From Smithella sp. (GTDB taxonomy: Bacteria; Desulfobacterota; Syntrophia; Syntrophales; Smithellaceae): a DNA stretch of 64,000 nucleotides. Where the stretch lies: contig JAGPFC010000003.1 in assembly GCA_018056685.1 (NCBI GenBank), forward strand, positions 124,001 through 188,000. Direction: 5' to 3'. Positions 1-64,000 of this stretch are shown one piece after another. A program made the translations under genes and the position numbers. The notes below the pieces were generated by a model, which had not been told where the DNA came from, ran no database searches, and worked only from the letters and a program-made list of their open reading frames with translations. Position 1 is the stretch's first letter. Each line of letters opens with the position of its first letter.

Positions 1-130
1 ATCCTTCTTCGTCAAAATTTCTCCATCCCTGACAATCCCCTCTGCCTCCATGGTGACCGAAAGCAAAAGCAGGCACGGTTAAAATCAAGGCGATCAAAAT
101 TGCCGCCGATGTTATGAATAATTTTTTCAT
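1..130 (-). CDS. ZraP/Spy-like periplasmic protein (partial, N-terminus only)
   Basis: Only the first 43 codons lie in the window; the gene continues past the left edge. The ATG at 130 follows a GGAG ribosome site. The product begins MKKLF, has a hydrophobic core and an AFA cleavage site after residue 23, so it is predicted to be exported. The mature end starts FGHHGGRGDC, a His/Gly-rich stretch typical of small ZraP/Spy-type periplasmic metal-binding chaperones. It diverges from a ZraS/ZraR-like two-component pair and has a sigma-54 promoter, which is the known arrangement of zraP with zraSR. The ZraP call relies mostly on this context because the body of the protein is missing. Another small secreted metal-binding protein is possible. 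Confidence 0.6.
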   Translation of the reverse strand, partial: MKKLFITSAAILIALILTVPAFAFGHHGGRGDCQGWRNFDEEG

Positions 131-167
131 GGTGAATCTCCTTATCATTTTTTCTGTTTCATATTAA

Positions 168-183
168 AGCAAATGGTATGCCA
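168..183 (-). promoter_or_regulatory. Sigma-54 (RpoN) promoter of the zraP-like gene
   Basis: Read on the minus strand, this is TGGCATA-CCAT-TTGCT. It has the GG and GC doublets at -24 and -12 with exact sigma-54 spacing, and differs from the consensus only at the end of the -24 box. Transcription should start near 157, leaving a leader of about 27 nt before the ATG at 130. The divergent regulator at 2169-3536 carries the GAFTGA loop needed to activate such promoters. Confidence 0.75.
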
Positions 184-267
184 TAATATTACTGCTTTCG
201 TAAGATATTGAAATTAAAAAGATTATAAAAAAATCTTAAAATACGAGTTGAATAAGCAGTCATCAGT

Positions 268-315
268 GGATACTATATATCCAACTATGAATATCCATCT
301 GGATAATATGTATCC
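268..315. promoter_or_regulatory. Paired palindromic sites, likely enhancer for the ZraR-like activator
   Basis: Two copies of GGATA-N5-TATCC lie at 268-282 and 301-315. Their centres (275 and 308) are 33 bp apart, about three helical turns, so both would face the same side of the helix. An extra TATCC half-site at 292-296 pairs with the second copy. The sites lie roughly 120-150 bp upstream of the predicted sigma-54 start, the usual position for NtrC-family activators. The link to the neighbouring regulator is inference. Confidence 0.6.
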
Positions 316-336
316 AGAAAATAGACGGTATTTATT

Positions 337-400
337 GTGAGACTCAAATTTCAAAAACGAAGTACATTGAAATTTGTAAGTCAAACAATCCCGCACAGCG
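337..400. repeat. Palindromic intergenic repeat, copy 1
   Basis: This 64 bp element matches 19714-19777 at about 54 of 64 positions. It contains arms GACTCAAATTTC and GAAATTTG-TA-AGTC that form a 12 bp stem with a 2 nt bulge, followed by a short CCGC/GCGG-type second hairpin. It lies between the enhancer-like sites and the histidine kinase gene. It resembles REP-type elements, but I do not recognise a named family. Confidence 0.6.
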
Positions 401-475
401 GAGGGTGTAAAGCCCCCTCAGCGTGCTGCGGAATAGTCTCCAAAGTTTGCTTTGGGATTCATACCCGTGATTGCC

Positions 476-2155
476 ATGAATAAAGCAAAAAGAAAAATAC
501 GTTTTGATATTTCATACTGGGTGACGGTCAGCGCGGTAGCCGTGCTGGGCGTTATTTTATTGATGATGGCTGTGGCGCACTTCCAATGGCAAAAGGAAAA
601 GGCCGTTTCCATATTGCTGGAAAAAGGAGCGACGTTGATCAACTCTTTTGAAGCGGGACTGCGTAACACGGCGGATGATCAAAACAGAATATTTCATCTG
701 CGAAAGTTACTGATGGCCACAGCCCAGCAACCGGATATCGACTATCTCATTGTTACTGACCCTCAGGGCAATGTCATCGCGGACAGCGATCCTTCCATGA
801 TTGAACAGAAATACGGTCTGGATCTGGATTTGATGCATCTTCAGACAAATCGCGAGATGATGTGGCGTCAGACGGCAAATCCGGAAGGTGCCGATACCTT
901 TGAAGTGTATCGAGGCTTTTCCCCTTCTCCTGCGGATGATCTTAAAAATCAAAATGTATTCATAATTTTTGTCGGCTTTAATATGGATAAAATAGAAAAA
1001 GCCGCTGCCCTGGATAAGCGCAATGCTATCATTTTCATGCTTATTCTGCTGCTGGTCGGTTCTTCGGCCATCGTTTCTCTTTATCTGGTGTGGGACTATC
1101 GTCTGACCCGCACCTCCCTTTCCCGCATGAAGGTTTTTTCAGAGACGCTGGTCAGGAACCTGCCCATCGGGCTGATTGCTCTGGATCATCATGATGAAAT
1201 GATCCGATGCAATGAAAAGGCGGGGGACATCTTGAAAATGATTTCTCCTGGTTCTTCCGGCCTGGAACGAGTGGATGCGCTGCCCAAGCCGCTGAAAGAA
1301 TTGATCAATGAGTTGCCGGAAAAGGGAGGCCTTGTGGAGCGTGAACTTGAAATTACCGTGCCGCAAACGGGACAGTGCATCCTGGAGACGGTTGCCGCCG
1401 GTCTTATGGATGATGGTGAATCCGCGGGCAGGATTCTGATGATTCGTGACGTTACGCAGATCCGTCAGATGGAGCAGGAAGTCGCCCGGAGCCGCCATCT
1501 TTCTTCCATCAGTTCACTGGCCGCGGGAGTGGCGCATGAAATCAGAAATCCTCTCAGTTCCATCAAGGGATTTGCCGTCTATCTGAAAGGAAGATTATCG
1601 GCGGACGGCGACGATAAAAAAACAGCGGATATCATCATCGAAGAAGTGGAAAGATTGAACCGCGTCATCACGCAGTTGATAGAATTTGCACGTCCTCTGG
1701 AATTGAAAAAGGAAAGAACGTCCCTTGCGGATTTAATCGGTCATGCGATGAAATTAACGGAAGCGGAGAAGGTGAAAAATAATATTACGGTGATCCTGAA
1801 CGTACCGGATGATGTTCCACCGGCGAACGTCGATCCCGACAAAGTCAAACAGGTTTTACTCAATATCCTGCTCAATGCCCTGGCGGCGATGAAAAGCGGC
1901 GGCAGACTGGAAATCAATTTGAAGAGAGAAAAAGAAAATGTTCTGATCGAAGTGACGGACAGCGGTATGGGAATAGCCGCAGCGGATTTACCGCGCATCT
2001 ATGATCCCTATTTCACGTCCAAACCGGCGGGGACCGGTCTCGGCCTGGCGGTGGTGCAGAAAATCATGGAAGCGCATGGCGGACGAATAATCGTGGAAAG
2101 CGTGGAAGGGATGGGAACAACAGTATCTCTAATCTTCCCGATATGGAAAGAATGA
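476..2155 (+). CDS. ZraS-like membrane sensor histidine kinase
   Basis: This is a 559-residue sensor kinase. It has a transmembrane helix at about 14-36, a periplasmic sensor region to about 180, a second helix at about 184-206, a PAS-like domain at about 225-330, a HisKA dimer domain with the phospho-acceptor in AHEIRNPLSS (His354), and an HATPase domain with NILLNAL, DSGMGI and GTGLGLAVV motifs. The ATG at 476 is preferred over an in-frame TTG at 452 because MNKAKRK is a normal start before the first helix. The response regulator begins 13 nt downstream, so the two form an operon. With the divergent ZraP-like gene this suggests sensing of metals or envelope stress. The symbol is left blank because the signal is unknown. 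Confidence 0.85.
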   Translation: MNKAKRKIRFDISYWVTVSAVAVLGVILLMMAVAHFQWQKEKAVSILLEKGATLINSFEAGLRNTADDQNRIFHLRKLLMATAQQPDIDYLIVTDPQGNVIADSDPSMIEQKYGLDLDLMHLQTNREMMWRQTANPEGADTFEVYRGFSPSPADDLKNQNVFIIFVGFNMDKIEKAAALDKRNAIIFMLILLLVGSSAIVSLYLVWDYRLTRTSLSRMKVFSETLVRNLPIGLIALDHHDEMIRCNEKAGDILKMISPGSSGLERVDALPKPLKELINELPEKGGLVERELEITVPQTGQCILETVAAGLMDDGESAGRILMIRDVTQIRQMEQEVARSRHLSSISSLAAGVAHEIRNPLSSIKGFAVYLKGRLSADGDDKKTADIIIEEVERLNRVITQLIEFARPLELKKERTSLADLIGHAMKLTEAEKVKNNITVILNVPDDVPPANVDPDKVKQVLLNILLNALAAMKSGGRLEINLKREKENVLIEVTDSGMGIAAADLPRIYDPYFTSKPAGTGLGLAVVQKIMEAHGGRIIVESVEGMGTTVSLIFPIWKE

Positions 2156-2168
2156 GGAAGGAGCAACA

Positions 2169-3536
2169 ATGAATACGGAACAGACCATACTGGTTGTGGA
2201 TGATGATTACGCGCACCGCCTGATGCTAAAAAAACTGCTCGGTGGCTGGGGATATGCAGTACTCGAGGCTGATGACGGTGCCGTTGCGATTGAAGCCGTA
2301 CGTCAAAAGTCCTTTGATCTGATTTTGATGGATATTCGAATGCTCAACGTGTCCGGTATTGAGGCGCTTGAGCAGATCAGGATCATTAATCCGGTTGTTC
2401 CGGTAATAATCATGACAGCGTATGCTTCCGTGGAAACGGCGGTCAACGCCATGAAAAAAGGCGCTTACGATTATCTGACGAAGCCGCTGGATTTTGATGA
2501 ACTTAAAATTGTCATTGCGCGTGCCACGGAACACAACCGTTTGAAACTGGAAAATGAAAATCTGAAAATCAGACTGGAGCGGCAGTTTGATCGTCAGAAT
2601 ATCATCGGTCGGAGCCTTCCCATGAGCAGGCTTCTGGAAACAGTTGCCCAGGTGGCTCCCACGGAGGCCACCGTGTTGATTACCGGAGAATCGGGAACAG
2701 GCAAGGAGATAATTGCCAACGCCATTCATTACAACAGCCCGCGCAAGCAGGCGTCTTTTGTCAAAATCAACTGTGCCGCCCTTACGGAAACCCTTCTGGA
2801 GTCGGAACTTTTCGGTCATGAAAAAGGTGCCTTTACGGGCGCGGAACGCAGGCGCGAAGGAAAATTTGTTCAGGCGCACGGTGGCACGCTGTTTCTGGAT
2901 GAGGTCAGCGAGATGTCCAGGGCGATGCAGGTCAAACTGCTGCGTGTTTTACAGGAAAGAGAAGTGACCCGCGTGGGTGGATCGGAACTGCTGAAGATTG
3001 ACGTGAGGGTTATCGCCGCCTCTAATAAGGACTTAAAAGATGAAATACAAAAAGGAAATTTCCGGGAGGATTTGTTTTACCGGTTGAATGTCGTTTCTTT
3101 AAATGTGCCGCCGTTGCGTGAAAGAAGGGAAGATATTCCTTTAATGGCACAGCATTTTCTGGACGTCTTTGCCGGACGCAACCATAAGGCGATCAGGGGC
3201 TTTACACCGCGGGCCCTGGAAAAGATTATGGCGTATCACTGGCCGGGCAACATCCGGGAATTGATGAATGCCGTTGAAAGGGCGGTTATTCTGGCCAGGG
3301 CGGATGTTCTGGATGAAGAGGAAATCGCTCTGATTATGGAAGATCGTGGCGGCAAGGAAGATATAACCGTGCCTGAACGCTCTTTGCCGAATTTGTCTCT
3401 GGAGGATATTGAGAAACAGAGTATTCTGGAAATGTTGAAGAATTGCGGCGGCAATAAAAGCGAAACGGCACGCCGTCTGGGAATAACCAGAAAAACACTG
3501 CGGACTAAATTGCAGAAGTATCAAAAAGATCAATGA
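2169..3536 (+). CDS. NtrC-family sigma-54 response regulator (ZraR-like)
   Basis: The 455-residue protein has three parts in order: a receiver domain with the phospho-acceptor at Asp55 (LILMDIRM), an AAA+ domain with Walker A GESGTGKE near residues 173-180 and the sigma-54 contact loop GAFTGA near 220-225, and a Fis-type helix-turn-helix at about 415-455. It is predicted to be phosphorylated by the kinase just upstream and to activate RpoN promoters, most obviously the one at 168-183. Its stop lies 35 bp from the end of the convergent kinase gene, and no clear terminator separates them. Confidence 0.92.
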   Translation: MNTEQTILVVDDDYAHRLMLKKLLGGWGYAVLEADDGAVAIEAVRQKSFDLILMDIRMLNVSGIEALEQIRIINPVVPVIIMTAYASVETAVNAMKKGAYDYLTKPLDFDELKIVIARATEHNRLKLENENLKIRLERQFDRQNIIGRSLPMSRLLETVAQVAPTEATVLITGESGTGKEIIANAIHYNSPRKQASFVKINCAALTETLLESELFGHEKGAFTGAERRREGKFVQAHGGTLFLDEVSEMSRAMQVKLLRVLQEREVTRVGGSELLKIDVRVIAASNKDLKDEIQKGNFREDLFYRLNVVSLNVPPLRERREDIPLMAQHFLDVFAGRNHKAIRGFTPRALEKIMAYHWPGNIRELMNAVERAVILARADVLDEEEIALIMEDRGGKEDITVPERSLPNLSLEDIEKQSILEMLKNCGGNKSETARRLGITRKTLRTKLQKYQKDQ

Positions 3537-3571
3537 GATGATCGTGGTGCCGGGAAGTCTTATGGATTTAT

Positions 3572-4810
3572 TTAAGAGCCGTTCGCTGTTTTGGCCGGCA
3601 AGTATATGGAAAATGAGGTGCCGCTGTTCACCGCAGATTCCACGGTGATCAGGCCGTTATGACTTTTAATGATCGAGTCACTGACGGATAATCCCAGACC
3701 TATTCCCCCATGTTCTTTCGTTTTCTTTGTTGTAAAGTAGGGATCAAAGATTCGGGAAAGATTTTTTCGGGGAATACCGATTCCGTTATCTTTGATAATA
3801 ACCCGGACATAGTGGCCCACGCCCAGTGATCTGATGTTCGTGCTGGTTGTCGTATTGTCCGCGGTGACTTCCACAATTCCGCCGTCGGGCATAGCCTCTT
3901 TGGCATTCACCAAGATATTTTCCGCTACCTGTTTGATCTGAGCGGCATCCACTTCACATGCCCAGAGATCTTCCTGAATGGAAAAATTACACGTTATGTT
4001 GGAATTCTCGAATACTTTTTCGGCAACTTCCCGCCAGATAGGTCCGATATTTTCCAGTTTGCGCACTGAAAAACCGCCCTGCGCGAATGTAATCAGCCGG
4101 TGAGCCAGCGCTTTGGCCTGCAACCCGGCTCTTTCGGCAACGGCCAGGCCATCTTCCAGCATTTTGTCTTCGTCGCTGGCGGAAATTTTTGCAAGAAAAA
4201 CATTTCGGAGAATGGCGGTAAGGAGGCTGTCAAAATCCTTGGCCACGCCGTCGGCGAAGGTTCCCAGAGACTCCAGTTTGGTTCTCTGGAGAAGTTCGTC
4301 CTGCGCCATTTTCTGTTCGGTAATGTCTTCCAGCGTTTCCATTGCGCCGAACAGGTTACCGCTTGAATCTTTCAGGCCGGCCGCGGTAATGCGGATCCAT
4401 TTTCCACGGTCGCCCATATCTTCGAAAAATTGTGTCACTTCATAAGCATCTTCCAGAAATTTTGATTTACTCCATCTGTTCGCATAGAACTTTTCGAACT
4501 CGCTCGTCCGGGCATCCAGAATGAGATCGGCCAGACATGGACGTGGCGAAGCATAAAAAGCACGCCATTGCTGATCAGTGTTCAGAACCTCACCGGGTTT
4601 GATTTTACTTAATGCCTGCAGCGCCCTGTTCCAGTACATCACCTTATGCTCCCGGGAGATAACGAAAGCCGGAATCGGTGAGCCATGAATAATGCTGATG
4701 AGTTTCTGTTCATCTTTGTGACCGCGCCAACGCCATATGGCGTAAATAATGCTGGCGATGATTGCCATGCACAAAACGAAAATAAAAATGAAAATATAAT
4801 AACGGTTCAT
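3572..4810 (-). CDS. PAS histidine kinase-like protein lacking the phospho-acceptor His
   Basis: The 412-residue protein has one N-terminal membrane helix (about 5-28), a PAS domain (about 40-170), a HisKA-like segment and an HATPase domain with NILVNAKEAM, DNGIGI and GGIGLGLSV. The dimerisation helix reads GVAKDFDSLL where relatives of this type have GIAHDFNNLL. Codon AAG at 4238-4240 puts Lys191 where the phosphorylated His should be. The ATP-binding domain looks intact, so the protein may bind nucleotide but cannot autophosphorylate at the usual site. It starts 15 nt after leuB on the same strand and is probably co-transcribed with it. There is no adjacent response regulator in this operon. 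Confidence 0.8.
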   Translation of the reverse strand: MNRYYIFIFIFVLCMAIIASIIYAIWRWRGHKDEQKLISIIHGSPIPAFVISREHKVMYWNRALQALSKIKPGEVLNTDQQWRAFYASPRPCLADLILDARTSEFEKFYANRWSKSKFLEDAYEVTQFFEDMGDRGKWIRITAAGLKDSSGNLFGAMETLEDITEQKMAQDELLQRTKLESLGTFADGVAKDFDSLLTAILRNVFLAKISASDEDKMLEDGLAVAERAGLQAKALAHRLITFAQGGFSVRKLENIGPIWREVAEKVFENSNITCNFSIQEDLWACEVDAAQIKQVAENILVNAKEAMPDGGIVEVTADNTTTSTNIRSLGVGHYVRVIIKDNGIGIPRKNLSRIFDPYFTTKKTKEHGGIGLGLSVSDSIIKSHNGLITVESAVNSGTSFSIYLPAKTANGS

Positions 4811-4825
4811 ATCACTACAAACTGA

Positions 4826-5893
4826 TTAAACGTTTGCCGCCAGCCAGTCTCCGATCTCGCTGGTGGACATCCCCATCTTACCGGCATCCAGACTTTTGAT
4901 TTTTCCGCTTTCCAGCAGTTTAATCACGGCTTTTTCCACTCTTTGAGCGGCTTTGTCTTCTCCCAGCGTTTCCAGCATCATGCCGCCCGCGCAGATCGCT
5001 GCCAGAGGATTAATAACGTTCTTACCCGTGTATTTCGGGGCGGAGCCACCGATGGGTTCAAACATGGATACGCCGTCAGGATTAATGTTGCCTCCCGCCG
5101 CAATGCCCATTCCGCCCTGCACCATCGCGCCCAGATCGGTAATGATATCGCCGAACATGTTATCCGTTACGATAACGTCGAACCATTCGGGATTCTTGAC
5201 CATCCACATGCAGGTTGCATCCACATTGACATAGTCGGTTTTTATTTTGGGATATTCCTTGGCCAGTTCATGGAAAGTTCTTTCCCACAGATCGAACGCG
5301 TAGGTTAAAACATTTGTTTTGCCGCAAAGCGTTAATTTGTTGGCCTTGTTTCTTTTTTCCGCATACTGAAAAGCATAGCGCAGACAGCGCTCAACGCCTT
5401 TTCTGGTATTGATGGATTCCTGAATGGCCACTTCATCAGGAGTTCCCTTTTTGAGAAATCCACCGCCGCCGGTGTAGAGCCCTTCCGTGTTTTCCCGAAC
5501 GACGACGAAATCGATATCCTGCGGTCCCTTGTCTTTGAGCGGACAGGGAACATTCGGATACAACTTGACCGGTCTTAGATTAATATATTGGTCAAGCTCG
5601 AAACGCATTCGCAGGAGAATGCCTTTTTCCAGGATGCCCGGTTTGACATCCGGGTGACCTATGGCTCCGAGATAAATAGCATCAAATTTCTTGAGTTCTT
5701 CCAGAACAGAATCCGGAAGAATTTCTCCGCTTCTTTTGTAGAGCTCTCCGCCCAGATCATAGTGGACGAGATCATATTTTATGGATTCGGACGCTGCTAC
5801 GGCTTTGAGAACTTTCAGGCCCTCGGCCACGACTTCCGGTCCTGTCCCGTCACCGGGAACGACAGCGATTTTAAAAGATTTTAATGAACTCAC
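4826..5893 (-). CDS. leuB: 3-isopropylmalate dehydrogenase
   Basis: This NAD-dependent beta-decarboxylating dehydrogenase of leucine biosynthesis has 355 residues, normal for the family. Visible hallmarks are [11 protein letters not shown] at the start, the substrate-binding region [15 protein letters not shown], the VRENTEGLY loop, the metal-site segment [13 protein letters not shown], and the cofactor-binding [17 protein letters not shown] region. It begins with GTG at 5893, seven bases after AGGAGG. Isocitrate and tartrate dehydrogenases share the fold, but the RFELDQY region fits the isopropylmalate/3-alkylmalate group. No other leu genes are in the window. The His-less kinase gene follows in the same orientation. 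Confidence 0.85.
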
Positions 5894-6095
5894 ATCAACC
5901 TCCTGTATTGAGAGCAGAAATAATTCTTATTAAAGTGAAATTCTTAGCGCAATGAACTTCTGAAGTCAATGCCAAAAGCACGCGAGAATCACGCCTAAAG
6001 TATTTGCAAGTATGTGCAAAGAATGTTAATTAATACAATGAGTAAAAGATAATGAAAAACCCGCCGGAAACGGCAGGAGTTTTTTGGAGGTGATT

Positions 6096-7034
6096 ATGGG
6101 AGAAGGAATCGGCGATTACACAAAAAACATAGTTGATTTGAGAAGGCATATGTGGATGGCTGGTGTGGAGGTGGAATTAAGGCGCCTTATCTGGCAGATT
6201 GCCGTTGTGGGTAAATATATTTCCGCTAAGATTCACGAATCCAACCGAAAGCTTGCCGGTCTGAAAAATGTTTACGGCGATGATCAGATGGCTCTCGATC
6301 GCGCCTCCGATGAAATCCTGAAAAATCAGTTGGAGTTTTCCGGTTTTGTCCGTGAATATGCATCCGAAGAACTGGAGGATATCGTTAAAATAGGAACAGG
6401 CACGGAAAAATATATTGTGACCGCTGATCCGCTTGATGGTTCGTCTCTTGTTGATACCAATCTCGCCATCGGTACGATTATCGGTATTCATAAAGATTCC
6501 GTTCTGGATTGTGGCCGCAATACCATGGTGGCGGCTCTCTATATCACCTATGGACCTTTAATGACGATGATTTATTCGGCGGGAAAGGGGTCTCATGAAT
6601 TTGTGCTCAATCGTGAGGGCGAATACGTTTTGTCTGAAGAAAATATCAAGCTGAAAGAAAAGGGTTCGATCTTTTCACCGGGTGGTCTGCGCCGTGACTG
6701 GACTCCCGAGCATCTTCAGTTTGTCGAAAAACTGGAAAGCGACGGTTATAAACTGCGTTACAGCGGAGGTTTTGTCCCCGACATCAATCAGGTCTTGATT
6801 AAGAAAGGAGGCCTGTTTACCTATCCCGCTTTGAAAAAGTCGCCCAAAGGCAAATTGCGGTTGCTGTTTGAATTGCAGCCCATGGCTTTTATTACGGAAC
6901 AGGCCGGAGGTATGGCTACCGACGGTCAACAGGACATTCTTTCCGTCAAGGTGGAAACCATCAATCAACTTTCGCCGATTTATATCGGCAGTTCTTATGA
7001 AGTGCAGTTGGCCAAACAAATGTTATTAAAATAA
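6096..7034 (+). CDS. fbp: Fructose-1,6-bisphosphatase, class I
   Basis: This 312-residue enzyme hydrolyses fructose 1,6-bisphosphate in gluconeogenesis. The metal and substrate motif TADPLDGSSLVDTNLAIGTI is complete, preceded by the Glu-rich ASEELEDIV loop. ATG 6096 is chosen because a strong GGAGG at 6086-6090 sits just upstream; an in-frame TTG at 6084 would overlap that site. The aldolase gene follows 31 nt later, so the two successive gluconeogenic enzymes form an operon. This suits an organism that builds sugars from acyl-CoA units. Confidence 0.93.
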   Translation: MGEGIGDYTKNIVDLRRHMWMAGVEVELRRLIWQIAVVGKYISAKIHESNRKLAGLKNVYGDDQMALDRASDEILKNQLEFSGFVREYASEELEDIVKIGTGTEKYIVTADPLDGSSLVDTNLAIGTIIGIHKDSVLDCGRNTMVAALYITYGPLMTMIYSAGKGSHEFVLNREGEYVLSEENIKLKEKGSIFSPGGLRRDWTPEHLQFVEKLESDGYKLRYSGGFVPDINQVLIKKGGLFTYPALKKSPKGKLRLLFELQPMAFITEQAGGMATDGQQDILSVKVETINQLSPIYIGSSYEVQLAKQMLLK

Positions 7035-7065
7035 ACTGAACCATTGAGAATGGTAAGGAGCGATT

Positions 7066-8457
7066 ATGATTTACAAAGATAAAGAAGAATTGAAGCAGAA
7101 ATGTTTGAAGATTATTGCGATTGACGGCAATGATGTTGTCATTTTAAATGAAGGAAAGTTGGCCGGGGAACTTATTGACGATTTGATTTACACGGCGGTA
7201 TTCAGCGCCGATCAGGCAACTCAGGAGGCCGCCCGCTGGCTGATCCGGCGTGCGGGAGCGGCGTTGGGAATCATTTCTTCTTCCATTCAAACGCTTTATG
7301 AAGCGATGGGACGTGAAGAGGCGAAAGGATTCACCGTTCCGGCCATCAACATCCGGGGCATAACGTATGATACGGCTCAGGCTGTTTTCCGTGCGATCAA
7401 TAAAGGCAAGGTTGGTCCGGTTATTTTTGAAATCGCCCGTTCGGAAATTGATTACACAAAACAGAGACCGGTTGAATATTCCTGCGCGGTGATTGCCGCC
7501 GCGATTAAAACCGGTTATCGCGGTCCTGTTTTCCTGCAGGGTGATCATTTTCAGGTGAGCGCAAAAAAATTTGCCGCCGATGCCGCCAAAGAAACACAGG
7601 CGGTGAAAAATCTCATCTGGGAAGCGATAGAGGCCGGATTCTACAATATCGATATAGATACCTCCACCCTGGTGGATTTATCCAAACCCACTATCCGGGA
7701 ACAGCAAAAGACGAATTACAGTCTCGCGGCGGAACTGACCACAATGATCCGCGATCTGGAACCGGAAGGTATCACCATATCGGTGGGCGGTGAGATCGGA
7801 GAAGTCGGAGGGAAAAACAGCACGGTGGAAGAGCTGGAAGCCTATATGGACGGGTATCTGGAAGAACTTAAGAAACACGGAGAATCGCTCAAGGGGATCA
7901 GTAAAATCAGTGTGCAGACGGGCACAACGCACGGCGGCGTTCCGCTGGCGGACGGCACGGTTGCCAAGGTTAAAATTGATTTCGACGTGCTGGAAAAATT
8001 ATCAGCGCTAGCCCGTTCCAAATACGGTCTGTCCGGAGCGGTGCAGCACGGCGCTTCCACACTTCCCGACGAAGCCTTTGACAGATTCCCGGCTGTGGCG
8101 ACGGCCGAGATTCATCTGGCCACCGGCTTTCAGAATATCATTTACGACAGCGCTCAGTTTCCGAAAGATCTAAAAAAGAAGATTTATGAACATTTGAAAA
8201 CCGTGTGCAAGGACGAATGGAAGGAAAAAGATACGGAAGAACAGTTCATTTACAAGACCCGCAAAAAGGGGTTTGGTCCTTTCAAGCAGGATATGTGGGA
8301 CCTGCCGGCTGATATCCGCGAAAAAATCGGCGCTGAGCTGGAGAAACAGTTTTCATTCTTGTTTGAAAAACTGAAGATGAACAACACACAGGATCTGATC
8401 AAAAAATACATTAAGCCGGTCGATGTGCCACTGGCCATACCTGCTTCCCTGAAATGA
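7066..8457 (+). CDS. fba: Fructose-bisphosphate aldolase, class II
   Basis: This 463-residue zinc-dependent aldolase joins or splits fructose 1,6-bisphosphate. The fold appears in PAINIRGITYDTAQAVFRA, the metal-binding QGDHFQVS, GGEIGEVGG, TGTTHGGVPLADG and the late QHGAS motif. It is longer than the common class II form (about 300-360 residues), with about 70 extra N-terminal residues and a Lys-rich C-terminus. A GGAG site precedes ATG 7066. It lies in the fbp operon, and its stop overlaps the start of the alcohol dehydrogenase by 4 nt. Confidence 0.9.
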   Translation: MIYKDKEELKQKCLKIIAIDGNDVVILNEGKLAGELIDDLIYTAVFSADQATQEAARWLIRRAGAALGIISSSIQTLYEAMGREEAKGFTVPAINIRGITYDTAQAVFRAINKGKVGPVIFEIARSEIDYTKQRPVEYSCAVIAAAIKTGYRGPVFLQGDHFQVSAKKFAADAAKETQAVKNLIWEAIEAGFYNIDIDTSTLVDLSKPTIREQQKTNYSLAAELTTMIRDLEPEGITISVGGEIGEVGGKNSTVEELEAYMDGYLEELKKHGESLKGISKISVQTGTTHGGVPLADGTVAKVKIDFDVLEKLSALARSKYGLSGAVQHGASTLPDEAFDRFPAVATAEIHLATGFQNIIYDSAQFPKDLKKKIYEHLKTVCKDEWKEKDTEEQFIYKTRKKGFGPFKQDMWDLPADIREKIGAELEKQFSFLFEKLKMNNTQDLIKKYIKPVDVPLAIPASLK

Positions 8458-9482
8458 AAGCGGCAATTTTAGAGCAGATAACCAGTTTAAAGGAAAACAA
8501 AGAGCCGCTAAAAATAATCGAGATGCCCTCACCGGAAATTAGCGGAAACGAAATTCTGGTCAAGGTATCGGCCTGCGGCGTCTGCCATACAGAACTTGAT
8601 GAGATTGAAGGTCGAACACCTCCAACGCGATTACCTGTTATTTTGGGACATCAGGTTGTCGGTGTTGTTGCTAAAACTGGAAAATCATCGCAAAAGTTCA
8701 AGAGAGGGGACAGGGTCGGTGTCGGTTGGATTAACGCCTCCTGCGGTTGCTGTCCTTTATGTCTTTCCGGTCATGATAATCTCTGTCCCGATTTCAAGGC
8801 CACTGGTAGAGACGTTTCCGGGGGGTATGCGCAATATTTGTCGGTAGCTGAAGATTTTGCCTTTGCCATTCCCGAGGTATTTTCCGATATTCAGGCTGCG
8901 CCGCTTTTGTGTGCCGGTGCGATCGGGTATCGTTCCTTGCGATTGACCAATCTGGTTGATGGACAGCGTCTGGGACTGACCGGATTCGGCGCTTCCGCGC
9001 ATCTTGTATTGAAAATGGTTCACCACAGGTATCCTCGCACGGAAATATTTGTTTTCGCCCGCAGTGAAAAAGAGCAAAAGTTTGCCCTGGAGCTCGGAGC
9101 CGTTTGGGCGGGCGATACAGGACAGGCCTCCCCAAAAAAACTTCACGCCATTATTGACACAACGCCTGTCTGGAAACCGGTTGTGGAGGCTCTTAAAAAT
9201 CTGGAGCCGGCGGGAAGGCTTGTCATAAACGCGATACGCAAAGAAGAAACAGACAAAAATTTTCTTTTAAAGCTGGATTACTCCAATCATCTCTGGATGG
9301 AAAAAGAAATCAAAAGTGTCGCTAATGTGGCACGTCGGGATATTGAGGAATTTCTGCAACTGGCCGCTCAGATACACATCATTCCGGAAACCGAAGAATA
9401 TGGACTCGAAGAAGTCAATCGTGCCCTGGTGGATTTGAAAGAGGGAAAAATCCGCGGCGCCAAAGTCTTAAGAATAGATTGA
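8454..9482 (+). CDS. Zinc-dependent alcohol dehydrogenase family protein
   Basis: A 342-residue medium-chain dehydrogenase. The catalytic zinc site appears as CGVCHTELDEIEG and the GH in ILGHQVVG. The structural zinc lobe has four Cys in CGCCPLCLSGHDNLC. A Rossmann segment follows near LGLTGFGASAH. The substrate is unknown; the general class oxidises alcohols or reduces aldehydes with NAD(P). The ATG overlaps the fba stop as ATGA, which suggests translational coupling to the gluconeogenic genes. The C-terminal VNRALVDLKEGKIRGAKVL is the standard end of the AdhP-like group. Confidence 0.85.
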   Translation: MKAAILEQITSLKENKEPLKIIEMPSPEISGNEILVKVSACGVCHTELDEIEGRTPPTRLPVILGHQVVGVVAKTGKSSQKFKRGDRVGVGWINASCGCCPLCLSGHDNLCPDFKATGRDVSGGYAQYLSVAEDFAFAIPEVFSDIQAAPLLCAGAIGYRSLRLTNLVDGQRLGLTGFGASAHLVLKMVHHRYPRTEIFVFARSEKEQKFALELGAVWAGDTGQASPKKLHAIIDTTPVWKPVVEALKNLEPAGRLVINAIRKEETDKNFLLKLDYSNHLWMEKEIKSVANVARRDIEEFLQLAAQIHIIPETEEYGLEEVNRALVDLKEGKIRGAKVLRID

Positions 9483-9551
9483 TTTTTTAACGGCAATCTG
9501 CCAGATTACGACAAAGAATATCCTGAGATAGCTTTATATACGCGGGTGACT

Positions 9552-11120
9552 ATGATGAAAATAGCCAATGTCGATGAAATGCGATTAATGGATCGCTATG
9601 CTATCGATAAACTGGGCATTGCCGAAGAAATCCTGATGGAAAACGCGGGCATTGCTTCTCTGAATGTGCTCAAGAATAAAATTGACCTTGGCCATAAAAA
9701 ATTCGTCATCTTTTGCGGTCCCGGTAACAATGGGGGGGATGGGCTGGTTGTGGCCAGATTGATTCATTCTCAGGGCGGGCGCGTAAAAATATTTTTGTTA
9801 AGCGATGGCGCAAAATTCAAAGGTGCGGCCAAAACCAATTTTGATATCATTACCCGGTTGCCGGTAGACGTCGTCAAGCTAAATCATGCGGCTTCCGCCA
9901 AAAAGGATTTAGCGCATTGTGACGCGGTGATTGACGCCATTTTAGGCACCGGTCTGGATCGACCTGTTGCCGGATTGGCGGCTGATATTATTTCGCTGAT
10001 CAATCAAAGTAGAAAAAAAGTTTTGTCTCTGGACATTCCTTCCGGTGTGAACGGCAACACGGGGCAAGTGATGGGTGTGGCTGTGCGAGCCGATGTTACC
10101 GTGACCTTCGGTTTGCCCAAAGTCGGCAACATGCTTTATCCTGGCCATGAACAGGGCGGAGAATTATGGGTCAGTCATATTTCCTTCCCGCCCTCTCTTT
10201 ATGATCAAAGCAATCTGTTGATTCAGACCAATGATTATGTGGCTTTGCCCGAACGGCCGGTTGACACTTATAAAGGCGCCATGGGAGACGTTCTTTTTAT
10301 CGCTGGGGCGGCCAATTATTACGGTGCTCCGTACTTTGCGGCCATGTCCTTTTTGAAATCGGGAGGAGGATATTCGCGTCTGGCCGCGCCGGGTTCGGTG
10401 GTTCCCGTTATTGCGAAGCGTGGTCGGGAAATTGTTTACCTGCCACAGGAGGAAACAGCCACCGGCAGCATGGCCTTGAAGAGTAAAAAAGAATTGCTGA
10501 CGTTATCGGATAAAGTAGATATGGTGGTGATGGGACCGGGACTTTCCCTGCAGGAAGAGACGGTCAGCCTGATTCAGGCGATGGCGGCAGAAGTTAAAAA
10601 GCCGTTGCTCATTGACGGTGATGGCTTGACTGCGGTGGCTCAGAAACCGGAGATTTTGCGCCATCGAAAAGCACCAACCATTCTAACACCTCATACGGGC
10701 GAAATGGCGCGTTTAACCGGTCAATCAGCAGATCGCATCAACGCCGGGAAAATTGAGATTTTACAGGAAACAGCTAAAAAACTGAAAGCCATCATTGTTT
10801 TAAAAGGAGCGCATTCGCTTGTCGGTACGAGCGACGGCCATGTTTATATTAATTTAAGCGGAAACGCCGGCATGGCCACGGCCGGTTCGGGAGATGTCCT
10901 GACCGGTTGCATTGCCGCTATGTATGGCATGGGATTAAGTGCTGCAGAAGCAACGCGTAAGGGGGCATTCCTGCACGGTTATGCCGGAGATCTGGCGGCG
11001 GCCAAAAAAGGCACTGACGGGATCACAGCACAAGACATTATGGACTTTCTTCCGATGGCTTTAAAAAATGATCGTAACGGATTGGTCAATGCAAAATATT
11101 ATAATCCCGAATGTGTTTAG
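9552..11120 (+). CDS. nnr: Bifunctional NAD(P)HX epimerase / ADP-dependent dehydratase
   Basis: This enzyme repairs hydrated NADH and NADPH. The N-terminal half (about 1-210) is the YjeF_N epimerase, with ENAG, CGPGNNGGDGLVVARLI and LDIPSGVNGNTG motifs. The C-terminal half is the ribokinase-like dehydratase, with LTPHTGEMARL and GNAGMATAGSGDVLTG. Its roughly 522 residues match the fused bacterial form. ATG 9552 is taken as the start; GTG 9546 and ATG 9555 are in frame nearby. It lies 69 nt after the alcohol dehydrogenase and runs straight into the HD-GYP gene. Confidence 0.93.
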   Translation: MMKIANVDEMRLMDRYAIDKLGIAEEILMENAGIASLNVLKNKIDLGHKKFVIFCGPGNNGGDGLVVARLIHSQGGRVKIFLLSDGAKFKGAAKTNFDIITRLPVDVVKLNHAASAKKDLAHCDAVIDAILGTGLDRPVAGLAADIISLINQSRKKVLSLDIPSGVNGNTGQVMGVAVRADVTVTFGLPKVGNMLYPGHEQGGELWVSHISFPPSLYDQSNLLIQTNDYVALPERPVDTYKGAMGDVLFIAGAANYYGAPYFAAMSFLKSGGGYSRLAAPGSVVPVIAKRGREIVYLPQEETATGSMALKSKKELLTLSDKVDMVVMGPGLSLQEETVSLIQAMAAEVKKPLLIDGDGLTAVAQKPEILRHRKAPTILTPHTGEMARLTGQSADRINAGKIEILQETAKKLKAIIVLKGAHSLVGTSDGHVYINLSGNAGMATAGSGDVLTGCIAAMYGMGLSAAEATRKGAFLHGYAGDLAAAKKGTDGITAQDIMDFLPMALKNDRNGLVNAKYYNPECV

Positions 11121-11126
11121 TTGAGG

Positions 11127-12521
11127 ATGTCCCGATTGAATAATTTTCTTTCAGATATTATATCCATCAACGGTAAAATGAATCTGCACCCGCTGACGCT
11201 CAAGTTCACGGGGGAATCAGCCCATCTGGAAGGTCCGTTTTTAAAAGATTATTACAGGTTATCCCTTGTCCATATTCGAATGTTTTTGATTTTTGGAGGA
11301 ATCCTCTACGCAGCTTTCGGTGTGCTGGACGCGCTGCTGATGCCCAAGCAAATGCTCACCATCTGGTTGATTCGTTTGATTGTCATCGGTCCGGCTCTTA
11401 TTCTGGTTCTGCTGCTGTCTTTTACGAATATCTTTGAGAAATACATCCAGCCGGTTCTTGCTTTGGCCTATATTATGGCAGGCGGTGGCATTGTGGCCAT
11501 GATTGTTGTTGCTCCGCCACCGGTGAGTTATTCCTATTATGCAGGTTTGATGCTGACGTTTACCTGGGGGTACACGCTCATTCGTCTCTTTTTTACCTGG
11601 GCGACTTTTGCCGGATGGTTTCAGGTCGCTTTGTACGAAGTCGCAGCGGTATGGATAAATCCCACGCCATTTGATATTTTCATCGGTAATAACTTTTTCT
11701 TCATCAGCGCCAACATCGTGGGTATGATGGCCTGTTACACCATTGAGTTCTATGCGCGTCGTGACTTCTTCATGAAACGGCAACTGGAGATTGAGCAGGA
11801 GAAGGTCAATAAAATAAATTCAGAACTTGAAGAAAGGGTAAAAGAACGCACCGAGGATTATCGAAAGGTCAACGAAGCACTTCAAAATGAAATACAGGGT
11901 CACGAAAAGGCGAAAGAAAACCTGCAAACCGCTCTGGACAGTCTGAAAAAGTCGATTGGAGCCACGATTCAAGTGATGGTTTCCGTGGTGGAAGCCAGAG
12001 ATCCCTATACCGCCGGGCACCAGTTGCGAGTGGCAAGCCTGGCGTGCGCCATAGCGGAAGAGATGGGCTTTCCACAGGACAAAATTGAAGGGATTCGTCT
12101 GGCCGGTTCCATCCATGACATTGGCAAATTATCCATTCCGGCGGAAATTCTGACGAAACCCACTAAGCTGTCCAATCTCGAGTTTTCTTTGATTAAAGAA
12201 CACGCGACAAGCGGATATGAAATGTTGAAGCATATCGAATCATCGATGCCGCTGGCCGAAGTGGTTTACCAGCATCATGAAAGAATGGACGGTTCGGGCT
12301 ATCCGAGAAAACTTAAAGGAGAGGAAATCCTTATTGAGGCTCGCATTCTGGCGGTTTCCGATGTTGTGGAATCGATCGCTTCCCACCGTCCTTATCGTCC
12401 GTCTCTGGGTATTAAATTTGCGTTGGAAGAAATTGAAAAAAATAAAGGAATCATTTATGACAGCGCCGTTGCGGATGCCTGTCTTAGATTATTTAGAGAC
12501 AAAAAATACCAGCTTCCATAA
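11127..12521 (+). CDS. Membrane HD-GYP domain phosphodiesterase
   Basis: The first half is a membrane sensor with about six hydrophobic helices (from near VHIRMFLIFGGILYAAFG to near NIVGMMACYTIEFYA), followed by a coiled coil (KINSELEERVKERTEDYR). The C-terminal domain is HD-GYP, with GHQLRVASLA, SIHDIGKLSIP, HHERMDGSGYP and a VVESIASHRPYRPS segment. This class usually degrades cyclic di-GMP or reads it out. All expected metal-ligand His and Asp motifs are visible, so activity is likely. The start is uncertain: ATG 11127, TTG 11121 and TTG 11136 (with GAGG nine bases upstream) are all possible. It follows nnr with no gap. Confidence 0.87.
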   Translation: MSRLNNFLSDIISINGKMNLHPLTLKFTGESAHLEGPFLKDYYRLSLVHIRMFLIFGGILYAAFGVLDALLMPKQMLTIWLIRLIVIGPALILVLLLSFTNIFEKYIQPVLALAYIMAGGGIVAMIVVAPPPVSYSYYAGLMLTFTWGYTLIRLFFTWATFAGWFQVALYEVAAVWINPTPFDIFIGNNFFFISANIVGMMACYTIEFYARRDFFMKRQLEIEQEKVNKINSELEERVKERTEDYRKVNEALQNEIQGHEKAKENLQTALDSLKKSIGATIQVMVSVVEARDPYTAGHQLRVASLACAIAEEMGFPQDKIEGIRLAGSIHDIGKLSIPAEILTKPTKLSNLEFSLIKEHATSGYEMLKHIESSMPLAEVVYQHHERMDGSGYPRKLKGEEILIEARILAVSDVVESIASHRPYRPSLGIKFALEEIEKNKGIIYDSAVADACLRLFRDKKYQLP

Positions 12522-12597
12522 ACCGAGTTCATCAAGACCAGGAACTCTGCCGGATGTTAAGAAATTTTAAAATAAATCGAACATCAACACTAAACTC

Positions 12598-14403
12598 ATG
12601 AGTATGTCACCTCAAACCAATAATCATAAGTATTACATCATGTATGATCCCACGACAGTGGATTTGATGGGGAAAATCGGCGATCAGCATTTTGAGACCG
12701 TGGATGTCGTTGAGTATTTAACAGGAAGAAAACTGGTGGATTGTCATGACGAAAATTACACGGACTTCCTGACCTTTGACACAAATCTGCTCAGAAAGGG
12801 CATGCTCGAACAAATGGCGATCGAACCTTATAAAGCGTATTATATCGCCAATCAGATCTGCCGGGCGGATCAGGAAGCGAAGGTGATTTTGGCCGATGAC
12901 ACCCGCAAAACGATCGGACAGATCATTTCAGAACAAGGTTATAAGCCGATAGCCGTTTTCATGTCTCTGATCAGTTCCACTTTTCCGACAGCGTGCGCGG
13001 CAACACTTGTTTTGAACAGGGCTGGAATTCCGGTGGTCATCGGCGGCATTCACGTTTCCACCAGTCCTCACGATATCGATATTTATCTGAACCGTTATCT
13101 CCCGCACCCCGAACTGGTTGCCCAGGTGATTGGCGCAGGTGACCTGTCCACCATTAAAGAAATCGTTGCGGATGTCAAAAATTCAAATTTGAAAAAGGCG
13201 TATTACGGGCAGATTCCGATTGAAGACGGTGTTTGGGGCTGTGATCGCGTCATCGAACTGCCTAAAATCAGGCCATACTTTATCGAAAAATTTCCGGTGA
13301 TCGGTCCGCTGCTATCCCGGATCATCGAAACCAACGTGACCACGCCTTTTCTGGGGTGTCCGTTTTCATGCAGCTTCTGCTCCATCTCCTCATTTCCCGA
13401 AGAAAAAAGAAGGTTCACGTCCCGCACACCGGAAGACTTTACCGCTGAATTGCTGGAGAAGCAGAAAAACGGTGCCAATTTAAAAAACCGGTTTTATTTT
13501 ATTTCACCGGATAATCTTTTGTTTGGCGGGAAAAAATTACACGATGTGCTGGATGCCATGATTGAGAGTCCGCTGAAGATCAACTACGCCGCGCAAATCA
13601 GCATCGACGTGGCCGATAGTGAAAAGCTTCTGGAAAAATTAAGGCGATCCGGCGCCTCCCATTTTTTTATCGGGCTGGAATCGCTGGATATCAGAAATCT
13701 GGAAGTCGTTGGAAAAAACATTGTGGCGAAAATCAAGCAAGCTAAAACAACGGTTGAAGAATATTACGCATCGAGAATAAAAAGAATTCAGGATTACGGC
13801 ATTTCCATTCATGGAGCGTTTATGTTCGGTATGCCGTTCGATTATTTTCATTCCCTGGAAGATCATTCAGGAAGAAAAATTGTCGAATTCTGCGCGAAAA
13901 ACAATATCGGCATTCAACCCACATGTCTGAGCAATCTGCCCGGCTCACTTGATTTTATCAAAGGCCTGAAAACGGGTGAATTGATTTACGGGAATCCGGG
14001 ATCCATGGATTATTTCTGCTCCCTGACCATTGCCGATTTGACGGAGAGCAATCGCCGAATTCCCGATACCTTGTTTAACAGCCCGCTGGTGGTTTTTTAT
14101 ATGCTTTACGACACCATGAAACGCGTGGGCTCTTACGGGAATGCCCTGAAGCTTGCTTTTTATATTGCCCGGAAGGCATGGCATATTCATTCGTCTAAAG
14201 GAGCGCTCAATTTCAAAGACCGCCTTGCCGACGCCTTTGCAGGTGTGGGATTTCAACTGGGGGCAAGCACTTACTTTGAACTTTATGATGAACTGGCCCG
14301 TTCCACGCAATGGTTACCTGGAACATTTGAAAGACTGTATGAAAAAGAGAAAAATCCGCAAGTCAAAGAAATGTTCCGGGAATATGTAAAAAATTTCTTC
14401 TAA
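12598..14403 (+). CDS. Radical SAM protein with B12-binding-like N-terminal domain
   Basis: 601 residues. The N-terminal part (to about 215) has a Rossmann-like segment ending in VVIGGIHVSTSPHD, typical of B12-binding domains, but no DxHxxG cobalamin-ligand motif is evident. The radical SAM cluster motif CPFSCSFC lies near residues 256-263, followed by a family-typical FFIGLESLD strand. Such proteins act in lipid, tetrapyrrole or natural-product biosynthesis. No substrate can be named here. It is separated from the neighbouring HD-GYP gene by 76 nt and converges on the polyprenyl synthase gene. Confidence 0.75.
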   Translation: MSMSPQTNNHKYYIMYDPTTVDLMGKIGDQHFETVDVVEYLTGRKLVDCHDENYTDFLTFDTNLLRKGMLEQMAIEPYKAYYIANQICRADQEAKVILADDTRKTIGQIISEQGYKPIAVFMSLISSTFPTACAATLVLNRAGIPVVIGGIHVSTSPHDIDIYLNRYLPHPELVAQVIGAGDLSTIKEIVADVKNSNLKKAYYGQIPIEDGVWGCDRVIELPKIRPYFIEKFPVIGPLLSRIIETNVTTPFLGCPFSCSFCSISSFPEEKRRFTSRTPEDFTAELLEKQKNGANLKNRFYFISPDNLLFGGKKLHDVLDAMIESPLKINYAAQISIDVADSEKLLEKLRRSGASHFFIGLESLDIRNLEVVGKNIVAKIKQAKTTVEEYYASRIKRIQDYGISIHGAFMFGMPFDYFHSLEDHSGRKIVEFCAKNNIGIQPTCLSNLPGSLDFIKGLKTGELIYGNPGSMDYFCSLTIADLTESNRRIPDTLFNSPLVVFYMLYDTMKRVGSYGNALKLAFYIARKAWHIHSSKGALNFKDRLADAFAGVGFQLGASTYFELYDELARSTQWLPGTFERLYEKEKNPQVKEMFREYVKNFF

Positions 14404-14433
14404 GATAAATTGAATCATCTGATTAAGAGGGGG

Positions 14434-15408
14434 TTATAAATTGCGGGTAAGAATATAATCGGCAACCGTGAGCAGATGGTCTTTTTCAGGACTTTCGTCA
14501 AAAACATCCAATTGTGCCTTTGCCTCGTTGATGAATTTGGTTGCAACGTCCAGCGAAGATTCCGTTGCCTGATATTTTTGAATCAACCGTGTTATTTCCC
14601 GCGCCGCTTTTTGGGATCCTTTTTTGCGCCTGATGATTTCTTGGATGAGGTTTCTTTCTTCCACGTTACTTTGCTGAAGAGCGAAAATCAGCGGCAGCGT
14701 AATTTTGCCTTCCTCCAGATCCTTGCCGATGGACTTGCCGAAATCTTTTCCCTTGGCCGTATAATCGAGAATATCGTCCGTGATCTGAAAGGCCATGCCG
14801 ATGTTCCTGCCGAATAGCGCTAGGGCGTCAATTTTTTCCTTCGACGCCGATCCCAGAATCGCTCCGGCGGCACAGGCAGCGGAAATCAGAACGGCTGTTT
14901 TCTTTTCAATAATGTTGAAATATTCCTCTTCGGTCATATTTACGTCGCCGCATTTGATCAGTTGAAACACCTCGCCTTCGGACATGATGTTCGTGACCCT
15001 GGACATGAGTTTCAAAATGGCGGTATTTTCAACGGACGTCATCAGAATAAAGGACTTGGAATAAAGAAAGTCACCCACAAGAACGCTCGCGGCGTTTCCC
15101 CATATGTTGTTCGCGGATGTCTTACCGCGGCGCATGGTCGCCTCATCAATGACATCATCATGCAGCAGCGTGGCGGTATGGATAAATTCCATGACGGCGG
15201 CCATGGGGAAACGGCTTTCTCCCCGGTAACCGCAAAGGCCGGCACTGATCATCAGCAGAAGAGGGCGGAATCTTTTCCCGCCGCTGTCAATGAGATGGTG
15301 CGAAACTTCAGGAATCAATGTAATCTCGGACGTCGCATGGTCATTGATGCACTTCTCGACCTGCTGAAGATCGTCTTTATATGAACTGAAAACATCTTGA
15401 ATTTGCAT
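14434..15408 (-). CDS. ispB: Polyprenyl diphosphate synthase (octaprenyl-type)
   Basis: This trans-isoprenyl diphosphate synthase has 324 residues. The two aspartate-rich motifs are LLHDDVIDEA and FQITDDILDY, and GGKRFRPLL marks the diphosphate-binding Arg/Lys region. It elongates farnesyl diphosphate by successive IPP additions to make the side chain of respiratory quinones. Chain length cannot be read with certainty from the sequence. It lies 15 bp downstream of the acyl-CoA carboxyltransferase on the same strand. Confidence 0.88.
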   Translation of the reverse strand: MQIQDVFSSYKDDLQQVEKCINDHATSEITLIPEVSHHLIDSGGKRFRPLLLMISAGLCGYRGESRFPMAAVMEFIHTATLLHDDVIDEATMRRGKTSANNIWGNAASVLVGDFLYSKSFILMTSVENTAILKLMSRVTNIMSEGEVFQLIKCGDVNMTEEEYFNIIEKKTAVLISAACAAGAILGSASKEKIDALALFGRNIGMAFQITDDILDYTAKGKDFGKSIGKDLEEGKITLPLIFALQQSNVEERNLIQEIIRRKKGSQKAAREITRLIQKYQATESSLDVATKFINEAKAQLDVFDESPEKDHLLTVADYILTRNL

Positions 15409-15423
15409 TGATATAACCGCCTT

Positions 15424-17010
15424 TTACCAGGGATCAATAAAGGAGTGGCGGGGTTTCCTGTGTTGATCCGAAGGCACGGATTTGATGCCCTGCATAATCC
15501 ATTTGCGTGTATCGGCCGGATCAATGACCGAATCTATTTCCACATAAGCTGCAATATTTAAAGCCTTGCCCCGTTTATATAGTTCTCCTACCAGTTGTTC
15601 GTAGAGTTTTTCACGCTCTTTTTCATCATCAACTGCGGCGAGTTCCTTTTTGAAACCGGCCTTGATGGCGCCTTCAATACCCATGGCACCGAATTCTCCT
15701 GTCGGCCATGCGGCAGTGAAAAATGATTCGTGAAAACCGCCTCGCGCCATGGCCATGGCACCCAATCCGTAGCCGCGTCGAAGCACAACGGTGAAGTAGG
15801 GAACCGTCAGATGCGAACCGATGACAAACATCCGGCAGACATGACGCACCTGCGCGCGCTTTTCAATTTCAGGCCCCACCATAAAACCGGGCGTGTCACA
15901 CAACGAAAGAATTGGCAAGCCATGTGCCTGACAGATCTGCATAAGTTTAGCCGCCTTGTCCGCTCCTTCCGCTTCAATGGCGCCGGCCATGTGCATGCAG
16001 TTATTGGCGATCAAGCCAAAAGGTTGGCCCTCGATGCGCACAAATCCGGTAATCATGCCGGGACCGAACTTCGGACGCAGTTCCAGAAAAGAATCCATAT
16101 CGGCAAGAGCTTTAATGACAGTTCTAACGTTGTAGGCACGTTTATTGTTTTCAGGAATCAGATCGCGCAAACGAAGCTGATCGGCTGCTTCCCACTTTGC
16201 AGTTTTTCCCTGAAAATAGGAAAGATATTTTCGAGCAGCGGCAACCGCCTCTACGTCATCGGCTACTTCGATATCCACCACGCCGTTGGCACTCTGCACA
16301 TCAATCGGACCGACTTCTTCTGCTTTAAAGACACCCAATCCGCCGCCTTCAATCATCACCGGGCCGCCCATGCCGATATTAGAATTTCTTGTCGCGATGA
16401 TTACATCGCAGCAGCCCAAAAGCGCCGCGTTGCCCGCAAAGCAGGAACCGGAGACAACACCCACCACGGGAACTTTACCGCTTAACTTGGCGAATGCTCC
16501 AAAGGTTGATAAGTCCAGACCGGTTGTCATAATACCGATGGCGTCCACATCCCCCGGCCTGCCGCCGCCGCCTTCCGCAAATAACACCAGCGGCAGACTT
16601 TGCTCATGGGCAAGCTTGAGCATCCGATCAATTTTCTTGTGATTGAAGAAGCCCTGAGTGCCCGCAAGCACCGTATAGTCGTAAGCCATGACCATACAGC
16701 GGGATTTATTGGATTCGAATGAAGAGCCATTCACAGAACCGATGCCTGCGATCAGTCCATCAGCGGGAGTCTTGCTGATTAAATCCTCTTCCGAGCGCCG
16801 TCCGCGCTGAGCGGCAATCGCCAGTGCACCGTATTCAATAAGACTTCCGGCGTCGCATAAATCTTCGACATTGGCACGGGCTGTTCTTTGATTTTTCTGC
16901 TGGCGTTTTGCCACCGCGTCGGGGCGGTTTTCGTCAAGAGCGAAGGAGTGCCTTTTGATCATCTCGGCCAGTTCCGGTCGTATCGGTTTTGTTTCTGCTT
17001 TGTTGTTCAT
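15424..17010 (-). CDS. Acyl-CoA carboxylase / decarboxylase carboxyltransferase subunit
   Basis: 528 residues with both crotonase-like carboxyltransferase halves. Acyl-CoA and biotin-site signatures include LPLVLFAEGGGGRPGD, GSCFAGNAALLGCCDV, NSNIGMGGPVMIEGGG and the C-terminal LCDTPGFMVGPEIE and GGFHESFFTAAWPTGEFGAM. The family includes beta subunits of propionyl-, methylcrotonyl- and geranyl-CoA carboxylases and sodium-pumping decarboxylases. The exact acyl-CoA cannot be assigned, and no biotin carrier or biotin carboxylase gene is adjacent. ATG 17010 (MNNKAETKP) is preferred over an upstream in-frame codon at 17046. The polyprenyl synthase follows in the same orientation. Confidence 0.82.
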   Translation of the reverse strand: MNNKAETKPIRPELAEMIKRHSFALDENRPDAVAKRQQKNQRTARANVEDLCDAGSLIEYGALAIAAQRGRRSEEDLISKTPADGLIAGIGSVNGSSFESNKSRCMVMAYDYTVLAGTQGFFNHKKIDRMLKLAHEQSLPLVLFAEGGGGRPGDVDAIGIMTTGLDLSTFGAFAKLSGKVPVVGVVSGSCFAGNAALLGCCDVIIATRNSNIGMGGPVMIEGGGLGVFKAEEVGPIDVQSANGVVDIEVADDVEAVAAARKYLSYFQGKTAKWEAADQLRLRDLIPENNKRAYNVRTVIKALADMDSFLELRPKFGPGMITGFVRIEGQPFGLIANNCMHMAGAIEAEGADKAAKLMQICQAHGLPILSLCDTPGFMVGPEIEKRAQVRHVCRMFVIGSHLTVPYFTVVLRRGYGLGAMAMARGGFHESFFTAAWPTGEFGAMGIEGAIKAGFKKELAAVDDEKEREKLYEQLVGELYKRGKALNIAAYVEIDSVIDPADTRKWIMQGIKSVPSDQHRKPRHSFIDPW

Positions 17011-17253
17011 TTTGCCGCAAACTCCTTTATGCTCATTCAAGAGCATGGATAAAATTCATACAACAATTAAGTGCTTATTTCAAAGAGTAAATTCCGTGGT
17101 CATGGCTAAAGTTGAAAAAGGTAATCTTAAAGCAATGATGGAAACAATATGAAATAATATTCAAATATGAGATAATGAAGGTGGGCATTAAATGGTATCA
17201 AAGAAATTCTTAAGTATTATTTCGATGAAATCAAAAAACCAGAGGAACACGTT

Positions 17254-17586
17254 ATGAAAAAGGAGCTTTTCTGTTTATGCTGCGGCAAGTGTTGTTTTGT
17301 CGATATGTTTGCCTACGCGCAGCAAGAAGATTATGAACGTTGGCGAGCCGAAGACAGGCAGGATATTCTGGAAGTTATCGAGAACCGCCATCTTGTTTGG
17401 GCGGGGGACAGAATGATTTCTTCGGAAACCGGTATTTCTCCGAAGGAATGTCCTTTTCTGAATCGTTCAGAAGGTCTCTGGCTTTGTTCGATATACGAAA
17501 CAAGACCGGCGGTCTGCCGTGAGTATCAGCCGGGATCATCGGAGTTGTGCCCGCAGTGGAAAATGGTAAGGAATGGAAATAAATAA
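17254..17586 (+). CDS. YkgJ-like cysteine-cluster protein
   Basis: A 110-residue protein of the YkgJ family, thought to bind zinc or an iron-sulfur centre. Conserved Cys lie in FCLCCGKCCF at the start, KECPFL in the middle, LCSIYETRPAVCREY, and ELCPQW near the end. The RPAVCR segment is the family hallmark. The function is unknown. It starts at ATG 17254, and the region before it (17047-17253) holds no convincing gene. Confidence 0.75.
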   Translation: MKKELFCLCCGKCCFVDMFAYAQQEDYERWRAEDRQDILEVIENRHLVWAGDRMISSETGISPKECPFLNRSEGLWLCSIYETRPAVCREYQPGSSELCPQWKMVRNGNK

Positions 17587-17621
17587 GTTTTTTTCACTCA
17601 AGTCCCTCCTGAAAAAAGTGT

Positions 17622-17860
17622 TTGACTTCGAAGAGCCGTTTATATATGGTGTGCCACCTTTTAAGTTAGTCCTTATATGTACTCTGTATTTTTCATGATA
17701 TATCCCGTTAGTTGATCAGTATGAAAGTGATAAGGACATATTGACATATACCACTCGTAATTGGAGTGTTTAAATAGAGGAGCTACGGGTAGGCCAAGGT
17801 AGCCATAACCCAAACTGTGCAAAAGAGTAATTTTGCTCTTTTCAACACAAGGAGGTAATT
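17622..17860 (+). promoter_or_regulatory. Long structured leader of the 3D-domain gene, candidate attenuator
   Basis: A plausible sigma-70 promoter is TTGACT (17622-17627), a 17 bp spacer, then TATGGT (17645-17650). This gives a leader of about 200 nt. The leader holds a stem GTCCTTAT/ATAAGGAC (17669-17676 with 17730-17737), a CACTC/GAGTG hairpin near 17752-17768, and a GGGT/ACCC element around 17787-17812 that can alternatively pair GCTAC with GTAGC. A terminator-like hairpin AAAAGAG/CTCTTTT lies just before the AAGGAGG ribosome site. It matches no riboswitch class I can recall. Confidence 0.45.
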
Positions 17861-18286
17861 ATGACAAGAATAAACCTATTAGTAGCAAAAGTTGTGCTTT
17901 TAGGAATCTGTATCCTGTGGATTTCATCCGTCAGTGTATGGGCGGAAGAAAACAAAGTGTTTGTAACGGCGTACACATTGAAAGAGTGTTACCATAATAA
18001 GGGTAAAACGGCTTCCGGGGAAATGGTTAAAACCGGAATAGTCGCTGTTTCACCAGACTTGGAACGTCAAGGACTTAAATTAGGGACTAAAATTGAAATC
18101 AAAGATTTGGGAACCTTTGTCGTCAAAGACAGGACAAGTCGTAAAAATCGTGGTAATATCGACGTTTACATGACCTCCTATCAGGAGGCATTACGTTTTG
18201 GCAGAAAGGGATATGCTTTAGTCAAAAACCAGGAAGACTTGAGTCTTTTAAATGGTAAGAAAAAGTATGTTCTTGTTTTAAATTAA
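17861..18286 (+). CDS. Secreted 3D-domain protein
   Basis: 141 residues. The N-terminus is a signal peptide with cleavage predicted after VWA (about residue 28). The rest is a small double-psi beta-barrel 3D domain, with VTAYTLKECY, KTASGEMVKTGIVAVSP, LKLGTKIEI and VVKDRTSRKNRGNIDVYM. The last two segments carry the conserved Asp residues for which the domain is named. Related proteins are cell-wall hydrolases of the lytic transglycosylase type or their stand-alone domains. It begins at ATG 17861 behind a strong AAGGAGG. Confidence 0.8.
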   Translation: MTRINLLVAKVVLLGICILWISSVSVWAEENKVFVTAYTLKECYHNKGKTASGEMVKTGIVAVSPDLERQGLKLGTKIEIKDLGTFVVKDRTSRKNRGNIDVYMTSYQEALRFGRKGYALVKNQEDLSLLNGKKKYVLVLN

Positions 18287-18309
18287 TTTTTTTAGATTTC
18301 AGGTCAATG

Positions 18310-18346
18310 ACCATCCAGGGGTATATGCTCCTCACCCCTGGATGGT
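18310..18346. terminator. 12 bp hairpin between convergent genes
   Basis: ACCATCCAGGGG (18310-18321) and CCCCTGGATGGT (18335-18346) form a perfect 12 bp stem with a 13 nt loop. It lies 24 bp after the 3D-domain gene stop and 33 bp before the rimO stop on the other strand, so it could end both transcripts. No clear T tract follows, so termination is likely but not certain. Confidence 0.6.
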
Positions 18347-18378
18347 AAAACCGAATCATTGATTCTTGCCTTCCCAAA

Positions 18379-19842
18379 TTATTCATTGATTATCTTTCCA
18401 AACAGGTCGTAGTCATCGGCGGCAATTATTTTGCAACGAACGATACTGCCGATCGGATTTTTTATGCCTTTTACATACGTAACGCCGTCTATTTCCGGCG
18501 CCTGCCGGCGGCATCTTCCCATGTATCGGTAATTGTCACGGTCGCTTGTTTGCTCAATCAGCACGTCCTGAAAGGAGCCGATCAAGGTTTTGTTTTTTGC
18601 CGCGGAGATTGACGCCTGCTCCTGCATGATGGTTTCGCGGCGGCGCTGTTTTTCTTTTTCAGAAATCTGCGTTTTTAAATCCGCTGCTTTCGTTCCGTCC
18701 TCTCTGGAATAGGTAAAGACTCCGAGATGATCGAACTTTGTCTCATTCACAAAATCGAGCAGACGGGTGAATCTGGCAGGTGTTTCACCCGGAAATCCGA
18801 CAATCAGCGATGTTCTTAACGCGATATCGGGAATGATGGCTCTGGCCTGTTCGATAACTTTTCTTATGTGATCGGCAGTTACCTTACGATTCATGGCGTG
18901 TAAAATATCGTTGTCTATGTGCTGAACAGGCAGATCAAGATACCGGCAGATCTTCTCATGGGCGGCGATGGTCTCCAGTAAATCCGTTGTCACACGAGCC
19001 GGATGGGCATAGAGAAGACGAATCCACTGGATATCTTTGATCTTTGCCATTTCTTGTAATAGAGAAGACAGACGCGGACGTCCGTTTAAATCATAGCCGT
19101 AACGGGTGGTATCCTGAGCGGTGATGATGATTTCTTTTATTCCTCTTTTGGCCAGAGATTCGGCTTCACGAAGAATATCATCCGGCCGGCGGCTTCGCGC
19201 TCTACCGCGAATGGAAGGAATGACACAGTAGGAACAGCGATTGGAGCATCCGTCAGCAATTTTCAAATACGCGCTTGTCGTTTCTGGTGGCAAAATCCGC
19301 GGATGATGAAAGGTCATTAGAAAATCCGGTTTGGTGATGACAGAAGTTCTTTTGTATTGCGGCTGCTTTATTTTATGGATGTGGGTGACAATGTTGCCGA
19401 CTTCGCCGGTTCCGATCAATAAATCCACTTCAGGCATTTGCGTGAACAGGTCTTGGCCGTAGCGCTGCGCGAGGCAGCCGGCGACGACAATCTTCATGCC
19501 GGGCTTTTTCTTTTTTTCTTCAGCCAGAATCAGAATTTCCTCAATGGCTTCTTCCTTGGCGGGAGTAATGAAAGCGCAGGTGTTGATAATAACGATGTCC
19601 GCCTCGTGATTTTTTTCAACCAGTTGATGGCCGGACCCACGCAACAAGCCTCCCATAACTTCCGAATCAATCAGATTTTTCGGACAGCCGAGGCTGATAA
19701 TACGGACTTTGCTGTGAGACTCAAATTTCGAAAACGAAGTGGATTGAAATTTGTCAGTCGAACCATCCCGCCCAGCGGTGGGGATAAGACTGTGCCGCTT
19801 ACTTTGGAATATATGACCATGATTTTGATGTGCAGTTTTCAA
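18379..19842 (-). CDS. rimO: Ribosomal protein S12 methylthiotransferase RimO
   Basis: This radical SAM enzyme adds a methylthio group to an Asp of ribosomal protein S12. The UPF0004 domain (KVRIISLGCPKNLIDSEVM), the cluster motif CSNRCSYC and a C-terminal TRAM domain are present. Its 487 residues exceed the usual 430-450 by a non-homologous N-terminus of about 46 residues before KVRIISLGCPKN. That extension is encoded partly by the palindromic repeat at 19714-19777. No ATG occurs near the expected start; the frame is open up to a TTG at 19842, which overlaps the ftsK stop by 4 nt. The true start is unresolved. Confidence 0.88.
   Translation of the reverse strand: MKTAHQNHGHIFQSKRHSLIPTAGRDGSTDKFQSTSFSKFESHSKVRIISLGCPKNLIDSEVMGGLLRGSGHQLVEKNHEADIVIINTCAFITPAKEEAIEEILILAEEKKKKPGMKIVVAGCLAQRYGQDLFTQMPEVDLLIGTGEVGNIVTHIHKIKQPQYKRTSVITKPDFLMTFHHPRILPPETTSAYLKIADGCSNRCSYCVIPSIRGRARSRRPDDILREAESLAKRGIKEIIITAQDTTRYGYDLNGRPRLSSLLQEMAKIKDIQWIRLLYAHPARVTTDLLETIAAHEKICRYLDLPVQHIDNDILHAMNRKVTADHIRKVIEQARAIIPDIALRTSLIVGFPGETPARFTRLLDFVNETKFDHLGVFTYSREDGTKAADLKTQISEKEKQRRRETIMQEQASISAAKNKTLIGSFQDVLIEQTSDRDNYRYMGRCRRQAPEIDGVTYVKGIKNPIGSIVRCKIIAADDYDLFGKIINE
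19714..19777. repeat. Palindromic repeat, copy 2, within rimO 5' coding region
   Basis: This element matches copy 1 (337-400) at about 54 of 64 positions, starting GTGAGACTCAAATTTC. The same bulged 12 bp stem is kept, with the bulge changed from TA to TC. Here the element lies inside the open frame upstream of the conserved rimO domain and adds about 20 codons without a stop. Confidence 0.62.
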
Positions 19843-22097
19843 CCGGGCAGCTTTCTAATCAGAACTTTTCTTGGTTTCGCGCCGTCGGAAGGACCGACAA
19901 CGCCTTCAGCTTCCATTTTTTCAATGATCCGCGCCGCGCGGTTGTAACCGATTTTCATGTAGCGCTGGACAAGTGATATGGAGGCCTGCCCCAGTTCGCT
20001 CACCAGGGCGACAGCCTCGTCGTATTTTTCATCGAAATCGTCATCGCTTTCATGTTGGGTTTGCGCGGCAGCCAGCGCAAATTTTTCAATAGAGGAATCA
20101 TAAGCCGGCTGCGCCTGCATTTTGATGTAATCAACGATGCGTGAGATTTCTTTATCCGAAACATATGCGCCGTGAATTCTCGAGAGTTTGGATGTGCCCG
20201 GCGGGATGAAGAGCATATCTCCGGCACCCAGCAGTTTTTCCGCTCCCTGCTGATCAATAATCGTGCGCGAATCAATTTTGGAGGAGACCTGAAACGAAAT
20301 GCGGGTGGGGAAGTTGGCTTTGATCAAACCGGTAATGACATCCACCGAAGGTCTCTGCGTGGCGATAATCAAATGGATGCCGGCTGCCCGCGCCATCTGT
20401 GCCAGACGGGTCAGCGATTCTTCCACATCTCTGGGCGCGACCATCATCAGGTCGGCCAGTTCATCAATCACCACGATAATGTACGGAAGCTTTGTGTGTT
20501 TGATTTCCTTTACTTCATGGTCGCTGCCCGCCTTGTCCGCGGTTTTGTCAGTTTCCTGATCGGGATCGGCTTGTTTGGGAATGGCTAAAACCGTCTTGCT
20601 CTTTAATCCTTTGAGAAGCAATTCGTTGTAGGCGTCAATGCTTTTCGCTTTCAGATCGTTCAGAATTTTATAGCGCCGTTCCATTTCCTCCACCGTCCAG
20701 CGCAGGACCTGGGAAGCTTTTTTCGGATCGGTGACCACCGGATGCATCAGATGCGGAATGCCTTCGTAAGAGGACAGTTCCAGTCTCTTGGGGTCAATCA
20801 TCAGGAACTTGACATCTTCCGGCTGGGCTTTAAAGAGGATGCTGCAGATCATGGCGTTGAGTGCGACACTCTTGCCGGAACCCGTGGTGCCGGCAATAAG
20901 CAGGTGAGGCATTTTGGTCAGGTCGGCAATGACCGGTGTGCCCACAAAATTCACGCCCAGCGCAATCGGCAGACGGAATGACGATTCGGAAAAGGACGTG
21001 TTGTCGATGACGTCTTTGAGAAAAACCGATTCTCTTTTTAAGTTTGGTATTTCAATGCCGATGACCGATTTGCCGGGAATAGGCGCCAGAATCCGAATGC
21101 TCGGCGCCATCAGCGCCAGCGCGAGGTCATCGGAGAGATTGACGATCTTGTTGATTTTCACGCCGGGAGCAGGTTCCAGCTCATACATCGTAATCACCGG
21201 TCCGGGCAGCACTTCCACTACGCGAGCGTCAACCCCGAAGTCGGCTAATTTTTTTTCCAGGATTCGGGAGTTGGTTACCAGCGCGTCCCGTTTCACTCGG
21301 GCGTCCTTTTGCGGAGCATCTTCCAGTAACGTCAGGGGCGGAAGATTAAATTTGTCATCCATTTTGGATTTGGTAAAATCAAAGTGTGTCTGTTCAACTT
21401 TTTTCGGGGGTGTTTTTTTGATCACCGGTTGAGGTTCTTCAATTACCGGCGGTTCGGATTTTTCATCCGTTTTTTTCGCACTTTTGAGAACAAAACCGGT
21501 AAAGGAAGAGATGCGGTTTTTGCATAAAATGAAAAGAGCTGCGGCAAATTGTGAAATCTTTCCGGTTGAAGAAACCATGGAAAATTCAAACATAAAAGTC
21601 AACGCCACGACCAGCGTCAAAAATAAAATAATATAGGTTCCCGCCGTGTTAAAATATATACGCAACAGACCGACCACGGATACGCCGATCAAGCCGCCGA
21701 TGCCGTTCTTCAGCCTTACACCGCGAAAATCGATACCACCATCTGTGAGCAGCGCCATAATGCCGGCAAAGGAGAGAAGAAAAAATAAAAATCCCACTGC
21801 CCGGTGCGTTGTAATCGAATAATCCTGTCTTAAAAAATATTTAAAACTGCAAAAGAAAAGCATGAAAGGGAGAAGAAAAGAAGCGATGCCAAGCACTCGT
21901 ACGAGTGAATCGGCTGTATAGGATCCTGCCTTCCCCGTAAAATTATGGGTTGTCTGGTCGCCGGCGACAAAATGGGTAAAGGAAGGGTCCAGGGGATGAT
22001 ACGACACAAGGCATAAAAGAAAAAAAAGAGCCAGGGCGAGGCAGACAGCACCTTTAATCTCCCTGATTCTTTTGTTGTTTGTTTCTTCGTTTTGCAT
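19839..22097 (-). CDS. ftsK: DNA translocase FtsK
   Basis: This motor couples chromosome segregation to division. It has 752 residues, with four to five membrane helices in the first 200 (from AVCLALALFFLLCLVSY to FLTLVVALTFMFEFSM), a short linker, then alpha/beta motor domains with Walker A GTTGSGKS and Walker B IIVVIDELADLMM. The C-terminal gamma winged helix includes SISLVQRYMKIGYNRAARIIEKME. An in-frame segment around KADPDQETDKTADK within the motor is a charged loop. The stop overlaps the rimO frame by 4 nt, so ftsK-rimO is one transcript. Confidence 0.95.
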   Translation of the reverse strand: MQNEETNNKRIREIKGAVCLALALFFLLCLVSYHPLDPSFTHFVAGDQTTHNFTGKAGSYTADSLVRVLGIASFLLPFMLFFCSFKYFLRQDYSITTHRAVGFLFFLLSFAGIMALLTDGGIDFRGVRLKNGIGGLIGVSVVGLLRIYFNTAGTYIILFLTLVVALTFMFEFSMVSSTGKISQFAAALFILCKNRISSFTGFVLKSAKKTDEKSEPPVIEEPQPVIKKTPPKKVEQTHFDFTKSKMDDKFNLPPLTLLEDAPQKDARVKRDALVTNSRILEKKLADFGVDARVVEVLPGPVITMYELEPAPGVKINKIVNLSDDLALALMAPSIRILAPIPGKSVIGIEIPNLKRESVFLKDVIDNTSFSESSFRLPIALGVNFVGTPVIADLTKMPHLLIAGTTGSGKSVALNAMICSILFKAQPEDVKFLMIDPKRLELSSYEGIPHLMHPVVTDPKKASQVLRWTVEEMERRYKILNDLKAKSIDAYNELLLKGLKSKTVLAIPKQADPDQETDKTADKAGSDHEVKEIKHTKLPYIIVVIDELADLMMVAPRDVEESLTRLAQMARAAGIHLIIATQRPSVDVITGLIKANFPTRISFQVSSKIDSRTIIDQQGAEKLLGAGDMLFIPPGTSKLSRIHGAYVSDKEISRIVDYIKMQAQPAYDSSIEKFALAAAQTQHESDDDFDEKYDEAVALVSELGQASISLVQRYMKIGYNRAARIIEKMEAEGVVGPSDGAKPRKVLIRKLPG

Positions 22098-22129
22098 TTC
22101 TTCTTTGATCGTCTATCTTAATTTTTTTT

Positions 22130-22158
22130 ATTATTTCAGAAAAATTATGATTTGACAA
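22130..22158 (-). promoter_or_regulatory. Putative sigma-70 promoter for ftsK-rimO
   Basis: On the minus strand TTGTCA (22153-22158) and AATAAT (22130-22135) are separated by 17 bp. Each differs from consensus at one base. The insertion sequence ends about 45 bp further upstream, so it left this promoter intact. Confidence 0.55.
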
Positions 22159-22202
22159 GTAGAGGAGATAATTTGTTAGCAGCAAATAGAAAAGTCCTAT
22201 TT

Positions 22203-22222
22203 TGTAGCACATGATATGTCCG
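22203..22222. repeat. Left terminal inverted repeat of the insertion sequence
   Basis: TGTAGCACATGATATGTCCG. It pairs with the inverted copies at the right end, with 14 of 17 core matches to the inner copy and 15 of 17 to the outer. Confidence 0.65.
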
Positions 22223-22298
22223 CTTTTAACAATGTTCAAGGAGAGGGGCTTCGGGCTAGGCCGTCCGCCCTTTTCCTTCGGTTTTGGCCGCGGCGGAC

Positions 22299-23473
22299 TT
22301 ACGCTGCCTTGTTTTTTTTCTTTTTCTTTAAATGTCCGTTTTGATCATAATCAGCCAGCTTGCGCGGGCCGTGAAAGATCGCCAGGGAACCGTCCGTGTA
22401 ACGGTGGATATTTACTTTTGCCCGGACGTAATGACAGCGATACTGATCCGGCGGAATCTGGAGCGTGATGTTGTCAAAAGCCACGCAATTGTCCGATGTG
22501 ACTGTCCGCTCATGGTGTTCACACAGAATGTCCTCTAAATGGGCTCCTGCCCAGGGAATAAACGCGGACCCCTCCTCCTGGGGTTTTTGTTTAAACTCCC
22601 TGTTGTGTGCCGGCAGATAGGTCTTTTTGATATAATGATTGGCTTCCTCCATGCTGGTAATGTTGTGCAGGGCAAGTTCCTTGACCAGCCTGTCCTGATG
22701 GGTGCGGAACATTCTTTCACTTCGTCCTCTGGCCTCGGGGAATAGGCTGGGATCATCACAATGCCGAGTTGCTGCATCGCCCGGCCAAACTGGGTCAGTT
22801 CGGTCTTGCTCAACTTGCCCCTTTCTTTCGGTGTGTACCAATAATGACTGCCTCGATCCGTATAAATGGTGCTGAATAGCCCTTTCCTGAGGATAACGTC
22901 CTGAACTCCCTGAAAACTGCTCCCTGTTCCTTCTTCCGGAACGAAAAAGGCATTGTAATGCTCATTGGTTGCATCATCCATGGTCACAATCAAATCCCAC
23001 TTCTTGCCCAAAACCCATTCATGGGAACTCCCATCTTGATGAATCATCATGCCCGGCAACGGGCTGCGCTCTCTTCTCCGACGATGGGTCCCTTTCTTCT
23101 TTAATTTCTGAACGTCACCGTGCTTCTGAAGCGTATTCTTCACCCAGGTGTAACTCCGCTTGCCTCCATCCCTCACATACCAAGAATAAAAATGCTTCAC
23201 GTTCCACCCCCGATAACGACTTCGATATTGTCCCGTCACTCTTATCACTTCATCCACCGGCGCTCTCCGCTGAGAGGCTTGGGTTAGACGCTTATCGTTC
23301 AGTCCTTCCAAACCCTTCTCCTCATACCGGCATATCTGACGCCGGAACGTCCGGGGGCATACCCCTAAAACCATTGCCGCTTCTTCCTGGCTTAATCTCC
23401 CTTCCTGCCAGCCTCCATACATCTCTAAAAATCGCATCTTCCGCATCTCCTGTAGCATCTCTGTCCGTCTCAT
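22299..23473 (-). pseudogene. Transposase, integrase-core type, frameshifted
   Basis: The N-terminal frame (22535-23473) has a helix-turn-helix (LSQEEAAMVLGVCPRTFRR) and DDE integrase motifs GMMIHQDGSSHEW and TIYTDRGSHYW. The catalytic domain then breaks: the first frame reads AYSPRPEDEV, while the homologous continuation EARGRSERMFRTHQDRLVKE lies in the frame ending at 22299. Restoring one base near 22736 would give the normal SPEARGRSER. The second frame then runs to a Lys-rich C-terminus. The family resembles ISNCY transposases. It is probably inactive. Confidence 0.75.
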
Positions 23474-23503
23474 CCGTCACCTCCATTGAGGCAACTTAGC
23501 AAC

Positions 23504-23546
23504 CGGACAGTTTATGTGCTACAATACCGGACAAATCATTTGCTCC
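23504..23546. repeat. Right end with two tandem inverted-repeat copies
   Basis: Two copies of the terminal motif lie in the same orientation, at 23504-23523 and 23527-23546, 23 bp apart. Duplicated motifs at an end may be multiple transposase-binding sites or the trace of a second element. Confidence 0.5.
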
Positions 23547-23658
23547 TTACATTCATCAATACAGTTCTTGACAATCAATTATTTAATAGTAAACTAACTC
23601 CATCCCCATTGTCTTATATCTTTACTGTGCATACACTTGCTCTGATAAGGAGTCGTCC

Positions 23659-24465
23659 ATGGAACAGAAATCAACATACAGGGTTTCGTCATCCTTTAAT
23701 AATGGAATTCTGGAAATTACAGAAGCAGGTGAAGTAAAGGAAAACGAAGTTGAAAAATTAACCAATGAAGTTCTTGCTATTATAAAAGCAGGTAATGGGG
23801 AATCTGTATTAGTTGATGTTCGCACCATTAAGGGGCGTTTCGGGTACACGGAAGCCTATATGCGCGTTAAAAATTTTCCGGCAGATAGAAAAGGCGTGAA
23901 CATTGCGATTGTCTATCATCCGGAGAATGCTGAATACGAAAAATATCAGGAAACACTGGCATTAAACGCAGGCCTGTCCTGGAAGTGTTTTGAAGATATT
24001 GATGCGGCGAGATCCTGGCTTAAGAGCAGGCAGGCAGACATGAATCGTTCAGCCGATGATACTATCGACGTGGATTCTGCAGGGAAAAAAGATCCAGGCA
24101 TTGATATGGAAGAAAGAAGACAAACGGAACGCCTGGAAGATGTTAATGAAGTCATCATATCTGTCATATCCGGAGAAGAAGATCTTTCTGCGGATAAAGT
24201 CATCTATAGTCACAGCAAGGATATTTCTGTGTCGGGTGCCAGATTGCGTGCGACAATAGTTTTGCCTGTGGGCACGATCCTTAAAATAGACTTTACATTA
24301 AAGGATCTGCAACAAAAGATAACCGCCCTGGGCAAAGTAAAATGGATCAAGGTCATCATTGAAGATCAGTATTATGAGTCGGGAGTGGAATTCGTTAATA
24401 CACCCGGTGAAGCAATCCAGAAAATTAAAAATTACATATCGTGGAAAAAAACGCATCAGTTTTAG
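23659..24465 (+). CDS. STAS-like plus PilZ domain protein
   Basis: 268 residues. The first 125 resemble the SpoIIAA/STAS-like fold (FNNGILEITEAGEV, SVLVDVRTIKGR, NIAIVYHP). A linker leads to a PilZ domain from about 150. The c-di-GMP motif is RQTERLEDVN (RxxxR), and KDISVSGARL is the second half (D/NxSxxG). The C-terminus (ALGKVKWIKVIIED) is nearly identical to the PilZ protein at 61878-62252. The start is ATG 23659 with AAGGAG seven bases before. It probably links c-di-GMP to an unknown partner. Confidence 0.75.
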   Translation: MEQKSTYRVSSSFNNGILEITEAGEVKENEVEKLTNEVLAIIKAGNGESVLVDVRTIKGRFGYTEAYMRVKNFPADRKGVNIAIVYHPENAEYEKYQETLALNAGLSWKCFEDIDAARSWLKSRQADMNRSADDTIDVDSAGKKDPGIDMEERRQTERLEDVNEVIISVISGEEDLSADKVIYSHSKDISVSGARLRATIVLPVGTILKIDFTLKDLQQKITALGKVKWIKVIIEDQYYESGVEFVNTPGEAIQKIKNYISWKKTHQF

Positions 24466-24489
24466 TATGATCACAACATACTAAAACTG
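24457..24489 (+). terminator. 13 bp hairpin overlapping the STAS/PilZ stop codon
   Basis: CAGTTTTAGTATG (24457-24469) and CATACTAAAACTG (24477-24489) form a perfect 13 bp stem with a 7 nt loop. The stop codon lies in the left arm. No T tract follows, so it may be a processing or mRNA-stability element rather than a terminator. Confidence 0.4.
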
Positions 24490-24534
24490 CTAAAAGTGAT
24501 ATTCTAAAATTCAATCTAAGAAAAGGAGGCAATC

Positions 24535-25086
24535 ATGGAAAATAAAAAAATAGTGAATCAGATGATTGATTTACACAAAAAAGCCTTTGATAACTGCTTT
24601 TCGACCATTTTAACGCTTCAGGAGCAGGCGGAAAATCTTGTGAAGACTTTTATCGATCATGTGCCCGGCATCAGCGATGAAGGAATAAAAGTACTGGAAC
24701 AGTGCACCGGTTCATACAATAAGGGACTTGAAGAACTAAAGAAGGCTATCGATGAGGGATACGCCAGGTTTCAGGAATTTTTTGACAACAATGCAATGGT
24801 CACGTTCCGGGATCAGACCGAGAAAATGTTCGGTGCTTTCTTAAATCAGAAAAATTATATTCCTGAAGAGGCAAAAAAGGTCCTTGAGAAATTGTTTGTT
24901 AATTACATGAACGGCAGCGAAGAATTCAAGAAATACGTTGATGAAAATGTCTGGTGCCTGAAGCACTTTCCTCCCATTGCCGGAAAACCGCAACCGCGGT
25001 CAAAGGCCAAGGCAAAGATTACGCCTCAATCCAAGCCCAAAATGAAAGCAGAGACAAAAGCTAAACGAAAGACTAAGAAGAAATAA
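24535..25086 (+). CDS. Phasin-like helical protein with basic tail
   Basis: 183 residues, mostly alpha-helical by eye (LHKKAFDNCFSTILTLQEQAENLVKTF). The last 35 residues are a Lys/Pro/Ala-rich tail (SKPKMKAETKAKRKTKKK). The helical core resembles phasins, which coat polyhydroxyalkanoate granules, and the basic tail is like those of granule or DNA-associated variants. A GGAGG lies before ATG 24535. It sits between two PilZ genes; 11 nt separate it from the next. The assignment is tentative. Confidence 0.5.
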   Translation: MENKKIVNQMIDLHKKAFDNCFSTILTLQEQAENLVKTFIDHVPGISDEGIKVLEQCTGSYNKGLEELKKAIDEGYARFQEFFDNNAMVTFRDQTEKMFGAFLNQKNYIPEEAKKVLEKLFVNYMNGSEEFKKYVDENVWCLKHFPPIAGKPQPRSKAKAKITPQSKPKMKAETKAKRKTKKK

Positions 25087-25097
25087 TTTCCTGCTTT

Positions 25098-25451
25098 ATG
25101 GATGAGAAAAGAAAAGCGGAACGACTGGAAGATGTGAATGAAGTTACCATAGCCGTGATTTCCGACAAAAAAAATCTTCCTGAAGAAAAAGTCACTCATG
25201 GCTATAGTATGAATATCTCCGTCTCCGGCGCCAGAATTAAGACCGATGTTCTGCTGCCCGTGGAGACACTCCTTAAGGTAGATTTCTCATTAGAAGATAT
25301 GCAAAGAAAGATAGGCACCATCGGACAGGTAAAGTGGATGAAGGTTGTTATCGAAGATGAGTCGTATAACGAAGGCGTTAAATTTGACAATCCTTCAAGA
25401 AATCTGGCGGATTATATCGCATGGAAACAAAAGTCCAGAAGTCCAATATAA
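25098..25451 (+). CDS. PilZ domain protein
   Basis: A 117-residue single-domain PilZ protein. RKAERLEDVN gives the RxxxR part and MNISVSGARI the NxSxxG part of the c-di-GMP site. The sequence parallels the PilZ half of the STAS/PilZ protein along its whole length, so it is a local duplicate. It begins 11 nt after the phasin-like gene and is probably co-transcribed with it. Confidence 0.8.
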   Translation: MDEKRKAERLEDVNEVTIAVISDKKNLPEEKVTHGYSMNISVSGARIKTDVLLPVETLLKVDFSLEDMQRKIGTIGQVKWMKVVIEDESYNEGVKFDNPSRNLADYIAWKQKSRSPI

Positions 25452-25602
25452 CCTGTCATCTGCTCTGAATAGAATTTGGTACGTATAGCTTCCTGTAGTC
25501 CACAATTTTCAAATCAAGAAATTTATGCTAGGTTACAACCAGAATTTTTAACTTTAATAACATTGAAACCGAACTACATAAAAATGTAATTTTGGAGATA
25601 TT

Positions 25603-26148
25603 ATGACAACGAGCCCTTTACCCGATAGCCAGAATCAAATTCAAACAATTCATCTCACCATCAACGGAAATAACTTTTCACTGGAGGTGGGAATGGCGCC
25701 GCACCAGGTTCAACCCTGCCACACCTTGCTTCAGACGATTCGCGAAACACTGGGGTTTACGGGCACTAAAGAAGGTTGTGATGAAGGGGCTTGCGGAGCC
25801 TGCACTGTCATCATGGATGGGGAGCCGGTATTGTCCTGTATGATGCTTACCATTGAATGTGATGGCAAGAGCATCACGACCATTGAAGGATTGCAAAATC
25901 CGGAAACCGGTCATTTAGATCCTCTTCAGCAGTCTTTTATTGATCATGGCGCATTTCAGTGCGGATTCTGCACACCAGGCATCATCATGGCTTCCAAAGT
26001 GTTAATAGATAAAAAATCGAATCTTGAAACAAATGACGTCAAAGAAGCCCTTTCCGGACATTACTGCCGTTGCATCACCCATTACCAGGTGGTGGACGCA
26101 GTTATTGACGCTACGAAGAAAGCAAAGAGGGCCAGCGATGACAAATAA
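25603..26148 (+). CDS. Molybdenum hydroxylase small subunit, [2Fe-2S]
   Basis: 181 residues. It holds two [2Fe-2S] clusters that pass electrons from the molybdenum site to FAD. The plant-type cluster uses Cys59, Cys64, Cys67 and Cys79 (GCDEGACGACTV). The second is Cys120, Cys123, Cys155 and Cys157 (CGFCTPG, HYCRCITHY). In most relatives the last motif reads LCRCTGY, so HYCRCITHY is unusual. The gene starts a seven-gene operon. The next frame opens 11 nt before its stop. Confidence 0.9.
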   Translation: MTTSPLPDSQNQIQTIHLTINGNNFSLEVGMAPHQVQPCHTLLQTIRETLGFTGTKEGCDEGACGACTVIMDGEPVLSCMMLTIECDGKSITTIEGLQNPETGHLDPLQQSFIDHGAFQCGFCTPGIIMASKVLIDKKSNLETNDVKEALSGHYCRCITHYQVVDAVIDATKKAKRASDDK

Positions 26149-28429
26149 CTATAGATATATAGGAAAACAACTCCCCCGAAAGGACGCGAAGGAGATCGTG
26201 ACTGGAAAGGCAGCGTTCTTTGACGACATCAAAATGCCGGACATGCTGATCGGAAAGACACTGCGGAGTCCTTATCCCCATGCAAACATCCAAAGCATTG
26301 ATACGCGTAACGCGGAAAATCTGCCTGGTGTCAAGGCGGTTCTCACTTATAAAAATATACCTTCCTGGACAGTTGGAATCCCGCCTCATATTCCTGTGCT
26401 TGACAGAAGATTGCGCTATGTGGGAGATGCCGTGGCACTTGTCGCCGCAGAAACCAGGGAAATTGCCGAGGCCGCTATTGAGCTTATCAAGGTGGAATAT
26501 GAACAGCTGGAGGCCGTCTATGATCTGGACGAAGCAATTAAGCCCGAGGCTCCTCAGCTGTACGACTTTGCTCCTCAAAACATGATGCCGGATGCCTTAC
26601 CGCTTGGGGTTGAAGGATTTGAAGATGCACCCCTGCATCACATCAGGATTGGAAATGTTGAAAAAGGATTTCAGGAGGCGGATATCATCTGCCAGGGAAC
26701 CTGCTCTTATGATGGCATTCCCAATCCTCTGCCCCCTGAACCTCCCGGCATTATCGTAAAATGGGAAGGTCCTGAAGAAGCGATTGTCTGGTCGGCAACA
26801 CAAAGCCCCTCCTGGGCTAATATTTTATATTCCATGTTCCTTAATTTTACAGAAATACGTTCCATAGCCACCTATTGCGGTGGCAGCTACGGCTCCAAGA
26901 ATCTATTGTTCAATATCTCTCTTCATGCTGCGGCACTGGCCAAGGCAACCAACAGACCTGTCAAAATCTACTACACGAAAGCGGAACATCTGAATGCTTT
27001 TGTGTTGAGACCCGCATCCAGGATTCATGGAAAGATTGGAATGAAAAAAGATGGAACGCTTACGGCCATTCAAGGGGACTGGCTCATGGGCTATGGTGCG
27101 AATGCCCCTATGGGATTCATGCAACTGGCTGTGGGATGCGGTGAAGCTCAACTGGCGCTCCGGTGCAAGAACTGGGACTTCAAGGCAAAATGTGTACTGA
27201 CCAATCGGACTCCATCCGGCATTGTCCGTGGATTTGGCGGCCAAGAGCTCAAATCTTCACTCCTGCCTATTCTTTCCATAGCCATGCAAGAAGCCGATAT
27301 CGATCCCCTTGAGTTCTTTAAGAAAAACTATGTCAAAGATGGCGACGGATATTACTGGCGGGATAATAAATGGCATGTCTGTGGAGGCATGGATTATCGG
27401 AAGGCCATGGAAAAAGGCGGCGAAGCCTTCGGTTGGAAGGAAAAATGGAAAGGATGGCTTAAACCCACCACAGAAAAAGGTACAAAAAAAACAGGTGTGG
27501 GCGTCAGTCTGCACGGCAATGCGGACGTTGGGGAAGACCGCTCCGAAGCTTATGTCAGGCTGATGCCGGGCGGCGAAGCGGTTGTGCAAATCCTCGTCGC
27601 AGAAGCGGGGATGGGTCAAAGGGACAGTTTATGTAAAATGGTTGCAGAAGTTTTGCAGCTACCATTGGAAAAAGTAAAGATGACGCCCCCGGACTCCCTG
27701 GTGAATCCGGTGGAGTCCGGTCTGGTAGGATCAAGAGGCACTTATGCATGCGGATCAGCGGTCATCGCCGCGGCTCAGGATGCCCGGAAACAGCTCCTGG
27801 AAAAAGCAGCCGAAAAATTCAACACGGCCGCCGAAAATATGGATACGGCCGATGGCATTGTTTTTCAAAAGGATAAGCCCGATCAGGCCATGCCGTGGTT
27901 CTTTATAACAGGTCCGTTTCAATCCTTTACAGGATTCGGACGTTTTAACACCGACTTTACCAAGCCCAATTTCATGATGATTTTTACTGAAGTTGAAGTG
28001 GATATTGAAACCGGCAAAATTGAAATTCTCAAAGTACTTGCCGCGACAGATGCCGGTCAGATCATCAATCCCCTTGCCCTGAAAGGTCAGATCCGGGGAT
28101 CGCTGGGCTCCGCCGGAATTGACACGGCCATTATGGAAGAATCCGTGATCGATCCGCAAAATGGTCATATCATGACCTCCAATATGATCGACTATAAATG
28201 GCGAACCTTTGCCGAGTTGCCCGAATTTGACGACGTGATTCTGGAATCGCAGTTCCCGACGCACCAGTTTAAAGCCATAGGGCTTGGAGAAATCTCAACC
28301 GCGCCAACCCCGGCAGCGGTTCTTATGGCAGTTTCCAATGCCGTCGGAAAACAATTTTTCGACTATCCGCTTACACCTGATAAAATTCTCAGGGCCTTAG
28401 GAAAAATTCAGGGAGCAGAAAGTAAATGA
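26138..28429 (+). CDS. Molybdenum hydroxylase large (Moco) subunit
   Basis: 763 residues in the xanthine dehydrogenase family. It binds the molybdenum pterin and does the hydroxylation. The start ATG 26138 overlaps the small-subunit stop by 11 nt; an earlier in-frame codon at 26024 lies deep in that gene. Expected features are YRYIGKQLPRKDAKEIVTGKA at the start, a Moco loop GGSYGSK near 248-254 (GGGFGGK in relatives), GFGGQE near 365, GMGQRDS, and the base GLGE near 714-717. The departures from family consensus suggest an unusual substrate. Purine, nicotinate and aromatic-CoA substrates are all possible. Confidence 0.85.
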   Translation: MTNNYRYIGKQLPRKDAKEIVTGKAAFFDDIKMPDMLIGKTLRSPYPHANIQSIDTRNAENLPGVKAVLTYKNIPSWTVGIPPHIPVLDRRLRYVGDAVALVAAETREIAEAAIELIKVEYEQLEAVYDLDEAIKPEAPQLYDFAPQNMMPDALPLGVEGFEDAPLHHIRIGNVEKGFQEADIICQGTCSYDGIPNPLPPEPPGIIVKWEGPEEAIVWSATQSPSWANILYSMFLNFTEIRSIATYCGGSYGSKNLLFNISLHAAALAKATNRPVKIYYTKAEHLNAFVLRPASRIHGKIGMKKDGTLTAIQGDWLMGYGANAPMGFMQLAVGCGEAQLALRCKNWDFKAKCVLTNRTPSGIVRGFGGQELKSSLLPILSIAMQEADIDPLEFFKKNYVKDGDGYYWRDNKWHVCGGMDYRKAMEKGGEAFGWKEKWKGWLKPTTEKGTKKTGVGVSLHGNADVGEDRSEAYVRLMPGGEAVVQILVAEAGMGQRDSLCKMVAEVLQLPLEKVKMTPPDSLVNPVESGLVGSRGTYACGSAVIAAAQDARKQLLEKAAEKFNTAAENMDTADGIVFQKDKPDQAMPWFFITGPFQSFTGFGRFNTDFTKPNFMMIFTEVEVDIETGKIEILKVLAATDAGQIINPLALKGQIRGSLGSAGIDTAIMEESVIDPQNGHIMTSNMIDYKWRTFAELPEFDDVILESQFPTHQFKAIGLGEISTAPTPAAVLMAVSNAVGKQFFDYPLTPDKILRALGKIQGAESK

Positions 28430-29403
28430 AACCATTTAAACATTTTACAGTAAATTCCGTCGATGAAGCTGTGTTGCTGCTCAAAACCTATGAAGGCCGA
28501 TCAAAAATAATCGCGGGGGGAACGGATCTGCTTGGTGTTCTCAAGAGCAACATTCTTCCGGATTACCCTGAGGCAGTCGTCAATATAAAAAATATTAAGG
28601 GACTGGACAAGATAGAGTCGGGAACGGACGGTTTCCTCCGTATCGGTCCCCTCGTCAGATTAAAAGACATCATTTGCTCACCACTGATCAAAGAAAAATG
28701 TCCTTTACTGGCAACTGCTGCCGAGACCGTTGCCACAAATGAAATCCGGAACGTGGCCACCATTGGCGGCAACATCTGCCAGGATATCCGGTGCTGGTAC
28801 TATCGATATCCCCATGCGATCGGGGGAAGATTCGATTGTCTGCGAAAAGAAAAGAAAGGACCCTGCCCTGCGGTTAAAGGAGACAACCGCTATCATGCGA
28901 TTATGGGCGGGAAAGGATGTTTTGCCGTCTGTCCTTCTGACATCGCGGTCGCTTTGTCAGTCCTGGATGGCATCATCACGCTCCGTGGTCCGGAAGGTGA
29001 GAGGGAGATTGGTATCCGGGATTTCTATACGCCCTTAGGAACGGTCATGAAATCCGATGAAATTGTTACGGAGATCAGGTCCCTCTTGCCGTCCCAGGGC
29101 GCGCGCCAGTCCTTTCATAAATTTACATTACGGAAACCAATTGACTTTGCCGTGGTTAGCGTCGCGTCCCTCGTCAGCATGGAGGGGTCAATGTGCCAGG
29201 ATGCTAAAATAGCTCTTGGAGGCGTTTCGCACAAACCCGTCAGGGCTCAGGAGGCCGAACAAACGATGAGAGGAAATGTTCCGGAAGAGGCGTTGACAGC
29301 GGCCGCCGCTGAAGCTGCTTTGAAAGGAGCTAAACCTCTGAGCAAGAACGCCTACAAGATTGAAATTGCAAAAACATTGATCAAAAAAAGCCTGCTTTTA
29401 TGA
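28426..29403 (+). CDS. Molybdenum hydroxylase FAD subunit with extra Cys motif
   Basis: 325 residues. The FAD-binding motifs are KIIAGGTDLLGVLKS and ATIGGNICQD. Between them and the FAD-domain end is an insertion with Cys118, Cys123, Cys138, Cys147, Cys165 and Cys169. A similar insertion in 4-hydroxybenzoyl-CoA reductase carries a [4Fe-4S] cluster, so one is plausible here. The start overlaps the large-subunit stop by 4 nt. The C-terminal domain (FTLRKPIDFAVVSVASLV) is typical. Confidence 0.85.
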   Translation: MKPFKHFTVNSVDEAVLLLKTYEGRSKIIAGGTDLLGVLKSNILPDYPEAVVNIKNIKGLDKIESGTDGFLRIGPLVRLKDIICSPLIKEKCPLLATAAETVATNEIRNVATIGGNICQDIRCWYYRYPHAIGGRFDCLRKEKKGPCPAVKGDNRYHAIMGGKGCFAVCPSDIAVALSVLDGIITLRGPEGEREIGIRDFYTPLGTVMKSDEIVTEIRSLLPSQGARQSFHKFTLRKPIDFAVVSVASLVSMEGSMCQDAKIALGGVSHKPVRAQEAEQTMRGNVPEEALTAAAAEAALKGAKPLSKNAYKIEIAKTLIKKSLLL

Positions 29404-29448
29404 AGGAAGGAGCATTGTCGGAATCCCTGACATGACTTTTGTGGATTG

Positions 29449-30486
29449 ATGAAAAACATCCTGTTCAATATATGTACCCTCCTTTCAGCTAACACACCCT
29501 TTGTGCTGGCAACCATTGTCCATAAAGACGGTTCGGCTCCAAGAAACATGGGGGCCAGAATGATTGTCCTATCCGATGGCAATATCATTGACACCATTGG
29601 CGGTGGACATCTGGAGGCCAAAGTCATTGAAGATGCCTTAAACGTGTTCACATCGGGTCAATCGATAATTGCAGAGTATCAACTGGCCAGCATGGACATG
29701 ATTTGCGGCGGCCGATTATCTGTGTTGCTTGAATATATTGAAGCCATTGACGATATGAAAGCCCTGTTTCAAAAGGCGATGGGCTTTATCGAAGAAAAGA
29801 AAAATTTCATGCTGGTCACCTCTTATGCTAAGAACGCCGGCAGCATGGGACTCGCAATAAAGCGGGATATTCTGACTGCTGAAGGACCCATAATGGAAAG
29901 TCTGATTGTCCCGGAAGAGTTACAGCACTATTGGAAAAAGGGTTCACTGCCGCCGGTGTTACATATTGAAGACCAGCATCATTATTATTTTATCGAATCA
30001 TTTGGGACAAAAGAGACTGTTTTTATTTTCGGCGGCGGTCATATCGCCAAAGAGATCGAAAAACTTACCGATATGATCGGGATGAAAACGGTTGTGCTGG
30101 ATGACCGGAAGGAATATGCCAATACCCGTCGATTTCTATCGGCGGATGTTATTGTTCCGGAAAATTTTATAAAGGCATTTGAAGGACTGGACATCACCGC
30201 GGGCAGTTACATCATCATCGTCACCCCCGATCATAATAACGATAGAGACGTTCTCAGAGAGGCACTTAAAACCGATGCCGGATATATCGGCATGATTGGC
30301 AGCACAAGAAAACGGAATACGATATTCCAGTCTCTTGTCAGTGAAGGGATGGGTGAGGACAACTTGAAGCGGGTTCATTGCCCCATCGGCATGGACATCG
30401 GTTCGGAATCGCCACAGGAAATTGCTGTCAGCATTGTTGCCGAATTAATTTCAGTCCGGCGAGGTAAGACAAATCGTGCAAAATGA
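29449..30486 (+). CDS. XdhC/CoxF-family molybdenum hydroxylase maturation protein
   Basis: 345 residues. XdhC proteins bind Moco and help its sulfuration and insertion. Visible are the first-domain ATIVHKDGSAPRNMGARMIV and the later Rossmann VFIFGGGHIAKEIEKL with DDRKEYAN. ATG 29449 is preferred to TTG 29446. It follows the FAD subunit by 45 nt and overlaps the next gene by 11 nt. Confidence 0.88.
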   Translation: MKNILFNICTLLSANTPFVLATIVHKDGSAPRNMGARMIVLSDGNIIDTIGGGHLEAKVIEDALNVFTSGQSIIAEYQLASMDMICGGRLSVLLEYIEAIDDMKALFQKAMGFIEEKKNFMLVTSYAKNAGSMGLAIKRDILTAEGPIMESLIVPEELQHYWKKGSLPPVLHIEDQHHYYFIESFGTKETVFIFGGGHIAKEIEKLTDMIGMKTVVLDDRKEYANTRRFLSADVIVPENFIKAFEGLDITAGSYIIIVTPDHNNDRDVLREALKTDAGYIGMIGSTRKRNTIFQSLVSEGMGEDNLKRVHCPIGMDIGSESPQEIAVSIVAELISVRRGKTNRAK

Positions 30487-31279
30487 ATATATTCTCGTAC
30501 AGGGAGGGGGAGAGTTAGCTTCCGGCGTAGCCCATGCCCTATTCAACAGCGGGTTGAAGGTGATTATTCTTGAAATAGAACAACCGCTTTGTGTTCGGAG
30601 AACTGTTTCCTTTGCGCAGGCAGTTCTGGATAAAAAAATTGAAGTCGAAGGGATTCAGGGAGTGTTGACCCAGACGCCTGATGACATCCCGAAAATTCTC
30701 GCAGAAAAAAAAATCCCTGTATATATTGCCCATCTGTCTGACGCCATAGACCTGTTCAAACCTGTCGTGGTGATCAACGCGACCCTTTCCAAAAAAAACA
30801 ACGGCATGGTCAAGGATCTTGCACCCCTTACCATTGCGCTGGGGCCCGGATTTGTTGCTGGACAGGATGTCGATGTCGTTGTTGAAACCAAGAGGGGTCA
30901 TTATCTCGGAAAACTTATTTATGACGGCTCTGCTTTGACGAATACCGGTATCCCCGAAAAGGTAAATGGGTATGGGATTGAAAGGGTTTTATACGCGCCT
31001 TGTGACGGCATCTTGACACATATCCGTGATATTGGCGCAAGTGTCCGACGGGATGAGGTGATTTGCCGCGTGAGTGACGAAGCGGTCAAAGCCCCGTTTG
31101 ACGGCATGGTTCGAGGCCTGATCATGAACCATCGGAATGTCTCTAAAGGGATGAAGATCGGCGATGTCGATCCTCGAAATGACAGGAATTACTGTTATAC
31201 TATTTCAGACAAAGCCAGAACCGTCGGCGGTTCAGTGCTTCAGGCGATTCTCCGTTACCGGGCACAGGGAGACGCGTAA
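30476..31279 (+). CDS. yqeB: YqeB-family protein of the selenium-dependent molybdenum hydroxylase system
   Basis: 267 residues. The N-terminal Rossmann motif is VQGGGELASGVAHALF, followed by PLCVRRTVSFAQAV and a lipoyl/biotinyl-like C-terminal part (VLYAPCDGILTHIRDIGASV). This matches the EF2563/YqeB family, which is tied by genome context to hydroxylases with a labile selenium ligand. The biochemical role is not known. Start GTG 30476 overlaps XdhC; stop overlaps the next ATG by one base. Confidence 0.85.
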   Translation: MQNEYILVQGGGELASGVAHALFNSGLKVIILEIEQPLCVRRTVSFAQAVLDKKIEVEGIQGVLTQTPDDIPKILAEKKIPVYIAHLSDAIDLFKPVVVINATLSKKNNGMVKDLAPLTIALGPGFVAGQDVDVVVETKRGHYLGKLIYDGSALTNTGIPEKVNGYGIERVLYAPCDGILTHIRDIGASVRRDEVICRVSDEAVKAPFDGMVRGLIMNHRNVSKGMKIGDVDPRNDRNYCYTISDKARTVGGSVLQAILRYRAQGDA

Positions 31280-32031
31280 TGGGCATACTGGCTGATCTTC
31301 ATCTTGACCCTCATGCCAGGGAACTTGTCTGTCTGATTGGCGCCGGGGGAAAAACCTCTGTGATGTTTAACCTTGCCTCCACATTAAAAACGATCGGCAA
31401 AAAAATACTTGTCACCACCACGACCAAAATTTATCTGCCCGAAAAAGAACAATATGATTCGATGGTTTTTGATTCCTCCGATACCCTGGCACGACTAGAA
31501 AAAAGCAAACCCGGAACGATAACCTGTCTGGGAAAGGGACTACACGAAAATGATCATAAAGTTATCGGCGTCGATAAAGAACGTGTCGACCAGTTATTTG
31601 ACAGTCAATTGTTTGACTGGATCCTTGCTGAAGGTGACGGTGCCAGAGGCAAATCCATAAAAGCACCGGATGTTGAAGAACCGGTAATACCGGAAAGAAC
31701 CACCCTTGCCCTTGGTCTTATTGGTCTGGATGCACTGGGCAAAAAAGCCAATGATGAAAATGTTCACCGAAGCCGATTGTTCTGCAACGTTACAGGCGCA
31801 AAAGAAAATGATCGGATTGATGAAAGTCTGATTGCCCGGTTGATCGTTTCCCCGAAAGGTCTGTTTAAAAATGTTCCGGCAGATAGCAGGCGTATGGTTC
31901 TTTTAAACAAGGCGGATGTTATGCCGGACAATAAGATACCACTGCTGATTCACCGGATTGTGGAAAAGGAGGATCGCAACATTTCTATTGCCATTATTTC
32001 TGCAAAAGAGGACCGGGTGTTTCAATGGTAA
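31279..32031 (+). CDS. yqeC: YqeC-family accessory protein of selenium-dependent molybdenum hydroxylases
   Basis: 250 residues. A P-loop LIGAGGKTSVMFNLA begins the protein, followed by VTTTTKIYLP and LAEGDGARGKSIKAP. These are the marks of the YqeC family, found almost only with YqeB and selenium-dependent hydroxylases. A nucleotide-dependent maturation step is likely, but not demonstrated. The gene overlaps its neighbours on both sides. Confidence 0.85.
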   Translation: MGILADLHLDPHARELVCLIGAGGKTSVMFNLASTLKTIGKKILVTTTTKIYLPEKEQYDSMVFDSSDTLARLEKSKPGTITCLGKGLHENDHKVIGVDKERVDQLFDSQLFDWILAEGDGARGKSIKAPDVEEPVIPERTTLALGLIGLDALGKKANDENVHRSRLFCNVTGAKENDRIDESLIARLIVSPKGLFKNVPADSRRMVLLNKADVMPDNKIPLLIHRIVEKEDRNISIAIISAKEDRVFQW

Positions 32032-32597
32032 GCGGAATTATACTGGCAGCCGGTTTTTCCAAACGCCTGGGCCGGGACAAACTGCTGCTTGAAATGAATC
32101 ATGGAACGATCATTGAAAATGTGATTCGGGCGTCTGTTCAATCTGCTCTAGATGAGATTATTCTTGTATACCGGCGTGACGTCGTCAAGGCCGTGACGGA
32201 TTCCTACAGAATCAAAACCGTTAAAAATGAAGATGCAAAGAACGGACAAAGTACTTCTGTCGTGAAAGGCATCCGGGCGGCAAATCCGTCAACCGATGCG
32301 TATTTATTCATGGTGGGCGACCAGCCTTTTTTGAATCCGGAGACCATCAATCACATTCTGGACTGTCATATCAAAAATCCGGGTCAAATCATTGTTCCCC
32401 TCTATAATGGCCAATCAGGAAATCCGGTATTGTTTCCGGTCTCGTTTCAAAACGATTTGTTGCTTATCCGGGGGGATACAGGAGGAAGGTCCGTTATTCA
32501 AGCTTTCAAGGACAGGGTTACCCATATTGACATTGAGCAGTCTTCTATCGGTTATGATGTAGATACTATGGAAGATTTTGAAAATATAAAAAAATAA
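32025..32597 (+). CDS. MocA-like molybdenum cofactor nucleotidyltransferase
   Basis: 190 residues with an NTP-transferase fold: GIILAAGFSKRLGRDKLLL at the start, then MVGDQPFL as the metal-binding motif. MocA transfers CMP to molybdopterin to form the cytosine dinucleotide cofactor used by such hydroxylases. CTP versus GTP preference cannot be read with certainty, but its place at the end of this operon favours the cytosine form. It overlaps yqeC by 7 nt. Confidence 0.8.
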   Translation: MVSGIILAAGFSKRLGRDKLLLEMNHGTIIENVIRASVQSALDEIILVYRRDVVKAVTDSYRIKTVKNEDAKNGQSTSVVKGIRAANPSTDAYLFMVGDQPFLNPETINHILDCHIKNPGQIIVPLYNGQSGNPVLFPVSFQNDLLLIRGDTGGRSVIQAFKDRVTHIDIEQSSIGYDVDTMEDFENIKK

Positions 32598-32911
32598 TTT
32601 CTGATCAATAGATGATTATTGGTTGGGAGCTGTTGATAAGAACTTACTGCTTGCGTTGACAGTATAAGAAGCGATTTCTTGTGCATCAAGAATATTATGA
32701 CAGCCGTGGTGTCATTTGATACCATATTCCCATATAAATACTTTCAATTGGTAATCCTCAAATTCAACAAAACCCCAATACTATGGATAAGTAGGTAACT
32801 TCCGCAATCAAGACATCTTTCGAAAACATTGAAGTTGTGGATGTAAGAATAAAAAATTACATCATCGTTGAACAATATCTGAAAACTCGAGCATAGGTCA
32901 GGAAAAATCAA
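32598..32911. other. Intergenic region without a recognised gene
   Basis: This 314 bp lies between the end of the molybdenum hydroxylase operon and the convergent enolase-superfamily gene. No open frame of interest was seen. A small palindrome ATGACA-N7-TGTCAT lies at 32697-32715. TTGACA at 32656-32661 has no good -10 partner. No terminator with a T tract was found. Confidence 0.5.
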
Positions 32912-34138
32912 CTACTGAGACTCTTTTCTCTTTTTTAATTCCAACGCCGCTTTGAGGCCTTTTTGTCGGATCACTTTTATCTTTTGTCGCATCTCTGTCA
33001 GCTTAAAGAATCGTTTTCCGTATTTTTTCAGCATGCTTTCATTAATCTCGAATCCGAGACCTGGTTTTGTAAATGGCGAAAGCATCGCGTTTTGATCCGG
33101 AATAATCGGGTCAATAATACCTTCTCTTTCTTCCGGCACCCAGGATGGTTCTTCCAGGGGATATTCGAGGGGAAGGGTATTGCCTTTATCGGCAAGCACC
33201 ATATTCCAGTTGATATAAAAACCAATCCCGTTGGTCCAGGTATGAGGAGAATATTCCCGGTTGTGGGCGTGGCAGGCATCAATGACTTTCTTCACTTGGG
33301 CAATGCCGCCGGCAAAGGTCGCGTCAGGCTGATAAATATGGAAGCAGTCTTTTTCCAGCATAATCTTGATTTCATCCCAGCCATAGTTAAGTTCAGCTCC
33401 GGAAATCTTCACTTTTGAGACTTTCTTCAAAGCGGCGTTGCCGTCATAATCGCGGGAGTCCAGCGGTTCTTCGAGCCAGGCAATATTGTTGGCATAACAC
33501 GCTTCCGCAAACGCGATTGCGCGTTTCAGATCCCATGCGGGAATTTTATCAACAATGGTTACCAGCCATCCCTGATTGGCATCTACTCCTAAAACAAGAC
33601 GGTCCCCCACGCCTTTTTTAATCACCTCAATATGACGGATATCATCCTTGAGGTCTTTGTTCTTCACCCGCAGCTTAGCCGTTTTGAATCCGCGTTCTTT
33701 GATGGCCAACAATTCTTCCACTCTTTTTTCCGGGGCGTGCATCTCGCCGGTGGAGCAATAAACCTCGATGGGTCTTGCCTCGCCGCCTAAAAGTTCATAA
33801 ACGGGTTTTCCCTTGCTCTTGCCGATGATGTCCCAGCATGCCGGCTCAATCCAGAAATTTCTCCACCCCAAAATACCTGCCTGCTTTAACAGGTTCTGAC
33901 AGGTATCGATGTCGGTAGGATCGGCGCCCAGTAAATATCCGCCGATGAGATCCCCCAAGCCTTCCCGCTCATGTCCCAGAGCGGAACCTGCCGAATACCC
34001 CTCAATGCCATCATCTGTCACCAGTTTGATGAGAGTAAAGCCATTGTGAGTCTGTGGGTAGCCGGGTATCCAGGTGGGCCAGAATGTATGTTTTAACGGA
34101 ATCTGTACGTGATAAAGTTCAATCAAAGATATTTTCAT
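32912..34138 (-). CDS. Enolase-superfamily enzyme (mandelate racemase / muconate lactonizing type)
   Basis: 408 residues. The N-terminal capping domain precedes a barrel with a likely catalytic Lys in AKLRVKN, metal ligands in VLGVDANQGW, AWLEEPLD and ISGAELNYG, and the later YSPHTWTNGIG His. ATG 34138 is chosen for the AAGGAGG just upstream, leaving out an earlier codon at 34195. The superfamily takes a proton from a carbon next to a carboxylate; the substrate cannot be named. It is not part of the molybdenum operon, which runs on the other strand. Confidence 0.75.
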   Translation of the reverse strand: MKISLIELYHVQIPLKHTFWPTWIPGYPQTHNGFTLIKLVTDDGIEGYSAGSALGHEREGLGDLIGGYLLGADPTDIDTCQNLLKQAGILGWRNFWIEPACWDIIGKSKGKPVYELLGGEARPIEVYCSTGEMHAPEKRVEELLAIKERGFKTAKLRVKNKDLKDDIRHIEVIKKGVGDRLVLGVDANQGWLVTIVDKIPAWDLKRAIAFAEACYANNIAWLEEPLDSRDYDGNAALKKVSKVKISGAELNYGWDEIKIMLEKDCFHIYQPDATFAGGIAQVKKVIDACHAHNREYSPHTWTNGIGFYINWNMVLADKGNTLPLEYPLEEPSWVPEEREGIIDPIIPDQNAMLSPFTKPGLGFEINESMLKKYGKRFFKLTEMRQKIKVIRQKGLKAALELKKRKESQ

Positions 34139-34288
34139 GCGAACCTCCTTGATAAAATCTCGGTCAAAAGCTCCGTTCTCCAGGTTTTGAATCATGATGA
34201 ACCACGTGAATAGTCCTTGAACTTCAATATACGGCAGATTATGAAAAATGGTTTTGATGTTACGAATAATTTGAGCTTTATAATTTTT

Positions 34289-34579
34289 TTACTGCTTTGA
34301 CTCTTTAAGTTTTTCCAGTTCTTCTTTGTAACTTTCGGCTTGGGCTTTAATGATTTCAATTTCTTTCTGAGCGTTTACCAGTTTTTCTTCCTGTCTGTGT
34401 CTTTCCTCCCTGTTTTTTTCCTGCATTTCGTCAATGCCCACATAAATGGCCAGAGCGCCGCCCAGGAGCAGAAATATCGGCAGAGAACCTTTGAGGATGT
34501 TGACAAAATCAAACCAGAAAAAGATTAAACTGACTAAACCGATGATGGCGGAAATTGCTCCGCCGATAAGCAGAGACAT
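34289..34579 (-). CDS. Small membrane protein with coiled-coil tail
   Basis: 96 residues. Two hydrophobic helices (about 3-22 and 33-50) are followed by a Glu/Lys-rich coiled coil from about residue 52 to the end. No family is recognised. It starts at ATG 34579 after a GGAGGT-type site. It could anchor a complex at the membrane. It is separated from the enolase gene by 150 nt. Confidence 0.6.
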   Translation of the reverse strand: MSLLIGGAISAIIGLVSLIFFWFDFVNILKGSLPIFLLLGGALAIYVGIDEMQEKNREERHRQEEKLVNAQKEIEIIKAQAESYKEELEKLKESKQ

Positions 34580-34739
34580 AAATTACCTCCGGTTGAAACA
34601 TGACATGAAATCTGGGCTTTTTTAACATAAAAAGAATATTCCGACAAGGCGTAAATAGATATTATCAATATAAAAATATTACTTGATTTAAAACGGTTCA
34701 TCATTTAGATATGCAAAATTATAATGTTACGAGGATAAA

Positions 34740-35114
34740 ATGATAGAACCAAATTTTTCCAAAGGCGACGGGTTAGTTCCCGCGATTGTTCAGGATGCCG
34801 ATACAAAGGACGTTCTGATGATGGCTTACATGAATCGTGAATCATGGGAAGCGACGCTGAAAAGCGGCAAGGCGACCTTCTGGAGCAGATCGCGTCAGAA
34901 GTTGTGGTTAAAGGGTGAATCGTCAGGCAATGTGCAGATCGTCAAGGCTGTTTTTATTGATTGTGATGAAGATACCATTTTGCTGCAGGTCAAGCAAATC
35001 GGAGATGCTGCCTGTCATACAGGATACCGATCGTGTTTTTACCGGAAGCTGAGCGGGCAGGATTTTGTCGTGGTGGGAGAAAAGATTTTTAATCCAGAGG
35101 AAGTATATAAATGA
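34740..35114 (+). CDS. hisI: Phosphoribosyl-AMP cyclohydrolase
   Basis: 124 residues. It opens the adenine ring of phosphoribosyl-AMP in histidine biosynthesis. The zinc and magnesium sites are in VFIDCDEDT and [13 protein letters not shown], and [13 protein letters not shown] is the substrate-binding stretch. It is the stand-alone cyclohydrolase form, without the HisE pyrophosphohydrolase. It starts a his gene group and overlaps hisG by 4 nt. Confidence 0.93.
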
Positions 35115-35983
35115 AAGTTTTAAAGCTCGGCATTCCCAAGGGAAGTCTGGAAACAAATACCATTGATTTATTCAAAAAGGCGGGCTGGCGCATTACCAGC
35201 GACGCCCGAAGCTATTTCCCGGATATTGATGATCCGGAAATTTCCTGTAAACTGGTCCGCGCGCAGGAGATGTCACGTTATGTTGAGGATGGCACGCTGG
35301 ATCTCGGATTGACCGGCATCGACTGGATCATGGAAAATGAGTCGGACGTGGTGGTGGTGCAGGATCTGATTTACTCCAAGGTATCCACACAACAGGCGCG
35401 CTGGGTGCTGGTTGTGCGTGAAAATTCTCCATACAAGACCATTGAAGATATGGAAGGAAAAAGAATATCAACCGAGCTGGTGAACTTCACCAAAAAATAT
35501 TTTGCCGATAGAAACATCAATATCCATGTTGAGTTTTCCTGGGGAGCAACGGAAGCGAAGGTGGTCGAAGGCCTGGTGGATGCCATTGTGGAAGTGACGG
35601 AAACCGGTTCGACCATTCGCGCTAATAAATTGCGGATCATTCACGAGCTGATGAAAACCAACACGCAATTGATTTCCAATAAAGCTTCCTGGAACAATCC
35701 CTGGAAACGAAAAAAAATTCAACAAATCAGCACGATGCTGACCGGTTCTTTGCAGGCCATGGGCAAGGTGGGGATTAAACTGAATGTCGCCAAAGAAAAT
35801 CTGGATAAGGTGATGAAGCTGCTGCCGTCGCTGAAGTCTCCGACGGTTTCCAGCCTGTCGTCCAATACGTGGTTTGCCATTGAATCCATTGTGGACGCGA
35901 AAATTGTCCGTGATCTGATTCCGACGCTGATAGAAGCCGGTGCGCAGGGCATTATTGAATATCCTTTAAACAAGGTAATCTGA
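35111..35983 (+). CDS. hisG: ATP phosphoribosyltransferase, long form
   Basis: 290 residues. This is the committed step of histidine synthesis. [20 protein letters not shown] at the N-terminus and the phosphate-binding [21 protein letters not shown] loop are present. The length and the C-terminal domain ([13 protein letters not shown]) show the long form, which carries its own His-feedback domain and needs no HisZ. The start overlaps the hisI stop. Confidence 0.93.
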
Positions 35984-35995
35984 GTTAGCAGAATT

Positions 35996-36583
35996 ATGGC
36001 CAGAAAAGTGAAAATCATCCGTACGACAACGGAAACAGATATCCATCTGGAAATTGATCTGGATAAAACATCCGGAACAAGCATTGAGACGACGATTCCT
36101 TTTTTCAATCATATGCTGGAACTTTTTGCCCGTCATGGTTTCCTGAAGCTGGTTGTGAGGGCCAAGGGTGATACCCACATTGATGATCATCATTTAATCG
36201 AAGATTTGGGGATCTGTCTGGGCAAGGCTGTGGCGCAGGCACTGGGAAGGAAGACCGGCATCAATCGCTACGGCTCGTCCTGCATTCCGATGGATGAATG
36301 CCTGTGCCGGGTGGATATGGATATTTCCGGCCGCCCCTATCTGATTTACAATGTCAAATACGGACGAAGAAAAACCGGCGGATTTGATCCGGCCCTGGTC
36401 AAGGAATTCTTCAAGGCTTTTACCGACCAGAGCGGCATCACGCTGCACATTAATTTATTGTATGGCGACAATGTTCATCACATCATTGAATCGGTCTTTA
36501 AAGCTTTTGCCCGTGCCTTCAAAAATGCTGTTACCATGAATGAAAACATTAAAGGCGTTCTTTCCACCAAAGGAAGACTTTAA
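35996..36583 (+). CDS. hisB: Imidazoleglycerol-phosphate dehydratase
   Basis: 195 residues, the monofunctional dehydratase. The family motifs FFNHMLELFARHG, DDHHLIEDLGI and the later VHHIIESVFKAFARAF give the manganese-binding His and Glu residues. The phosphatase half found in enterobacteria is absent. It lies 12 nt after hisG. Confidence 0.94.
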   Translation: MARKVKIIRTTTETDIHLEIDLDKTSGTSIETTIPFFNHMLELFARHGFLKLVVRAKGDTHIDDHHLIEDLGICLGKAVAQALGRKTGINRYGSSCIPMDECLCRVDMDISGRPYLIYNVKYGRRKTGGFDPALVKEFFKAFTDQSGITLHINLLYGDNVHHIIESVFKAFARAFKNAVTMNENIKGVLSTKGRL

Positions 36584-36598
36584 TCGCGAGGTGCCGTT

Positions 36599-37273
36599 TT
36601 GATTAAAAATCATTATAAAAATAAAAAGACTATTTCTGGATTATTTTTTCTGTTTTTTCTGGCCTTTGCTTTGACCGTTCAGGCGGAAGATGAAGATTCG
36701 CAGAAAGCTAGGAAGACTAATCGCATTGCAGTCATATCTTTCCAGGCCTTCATGCCGGACGAAGGAAACACCGTTTTTTGTCCGCTTTGCGGCAGCGGTT
36801 CTTCAGGCGGAAAAGTCCTGGAGGGGGCGGAAAAAACCGTGGAAGAAGTATTTGTAAATCGATTAAGTAAAGTCAAGGGTGTTGAAATCATTCCTTCCGA
36901 GAAAGCGGAAAGTGTTTATAAAAGGATTTCATCCGAAAAATTAAAAGAAAATTTTATTGAAAATTTAAGGAAAGTCGGCAACGAACTGGGAGCGGATTTT
37001 TTAGCCGTCGGGTATGTCTATCGATATACCGAGAGAGTTGGCTATAAGTATTCATCGGAGCATCCGGCATCGGTGATTTTTGAAATTCATCTGGTGAAGT
37101 CTGCTGACGGAAACATCGTCTGGCAGGGCTACTTTGATAAAACCCAGAAATCGTTAATGGAAAATATTTTAGACATATCTTCATTCTTCAAGGGCGGAGC
37201 AAAATGGATAACTGCACGTCAGTTAACCGAGCAGGGAATGGATAAGATTTTCAAGACATTTCCCGATTTTTAA
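36599..37273 (+). CDS. Exported CsgG/GNA1162-like protein inserted in the his group
   Basis: 224 residues. It has an N-terminal hydrophobic segment ending in TVQA, so it is probably exported. The mature part has an alpha/beta fold with RIAVISFQAF, VEEVFVNRLSKVKGVEIIPSE and LGADFLAVGYVYRY, which resembles CsgG/TolB-type envelope proteins. A CPLCGS pair follows the first strand and may be redox active. It starts with TTG after GAGGTG and sits between hisB and hisA. No histidine role is apparent. Confidence 0.6.
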   Translation: MIKNHYKNKKTISGLFFLFFLAFALTVQAEDEDSQKARKTNRIAVISFQAFMPDEGNTVFCPLCGSGSSGGKVLEGAEKTVEEVFVNRLSKVKGVEIIPSEKAESVYKRISSEKLKENFIENLRKVGNELGADFLAVGYVYRYTERVGYKYSSEHPASVIFEIHLVKSADGNIVWQGYFDKTQKSLMENILDISSFFKGGAKWITARQLTEQGMDKIFKTFPDF

Positions 37274-37330
37274 CATTAAACAGACTATTCATGATACTTT
37301 TTTTCAAGTGATCCCGTAAGAGGTGTCCGA

Positions 37331-38056
37331 TTGATTATTATTCCGGCAATAGATATTAAAAATGGAAAATGCGTTCGTTTAGCGCAGGGCAAATTCGACC
37401 GTGTGACGACATACGGGGACAATCCGGTGGAAATGGCGATGCGCTGGATGGAAAAAGGCGCCGAGTTGATTCACCTCGTCGATCTCGATGGTTCTGTTGC
37501 CGGCCTGCCCCGTAACGCGAATATTATTCTGGAGATTGCGCGGAATGTCAATGTTCCGGTTCAGGTTGGCGGTGGCATACGGAATATGGAAACCATTAAT
37601 TTTTATTTAAACAAGGGTGTCTCCAGTGTTATCCTGGGCACGACCGCCCTGCAAAATGAAAACGTTGTCCGGGAGGCCTGTTCGGCATTTCCCCATAAAA
37701 TCATCTTGGGCATTGATGCTCTGAACGGCCATGTGGCTGTTCGCGGCTGGACGCAGACCACGGAGAAAAAAGCTGTTGACCTGGCCAGACATTACGAAGA
37801 CTGCCAGGTGAAAGCCATCGTCTATACGGATATCGAGCGGGATGGCATGAGTACAGGCGTCAATATTAAAGCGACCGAAGCATTGGCAAAAGCGGTGAAG
37901 ATTCCGGTCATTGCTTCAGGCGGTGTGGCATCCATGGCGGATATTGAAAATCTTCTGGCTGTTGATGATTGTGAATTTTACGGTGTCATTATCGGTCGCG
38001 CTCTTTACACGGGGGCTGTTTCCCTGGAGGATGCGATAAAAAAAGCGAAAGGTTGA
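37331..38056 (+). CDS. hisA: ProFAR isomerase
   Basis: 241 residues, a beta/alpha barrel. IIPAIDIKNGKCVRLAQG holds the first catalytic Asp and GGIRNMETI and VYTDIERDGMSTG the second site. It converts ProFAR to PRFAR in histidine synthesis. The TTG start at 37331 is supported by the AAGAGGTG upstream and the family N-terminus. hisH and hisF are not in the window. Confidence 0.93.
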   Translation: MIIIPAIDIKNGKCVRLAQGKFDRVTTYGDNPVEMAMRWMEKGAELIHLVDLDGSVAGLPRNANIILEIARNVNVPVQVGGGIRNMETINFYLNKGVSSVILGTTALQNENVVREACSAFPHKIILGIDALNGHVAVRGWTQTTEKKAVDLARHYEDCQVKAIVYTDIERDGMSTGVNIKATEALAKAVKIPVIASGGVASMADIENLLAVDDCEFYGVIIGRALYTGAVSLEDAIKKAKG

Positions 38057-38084
38057 TCATCAAAAAGTAACGGAGGTAACGTTT

Positions 38085-38429
38085 ATGTCCGATTGTGTTT
38101 TTTGTAAGATTGCCCGGGGAGAAATTCCCTGCAACAAGGTTTATGAAGATGAAAAAGTGCTGGCCTTCGATGATATCCATCCGATGGCGCCGGTGCACGT
38201 TGTCATGATTCCCAAAAATCATATTTCCACCCTGATGGATGTTGCCACGGAAAAGGATAACATCATGAATCATCTGATGGCCGCGGCGCAGAAGGTGGCG
38301 AAGATTAAAAAGATCGATGCCAGTGGTTTCCGCACCGCGATTAACTGCAACGCTGAAGGAGGGCAGGTGGTTTTTCATCTCCATGTCCATGTCCTCGGCG
38401 GTAGAAAACTTCAGGATGAATTAGGCTGA
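38085..38429 (+). CDS. HIT-family nucleotide-binding protein
   Basis: 114 residues. The histidine triad reads FHLHVHVLGG. CVFCKIARGEIP at the N-terminus is the zinc-site segment of the HINT branch. Proteins of this type hydrolyse purine nucleoside phosphoramidates. GGAGGT precedes ATG 38085. It follows hisA by 28 nt. Confidence 0.92.
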   Translation: MSDCVFCKIARGEIPCNKVYEDEKVLAFDDIHPMAPVHVVMIPKNHISTLMDVATEKDNIMNHLMAAAQKVAKIKKIDASGFRTAINCNAEGGQVVFHLHVHVLGGRKLQDELG

Positions 38430-38444
38430 GTAACGATGAGGTGA

Positions 38445-38897
38445 ATGGTTATGGATATCAATAAGAAAATAAATGAAGAAATGGTGGCTGCCGCCAAATC
38501 TCAGGATAAAATAAGACTTTCCGCTGTCCGGATGATCAAAGCGGCGCTGCACAACAAGGAAATCAGTTTGATGCGGCCGTTAAACGAAAGTGAAGGTCTG
38601 CAGCTTCTTTCTTCGATGATTAAACAGAGAAGGGATTCCATTGAACAGTTTGCCAAAGGTGGCCGGGCTGATCTGGTGGCTAAGGAGGAGGCGGAGTTAA
38701 AGGTTATTCAGGAATTTATGCCCGCGCAGATGTCTGAGGACGAGGTTGACGCTATCATTAAAAAAACGATAGAGGAAGCGGGCGCTGTTTCCGTCAAAGA
38801 CATGGGAAAAGTCATGAAACTTTTGATGCCCAAACTCGCCGGTGTCGCCGATGGCAAAGCTGCCGGGGAGAAAGTCAAAGCGTTCCTGTCTAAATAA
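38445..38897 (+). CDS. GatB/YqeY domain protein
   Basis: 150 residues of the YqeY family, related to the tail domain of the amidotransferase subunit GatB. KDKIRLSAVRMIKAALHNKEI and QRRDSIEQFAKGGR are characteristic. The role is uncertain, though it is often found next to dnaG and rpoD as here. A GAGG site precedes the start. Confidence 0.9.
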   Translation: MVMDINKKINEEMVAAAKSQDKIRLSAVRMIKAALHNKEISLMRPLNESEGLQLLSSMIKQRRDSIEQFAKGGRADLVAKEEAELKVIQEFMPAQMSEDEVDAIIKKTIEEAGAVSVKDMGKVMKLLMPKLAGVADGKAAGEKVKAFLSK

Positions 38898-38934
38898 GGG
38901 ATTCCGGCGCTGAATTTTGCAATCAGGATAGTCC

Positions 38935-40698
38935 GTGTACGTTGATCAAAGCAAGATTGAAGAAATTAAAAACAGAGTCGATATCGTTGATCTTGTTTCC
39001 GAATACGTGACTTTGAAAAAAGCCGGGAGAAATTTTACAGGGTTGTGCCCTTTTCATCAGGAAAAAACTCCTTCTTTTTCCGTCAATCGTGAAAAGCAGA
39101 TTTTTTACTGCTTTGGCTGCGGAGAAGGAGGCAATGCCATTACGTTTCTGATGAAAATTGCTGATAAGACGTTCCCGGAAGCCATTAAAGATCTGGCGGC
39201 AAAGACAGGCATTGTCCTGCCTCCGGTGTCTTCCGGTAAAGAGGGCAGACAGAAGGATTTACTGAAAGAGGGCATTGTCGGTTTGAATGCGAGGGCGGCT
39301 CAACACTTTTCGCGTAATCTTTTTTCCGCTGCCGGGGCTGTTGCGCGTAAATATCTGCAGGAAAGAGGAATTGCGGACGACATTGTCAAGCAATTCCGTT
39401 TAGGTTACGCACCGGATACGTGGCGATCTTTGACAGATGATCTGGAAAAAAGCGGACTTTCACTGAAACTGGCCGAGCAGGCCGGTCTGATCATTCCGGG
39501 GAAAGAAGGCGGTTTCTACGACAGATTTCGCGGTCGCCTCATTTTTCCTATTGAAAATGTTTCGGGAGATATCATTGCCTTTGGCGGAAGAATTCTGGGG
39601 AAAGGCGAACCGAAGTATTTGAATTCGCCTGAATCGCCGGTTTATATCAAGGGACGGAATTTATACGGTCTGAATAAGGCGAAAGAAGAAATTCGCAAAA
39701 AAGGCTTTGTTTTAATTGTTGAGGGTTATTTTGATTTAATTTCTTTATGGAATGCAGGCATTGGCAATGTTGTCGCCACGTTGGGCACGGCCCTGACCAG
39801 AGAGCATCTGGAGCTATTACGCCGTTATACGATAGACGTCGTTGCTCTGTTTGATCCGGATGAGGCCGGAAAAAAAGCGCTTGACCGCAGTCTGGAATTA
39901 TTTTTAAGTGCCGGGATGAAAGCAAGGGCACTGATCTTACCCGGTCAATACGACCCCGATGATTATGTCAGGAAATTTGGCAAAGAAAAAATGGAGGAGC
40001 TGATCACCCTTGCCCAACCGCTGAGCGATTATTATATTGAGAACGTACTGGGCGCCGGCAAAACGTTTGAAGATAAAAGAGACATGGTTAGAAACGCCAT
40101 GGAATTTATCGCTAAAATCAGTGATAAAAAAGAAAAGGATCTTTTCATCAAACGCATAGCGGAAAAAACCGGTGTCAACGAAGAATTACTGATCAAGGAA
40201 ATCTACCGGAGTGAAGGAAAAAGTGGCACAAAAGCAGAGATCCGTAAACAGGCAATCCATGTTGATTATGATCCGGTGGAGTTGGCCCTGATTCAGTTAA
40301 TGATGGAGTATCCTCAAAAAATTATGCAGGTTGACCGTGAAAAAATTCTGGATTTTTTCATGCAGCCTGAAATACAGCATCTGGGAAAGAAAATTATTGA
40401 TACCTATAAATTGCTTGGTTTTATTGATTTGAGCGTTATTTTATCAGACGCCGCGCATTCATCATTACGGGAGAAAATATATAAATTAATGATGAAGAAT
40501 ATTCCGGTCGATGAAACCATGATGGAAAAAATATTTGCCGATAACATACGGCAAATCAAAAGAAAATGGTATAAGGAACAACATCGACAGATAAAAATAA
40601 AGTTGAATAAAGCTCAGGAAAACGGCAATCAGGATCTGATCAACAAACTTATTTATGAAAAAGAAAATCTATTGATGCAGGAAAAAGAGCTGCATTAA
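38935..40698 (+). CDS. dnaG: DNA primase
   Basis: 587 residues. The N-terminal zinc site has CPFHQEKTPSFSV and FYCFGCGEGG. The TOPRIM core has VEGYFDLISLWNAG, GTALT and ALFDPDEAGKKA. The C-terminal DnaB-interacting part is helical. It makes RNA primers for the lagging strand. GTG 38935 (after AGGA) is the most likely start. It leads into rpoD, forming the usual macromolecular synthesis group. Confidence 0.95.
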   Translation: MYVDQSKIEEIKNRVDIVDLVSEYVTLKKAGRNFTGLCPFHQEKTPSFSVNREKQIFYCFGCGEGGNAITFLMKIADKTFPEAIKDLAAKTGIVLPPVSSGKEGRQKDLLKEGIVGLNARAAQHFSRNLFSAAGAVARKYLQERGIADDIVKQFRLGYAPDTWRSLTDDLEKSGLSLKLAEQAGLIIPGKEGGFYDRFRGRLIFPIENVSGDIIAFGGRILGKGEPKYLNSPESPVYIKGRNLYGLNKAKEEIRKKGFVLIVEGYFDLISLWNAGIGNVVATLGTALTREHLELLRRYTIDVVALFDPDEAGKKALDRSLELFLSAGMKARALILPGQYDPDDYVRKFGKEKMEELITLAQPLSDYYIENVLGAGKTFEDKRDMVRNAMEFIAKISDKKEKDLFIKRIAEKTGVNEELLIKEIYRSEGKSGTKAEIRKQAIHVDYDPVELALIQLMMEYPQKIMQVDREKILDFFMQPEIQHLGKKIIDTYKLLGFIDLSVILSDAAHSSLREKIYKLMMKNIPVDETMMEKIFADNIRQIKRKWYKEQHRQIKIKLNKAQENGNQDLINKLIYEKENLLMQEKELH

Positions 40699-40736
40699 GA
40701 AGGTCCGGCCAATAAAATATTTGAAGGAGACGCCCG

Positions 40737-42497
40737 ATGGCAAAAGAAATTCAGTCCGATGAAGTGAATAAGCTCATTATGCTGGGTGAAGAGAAGGGTT
40801 TTTTAACGTACGATGATGTGAACGATGCGTTGTTGCCCGATGTGACGTCCGCGGAACAACTGGATGATATCATATCGCTTTTTGGAGAAAAAAATATCGA
40901 TATCATTGATACCGAACAGGGTGAAAAGCTGACCCTGAAGAAGTCCATGAAAGATATGGCCGATATCAATCTCAAGGAGACGTTGGCGCTTGGAACGAGC
41001 GCGGACAAAACCGGCGATCCGGTCAAAATGTATCTGCGTGAGATGGGTTCGGTTTCGCTCTTAAGCCGTGAGGGCGAGGTGGAAATCGCCAAAAAGATCG
41101 AGGAAGGCGCCCGGGAAACAATGTCGGCGATCTTTCGTCTGGCCGTCTCGATTGATGAAGTGTTGAATATCGGAGAGAAACTGCAGACGGGTGAAATAAA
41201 AAGTAAAAATGTGGTCGATAATATTGAGGATGAAGAAGGCTTTATGGAGGAAGACGAACATAAAGAAAGAATCCTGAAATTAATCGCCAGAATCAAAGAT
41301 TTCAACGACAGAAATAAATTCTTAAAAACCAAATTAAAAGCAACAAACCTGCCCAAGAAAAAAAGAGATTCGTTAAATGCTCAACTGGAAATCAACACGC
41401 GGCGCATTGTAACACTCTGTCGCAAGATTCGTTTCAGCAAGAAACAGATTCAGCGTTTCATCTCGAAGTTGAGGAGTTACGCGGAAGAGATTGAAGCAGC
41501 CGAGAATGTTATCGACAGATATAAGAAAGAAACCGGTCTCACCGTTGCGCAGATGGACAAGCTCTGGACGAAATTAAAAAAATCCAAGAAGGATGACAAA
41601 CGCATTGCCAAAGAAGTCCATATGCCGATAGAATCATTCAAAAAGATTAAACCGGAGATTCAGGAAGCGCAAAAGAGAATCAAGCAGATAGCACACGAGG
41701 TGGGAATCCCCACGGCAACGCTGAAAACCATTATCAAGACCATTGAAGTCGGCGAAAGAAAAGCGGAGATCGCTCAAAGGACGCTCGTGGAGGCCAATTT
41801 ACGTCTGGTGGTAAGCATCGCCAAGAAATACACCAACAGAGGTTTGCAGTTTCTCGATTTAATTCAGGAAGGCAATATCGGCTTGATGAAAGCGGTGGAT
41901 AAATTTGAATATCAGCGTGGCTATAAATTTTCCACATACGCAACGTGGTGGATCCGGCAGGCGATTACCCGGGCGATTGCCGACCAGGCCCGTACCATAA
42001 GAATTCCCGTTCACATGATTGAAACGATTAATAAATTGATCAGAACGTCCCGCTATCTGGTTCAGGAACTGGGACGCGAACCGACTCCGGAAGAGATTGC
42101 CAACAAGATGGAATATCCGCTGGAGAAAGTGAGAAAGGTTTTAAAAATCGCCAAAGAGCCCATTTCCCTGGAGACGCCCATCGGTGAAGAGGAAGACAGC
42201 CACCTCGGTGATTTTATCGAAGATAAAAGAGTCATCTCGCCTTCGGAGGCAACGATCAATATTGATCTGGCGGAACAGACAAGAAAAATTCTCACGACCC
42301 TGACGTCCCGTGAAGAAAAAGTTTTACGGATGCGTTTCGGTATCAGTGACCGGTCTAATGTCCTGAGCCGCGATGAGATATCATCAGTAGAAACAGAAGA
42401 AAAAACAAGCGAACTTCCTGAACCTCCTGAAGTTATTGAAACTTTAGAAATAACCACATTAAAAGAAAAAACCAGGAAACGTTATACGAAACAGTAA
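40737..42497 (+). CDS. rpoD: Primary sigma factor RpoD with an atypical C-terminus lacking region 4.2
   Basis: 586 residues. Region 1.1 is present ([18 protein letters not shown]), then 1.2 ([19 protein letters not shown]), the charged non-conserved region, 2.1-2.4 ([38 protein letters not shown]), and region 3. Region 4.1 ends normally at [15 protein letters not shown] (Ile536). From residue 537 the sequence is [20 protein letters not shown] and onward, an acidic tail of about 50 residues. The usual HTLEEVG...ERIRQIEAKAL helix-turn-helix that reads the -35 box is missing in all three forward frames. GGAG precedes ATG 40737. A normal copy elsewhere or an assembly error must be considered. Confidence 0.88.
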
Positions 42498-42562
42498 AAT
42501 ATTATTGACATTCTACTTATTTATGTATATCAATCTATGTTTTTTATGCTTTAGAAAGGCAC

Positions 42563-42638
42563 GGGCCTATAGCTCAACTGGTAGAGCCACCGGCTCATAA
42601 CCGGTAGGTCCCTGGTTCGACTCCAGGTGGGCCCACCA
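42563..42638 (+). tRNA. tRNA with CAU anticodon, probably tRNA-Ile2 (lysidine type)
   Basis: All arms fold: the acceptor GGGCCTA pairs with TGGGCCC (one G-T), the D arm GCTC/GAGC, the anticodon arm ACCGG/CCGGT with loop CTCATAA (anticodon CAU), the T arm CCTGG/CCAGG with TTCGACT loop, and an encoded CCA at the end. The body resembles the minor isoleucine tRNA, whose C34 becomes lysidine. Elongator Met cannot be excluded. An ileX gene next to rpoD is also known from E. coli. TTGACA near 42507 may be part of its promoter. Confidence 0.85.
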
Positions 42639-42785
42639 AATAAACAGAAATGATGACGGAAGGAAAAAAAATATTTCGGGAAGTGAGAGAGATTTCCAAG
42701 ATAAGCTTCCTGACTGCCGTAATGAGACGCACAGAGTCATCATTAGACGGCACAGACAAAAAACTCGTGAAGAAGTTTGCTCAAG

Positions 42786-42816
42786 AAATGCACCCCTAAA
42801 AAGGTGCATTTTTTTT
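42786..42816 (+). terminator. Rho-independent terminator after rpoD and the tRNA
   Basis: AAATGCACC and GGTGCATTT form a 9 bp stem around the loop CCTAAAAA, followed by a run of T to 42816. It is expected to end the transcript containing the tRNA. The zinc-ribbon gene starts 32 bp later. Confidence 0.88.
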
Positions 42817-42847
42817 ATATTAAAAACAGATAAGAAGGAGAAGATGA

Positions 42848-43567
42848 TTGAAAGACAAACTATTGTTATTGATAAAAATTCAGGAATGTGACTCACAACT
42901 TGTGAAGTTATCCGCGAAGAAAAAAACCCTGCCGGAAGATATAGAAAAGCTGAACCGGGCATTCAGTTCATTTGAAGAAGAAATTAAAACTAACAAAATC
43001 AAATACGATGAGCTGAAAGCGCGTCATACGGAAAGTGAAAATAAAATCAAAAGGATTAACGAAGGCGTTGTCAAAACGAAAGAAAGAATGCTCGAGGTAA
43101 AAAATAACAAAGAATACCAGGCGATGCTCAAGGAAATAGAAACCGCGGAAAAATCACGTGGCGAAGTAGAAACAGCCATCATATCCATCCTTGATGAAAT
43201 GGATAAGTTGTCGGCGCTGGTCAAAAAAGATGACGACATTTTGAAAGAGAAAAGAGCGAAGTACGAGCAGGAAAAGAAAACGATAGAGGATGAATTAAAT
43301 GCCGTTGACTCTGATACGGCCGGTTGGGAAGAGAAAAGAAAAGAATTGCAAGCGCACATTCCCGCTGACCTGATGATGAAATACGAAAAGGTCAGAAAAA
43401 GAAACAGAGGAATTGGTGTGACGTCTGTCTGGAAATCAGTCTGTAACGGTTGTCATATGAACATTCCGCCGCAGCTTTATAATGAAGTACAGCGATCTGA
43501 AGAGCTGTTCAGTTGCCCCAACTGCAACCGGATCATTTATTTCCAGGATATGGAAAAACCGGCTTAG
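42848..43567 (+). CDS. Coiled-coil C4 zinc-ribbon protein
   Basis: 239 residues. Most of the protein (about 10-170) is a long coiled coil, and the C-terminus is a four-Cys zinc ribbon with SVCNGCHMNIPP and LFSCPNCNRIIYF. Family members are conserved in many bacteria but their function is unclear. TTG 42848 is used, with GAAGGAGAAG upstream. It is followed after 5 nt by the RNase H gene, and the pair is probably one transcript. Confidence 0.82.
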   Translation: MKDKLLLLIKIQECDSQLVKLSAKKKTLPEDIEKLNRAFSSFEEEIKTNKIKYDELKARHTESENKIKRINEGVVKTKERMLEVKNNKEYQAMLKEIETAEKSRGEVETAIISILDEMDKLSALVKKDDDILKEKRAKYEQEKKTIEDELNAVDSDTAGWEEKRKELQAHIPADLMMKYEKVRKRNRGIGVTSVWKSVCNGCHMNIPPQLYNEVQRSEELFSCPNCNRIIYFQDMEKPA

Positions 43568-43572
43568 ACGTT

Positions 43573-43980
43573 ATGGCTGAAAAAAGCTACAAATTATTCA
43601 GCGACGGCGCCTGCCGGGGAAATCCGGGGATTGGCGGCGCGGGAGCCGTCATCACCGATGATGCTGATCAAGTGATCTGGGAAGGTAAAGAATATCTTGG
43701 TCACTGCACCAACAACATTGCCGAATACAAAGCACTTATTCTGGGACTCAGGGGCGCGCTTTCCCAGGGGTATAAAAATCTTCAAATTTATATGGATTCA
43801 GAGCTTTTGGCCAAACAGATCAACGGCGCCTACCGCGTCAGGAATGCAAATCTGCAGGTTCTGATGAAAGAAGTCCGTGACTTGCTCAAAGCTTTTGAAT
43901 CCGCTGAAGTCAAACACGTCCCTCGTCTGCACAACAGCCACGCCGATAAACTGGCCAATCTGGCCATTGACGAAAAATAA
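43573..43980 (+). CDS. Ribonuclease HI family protein
   Basis: 135 residues. The four acidic catalytic residues are visible: SDGACRGNPG, NIAEYKALILGL, YMDSELLAKQ and NSHADKLANLA. It removes RNA from RNA/DNA hybrids. It is shorter than E. coli RNase HI and lacks the basic handle region, so it is of the compact subtype. ATG 43573 is preferred over 43513, which lies inside the upstream gene. Confidence 0.9.
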   Translation: MAEKSYKLFSDGACRGNPGIGGAGAVITDDADQVIWEGKEYLGHCTNNIAEYKALILGLRGALSQGYKNLQIYMDSELLAKQINGAYRVRNANLQVLMKEVRDLLKAFESAEVKHVPRLHNSHADKLANLAIDEK

Positions 43981-44143
43981 CAAAATCAAGATATAAGATT
44001 TAATATTCTACAACAGCCTGATCTTGATTGCTACACAATGACTGAAATATTTCGGTTCTATCCTGACGATTGAATCAGCCAGGGGAATTGCTCGAGAAAG
44101 GCCAGTAATGTATTTGACAGTCTTTCAGCATGAGTCTTCTCGA

Positions 44144-45289
44144 TTATCTTTTATAATGTTGTCCGGTTACAGCCATGTTATCACGATGAATGATTTCATC
44201 ATAATCTTTGTGTCCAAGAACCTGATAGATTTGTTTCGTTTTTAAGCCTTTGATTTTATGAATTTCTTCGGTGTTATAATTGACCAGTCCTTTGGCCAGA
44301 ATCGTGCCGTCTTGATCCACGCAGATAACGGGGTCTCCCTGGTCAAAGTTTCCCTCGACTTCAATAACTCCCGAAGGCAGAAGGCTTTTTCCTTTTTCGA
44401 GCAGCGCTTTTTTTGCGCCGTCGTCAATCACGAGTTTACCGCGGGGACGCAGCGTGAAAGCGATCCAGTATTTCTTGCTATTCAGGCGATCGGCCATGGG
44501 CAGAAATAGCGTGCCTATTTCTTTCCCGGCCATAATATCCGTCAAGACTTTTTCCTTTTTCCCCGGGGCGATAATGCAGGGGATGCCGATGGCCGTAACT
44601 TTCTTGGCGGCCTGAATTTTACTCTTCATACCTCCCGTGCCGGCGGAGGATGTATCTGACGTGGCGGCCGCTTCAATTTCTTTGGAGAACTCGCTGACCA
44701 CGGGGATGAGTTTTGCTTTTTTGTTGACGGATGGGTTGCCATCATAAAGGCCGGCGGTGCTGGTGAGATTAATAAAGAGATCAGCCTCAATAATGTTGGC
44801 GATCATTGCCGCCAGATTATCGTTGTCACCGAATTTTATTTCATCAACGGCGACGGTGTCATTTTCATTGATAATGGGAATGGCGCCCCATTCCAGCAGC
44901 GTGGAAAGCGTGTTGCGGATGTTCAAATATCGCCGGCGGTCTGTCAGGTCGGCAAGGGTTAAAAGAATCTGGGCGACATAGTGACCGTTTCCTTCAAAGG
45001 ATTTGGAATACACACGCATCAGCCTGCCCTGACCAATGGCGGCGGCGGCCTGTTTTTCGGGAATGCTTTTGAGTTTTTCTGCTATTTTCATGCGGTGCTT
45101 TCCCGAGACAATCGCCCCGGACGTAACCAGCACCAAGGCATATCCCTGATTCTTCAGGTCAGACATGTCCTGCACAATCGAATCAATAACTTTGAGGTCC
45201 AGACCATCATCTCCGGTCAGCACTGCAGAACCGATTTTAACCAGTATTTTTTTTGTGTGCGCGATTATTTCCTGCCGAATGTTCTTCAT
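44144..45289 (-). CDS. proB: Glutamate 5-kinase
   Basis: 381 residues. It phosphorylates glutamate in the first step of proline synthesis. KILVKIGSAVLTG, VTSGAIVSGKHRM and the later PIINENDTVAVDEIKFGDND are the kinase motifs. The last 100 residues are a PUA domain. It follows obg by 10 nt on the same strand. proA is not in the window. Confidence 0.94.
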   Translation of the reverse strand: MKNIRQEIIAHTKKILVKIGSAVLTGDDGLDLKVIDSIVQDMSDLKNQGYALVLVTSGAIVSGKHRMKIAEKLKSIPEKQAAAAIGQGRLMRVYSKSFEGNGHYVAQILLTLADLTDRRRYLNIRNTLSTLLEWGAIPIINENDTVAVDEIKFGDNDNLAAMIANIIEADLFINLTSTAGLYDGNPSVNKKAKLIPVVSEFSKEIEAAATSDTSSAGTGGMKSKIQAAKKVTAIGIPCIIAPGKKEKVLTDIMAGKEIGTLFLPMADRLNSKKYWIAFTLRPRGKLVIDDGAKKALLEKGKSLLPSGVIEVEGNFDQGDPVICVDQDGTILAKGLVNYNTEEIHKIKGLKTKQIYQVLGHKDYDEIIHRDNMAVTGQHYKR

Positions 45290-45299
45290 GATGGCGATT

Positions 45300-46304
45300 T
45301 TATCCTGATTGACTTAAACTGGTGATGATCTTATTCATGATGTCCTTTAATCCTTCGCCGGTGACCGCGGAAAAAGGATGCAGTATTATGCCTTTTTTCT
45401 TGAAGAGCGCAACCTGTTTTTTGGCGTTTTCCCGGACATGGGGAAGATCAATTTTATTCAGGGCGACGATTTGCGGTTTGGCCATCATTTCGGGATTGTA
45501 ATGTTCAAGTTCCTGATTGATGGCCGTATAGTTTGACCAGGCTTTGGTATGGGGCTCCTGGGAAATATCAATCATGTGCAGCAAAAGAGATGTTCTTTCC
45601 ACGTGTTTTAAAAATTTGTCACCCATGCCCAAGCCTTCATGCGCTCCGGAGATCAGTCCGGGAATGTCGGCAACGACAAAGCTTTTGCTGTCCGAATATT
45701 TGACGACACCCAGATGCGGTGTCAGCGTCGTAAAAGGATAATCGGCAATCTTGGGTTTGGCGGCGGATACTCTGGAAATAAAAGTTGATTTGCCGGCATT
45801 GGGGAAACCGATAATTCCGACATCCGCCAGTAATTTTAATTCCAGTTTGAGCGTGAATTCTTCACCCTCCATTCCTTCCTGAGCGAATCGGGGTGTCTGA
45901 TGAGTTGATGTTTTGAAATGAGTATTGCCCTTGCCGCCGATACCGCCGCGCGCAGCGATAAAAGTCTGACCGTTTTCAGATAAATCGGCCAGTTCTTCTC
46001 CAGTTTCGAAATTCTTGATGACCGTTCCCACGGGGACAGGAATCTCAAGATCTGTCGCGCTTCTGCCGGTACGCTGATTGCCGGAGCCATGCCCGCCGTT
46101 TTTCGCGATTTGGTGCTGCTGGTATTTCAAATCAAGCAGGGTGTGATGGCTTTCCGTGGCGCGAAAGATGACATCGCCGCCCTTGCCGCCGTCGCCTCCG
46201 TCCGGACCGCCTTTCGGGATAAACTTCTCCCGCCGGAAACTCACGCAGCCGCTTCCGCCATGACCGGCCTTGACATAAATTTTTACTTCATCAACAAATT
46301 TCAT
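45300..46304 (-). CDS. obg: Obg-family GTPase
   Basis: 334 residues. The N-terminal glycine-rich fold has CVSFRREKFIPKGGPDGGDG, and the G domain has IGFPNAGKSTFISRVS, DIPGLISGAHEG and LNKIDL. It assists in assembly of the large ribosomal subunit. It starts at ATG 46304 and is followed by proB. It is separated from rpmA by about 450 bp of palindromic repeats and a terminator, unlike the usual tight rplU-rpmA-obg group. Confidence 0.95.
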   Translation of the reverse strand: MKFVDEVKIYVKAGHGGSGCVSFRREKFIPKGGPDGGDGGKGGDVIFRATESHHTLLDLKYQQHQIAKNGGHGSGNQRTGRSATDLEIPVPVGTVIKNFETGEELADLSENGQTFIAARGGIGGKGNTHFKTSTHQTPRFAQEGMEGEEFTLKLELKLLADVGIIGFPNAGKSTFISRVSAAKPKIADYPFTTLTPHLGVVKYSDSKSFVVADIPGLISGAHEGLGMGDKFLKHVERTSLLLHMIDISQEPHTKAWSNYTAINQELEHYNPEMMAKPQIVALNKIDLPHVRENAKKQVALFKKKGIILHPFSAVTGEGLKDIMNKIITSLSQSG

Positions 46305-46701
46305 GAATAATCCTACGTCGCTACGCTCTTAGGATAATTTCCAATCCCGATATACCGGGATTGGATAGTTCGGCTTACGCTTCAGACTTCGTTTACTCGT
46401 CTTCAGCTTGCCTTACTACCACTTACGCTTTAATGAGCCTTGATTTTCCGAAACGCAGTTCACGGAAAATCTTAGAGCGAATTATCCCGCCACCTATGGT
46501 GGCAGGGACGAGCATCGCACCACTTGCTCTCCCACTCCACTTCGTTTTGGGGATAATTCGACTAACGCTTCAAACTTCACTCAGTTCGTTTTTAGCGAGT
46601 CTCATTATCAGCGAGTGTCATTAATCCCACGTCGCTCCGCTCCTGGGATAATTCCACTTACGCTTCGAGCTGCGTTCCACTTGCTCTCAGCGAGTGTCAT
46701 T
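46305..46701. repeat. Cluster of palindromic repeats between rpmA and obg
   Basis: About 400 bp without a gene. It holds at least five hairpins: 46310-46335 and its relative 46624-46649 (both 26 bp); 46341-46364 (9 bp stem CCAATCCCG/CGGGATTGG); 46443-46470 (ATTTTCCG/CGGAAAAT); and 46489-46503 (GCCACC/GGTGGC). GCGAGTGTCATTA occurs at 46611-46623 and 46690-46702, and one base off at 46595-46607. GGATAATT followed shortly by ACTTACGCTTC-like text occurs three times. The first and last hairpins differ with a compensatory T-A to C-G change. Confidence 0.7.
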
Positions 46702-46730
46702 AAAAAAGGCGCTTGGTGTAAGCGCCTTTT
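46702..46730 (-). terminator. Rho-independent terminator after rplU-rpmA
   Basis: AAAAGGCGCTT and AAGCGCCTTTT form an 11 bp stem with a 5 nt loop. Read on the minus strand, it ends in a run of T. It lies 25 bp after the rpmA stop and separates the ribosomal protein genes from obg. Confidence 0.85.
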
Positions 46731-46755
46731 AAAATCAAATATCAAAACGAGATTA

Positions 46756-47010
46756 TTATGCCGCGTAAACGCTTACTTTCTTCCTCGTTTTATCCAGTCT
46801 TTCATATTTTACCACACCGTTAATCAGTGAGAAAAGGGTGAAATCCTTGCCCAGTCCCACATTATTACCCGGATGAATTTTTGTTCCTACCTGCCGCACA
46901 ATGATAGAGCCGGCATTGATTTTTTCGCCGCCGTATACCTTGATGCCGCGTCGTTGCGCGTTGCTGTCTCTACCGTTGCGGGAACTTCCCTGACCTTTCT
47001 TATGTGCCAT
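46756..47010 (-). CDS. rpmA: Ribosomal protein bL27
   Basis: 84 residues, starting [16 protein letters not shown]. The conserved [14 protein letters not shown] and [12 protein letters not shown] follow. ATG 47010 is the proper start, just after GGAGG; a codon at 47022 is in frame but too early. It lies 12 nt after rplU. Firmicute-type N-terminal processing is not seen. Confidence 0.95.
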
Positions 47011-47022
47011 GACTTCCTCCAC

Positions 47023-47334
47023 TTATGCCGAAATCTTTGTGATTTTCATGCTGGTTAAATTCTGACGATGACCGGTTTTTTTGTGAAAACCCTTGCGTCT
47101 TTTCATATGATAAACAATCAACTTCGGGCCTTTTTTCTGGGTGACGATTTGACCGATAACCTTGGCGCCTTCCACGAAAGGTTTGCCCACTTTGATTTCT
47201 TTGTCGTCAGAAACCATCAGAACTTCATTGAAAACAACTTCATCGCCTTTATTTCCGGCGAGTTTTTCCACGGATAAAACATCACCTTCGGATACCTTGT
47301 GCTGTTTCGCTCCTGTTTTTATGACTGCGTACAT
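47023..47334 (-). CDS. rplU: Ribosomal protein bL21
   Basis: 103 residues, beginning [14 protein letters not shown] and ending with the [14 protein letters not shown] rRNA-binding region. It is the first gene of the operon; rpmA follows with a 12 nt gap. A strong promoter lies at 47370-47398. Confidence 0.95.
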
Positions 47335-47369
47335 AACTCATCCTTTGTTAAATAGAATTAAGACTGGCA

Positions 47370-47398
47370 CTTATAGACAAAATGTTTCCTTTTGTCAA
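47370..47398 (-). promoter_or_regulatory. Sigma-70 promoter of rplU-rpmA with an inverted repeat in the spacer
   Basis: On the minus strand TTGACA (47393-47398) and TATAAG (47370-47375) are 17 bp apart. GACAAAA (47376-47382) and TTTTGTC (47390-47396) form a perfect 7 bp inverted repeat filling most of the spacer, which could be an operator. Transcription should begin near 47363. Confidence 0.72.
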
Positions 47399-47611
47399 TA
47401 AAATTTAAGGCTTGGCTGGAAATATTTTACCAAACACCCTTTTGAAATGTAAGTTATTGTAATAATGATGAAAATGGCGATAAAGAAGGACGCAGGACCT
47501 TGTGGATATTTGCTCCGTCATTCAGTCATTTAAAAAAAGACGGATGGAAACTTGATTATCAAAGGGAATTATGTCATTTTCTTTTTTAAAAAAAAATCTG
47601 GAGGTGAGTTG

Positions 47612-48448
47612 ATGAATAATCATGCGCCGGTTGTACTGATCAGTGGATGTTCAACAGGGATAGGTCGCGCTCTGGCAACTGAATTCGCCTCTCGCAACTG
47701 GCACGTGGTTGCCACGGCCAGAAAACCGGAATCTATTGATGACCTGAAAGCGTCCAATGTGGAAACCGTTGCCCTTGACGTGACGGATGAAAAGTCCATC
47801 AAAATCTGTGTTGATTCGGTTATGGCTAAAACCGGCCGGATTGACATGCTGGTCAATAACGCGGGACTGCTTCTTATCGGGCCTCTGGTTGAACTGGAAA
47901 CGTGTGAATTGAGGCGACAGTTTGAAACAAACGTGCTGGGATTGGCTGCCCTGACCCGCGCGGTTGTTCCGCAGATGATAAAAAAGAAAGCAGGGAAAAT
48001 AGTCAACATCAGCAGTATCTCCGGGGTGTTGAATACGCCGTTTGCCGGGGCCTACTGCTCGACGAAAGCCGCCGTGACGTCGTTTTCCGATGTCCTGCGT
48101 ATGGAACTGGCTCCCTTCGGCATCCAAGTAATAACCGTTCAGCCCGGCGGCATCCAATCAAAATTATCCGATAATGCCGATAAAGACCTTCATCGTTTCC
48201 GGAAAACGGCCTACGGCCCGATACAGGACTACATCGTCAAGCGGGCGCATATGTCGCAGGAAGGCGCGACACCGGCGGATGTTTTCGCGAAAGGACTTGT
48301 GGATAAACTTGAGCGGGAAAAAGTGCCGAAATTGATTCGTCTGGGCAAAGGATCCACGCTGCTTCCTCTGGTTGCCAAACTGCCCCGCACTTTAACCGAC
48401 GCCTTGCTCAGTAAAAAATTGGGACTCAATAAACTTAAAATAACTTGA
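47612..48448 (+). CDS. Short-chain dehydrogenase/reductase
   Basis: 278 residues of the classical SDR type. The NAD(P)-binding motif is SGCSTGIGRALA, then NNAGLL, and the catalytic Tyr and Lys lie in YCSTKAAV. The substrate is unknown. ATG 47612 follows a clear GGAGGTGAG; a codon at 47552 is in frame but has no site. It is followed by the DAGK-like gene. Confidence 0.88.
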   Translation: MNNHAPVVLISGCSTGIGRALATEFASRNWHVVATARKPESIDDLKASNVETVALDVTDEKSIKICVDSVMAKTGRIDMLVNNAGLLLIGPLVELETCELRRQFETNVLGLAALTRAVVPQMIKKKAGKIVNISSISGVLNTPFAGAYCSTKAAVTSFSDVLRMELAPFGIQVITVQPGGIQSKLSDNADKDLHRFRKTAYGPIQDYIVKRAHMSQEGATPADVFAKGLVDKLEREKVPKLIRLGKGSTLLPLVAKLPRTLTDALLSKKLGLNKLKIT

Positions 48449-48540
48449 ATTATGGACTGAGAATCAGGCAATAGAAAAACGAAAAACATTTTTTATCAAA
48501 CAAATAGACATCAATTTGGAAAACACGGCAGTGAGACGAA

Positions 48541-49410
48541 ATGAAATACGGAATTATTGCGAATCCTGTTTCCGGTAAGCGTTCTCTGGATGAAAAACAA
48601 AAGATTTTAAATGAAGTAGCCGGAATTTTGAAAGACGCGACGGTTGCCGGTCTGGATACAAAATCTCCTGAAGAATTCAGCCGCTGCGCCAATGAACTTT
48701 CTAGGAAAGTAAAAATACTGCTTGTCGCGGGCGGGGACGGCACGTTCTCGCTGGTCATGAACAGTGTTTCGAGGGAAGTCCCTCTGGGATTTCTGCCTTT
48801 TGGTTCCGGCGATGTTTTACGGCATACGTTTAATTTGCCCCGCTGTCCGAAAGAAAATGCCCGCGCCATTCTTGCCGCAAAGGAGCATTTGATTGATGCA
48901 ATCTGCTGTGACGGAAAAACAAAAGCGCTGTTCGCCAGCATCGGGATAGAAGGCAGTATTCTGCTGGAAAGAGATAAGTATCTGATCAATGATTTACTGG
49001 GATTCACGGCGTATGGGCTGGCCACATTGAAGGTTTTGTTTGACGGCTACATTCATGCCGATTTGCGGGTTCTGATGGATGGTCGGGAAATAACAACTTC
49101 AAACTCTCTGACCGCCGTCATTACAAAACTTCCCTATTACGGATACGGTTTTAAGGTTGTCCCGCAGGCACAATTCGACGACGGCTATTTACATTTGCTG
49201 ATTCTTAATTCAGGACCCTTTGGCGCGCTGTACGCTCTGGCGACATCACTGATGGGGGGAAACAGAGTCGGAGATTATTATAAGGCGAGAGCCATTCATA
49301 TCACGACGTCAACCGAACAATTCTTGCAACGAAACGGCGACCCGGAAAAGGAAAGAAGAAAAACATTTTCTTTCAACGTCCTGCCCAGAGAACTGAAACT
49401 GATATTCTAG
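48541..49410 (+). CDS. Diacylglycerol/sphingosine kinase-like protein
   Basis: 289 residues. IIANPVSGKRSL and VAGGDGTFSLVMN are the nucleotide-binding motifs of the DAGK catalytic domain, and FLPFGSGDVLRHTFNLP is the GTxN-type motif in altered form. Such proteins phosphorylate lipid alcohols, often in membrane lipid recycling. Its stop overlaps that of the convergent gene by 3-4 nt through a shared CTAG. Confidence 0.85.
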   Translation: MKYGIIANPVSGKRSLDEKQKILNEVAGILKDATVAGLDTKSPEEFSRCANELSRKVKILLVAGGDGTFSLVMNSVSREVPLGFLPFGSGDVLRHTFNLPRCPKENARAILAAKEHLIDAICCDGKTKALFASIGIEGSILLERDKYLINDLLGFTAYGLATLKVLFDGYIHADLRVLMDGREITTSNSLTAVITKLPYYGYGFKVVPQAQFDDGYLHLLILNSGPFGALYALATSLMGGNRVGDYYKARAIHITTSTEQFLQRNGDPEKERRKTFSFNVLPRELKLIF

Positions 49411-50105
49411 AGTTTCCAAGCCGGCAATTCGCCGAGCGCCGTTGATTCTTTCAAAAATACAATATTATGCAAAAACGCCAGACGTTGAGTTTCTCTCAGT
49501 AAGATTTGCGTTGTTTTTCGTTCGGCTGCTTTTCCAGAAATTGACAAATAAGAGCAAACGTAGTTCCACATCTGCCGGACGGTGTCTTTGAAATTTCCTT
49601 CGACGGGGGGGCGGCGAAGGAGCGAAACCAGTTCCGGATAAATGTCATTCATCCCCTTGCCGCTCTTTCGGGAAGAAACCCAACCACCGATGTATTTATA
49701 TTCGGCTTCATCCCTGGCCATGACCGAATACTGATGCTGCGCCCATAACTGCTGAACATCGTTGGGTAGGGGTATCCGACCCTGCTCAATGCTTTTGTAT
49801 TTTTTAGAAAGAATAAAAAATTGAGAGGAGGGTGAATCGACGAATACCTGAGGCCATTCATAATGCTGTGTTTTGAGCATCACAGGTGAGCGGTCTTGAT
49901 AACCTCTCAGATTCATTTCCGCCGCCAGTAATCTATGACGCTGATTTAGTGCCCAACCGAAGCCCAGCCAGCGCAGTGTTTCCGGATGCCGCGAATACCC
50001 TTTTTTATTATGTTTGATGATGGAAACAATCGCGTGAAGTTCGCGGTGCTCTCCGAGTAAGCTTTGCCGGTTTAAGTATCCCGGATTGACATCCCAAATT
50101 CTCAC
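49407..50105 (-). CDS. Pyrimidine-dimer DNA glycosylase family protein
   Basis: 232 residues. The N-terminal 120 resemble the T4 endonuclease V family: MRIWDVNPGYLN, then LLGEHRELHAIVSII, where the Glu after HR corresponds to the catalytic acid, and WALNQRHRLLAAEMNLRGY. The C-terminal part is an additional helical domain of unknown role. A repair enzyme for UV photoproducts is suggested by homology only. It overlaps the DAGK-like gene at the 3' end. Confidence 0.6.
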   Translation of the reverse strand: MRIWDVNPGYLNRQSLLGEHRELHAIVSIIKHNKKGYSRHPETLRWLGFGWALNQRHRLLAAEMNLRGYQDRSPVMLKTQHYEWPQVFVDSPSSQFFILSKKYKSIEQGRIPLPNDVQQLWAQHQYSVMARDEAEYKYIGGWVSSRKSGKGMNDIYPELVSLLRRPPVEGNFKDTVRQMWNYVCSYLSISGKAAERKTTQILLRETQRLAFLHNIVFLKESTALGELPAWKL

Positions 50106-50157
50106 AAAAACTCCAAATTTTTAATTTTATCATCATTTTTCAGCCGAACAATCATTA

Positions 50158-52635
50158 TTAACCAAGAATACATTTTGTGCGGACCACCCTGATTCGGCGG
50201 GATTCGTCGGCGTCGGATTTTAGAATGTGCGTGATGATGTCGATAGGGCGGGCAGAGCCTTCCTGCAGGTGTGGTACGGCAAAGATAATCTTTTTATGCT
50301 GATCATTCAGCGTCAGACTCAGAACAAAAGGGCGGATGTCTTTGATAATGGTTTTCCCTTTGGATACCTTATGGATGTTGAAGGTGGTCGATGCCAGAAA
50401 ATTTCTGATGTTTTCTTCCATGGCTTTGAGTCGCGATGAATCCATATCAGCGGGCAGATGAAGTTCGTATGCAAAACCCTTTAAGGCCTGCGCGATGGCT
50501 TTTTCTTCGGCAGAAAGTTTTCTGATTTCTAAAATTTCAATACCAGTGGGGAGAAGGGCATTGATCTCTTTCTTCAGAGAATTCAAATTCAGCGAATAGT
50601 CCTGCCCGGTGATGTCCATATATTCCTGTGCGCTTTCCATGCCCACGGAGGTCGCGGTGGCAAAGGATACTTTGGGATGCGGGTGGAAGCCGATAGTATA
50701 AGCAAGTTCAAAACTGCTGCGGCGCAGTGCGCGCACTATAGCCGCGGATAATTCCAGATGAGATAGGAATCCTGCCCGTCCGGTTTTGCTGAAAGTGAAA
50801 CGATATTTTTTTTCATTGACGGGAGAAGCATCATGGACTGGCGTCGCCGAAAAATCCGTTTTTATTTCATCCTGCACAGCAAAGATGTTTTGTGTCGTGG
50901 CAAAATCGCAAACTCCACAGTTCTGGCAATCAGCAAACCGGCAATCCTGTGTTGCCTTCTGTTCTTCCGATTTTTGTTTTTCCTCCAGCAGATATTCACG
51001 GCTTACGCCGCAGTCGATGTTGTCCCACGGCAGTTGTTCGTTGATTTTCCGTTCGCGCAGGAAATCTGCCGGATTGATTCCCGTCTCCGCCATCGCTTCC
51101 TGCCAGAGATCGAAACGTAAAATCTCAGACCAGCCATCAAAGCGGCATCCTTTGCGAAAAGCCGTCTCCAGAAGGGCTCCGATACTTTCATCGCCGCGTG
51201 AAAATATTCCTTCCAGTAAACTCATGTTTGCGTCGTGCCATTTGACACTGAGATTGCGGTTCTTGATGCGCTGACGGATGAAATTCTGATGAGCGTAAGT
51301 TTCCTCCATGGAAATTTGCCGCTCCCACTGAAAAGGCGTGTGGGGTTTGGGAACGAAAGTGGAAAGGCTGATCGTTACCTGTCCGCGGTTTTTTGCCGCC
51401 CGCAGGGCTTCATATCCTAGATGAACAATGCCTTCCAGGTCTTCCTGTGTTTCATGGGGAAGACCGATCATGAAATAAAGTTTGATGGATTTCCATCCGG
51501 CGGAAAAGATTTTATCCACGGTTGCAAGCAATTCTGCGGAGGTATTGCCTTTATTGATAATCAGGCGCATTTTATCCGTTCCCGCTTCCGGTGCGAGCGT
51601 GAAACTGGTTTTGCGTGTTCGTTTGATTTCTTCCATCAGCGTTGTGTTGAGAGATTCCACCCGCAACGAAGGCAGCGCCACGGCCACCCGCCGGGCATGA
51701 TATTTATTCATTAGATTTTGTACCAGCGGCTCGATGCAACTGTAATCTCCGGAGCTGAGCGATAAAAGAGATATTTCTTCATGGCCGGTTGCCTGAAGCG
51801 TGCTTTCAGCCATTTCCATCAGCAAAGATGTGTTTCTTTCACGATAAGGACGCCACAGCATTCCCGCCTGACAGAACCGGCAGCCGCGGGTGCAGCCGCG
51901 GGCAATTTCCAGCGTGATGCGGTCGTGAATGGTCTGCATGAGCGGGACAACGGGTTTTAGCGGATGCTTCCATAAGTTCAGATCGCTTACAGTTCTTTTT
52001 TTAATGACTTCGTGATTCTCGTGAACGGCGGGAACGTAAATGCCGGAGATTTTCGCAAGTTGTTCTATTAAATTATTTCGCGATAATGATTTCTTCTTGC
52101 CTTCCCGGATTGCCGCTGTGATTTCTTCAACGACTTCTTCGCCCTCGCCGATGACAAAGGCGTCGATAAAATTAACCAGCGGCGCCGGATTGAAACAGCA
52201 GGGGCCGCCCGCTATGATCAGCGGATGTTCAGCTTTGCGCTCTTTGTGGGCAAGAGGTATGTTTCCCAAATCCAGCATGTTCAGCATGTTGGTGTAAGAG
52301 AGTTCGTACTGCAGTGAGAAACCGATAAGGTCAAAGTCCTGAAGGGGTGTCTGACTCTCCAGAGATGTCAAAGGTAATTTGCCCGCGCGCAGTTGCCTTT
52401 CTCTGTCCGGCCAGACTGCGAAACAACGTTCTGCCGCAACGTAGGAAATTTCATTAAGAATGGAATATAAAATCTGCAAACCCAGATGGGACATGCCGAC
52501 TTCATAGGTGTCGGGGAAAGCCAGCAGAAATCGCACTTCCGCTTGATCTTTATGGACCGCGTTTACTTCCGCGCCAATGTAACGACTTGGTTTTTCAGCG
52601 CCAAGTAAAAGTTCATCGAAATTAACATTGCTCAT
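50158..52635 (-). CDS. B12-binding radical SAM protein with C-terminal DUF2344-like domain
   Basis: 825 residues. The first 200 are a B12-binding-like domain (FDLIGFSLQYELSYTN, LIIAGGPCCFNPAPL). The radical SAM motif is CTRGCRFC, followed by the TLAPEAGTDKMRL segment typical of this large family. The last 220 residues (FTFSKTGRAGFLSHLEL, FHPHPKVSFA) are the DUF2344-like domain, sometimes a separate gene. The role is unknown but the fusion is common in deltaproteobacteria. ATG 52635 is the start by homology to MSNVNFDELLLG. Confidence 0.85.
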   Translation of the reverse strand: MSNVNFDELLLGAEKPSRYIGAEVNAVHKDQAEVRFLLAFPDTYEVGMSHLGLQILYSILNEISYVAAERCFAVWPDRERQLRAGKLPLTSLESQTPLQDFDLIGFSLQYELSYTNMLNMLDLGNIPLAHKERKAEHPLIIAGGPCCFNPAPLVNFIDAFVIGEGEEVVEEITAAIREGKKKSLSRNNLIEQLAKISGIYVPAVHENHEVIKKRTVSDLNLWKHPLKPVVPLMQTIHDRITLEIARGCTRGCRFCQAGMLWRPYRERNTSLLMEMAESTLQATGHEEISLLSLSSGDYSCIEPLVQNLMNKYHARRVAVALPSLRVESLNTTLMEEIKRTRKTSFTLAPEAGTDKMRLIINKGNTSAELLATVDKIFSAGWKSIKLYFMIGLPHETQEDLEGIVHLGYEALRAAKNRGQVTISLSTFVPKPHTPFQWERQISMEETYAHQNFIRQRIKNRNLSVKWHDANMSLLEGIFSRGDESIGALLETAFRKGCRFDGWSEILRFDLWQEAMAETGINPADFLRERKINEQLPWDNIDCGVSREYLLEEKQKSEEQKATQDCRFADCQNCGVCDFATTQNIFAVQDEIKTDFSATPVHDASPVNEKKYRFTFSKTGRAGFLSHLELSAAIVRALRRSSFELAYTIGFHPHPKVSFATATSVGMESAQEYMDITGQDYSLNLNSLKKEINALLPTGIEILEIRKLSAEEKAIAQALKGFAYELHLPADMDSSRLKAMEENIRNFLASTTFNIHKVSKGKTIIKDIRPFVLSLTLNDQHKKIIFAVPHLQEGSARPIDIITHILKSDADESRRIRVVRTKCILG

Positions 52636-52669
52636 GACGGGTTTTCCTGTTTGCGGCAAAGTCCTGATT

Positions 52670-53068
52670 CTACTTTGCAGAGCCGGAGTTGATGTGTGAC
52701 TGATATTTATAAGGATTGCTTTTGATATCTCTGAGTTTGGATAGCGCCATCTTTTGGGCAAAATTCATTGCGGCGAGGTAGTCCAGAGAATTGTTTTTGA
52801 ACGTGTTAATCAGTTCCCTGCGTACCGAATCTTCATTGTCTTTGGATACGAAAGTTCTTTCCAGCGTATGTTCATAGGACAGTTCATCGCCCATGACAGC
52901 CTTGACCTGAAGATAATCTTCGGCGTTGGCGAAAAAGGATTCCTTCAATGATATTTTCGTTTGAAAGAAAATTTCCACCTTGACTGTGTCCGCTGCTATG
53001 AAACGTGAAAGATCAAAAATCTCCAAGATTAGTCCGTTTGGTAATGTTATGGCTTCAATCAGTCTCAT
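52670..53068 (-). CDS. Conserved protein of unknown function
   Basis: 132 residues; no family is recognised. It has a beta-rich first half (MRLIEAITLPNGLILEIFDLS) and a helical end (NNSLDYLAAMNFAQKMALSKL). It is upstream of the radical SAM gene on the same strand, 34 nt apart, so co-transcription is likely. No signal peptide is seen. Confidence 0.6.
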   Translation of the reverse strand: MRLIEAITLPNGLILEIFDLSRFIAADTVKVEIFFQTKISLKESFFANAEDYLQVKAVMGDELSYEHTLERTFVSKDNEDSVRRELINTFKNNSLDYLAAMNFAQKMALSKLRDIKSNPYKYQSHINSGSAK

Positions 53069-53185
53069 CAGGTCTCACCGCCAGAGTTATTTCACAGGTG
53101 GTCATTAACATTTTTACACTTGACCTGCAACTTTAATCCTTTTATAAGAAACATCGTTTTTGAAGTTATTAAGGTGAAGCTGTTT

Positions 53186-54043
53186 ATGAGTGATGTCAAT
53201 GCCATTTTGCTTTTGTCCTGTGCCGACTGCAAGGGATTGGTTGCCAGAATTTCCGATTTTATTTTCCGTTTTGACGGCAACATTGTTCATGCCGATCAAT
53301 ATACGGCCAAGGCGGAGAAGCTTTTCTTTATGCGCGTAGAATGGGAGCTCAACGGTTTTGCTCTGGATCGTGATGAGATTCCCGCTGCTTTCGCGCCGCT
53401 GGCCAAACAGTACAAGATGAAATGGGCTTTGCATTTTACCGATAACAGGCCGCGTGTGGCGATGTTTGTGTCCAAGCACCTGCATTGTCTGCACGATCTG
53501 ATTTTGCGAAGGGATATGGGAGAGCTGGCTGCTGATGTCGAGGTGGTGATCAGCAATCATGAAGACGCCCGCGAGCTCGTAGAACAATTCGGATTGAAAT
53601 ATTATCATTTTCCGATCACATCCAAAAACAAGAAACAGCAGGAAAAAAAGGAATTGGAACTGCTCAGGGAAATGAAGATTGATCTGGTCGTTCTGGCTCG
53701 TTATATGCAGATTCTCAGCGGGAATTTTCTTAAATATTATCCCAATAAGATCATCAATATTCATCATTCGTTTCTGCCGGCCTTTGCCGGAAGGAATCCC
53801 TATCAGCAGGCTTATGACCGCGGCGTTAAAATTATCGGCGCGACCGGCCATTACGTGACGGAACAGCTCGATGAAGGCCCGATTATCGCGCAGGATGTGG
53901 TGAAAATCAGTCATCGGGATGCCGTTTCCGATATTCAAAGAAAGAGCAAGGACTTGGAAAGAATCGTCCTTGCGCGGGCTTTGCGCCTGCATCTGGAAAA
54001 CAGAATTCTGGTTTACGGATCAAAGACCATTGTGTTTGAGTGA
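53186..54043 (+). CDS. purU: Formyltetrahydrofolate deformylase
   Basis: 285 residues. An ACT-type regulatory region at about 1-80 (LLLSCADCKGLVARISDFI) precedes the formyl transferase fold (NHEDARELVEQFG, VLARYMQILSG, INIHHSFLPAFAGRNPYQQAY, GATGHYVTEQLDEGPII). It releases formate from 10-formyl-THF. ATG 53186 is the likely start; a codon at 53120 is in frame. Such enzymes balance C1 units in anaerobes. Confidence 0.92.
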   Translation: MSDVNAILLLSCADCKGLVARISDFIFRFDGNIVHADQYTAKAEKLFFMRVEWELNGFALDRDEIPAAFAPLAKQYKMKWALHFTDNRPRVAMFVSKHLHCLHDLILRRDMGELAADVEVVISNHEDARELVEQFGLKYYHFPITSKNKKQQEKKELELLREMKIDLVVLARYMQILSGNFLKYYPNKIINIHHSFLPAFAGRNPYQQAYDRGVKIIGATGHYVTEQLDEGPIIAQDVVKISHRDAVSDIQRKSKDLERIVLARALRLHLENRILVYGSKTIVFE

Positions 54044-54082
54044 TTCCACGTCGCCGTAAAAATAATCTCAGGAAGTCAATCC

Positions 54083-54898
54083 ATGTCTGATTCTCCCATA
54101 TTCGTCCTTTGTCAGCCTGATGCAACGAAATCCTGCGGAGCGTGCTGCGGCCTTTATAATTATGTGGACAGTTCCCGTTCCTCGCTGATCCTTCGTTTGC
54201 GATCGCGAACACAGCGTTTTCGTGAACTGGTGAAAACACCGGATGATTTAAGAATTTATTCCGGGCAAACGCTGGCGGCTGAAGATTTTCAAAAAAGATA
54301 TGAAGTCATTCACTGCTGCGAGTATCTGGGTTTTCTCGATGCAGAGGAAAAGAAAGTCGGTTGCCTTTTGCATCCGATGCAGAATTCCGGCACCGATATG
54401 CGCGACGTTTCCTTTTACGGACAGGAACTTTGCGCCGGACATCTCTGCCCCAGTCATTATTTTATTCCGCTGTCGCAATCGCAAATCCTGATCAGGATCA
54501 TTGACGACTGGTATCTGTACGGTCTGGTGCTGACGGATATTGATCTGGTCACGAAATATTTCCAGCTCATTGCCGACAGAGTCGGCGCCGAACTCAAGCC
54601 GGACCTGTTCGACAATCCGGATTTGAAAAATATCGCCTTGGAATATTTCGGCTGGAAAATAAACTGGCCGTTTCGCTCGCTGGAGGCCAACCGGTTGGGC
54701 AAATATTACTTTGACGGCTCGCAGTATATGATCAGTCATATTGACTATGAGCAGTTTGGACGGGAGGTGTCACCGTTAAATTCCATTTTACTGAGTCTTT
54801 GCTCTTCTTTTCAGGATGCAGCCCAATTGGAGGCGGCGGAGAAGATGATCTGGGAAAATATTGAAAAGTTTGTCACTGCCTATCAGCGGCAGTTTTAA
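54083..54898 (+). CDS. Cys-rich protein of unknown function
   Basis: 271 residues. Cys occur as CQPDATKSCGACCG near the start, IHCCEYLG, VGCLLHP and LCAGHLCPSHYF. The first motif resembles the YkgJ cluster. The C-terminal half is helical with no recognised domain. It probably binds a metal or Fe-S cluster. It begins 39 nt after purU and may share its transcript. Confidence 0.6.
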   Translation: MSDSPIFVLCQPDATKSCGACCGLYNYVDSSRSSLILRLRSRTQRFRELVKTPDDLRIYSGQTLAAEDFQKRYEVIHCCEYLGFLDAEEKKVGCLLHPMQNSGTDMRDVSFYGQELCAGHLCPSHYFIPLSQSQILIRIIDDWYLYGLVLTDIDLVTKYFQLIADRVGAELKPDLFDNPDLKNIALEYFGWKINWPFRSLEANRLGKYYFDGSQYMISHIDYEQFGREVSPLNSILLSLCSSFQDAAQLEAAEKMIWENIEKFVTAYQRQF

Positions 54899-54980
54899 TT
54901 TTCTATTGACATAATAGAGCGACTTTGTCTAATCTATACGCGATTTCAAGCAATTAACATATGATTTCAGGGGCTTTTAA

Positions 54981-55505
54981 ATGGATAAAACATCCAAAGA
55001 AATTCTTTTCTCCAGGGAAACGATACAAAATCGGGTCAGGGAACTGGCCCATCAAATATCCGAAGATTACGCGGGAAAAGAATTGATTTTGATCGGCGTA
55101 CTCAAGGGCGCTTTTATTTTCATGGCGGATTTGATTCGTGAAATCAGCATACCGTGCCGGGTGGATTTTGCGCGGCTGGCCAGCTACGGCGCCGGTTCCG
55201 AGAGTTCCGGTAAAGTCGTCATGACCAAGGACATTGAAACCTCCATAAAAGACAAAGACATTCTGATTGTTGAGGATATCCTGGACACAGGCCTGACCAT
55301 GCAATATTTTGTTGAGTGGCTGAAGGAAAGAAATCCGAGATCCCTCAAAACATGCGTTTTCCTGGATAAACGTAAAAGACGAAAAGTATCTTTGGAAGCG
55401 GATTATGTGGGTTTTACCATGGAGGACGGCTTTGTTGTCGGATATGGACTGGATTTCAACGAAATGTACCGCTTTTCCCCTGATATTTATGTAATTAAGC
55501 AGTGA
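54981..55505 (+). CDS. hpt: Hypoxanthine phosphoribosyltransferase
   Basis: 174 residues. The PRPP site is LIVEDILDTGLTM, and ELILIGVLKGAFIFMADL and VDFARLASYGAGSESSG match the Hpt branch. It salvages hypoxanthine and guanine. An AGGGG-type site precedes ATG 54981. It is followed by the zinc-ribbon protein gene. Confidence 0.92.
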   Translation: MDKTSKEILFSRETIQNRVRELAHQISEDYAGKELILIGVLKGAFIFMADLIREISIPCRVDFARLASYGAGSESSGKVVMTKDIETSIKDKDILIVEDILDTGLTMQYFVEWLKERNPRSLKTCVFLDKRKRRKVSLEADYVGFTMEDGFVVGYGLDFNEMYRFSPDIYVIKQ

Positions 55506-55533
55506 TTAAAGCAGTGATGGAAGAGGCTGAATA

Positions 55534-56550
55534 ATGATTATTCAATGCAAACAATGCCGGACAAAATTCCGGTTCGATGATTCCAATATGCAGGGCAGCG
55601 GAATCTGGCTGAGATGCAGCCGTTGCGGTCATGTTTATTTTCAGGAAAATCCCAAAGCCAAACAACCGGCGCCGGCACCGTTGACAGAAACGGAATTTGT
55701 TCCGGCCCGGGAAGAGGCGACACACACTGAAGCGGCATCCGGTCCGTCTGTGGAAGCGACTTCCATGGTTCATAAAGATGAAGCCGACAAATCCGTTGAG
55801 CAGATTCAAGCGGTGAGAAAGCGCGTCACGGAAGATATCGATTTGCGCAGGGAGAAGACGCAGGAAGACAGTGTGAGTGAAAAAGATGAGGAGATCATCA
55901 AAGCGCAAACAATAGAAAAGGATCAGGAAACTGAACAGACCAACGCCGAGCAAAAGCCTGTTCGCAAACGTTCAGGCGGTGCATGGAAAATGGCTCTCTG
56001 GTCTGCGCTGGTGATCGTGATTATCCCGTTAGTGATCTATTTCTTCGCGTTACCGCAATACGGTGAACAACTGATCAAGAGCGGGGAATATCTCATCAAT
56101 CAGTTTAATGAATATACAGGCATATCAAAACCGCTGCCGACTTCAGGAGCGTTTATCAATCAGATGGTGAAGCTGCAGGATGTGCGATACCGCAGAATTA
56201 ATAATTACATCCTGGGACAGATCGGTGTTCTGGAAGGCACGGCGGTGAATCGTGCCGAGTTTCCGCTGGCCCGGATACAGGTTAAGGGTGAAATTGTGGA
56301 CGCCTATTCCGTTGTTTTGGGAGAACGTTCCAGTTATGCGGGTAATATTCTTACCGATGAAGAACTGACCAACCTGTCGGAAGAGGAAATCATCATGAAA
56401 CTTCTTCAACCGGAGGGGCTGAAGAATTCCAACGATAAGATCATGCCGAACGGGCAGATCCCGTTCATGATTGTTTTTCCCAATGAGCCGTTGGGCGTCA
56501 TCAAAACAACGGTTGTGACCATCGGTGCGGAGCGTCTTCTTTCAGAGTGA
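55534..56550 (+). CDS. MJ0042-type zinc-finger membrane protein with DUF3426-like domain
   Basis: 338 residues. The first 40 hold a zinc ribbon with CKQCRTKFRF and LRCSRCGHVYF. A charged linker follows, then a single membrane helix at about 152-172 (ALVIVIIPLVIYFFAL), and an outer C-terminal beta-rich domain of the DUF3426 type (FPLARIQVKGEIVDAYSVVL). The arrangement is common in deltaproteobacteria; the function is unknown. Confidence 0.8.
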   Translation: MIIQCKQCRTKFRFDDSNMQGSGIWLRCSRCGHVYFQENPKAKQPAPAPLTETEFVPAREEATHTEAASGPSVEATSMVHKDEADKSVEQIQAVRKRVTEDIDLRREKTQEDSVSEKDEEIIKAQTIEKDQETEQTNAEQKPVRKRSGGAWKMALWSALVIVIIPLVIYFFALPQYGEQLIKSGEYLINQFNEYTGISKPLPTSGAFINQMVKLQDVRYRRINNYILGQIGVLEGTAVNRAEFPLARIQVKGEIVDAYSVVLGERSSYAGNILTDEELTNLSEEEIIMKLLQPEGLKNSNDKIMPNGQIPFMIVFPNEPLGVIKTTVVTIGAERLLSE

Positions 56551-56622
56551 TCCATACGGCCGTGTGCGGATTATGGAACTGCTCAGGATAGACTTATCCG
56601 GACTGATTCTTTACGATGAAAG

Positions 56623-57510
56623 GTGAAATCATTGAGATACGAAGGCAACATTTTCAGGCCGTTTAGCGAAGCCAACAGCTATCTGCTGCAGTGTACGATA
56701 GGATGTTCCCATAATCAGTGCACTTTCTGCGGCATGTACAAGGACAAAAAGTACAGGGAGCGGTCACTTGCCGAAATCATGGAAGACATCACCATGGCCA
56801 AAAACCATTACGGTGATCTGGAAAAAGTATTTCTCTGCGACGGCGATGCCATTGCTCTGGACATGGATATGCTGCTGGCCATTTTGAAAAAACTCTATCA
56901 AACATTTCCATCACTGCGCCACGTGGGGAGTTATGTCGGGCCGCAAAGCACCTTATCCAAATCCCTGGAAGAATTGAAGACGCTGCGGCGTGCCGGCCTG
57001 ACCAAGGCCTATATCGGTGTGGAAACCGGCGATGATGAGCTTCTGCAAAAAGTGAAAAAAGGCGTCGGTTATGATCAGATGCTGAAAGCCGGACAAAATC
57101 TGATTGCCGCGGAGATCAATCTTTCCGCGATGGTGCTTTTAGGACTGGCGGGGAAGGGCGAAGCCTCGAAAAGGCATGCTCTGGCCACGGCAAAAATCTG
57201 TAATGAAATGAAACCGCAATATCTGGCGGCGCTTACCGTTACGCCTGTTCCGGGAACTGTTTTGTATCGTCAGGTTCAAAAGGGCGAATTTGAATTGCTG
57301 AACCCCTTTGAAACACTGGAAGAGATGAAACAGATGATGGAAAATATTACGGCAGACGGCATCAAATTTGTCGGCACCCATGCTTCCAACTATCTGCCCG
57401 TTACCGGTACATTGCAGAAAGACAAACAAAAAATGATCGCCGCGGTTAATGCGGTTCTAAGCAACAGAGATGAAAGTATGCTGCGCCCGGATTATATGCG
57501 CGGTTTATAA
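56623..57510 (+). CDS. Radical SAM protein with a Cx4Cx2C cluster motif
   Basis: 295 residues. The cluster motif reads GCSHNQCTFCGMY, spaced Cx4Cx2C instead of Cx3Cx2C, a spacing confirmed in the bases at 56701-56736. GSYVGPQSTL and AYIGVETGDDELL are typical later motifs. It may be in the group of oxygen-independent HemN-related proteins of unknown substrate. GTG 56623 or TTG 56632 could be the start; the AAGGTGA favours the TTG. Confidence 0.75.
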   Translation: MKSLRYEGNIFRPFSEANSYLLQCTIGCSHNQCTFCGMYKDKKYRERSLAEIMEDITMAKNHYGDLEKVFLCDGDAIALDMDMLLAILKKLYQTFPSLRHVGSYVGPQSTLSKSLEELKTLRRAGLTKAYIGVETGDDELLQKVKKGVGYDQMLKAGQNLIAAEINLSAMVLLGLAGKGEASKRHALATAKICNEMKPQYLAALTVTPVPGTVLYRQVQKGEFELLNPFETLEEMKQMMENITADGIKFVGTHASNYLPVTGTLQKDKQKMIAAVNAVLSNRDESMLRPDYMRGL

Positions 57511-57541
57511 TGAACGAAATTCACTGATAAGAAAATTGAAC

Positions 57542-60500
57542 ATGAAAAATCACACGCCATCCTTAACCGACATCCAGATCGCGGCTGAGCAGGGTAATGC
57601 TGTTGCGCAGCGAAATCTCGGATTGATGTACCTCACCGGTAAGGGGGTTGCCCAGGATTATGATGAAGCCGTCGCGTGGTTCCTGAAGGCATCCGAGCAG
57701 GATGACGCCAAGGCCCAGTTCAATCTGGGTTGGATGTATCAGGAAGGAAAGGGTGTCGAGCAGGATGATGAAGAAGCGGCAAAATGGTACCTGAAGGCGG
57801 CGGAGCAGGACGACGCCAAGGCCCAGTACAATCTGGCATTGATGTACAAAAAAGGCGATGGTGTTCCCCAGGACGATGAAGAAGCCGTGCGATGGTTTAC
57901 GGAAGCCGCAGAACAGGGAATTGCCGTTGCTCAGTATAATCTGGGTGAGATGTACAAAAAAGGCAGAGGCGTTCCCAAAGATGAAAACAAGGCTGTAAAG
58001 TGGTATCGAAAAGCGGCGGCCCAGGGACACGCGGAAGCCCAGAAAAGACTGGAAAGCATGGGGCAGAGAAGCAAAAGTGCTGTTCGTGAGGATACCCCAA
58101 TACCGCAAAAACAGCGCAAAGCAGCTGAGCAGGAACAGCACGAGCCCCGAGCAAGGCAGAATCATGTGAATCAGCAGGGGAAAGCTGTTCCTCAGGATGA
58201 AGCGGAAATTGTCAATAAGTACCTCAAGGCGGCCGCGCAGGGAGATATCGCGGCGCAGTTCAATCTGGGAGTTATCTATCACAAAGGAACAGGTGTGCCG
58301 CGCGATGACGTCAAGGCCGCGAAATGGTATCAAAAGGCGGCTGAACAGGGACACGCGGATGCCCAGTTCCATCTGGGTGTAATGTATCATCTGGGTGAAG
58401 GCATTCCCAAAGACGATACCGAAGCGGTGAAGTGGTATCAAAAGGCGGCCGAAAGCGGTAACGCGGAAGCGCAATATAATGTGGGATTGCTTCATCTCCA
58501 GGGAGACGGCATTCCCAGGGATTATGCCGAAGCGGCCAAATGGTTTTTAAAATCTGCCGAACAGGGACACGCGGATGCCCAGTTCAATCTCGGTCTTTTA
58601 TACCAGAGCGGTGAAGGAGTTCAGCAGAGCGATCAGGAAACTTTACAATGGTTTCGCAAGGCAGCCGAGCAGGGAATTCCCGCTGCCCAGTTTTACATGG
58701 GTGAAATGTACAAAACGGGTAAATGTGTTCCGATGGATCAGGAAGAATCCGCCCAATGGTATCTCAAGGCGGCTGAACAGGATCATGCGGAAGCCCAGTT
58801 CAATCTCGGCATGATGTATAAAGAGGGGAAAGGGGTTGCCCCGGATGATGCCGAGGCTGCCAGATGGTTTTTTCAATCCGCCAAACAGGGCAATGCAGAT
58901 GCCCAGCTCAATCTGGGTTTGATGTATCATAACGGTGATGGCGTTCAACAGGATGATGAGGAAGCGGTTAAGTGGTATCGGAAGGCTGTTGAGCAGGGCA
59001 ATGCGGAAGCGCAGTTCAATCTGGGATTGAGCTATTTTTTCGGCGAAGGAGTTGATCTGGACTTTGCCGAAGCGGCCAAGTGGTATGAAAAGGCTGCACA
59101 ACAGGGGAATGCACGGGCCCAGTTTAATCTGGGATTGATGTACCATAACGGCAAGGGAGTGCCCCAGGACGATGCGGAAGCGGCGAAATGGTACAGCAAA
59201 GCAGCCGACCAGGGACGTGCGGATGCCCAGTTCAATCTTGGCCTTCTGTATCAGAAAGGGTTAGGTGTTGCCCAGGACGATGCGGAGGCGGCGAAATGGT
59301 TTCGGCGGGCGGCCGCGCAGGGGCGCGCTGACGCGCAGAGAATACTGGACATCATGTACAGCGAAGGGAGATGCGCTCCGCTGGATGAAGCCGAGGCTTT
59401 AAGCTGGTACATGAGAGCGGCAGGACAGGGAAATGTTAATGCCCAATGCAAACTGGGGGACATATACAGCGAAGGCAGAGGCGTAGCGCAGGATGATGCC
59501 GAAGCCGCGAAGTGGTATCTGATGGCGGCGGAACAGAATAGTTTGCAGGCGCAAATTAAACTGGGCGAAATATACAGCGAAGGCAGAGGCGTAGCGCAGG
59601 ATGATGCCGAAGCTGCGAAGTGGTATCTGATGGCGGCCCAGCAGGGTAACGCCGATGCCCAATATCACGTGGCAGTCATGTACCGTCATGGAGAGGGAAT
59701 CCCTCAGGATGACGCCGAAGCTCTAAAGTGGTTTTTAAAGTCTGCCGAACAGGGAATCGTTTCCGCGCAATTCAATCTGGGAGAAATGTATCAGGACGGT
59801 CTAATTGTCGGGCAGGACGACGCGGAGGCTGTAAAATGGTATCTGAAGGCGGCCGAGCAGGGCGATGCCACTGCACAGTATAATGTGGGCATGATGTACC
59901 GCAAGGGTGAAGGCGTCTCCCGCAACGATGCAGAGGCGGCAAAGTGGTATCTAAAAGCGGCACAACAGGGACACGCCGGCGCTCAGATTAACATAGCCTG
60001 GCTGTATCAGGATGGCGTAGGCGTCGCCAGGGACGATGCGGAGGCGGCGAAGTGGTATCGTCTGGCTGCGGAACAGGGTGATGCTGATGCCCAGTACAGT
60101 ATAGGTGTGATGTGCCGCAAGGGATTGGGAGTTCAGAAGAACTATGTGGAAGCGGCTAAATGGTTGTTGAAATCGTCGAAGCAGGGCAATGCCGATGCCC
60201 AGTTTCATCTGGGTGAAATGTACCGGAAAGGTGAAGGCGTTGAACAGGATGATACCGAGGCCGTAAAATGGTTATCGAAATCCGCGGAACAGGGCAACCT
60301 TTATGCCCAGCGTCATCTTGGTGAAATGTATGCAGAAGGCTCGGGGGTCGTGCAGGACAATGCCGAAGCGGCAAAATGGTTCCGCAGGGCGGCCGAACAG
60401 GGAGAAATATCCGCCGGGTTCCATTTGGGCGAGCTGTACCGCAGGGGGGAAGGGCTTGAACAGGATTATGCCGAGGCCGCGAAATGGCTCTTGAAACCTG

Positions 60501-61768
60501 CCGAAGAGGGAAATGCCACCGCCCAGCTTCATTTGGGAGAGTTGTACAAAGACGGTCTGGGGGTTGAGCAGGATGTTGCCGAAGCGGTGAAATGGTTCCG
60601 CAGGGCGGCCGAACAGGGAGAAATATCCGCGCAGTTCAATTTAGGTGAGATGTACTTCATCGGGGAAGGCGTCAATCAGGATTATGCCGAGGCGGCAAAA
60701 TGGTTCCTGAAGCCTGCTGAACAGGGAAATCTTACCGCCCAGTTTAATCTGGGTGAAATATATAAAGAAGGCCTGGGCGTTGAGACGGATTATATCGAGG
60801 CCGTCAGGTGGTTTTTGAAACCGGCCAAACAGGGAAATGTCGCGGCTCAGTTTTATCTGGGTGAGCTGTACAAAGACGGTCTGGGCGTTGAGCAGGACAA
60901 TAACGAAGCCATCAAGTGGTATCGGAAAGCGGCTGAGCAGGGCCACGCCGAAGCTCAGAATATTCTGGACATCCTGCACGCACAAAGAAAAACTGCCGTG
61001 CGGGATGAAGCGGCCATTGTCCAGGAGCCTCCTGATGAATCTGAAAAGGAAGAAGTCGTTGAACCTGCGAATGAGGAGGTCATGGCACAGGAAGAACAGG
61101 TCGTCGCGCCGGAAGATCAAGCTATTGCACCGGAAGAGCAGGTCATTACACCGGAAGAACCGGAAAAACAGGAAGTGCAGGTTGATCTGGAAACCGTTGA
61201 AGAAAAAGAAGCAGACGTCGGGGAGGACGATGCCAGTCCCGAAAAGAAATATCTCAGGGCGCTCAGAGAAGCGGTTCAGGGGAATGCTTCTTCTCAGTAT
61301 GAACTGGGTGTCATGTATCAACAGGGTTCAGGCGTCGAAAAGGACGATGTCGAAGCCGCGAAGTGGTACCTGATGGCGGCCCAGCAGGGACATGTCGATG
61401 CTCAGTTCGCCATAGGAATGATGTATAACAATGGTGAAGGTATTCCTCACGAAGATTACGAGGCGGTGAAATGGTATCGTAAAGCCGCTGAACAGGGTCA
61501 TGCCGATGCGCAGTTCAATCTCGGGTTTAAATTCTTCTTTGGTGAGGGAGTTACGCAGAACTTTGACGAAGCGCTTAAATGGTATCACAAGGCGGCGGAG
61601 CGGGGACAGGCGGACGCTCAGGTCTGGCTCGGGGATATATATCAGGACGGTGTCTTTGTAAATCAGGACATTACGGCAGCTGTCAAGTGGTACACCAAGG
61701 CGGCGGAACAGGGGCATGAAAAGGCGCAATCCAAACTGGATATGATGAAAGATAAAAGTTTGTTTTAG
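57542..61768 (+). CDS. Giant Sel1-repeat protein
   Basis: 1408 residues, made of about 34 Sel1 repeats of 36 residues each. Three blocks: about 4 repeats at the N-terminus, about 25 in the middle, and about 4 at the end. The linkers are charged; the second is Glu/Pro-rich (VVAPEDQAIAPEEQVITPEE). A typical unit is NLGLMYHNGKGVPQDDAEAA. There is no signal peptide, so it is probably cytoplasmic, perhaps a scaffold for signalling proteins. ATG 57542 is the preferred start. Near-identical DNA units indicate recent repeat expansion. Confidence 0.9.
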   Translation: MKNHTPSLTDIQIAAEQGNAVAQRNLGLMYLTGKGVAQDYDEAVAWFLKASEQDDAKAQFNLGWMYQEGKGVEQDDEEAAKWYLKAAEQDDAKAQYNLALMYKKGDGVPQDDEEAVRWFTEAAEQGIAVAQYNLGEMYKKGRGVPKDENKAVKWYRKAAAQGHAEAQKRLESMGQRSKSAVREDTPIPQKQRKAAEQEQHEPRARQNHVNQQGKAVPQDEAEIVNKYLKAAAQGDIAAQFNLGVIYHKGTGVPRDDVKAAKWYQKAAEQGHADAQFHLGVMYHLGEGIPKDDTEAVKWYQKAAESGNAEAQYNVGLLHLQGDGIPRDYAEAAKWFLKSAEQGHADAQFNLGLLYQSGEGVQQSDQETLQWFRKAAEQGIPAAQFYMGEMYKTGKCVPMDQEESAQWYLKAAEQDHAEAQFNLGMMYKEGKGVAPDDAEAARWFFQSAKQGNADAQLNLGLMYHNGDGVQQDDEEAVKWYRKAVEQGNAEAQFNLGLSYFFGEGVDLDFAEAAKWYEKAAQQGNARAQFNLGLMYHNGKGVPQDDAEAAKWYSKAADQGRADAQFNLGLLYQKGLGVAQDDAEAAKWFRRAAAQGRADAQRILDIMYSEGRCAPLDEAEALSWYMRAAGQGNVNAQCKLGDIYSEGRGVAQDDAEAAKWYLMAAEQNSLQAQIKLGEIYSEGRGVAQDDAEAAKWYLMAAQQGNADAQYHVAVMYRHGEGIPQDDAEALKWFLKSAEQGIVSAQFNLGEMYQDGLIVGQDDAEAVKWYLKAAEQGDATAQYNVGMMYRKGEGVSRNDAEAAKWYLKAAQQGHAGAQINIAWLYQDGVGVARDDAEAAKWYRLAAEQGDADAQYSIGVMCRKGLGVQKNYVEAAKWLLKSSKQGNADAQFHLGEMYRKGEGVEQDDTEAVKWLSKSAEQGNLYAQRHLGEMYAEGSGVVQDNAEAAKWFRRAAEQGEISAGFHLGELYRRGEGLEQDYAEAAKWLLKPAEEGNATAQLHLGELYKDGLGVEQDVAEAVKWFRRAAEQGEISAQFNLGEMYFIGEGVNQDYAEAAKWFLKPAEQGNLTAQFNLGEIYKEGLGVETDYIEAVRWFLKPAKQGNVAAQFYLGELYKDGLGVEQDNNEAIKWYRKAAEQGHAEAQNILDILHAQRKTAVRDEAAIVQEPPDESEKEEVVEPANEEVMAQEEQVVAPEDQAIAPEEQVITPEEPEKQEVQVDLETVEEKEADVGEDDASPEKKYLRALREAVQGNASSQYELGVMYQQGSGVEKDDVEAAKWYLMAAQQGHVDAQFAIGMMYNNGEGIPHEDYEAVKWYRKAAEQGHADAQFNLGFKFFFGEGVTQNFDEALKWYHKAAERGQADAQVWLGDIYQDGVFVNQDITAAVKWYTKAAEQGHEKAQSKLDMMKDKSLF

Positions 61769-61877
61769 ATAACAGGTAAAAGACAATTGCGCTGCAGCCG
61801 GCATATCGCGGCCTCATGAAACACCCGCGAGCAAATGCTGTTGATGATCCATTGAATAATCTTTTCAAGGAGGAATA

Positions 61878-62252
61878 ATGGTCGAACGAAGGAAAGCGCC
61901 AAGGCTGAAAGAAGAAAGTGATGTAACGATAACCGTTGTTTCTGACGGGAAAAACCAAAAGGTTGTTTATGACAGCAGTAAGGATATTTCCGTGTACGGC
62001 GCCAAACTTCACTCCCGTGAAATGTTTCCCATTAATACCCTTCTGGAAATAGATTTTACATCAAAAGCTGTCCAGGAGAAAATAACGGCGCTGGGAAAAG
62101 TAAAATGGATTAAAGTGATCATTGAAGACGCCTCTTATGAAATGGGTGTGGAATTCGTTAAAACACCGGGGGATGCCATGAAAAAACTTGAAGATTACAT
62201 CTCCTGGAAACAAAAGCGCACCAACCCTAATCCATTTGGCGATCCCGATTAG
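61878..62252 (+). CDS. PilZ domain protein, third copy
   Basis: 124 residues. RKAPRLKEES and KDISVYGAKL are the two halves of the c-di-GMP site. The C-terminal half (ITALGKVKWIKVIIED) matches the STAS/PilZ protein at 23659 almost exactly, so the two are close paralogues. AAGGAGGAAT precedes ATG 61878. It lies between the Sel1 protein and the PAS sensor. Confidence 0.82.
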   Translation: MVERRKAPRLKEESDVTITVVSDGKNQKVVYDSSKDISVYGAKLHSREMFPINTLLEIDFTSKAVQEKITALGKVKWIKVIIEDASYEMGVEFVKTPGDAMKKLEDYISWKQKRTNPNPFGDPD

Positions 62253-62403
62253 ATTCTGGCACGGTTTTATATTAAAGAACAAAATATGAATGGAAAAGCG
62301 TTGGCTTTTTGTGACATCTTTTGAAAATCACATCAATGAAATTCAGATTCCCCTATAACATGAATTGGTCACGTTGGCAGGATTCTCCAAAAGGAAAACA
62401 GCA

Positions 62404-64000
62404 ATGGAAAGAAACAAAAGGGATAGGATCCACATAAAGAAAGCTGACAAGTCCCGCGTTCCCAGGCGGCGCCGTTCCTCACTTAAAATGAGCATCGACG
62501 AAGATAAATATCAGACTATTCTGGATAACATTGAAGACAGTTATTACGAAGTTGACCTTGAAGGTAACTTTACATTTTTCAATAATGCTCTTTGTCAGCT
62601 TGGCGGGTGTTCCAGAGAGGAATTGATGGGGATGAATCACCGGCAATTCCTGAATCCGGCGACCGCCGAAGACGTCTTCCGGATGTTTAATAAAGTGTAC
62701 AAGACGGGAGAACCATCCAAAGCCTTCGACTGGCAGATGATCAGAAAAGACGGCGCCATCCGGTATGTGGAAGCCTCCGCATCGCTCATCAGAGATGTAT
62801 CCGGCAAACCGACAGGCTTCAGAGGAATTATCCGAGATATTACCGAGCGTAAAAAGATAGAGGAGCAATTGCGCAGCGAGGAACATCTCTTCCGGACCCT
62901 GGCAGAACAATCTTCGGATATGATCGTTCTGGTCAACAGAAAAGGAATGATCACCTATGAAAATCCTGCGATTGAGAAAATACTGGGATTTAAAGTTGAA
63001 GAACGCATCGGCGCCAGTTTGTTTGATCTTATCCACACGGAGGACTTGAAGTTAATTACAGACGACGCGCTGACGTTGGCAAAAAATTCAGACGCCTCAA
63101 CACTGCACAGGGAAATACGGTTGCGTCATCAGGATGGAAGCTGGCACACGTTCGAGGTGACGGCAAGCAATATTGTGCATGATCAATTAATACAGGGAGG
63201 ATTGATTAATCTCCGGGATATCACTGAACGCAAACTGGCTGAGGATGCCCTGAGAAAAAGTGAAGCCCAGTATCGTCTGCTGGCCGATCACATGAAAGAT
63301 CAGGTCTGGCTGATGGATTTGGACTTGAATGTGATCTATATCAGTCCCTCCGTGGAAAAGCTGCTGGGCTACTCTTTCAAAGAACTTGCCGAGACACCGT
63401 TGAACAAGATTCTTTCCCCTGAGTCTTTTCAGAAGGCCATGGATTTGTTTTCCGGGCAAATGCCAATCGCCCTCTCTTCTCCGGATTACGTTTTAGACCA
63501 GACGGTGGAATTGGAGTTTTGCTGTCGCGACGGTCGCAATGTGTGGGGAGAAATCAAGTTCAGTTTAATCAGGGATGAGCAGAGCAATCCCATCTCCATT
63601 TTAGGTGAGGGGCGCAATATTACTGAACGGAAACAAATGGAAGATGCCCTGAAAAGGATTGAGGAACGTTACCGCAGCGTGTTTGAAAACGCCGGTCTCC
63701 CGATGATCATCATGGAAGATTCTCTGTTGATTTTCATGGTCAATGACCGTTTTGTGGAGATGTCCGGTTATGACAAGGATGAAATTGAAGGAGTGATGAA
63801 ATTTACGGATTTCATCACTTCGGGAGATCGCAGCGCGTTGATGCAGTGTTTTTCCCGTCGTAAAGGAGACAAACCGGTGGAATACGAATGCCAGATCGCG
63901 CATCGCAACGGTACAAAATTTGAGGTCCTCATACGGTTGGGTCACATTCCCGGAGCCAGACAGTTCATTGCTTCCTTTACGGATATAACCGCGCGGAAAG
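62404..64000 (+). CDS. Multi-PAS sensor protein (partial, C-terminus beyond window)
   Basis: The open frame runs from ATG 62404 past the right edge, giving at least 532 residues. After a basic start there are four PAS/PAC domains, ending respectively with RDITERKKIEE, RDITERKLAED, RNITERKQMED and TDITARK. No membrane helix is seen, so it is probably cytoplasmic. The output domain (histidine kinase, GGDEF or other) lies outside. It follows the PilZ gene by about 150 nt. Confidence 0.85.
   Translation, partial: MERNKRDRIHIKKADKSRVPRRRRSSLKMSIDEDKYQTILDNIEDSYYEVDLEGNFTFFNNALCQLGGCSREELMGMNHRQFLNPATAEDVFRMFNKVYKTGEPSKAFDWQMIRKDGAIRYVEASASLIRDVSGKPTGFRGIIRDITERKKIEEQLRSEEHLFRTLAEQSSDMIVLVNRKGMITYENPAIEKILGFKVEERIGASLFDLIHTEDLKLITDDALTLAKNSDASTLHREIRLRHQDGSWHTFEVTASNIVHDQLIQGGLINLRDITERKLAEDALRKSEAQYRLLADHMKDQVWLMDLDLNVIYISPSVEKLLGYSFKELAETPLNKILSPESFQKAMDLFSGQMPIALSSPDYVLDQTVELEFCCRDGRNVWGEIKFSLIRDEQSNPISILGEGRNITERKQMEDALKRIEERYRSVFENAGLPMIIMEDSLLIFMVNDRFVEMSGYDKDEIEGVMKFTDFITSGDRSALMQCFSRRKGDKPVEYECQIAHRNGTKFEVLIRLGHIPGARQFIASFTDITARK

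Follow-up and report, generated by a model that had tools for sequence, protein, structure and literature searches.

A run of seven genes in the stretch of Smithella DNA analysed here (64,000 nucleotides, hereafter the window) reads as a complete selenium-type molybdenum hydroxylase with a dedicated set of maturation proteins, and a genomic island of about 9.3 kb probably brought it in. We give this reading a probability of roughly 0.6.

Organisation of the operon

The seven open reading frames are intact and co-directional on the forward strand between positions 25603 and 32597 (Table 1). They lie at the coordinates of a preliminary description of this DNA, which had listed three hydroxylase subunits followed by XdhC, YqeB, YqeC and a MocA-like gene, with overlaps or short gaps, and that layout is borne out by the intact frames and by family matches. 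The order is small, large and FAD subunit, XdhC, YqeB, YqeC and MocA-like. The small- and large-subunit genes overlap at 26138-26148, an ATGA overlap at 28426 joins the genes of the large and FAD subunits, a gap of about 42 nt separates the latter from that of XdhC, and further overlaps occur at 30476, 31279 and 32025. The start of the large subunit was placed at the ATG at 26138, in place of the TTG at 26024 of the mechanically called frame. A ribosome-binding-like GGAG lies immediately 5' of the small-subunit gene; in a scan for promoters and terminators, the promoters scored no better than shuffled sequence, and Rfam gave no match in 24000-36000.

Family calls were made with Pfam and NCBIfam profiles and their curated cut-offs. 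By Pfam, all three subunit types of the xanthine-oxidase family are present, namely the molybdenum-binding, the FAD and the two-[2Fe-2S] subunit. Chance is excluded as an explanation, because of these profile scores and the 31 homologous loci that were found.

Table 1. Features of the operon and of the island that carries it, in window coordinates.
Feature	Position	Strand	Basis
Inserted block carrying the operon	24998..34287		Comparison with the closest sequenced congener (G016)
Small subunit, two [2Fe-2S] domains, 181 aa	25603..26148	+	Fer2_2 3.4e-26, Fer2 family matches (Pfam)
Large molybdopterin subunit, 763 aa	26138..28429	+	MoCoBD_2 2e-47, MoCoBD_1 1e-41, Ald_Xan_dh_C (Pfam)
FAD subunit with [4Fe-4S]-type cysteine insert, 325 aa	28426..29403	+	FAD_binding_5 2e-36, CO_deh_flav_C
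XdhC-type Moco sulfuration/insertion factor, ATG at 29449	29446..30486	+	XdhC_C 7e-41; NF045664 359 bits (cut-off 350)
YqeB, selenium-cofactor maturation marker, GTG start	30476..31279	+	TIGR03309 329.8 bits (cut-off 220)
YqeC, selenium-cofactor maturation marker	31279..32031	+	TIGR03172 186.3 bits (cut-off 73); PF19842 1e-42
MocA-like molybdopterin cytidylyltransferase	32025..32597	+	TIGR03310 181.9 bits, slightly below cut-off 186.45; PF12804 1.4e-35
Mandelate racemase/enolase-superfamily gene, convergent, same island	32912..34195	-	MR_MLE_C 4.5e-42

The large subunit and its relatives

The large subunit shares one clade (SH-aLRT 100) with 32 homologues, whose anaerobic hosts represent several phyla, and none of the characterised enzymes in the tree, which was built without sequences of Ucdh, purine hydroxylase and the clostridial selenium-dependent xanthine dehydrogenase, falls inside it. 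The large subunit also scores far below the cut-off of each NCBIfam equivalog matched: 364.9 bits against 780 for XdhA (NF043082), 227.9 against 830.45 for selenium-dependent xanthine dehydrogenase (TIGR03311), 260.9 against 1101.9 for the XdhD type (TIGR03313, Se_sel_red_Mo), 362.2 against 994.55 for the alpha subunit of 4-hydroxybenzoyl-CoA reductase (4-HBCR; TIGR03194) and 248 against 1180 for PaoC. Judged by sequence, it is outside all named families, and its clade, as far as could be checked, is uncharacterised and comes from anaerobes. Because the clade is separate and the scores fall so far below the cut-offs, two earlier statements stand, that the enzyme is not a standard xanthine dehydrogenase and that its substrate is open; nor does the large subunit group within a known selenium-independent family.

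Family cut-offs and tree together ruled out assignment as a standard or selenium-dependent xanthine dehydrogenase, and an enzyme of the known selenium-dependent kind that hydroxylates xanthine or purines is very improbable. Known selenium-dependent hydroxylases do use purines or nicotinate (PMC2276186), and XdhA is among the best-scoring family models, but the large subunit stands apart from E. coli XdhA and XdhD in the tree, and purine genes were neither seen beside the operon nor found to recur beside its homologues. At the XdhABC and XdhD-YgfK-SsnA locus of E. coli the same yqeB-yqeC-mocA set adjoins molybdenum hydroxylases; these are annotated as purine-type, whereas the window large subunit falls below the cut-offs of both families. 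The E. coli YqeB, moreover, is a longer protein of the XdhC-CoxI family (541 aa), whereas XdhC and YqeB are separate genes in the window.

Among solved structures, the sequence closest to either half of the large subunit is the Mo-Se nicotinate dehydrogenase of Eubacterium barkeri (3hrd), a hydroxylase known to depend on selenium and to use molybdopterin cytosine dinucleotide as cofactor (PMC2276186); 4-HBCR (1rm6) is narrowly second, at 129.3 against 140.6 bits for one half and 105.3 against 123.9 for the other. In 3hrd, however, the molybdenum subunit is split into two chains where the window has one, the alignment shows no counterpart of the window's cysteine insert in the FAD subunit (3hrd_C, 296 aa), and the two enzymes do not group in the tree. 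The predicted fold of the large subunit (mean pLDDT 84.8) matches the xanthine-oxidase family (Z 31-35), with 1rm6 as the best Foldseek match (E 4e-65, TM 0.86); 3hrd was not among the fold matches listed, which is not evidence against the likeness. Residue E718 aligns with the catalytic glutamate of the GxGE motif and is invariant in the clade alignment.

The FAD subunit and electron transfer

In the FAD subunit, which carries a [4Fe-4S]-type insert, Cys 123, 138, 147, 165 and 169 are invariant across the 13 aligned subunits that are free of an NfnL-like domain. The cluster cysteines follow the PaoB pattern, occupying the same four positions as in E. coli PaoABC (5g5g). Set against the [4Fe-4S] ligands of 1rm6, which we take to be C122, C138, C146 and C155, three of the four positions match; a tyrosine replaces C146, and the fourth cysteine is found at the PaoB position.

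This insert, shared with 4-HBCR as is the three-subunit make-up, is one ground for picturing a reductive dehydroxylase that would act on an aryl-CoA or related hydroxy-aromatic with low-potential electrons, a reading compatible with selenium at the molybdenum. The rank of 4-HBCR in fold and sequence comparison points the same way, as do acyl-CoA ligases and TRAP transporters close to homologues, and reductive enzymes of the xanthine-oxidase family are known (4-HBCR and Ucdh; PMC12771579). Such an enzyme is possible, yet the odds are against it: the score is well short of the 4-HBCR cut-off, the large subunit sits in a clade separate from 4-HBCR, one of the four cluster cysteines is placed as in PaoB, and the ring-cleavage hydratase Oah, a benzoyl-CoA marker, was not found in the host. 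Because Oah was not found, growth of the host on aromatic acids by the benzoyl-CoA route is unlikely.

An aldehyde oxidoreductase feeding ferredoxin in the manner of PaoABC would account for the PaoB-type cysteines, for an FAD subunit whose best sequence matches are the aldehyde oxidase 5y6q_B (3.7e-41) and PaoB (2e-39), and for an XdhC that belongs to the aldehyde-oxidoreductase maturation family. It is nevertheless unlikely, with a large subunit distant from PaoC by model score and not robustly grouped with it. PaoABC has no YqeB or YqeC adjoining it. In about 12 homologous operons, L068 and L076 among them, the FAD subunit contains an NfnL-like domain of the electron-bifurcation type, from which the window subunit is free; such a domain inside a hydroxylase FAD subunit was not met in the literature searched.

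Selenium markers in the host and its relatives

The marker rule for the labile-selenium hydroxylase (SDMH) trait is the joint presence of SelD, YqeB and YqeC (PMC2276186, PMC5029168), and all three co-occur in the host genome, where SelD scores 385 bits. The overlapping yqeB and yqeC share an operon with the hydroxylase genes, the operon holds the single YqeB copy and the one MoCoBD_1 protein of the genome, and no second hydroxylase was found in this 91%-complete assembly. The presence of selD says little because the gene is near universal in the host order (90 of 99 relatives); it was dropped as a discriminator, and finding it is a weak answer to the earlier proviso that a genome devoid of selD would speak against the selenium reading. 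A search for selD without selA or selB had also been suggested, and this orphan-selD pattern was ruled out by a SelB above its cut-off and a SelD reading frame with an in-frame TGA. The earlier claim of probable selenium dependence is supported by the marker rule and by the genetics of C. difficile, which tie yqeB and selD to growth on urate and to full growth on xanthine (PMC11448449).

An ordinary sulfur-type molybdenum hydroxylase, with YqeB and YqeC acting at another step of cofactor maturation or present as passengers, would fit the XdhC in the operon, a type of sulfuration or insertion factor, and the dispensability of yqeC in C. difficile (PMC11448449). The selenium trait itself is assigned by co-occurrence, and homologues exist in genomes in which no YqeB was found. 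We regard this as rather unlikely, as YqeB, present in a single copy, and YqeC lie inside the operon with the hydroxylase as their one visible client, and YqeB has been reported solely in selD-positive genomes (PMC2276186).

Across genomes, YqeB occurs in 20 of 28 that have a clade hydroxylase and in 4 of 20 relatives with other hydroxylases only (Fisher p = 0.001, in a test made across unlike taxon samples and with no correction for shared ancestry). It was not seen in 8 of 26 genomes with the clade hydroxylase, most of the eight incomplete, a 7.1 Mb draft of Desulfosarcina cetonica and a 5.5 Mb MAG included. In several other clade genomes it adjoins a different hydroxylase, and within the flanking DNA examined YqeB, YqeC, XdhC and MocA adjoin no other homologue. 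The accessory cassettes of the homologues were also considered as sites of a SelD gene, between those for MocA and YqeB, but this was ruled out for want of a BLAST match to host SelD; of the proteins of about 340 aa encoded there, three have a molybdopterin-binding domain.

Genomic neighbours and the island

Acyl-CoA ligases are encoded at 10 of the 31 homologous loci, six of them no more than 2.5 kb from the gene for the large subunit, and TRAP transporters at nine (L041 included), in four cases immediately 5' of the subunit genes; at one locus, L058, both lie in a single run with the subunit genes, and at L073 and L082 a ligase gene follows directly downstream. Neither adjoins the window operon. 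Taken as a group, the homologues' neighbours suggest an imported organic acid as substrate, perhaps a CoA ester.

The operon sits on an island of about 9.3 kb that is missing from congeners. In the closest sequenced congener (G016), the counterparts of positions 24997 and 34288 are about 240 bp apart, and synteny in five further congeners likewise ends at 34288-34296. With a GC content of 46.3% against 46.7% for the window, the island bears no compositional sign of transfer, and its probable acquisition is argued from synteny and distribution. The mandelate racemase-type gene on the same island, whose nearest solved relative is the galactonate dehydratase 5olc (1.5e-32), is at most a candidate for a functional link to the operon.

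Proposed mechanism and significance

Under the selenium-type reading, MocA would add a cytosine nucleotide to molybdopterin, giving the cytosine dinucleotide cofactor, which XdhC would hold and load, while YqeB and YqeC, with selenophosphate from SelD, would help to equip the molybdenum with selenium instead of sulfur. The large subunit might then place a water-derived oxygen onto, or take a hydroxyl off, a substrate of the organic-acid type, which may be a CoA ester. Electrons would pass between the molybdenum, the two [2Fe-2S] clusters, FAD and the extra [4Fe-4S] cluster to a low-potential carrier such as ferredoxin. A bolder extension, improbable as it stands, is that the clade is an undescribed one of selenium-molybdenum enzymes with which strict anaerobes add hydroxyl groups to CoA-activated organic acids or remove them, that its ancestor or relatives couple molybdenum to flavin-based electron bifurcation through the NfnL-type domain, and that the window enzyme is a short form exchanging electrons directly with ferredoxin.

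Little is understood of the way in which molybdenum acquires selenium or of which enzymes are equipped with it, and only a few of them have been characterised. In the window an enzyme and its whole presumed maturation set lie in one operon, and as no other hydroxylase was found in the genome, removal of yqeB or yqeC would have one readable outcome. Further, the operon points to an uncharacterised clade whose members come from anaerobes in several phyla and in some cases have a bifurcation-type domain in the FAD subunit.

Gene content and placement of the hydroxylase

The operon comprises seven co-directional genes. Profile searches assign the first three to a xanthine-oxidase-family enzyme (small [2Fe-2S] subunit, large molybdopterin subunit and FAD subunit, in that order) and the next four to XdhC, YqeB, YqeC and a cytidylyltransferase resembling MocA. 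Gene coordinates and profile matches thus bear out the arrangement in the preliminary description. YqeB (329.8 against a curated cut-off of 220), YqeC (186.3 against 73) and XdhC (359 against 350) exceed their thresholds, and MocA falls slightly below its own (181.9 against 186.45).

Coordinates of features in the window and at loci in other genomes
Location	Feature
24998-34287	Block holding the operon, a PilZ gene and an enolase-superfamily gene
25603-32597	Seven-gene hydroxylase operon
26138	Likely ATG start of the large subunit, inside the 3' end of the small-subunit gene
32912-34195 (-)	Mandelate racemase/enolase-superfamily gene, on the operon's island
34288-34296	Synteny of the downstream his/dnaG block stops here in six congeners
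57470-61768 (+)	1432-aa long open frame, repeat-type matches to several Sel1/TPR-like models
L065:6766-8979	Molybdopterin oxidoreductase (PF00384-type) gene, 22 bp from the large-subunit gene
L147:1-5708	4-HBCR-type large subunit adjoining YqeB, MocA and YqeC
G063:C11	Gene similar to the L147 large subunit, adjoining YqeB
L133:1830-2852; L132:6666-7703; L136:1024-2043	Protein of ~340 aa with a molybdopterin-binding (MoCF_biosynth) domain beside YqeB, in accessory cassettes

Among 84,980 species genomes scanned, 31 homologous loci were recovered at 46-61% identity from several phyla, largely anaerobic groups, with one further outlier at 30%; a homologue from the same order (genome G076) is 56% identical. 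In a quick large-subunit tree (LG+G4), with long reference branches and an unsure deeper order, 33 rows including the window form a single clade (SH-aLRT 100, stem 0.76), and 4-hydroxybenzoyl-CoA reductase (4-HBCR), nicotinate dehydrogenase, XdhA, XdhD, PaoC, CoxL and quinoline oxidoreductase lie outside. The tree for which the preliminary description had called therefore places the enzyme, by sequence, in a clade without characterised members among those included and apart from the named families tested. For each half of the large subunit the nearest PDB sequence is the Mo-Se hydroxylase nicotinate dehydrogenase (140.6 and 123.9 bits, against 129.3 and 105.3 for 4-HBCR). Foldseek ranks 4-HBCR first for the predicted fold (mean pLDDT 84.8); VIA-align scores for many family members differ by only a few Z units, so the fold cannot discriminate between them. 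The catalytic glutamate is conserved, and the pocket region carries the clade-specific motifs NPLPPEPPG, CGGSYGSK, RGFGGQE and DYKWRTF.

Selenium dependence

In the literature the combination of SelD, YqeB and YqeC is read as a marker of labile selenium (Haft and Self, PMC2276186; PMC5029168), and in C. difficile growth on urate and full growth on xanthine need yqeB and selD but not yqeC (PMC11448449). YqeB occurs in 20 of 28 genomes with a clade hydroxylase (18/26, counting one truncated match that scores under the cut-off, together with G000 and G076), against 4/97 other relatives (Fisher 3e-13) and 4/20 relatives with some other hydroxylase (Fisher 0.001), both tests ignoring ancestry and sampling differences. 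In several clade-holding genomes YqeB adjoins a different hydroxylase, and the eight without a YqeB match include large drafts. The host assembly is 3.19 Mb in size and 91% complete; its only YqeB and, by profile and sequence search, its only MoCoBD_1 protein sit in the operon, leaving the maturation genes without another visible client.

The preliminary description had set absence of selD against a selenium enzyme; selD is present in the host, although 90 of 99 relatives share it, making it uninformative as a discriminator. The pattern it had proposed, selD without selA/selB, was not found: SelB is present and selD has an in-frame TGA at the position reading SAGUACK, which suggests that selenocysteine is made in the host. 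Overall, the genomic markers support the selenium-type interpretation; by these markers the operon belongs to, and would work like, the selenium-dependent hydroxylase group, and selenium dependence of the enzyme itself is probable (about 0.7).

At one homologous locus (L147), a large subunit over the 4-HBCR curated cut-off (1126.6 against 994.55) adjoins such maturation genes, so 4-HBCR may itself be selenium-type. The window operon lacks the recurrent MoCF_biosynth protein, a candidate additional maturation factor.

Electron path

The FAD-subunit insert carries cysteines 123, 138, 147 and 165; all four positions are matched in PaoB of E. coli aldehyde oxidoreductase and three of four in 4-HBCR. 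These four and Cys169 are invariant in 13 aligned uninserted FAD subunits, which points to a putative additional [4Fe-4S] cluster and a partner of the ferredoxin type.

The window FAD subunit is the short form. In 12 of 28 scored tree rows the operon's FAD subunit reaches ~780-860 aa because an inserted domain of ~460 aa separates the third cluster cysteine from the fourth, a trait needing four changes on the tree. FAD-subunit genes with this domain were noted at L057, L059, L068, L070, L072, L075 (two), L076, L078, L079, L083 and L084 (two). The domain matches GltD family NF009410 (421 bits, cut-off 516), and the structural model (mean pLDDT 70.9) matches the bifurcating enzymes NfnABC/NfnL at ~35-40% identity; such forms are possible electron-bifurcating Mo hydroxylases.

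Probable gain of the operon

In the nearest sequenced congener, counterparts of 24997 and 34288 lie ~240 bp apart, so the intervening block is missing at that site. Neither the large subunit nor YqeB was found in the 16 congeners searched. The host's order may be one of syntrophic, Syntrophales-like Desulfobacterota. Acquisition by transfer explains the distribution most simply, with loss in other lineages a possible alternative; the block's base composition is like that of the rest of the window. In the enolase-superfamily gene, aligned to galactonate dehydratase (5olc), the KxK motif has Arg in place of its second Lys.

Substrate and direction

None of the window's genes points to a particular substrate, which the preliminary description had left open. 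A search of the host for Oah, the hydratase of the benzoyl-CoA pathway, found none (top score 70 bits, against 464), evidence against that route for growth on aromatics. Over 450 kb of homologue neighbourhoods, raw counts without a background rate give acyl-CoA ligases at 10 loci, TRAP transporters at nine (L041 included), IclR regulators at six and corrinoid methyltransferases at three; at L058, DctPQM, the three hydroxylase subunits and a ligase form a single run. PF00384-type genes lie near five homologous loci (L065, L061, L077, L080 and L085). The ligases and transporters beside the homologues suggest as substrate a carboxylic acid taken up by the cell, which the enzyme may use in the form of its CoA ester. 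Since reductive operation is reported for two xanthine-oxidase-family enzymes, 4-HBCR and Ucdh (PMC12771579), the window enzyme could run in either direction.
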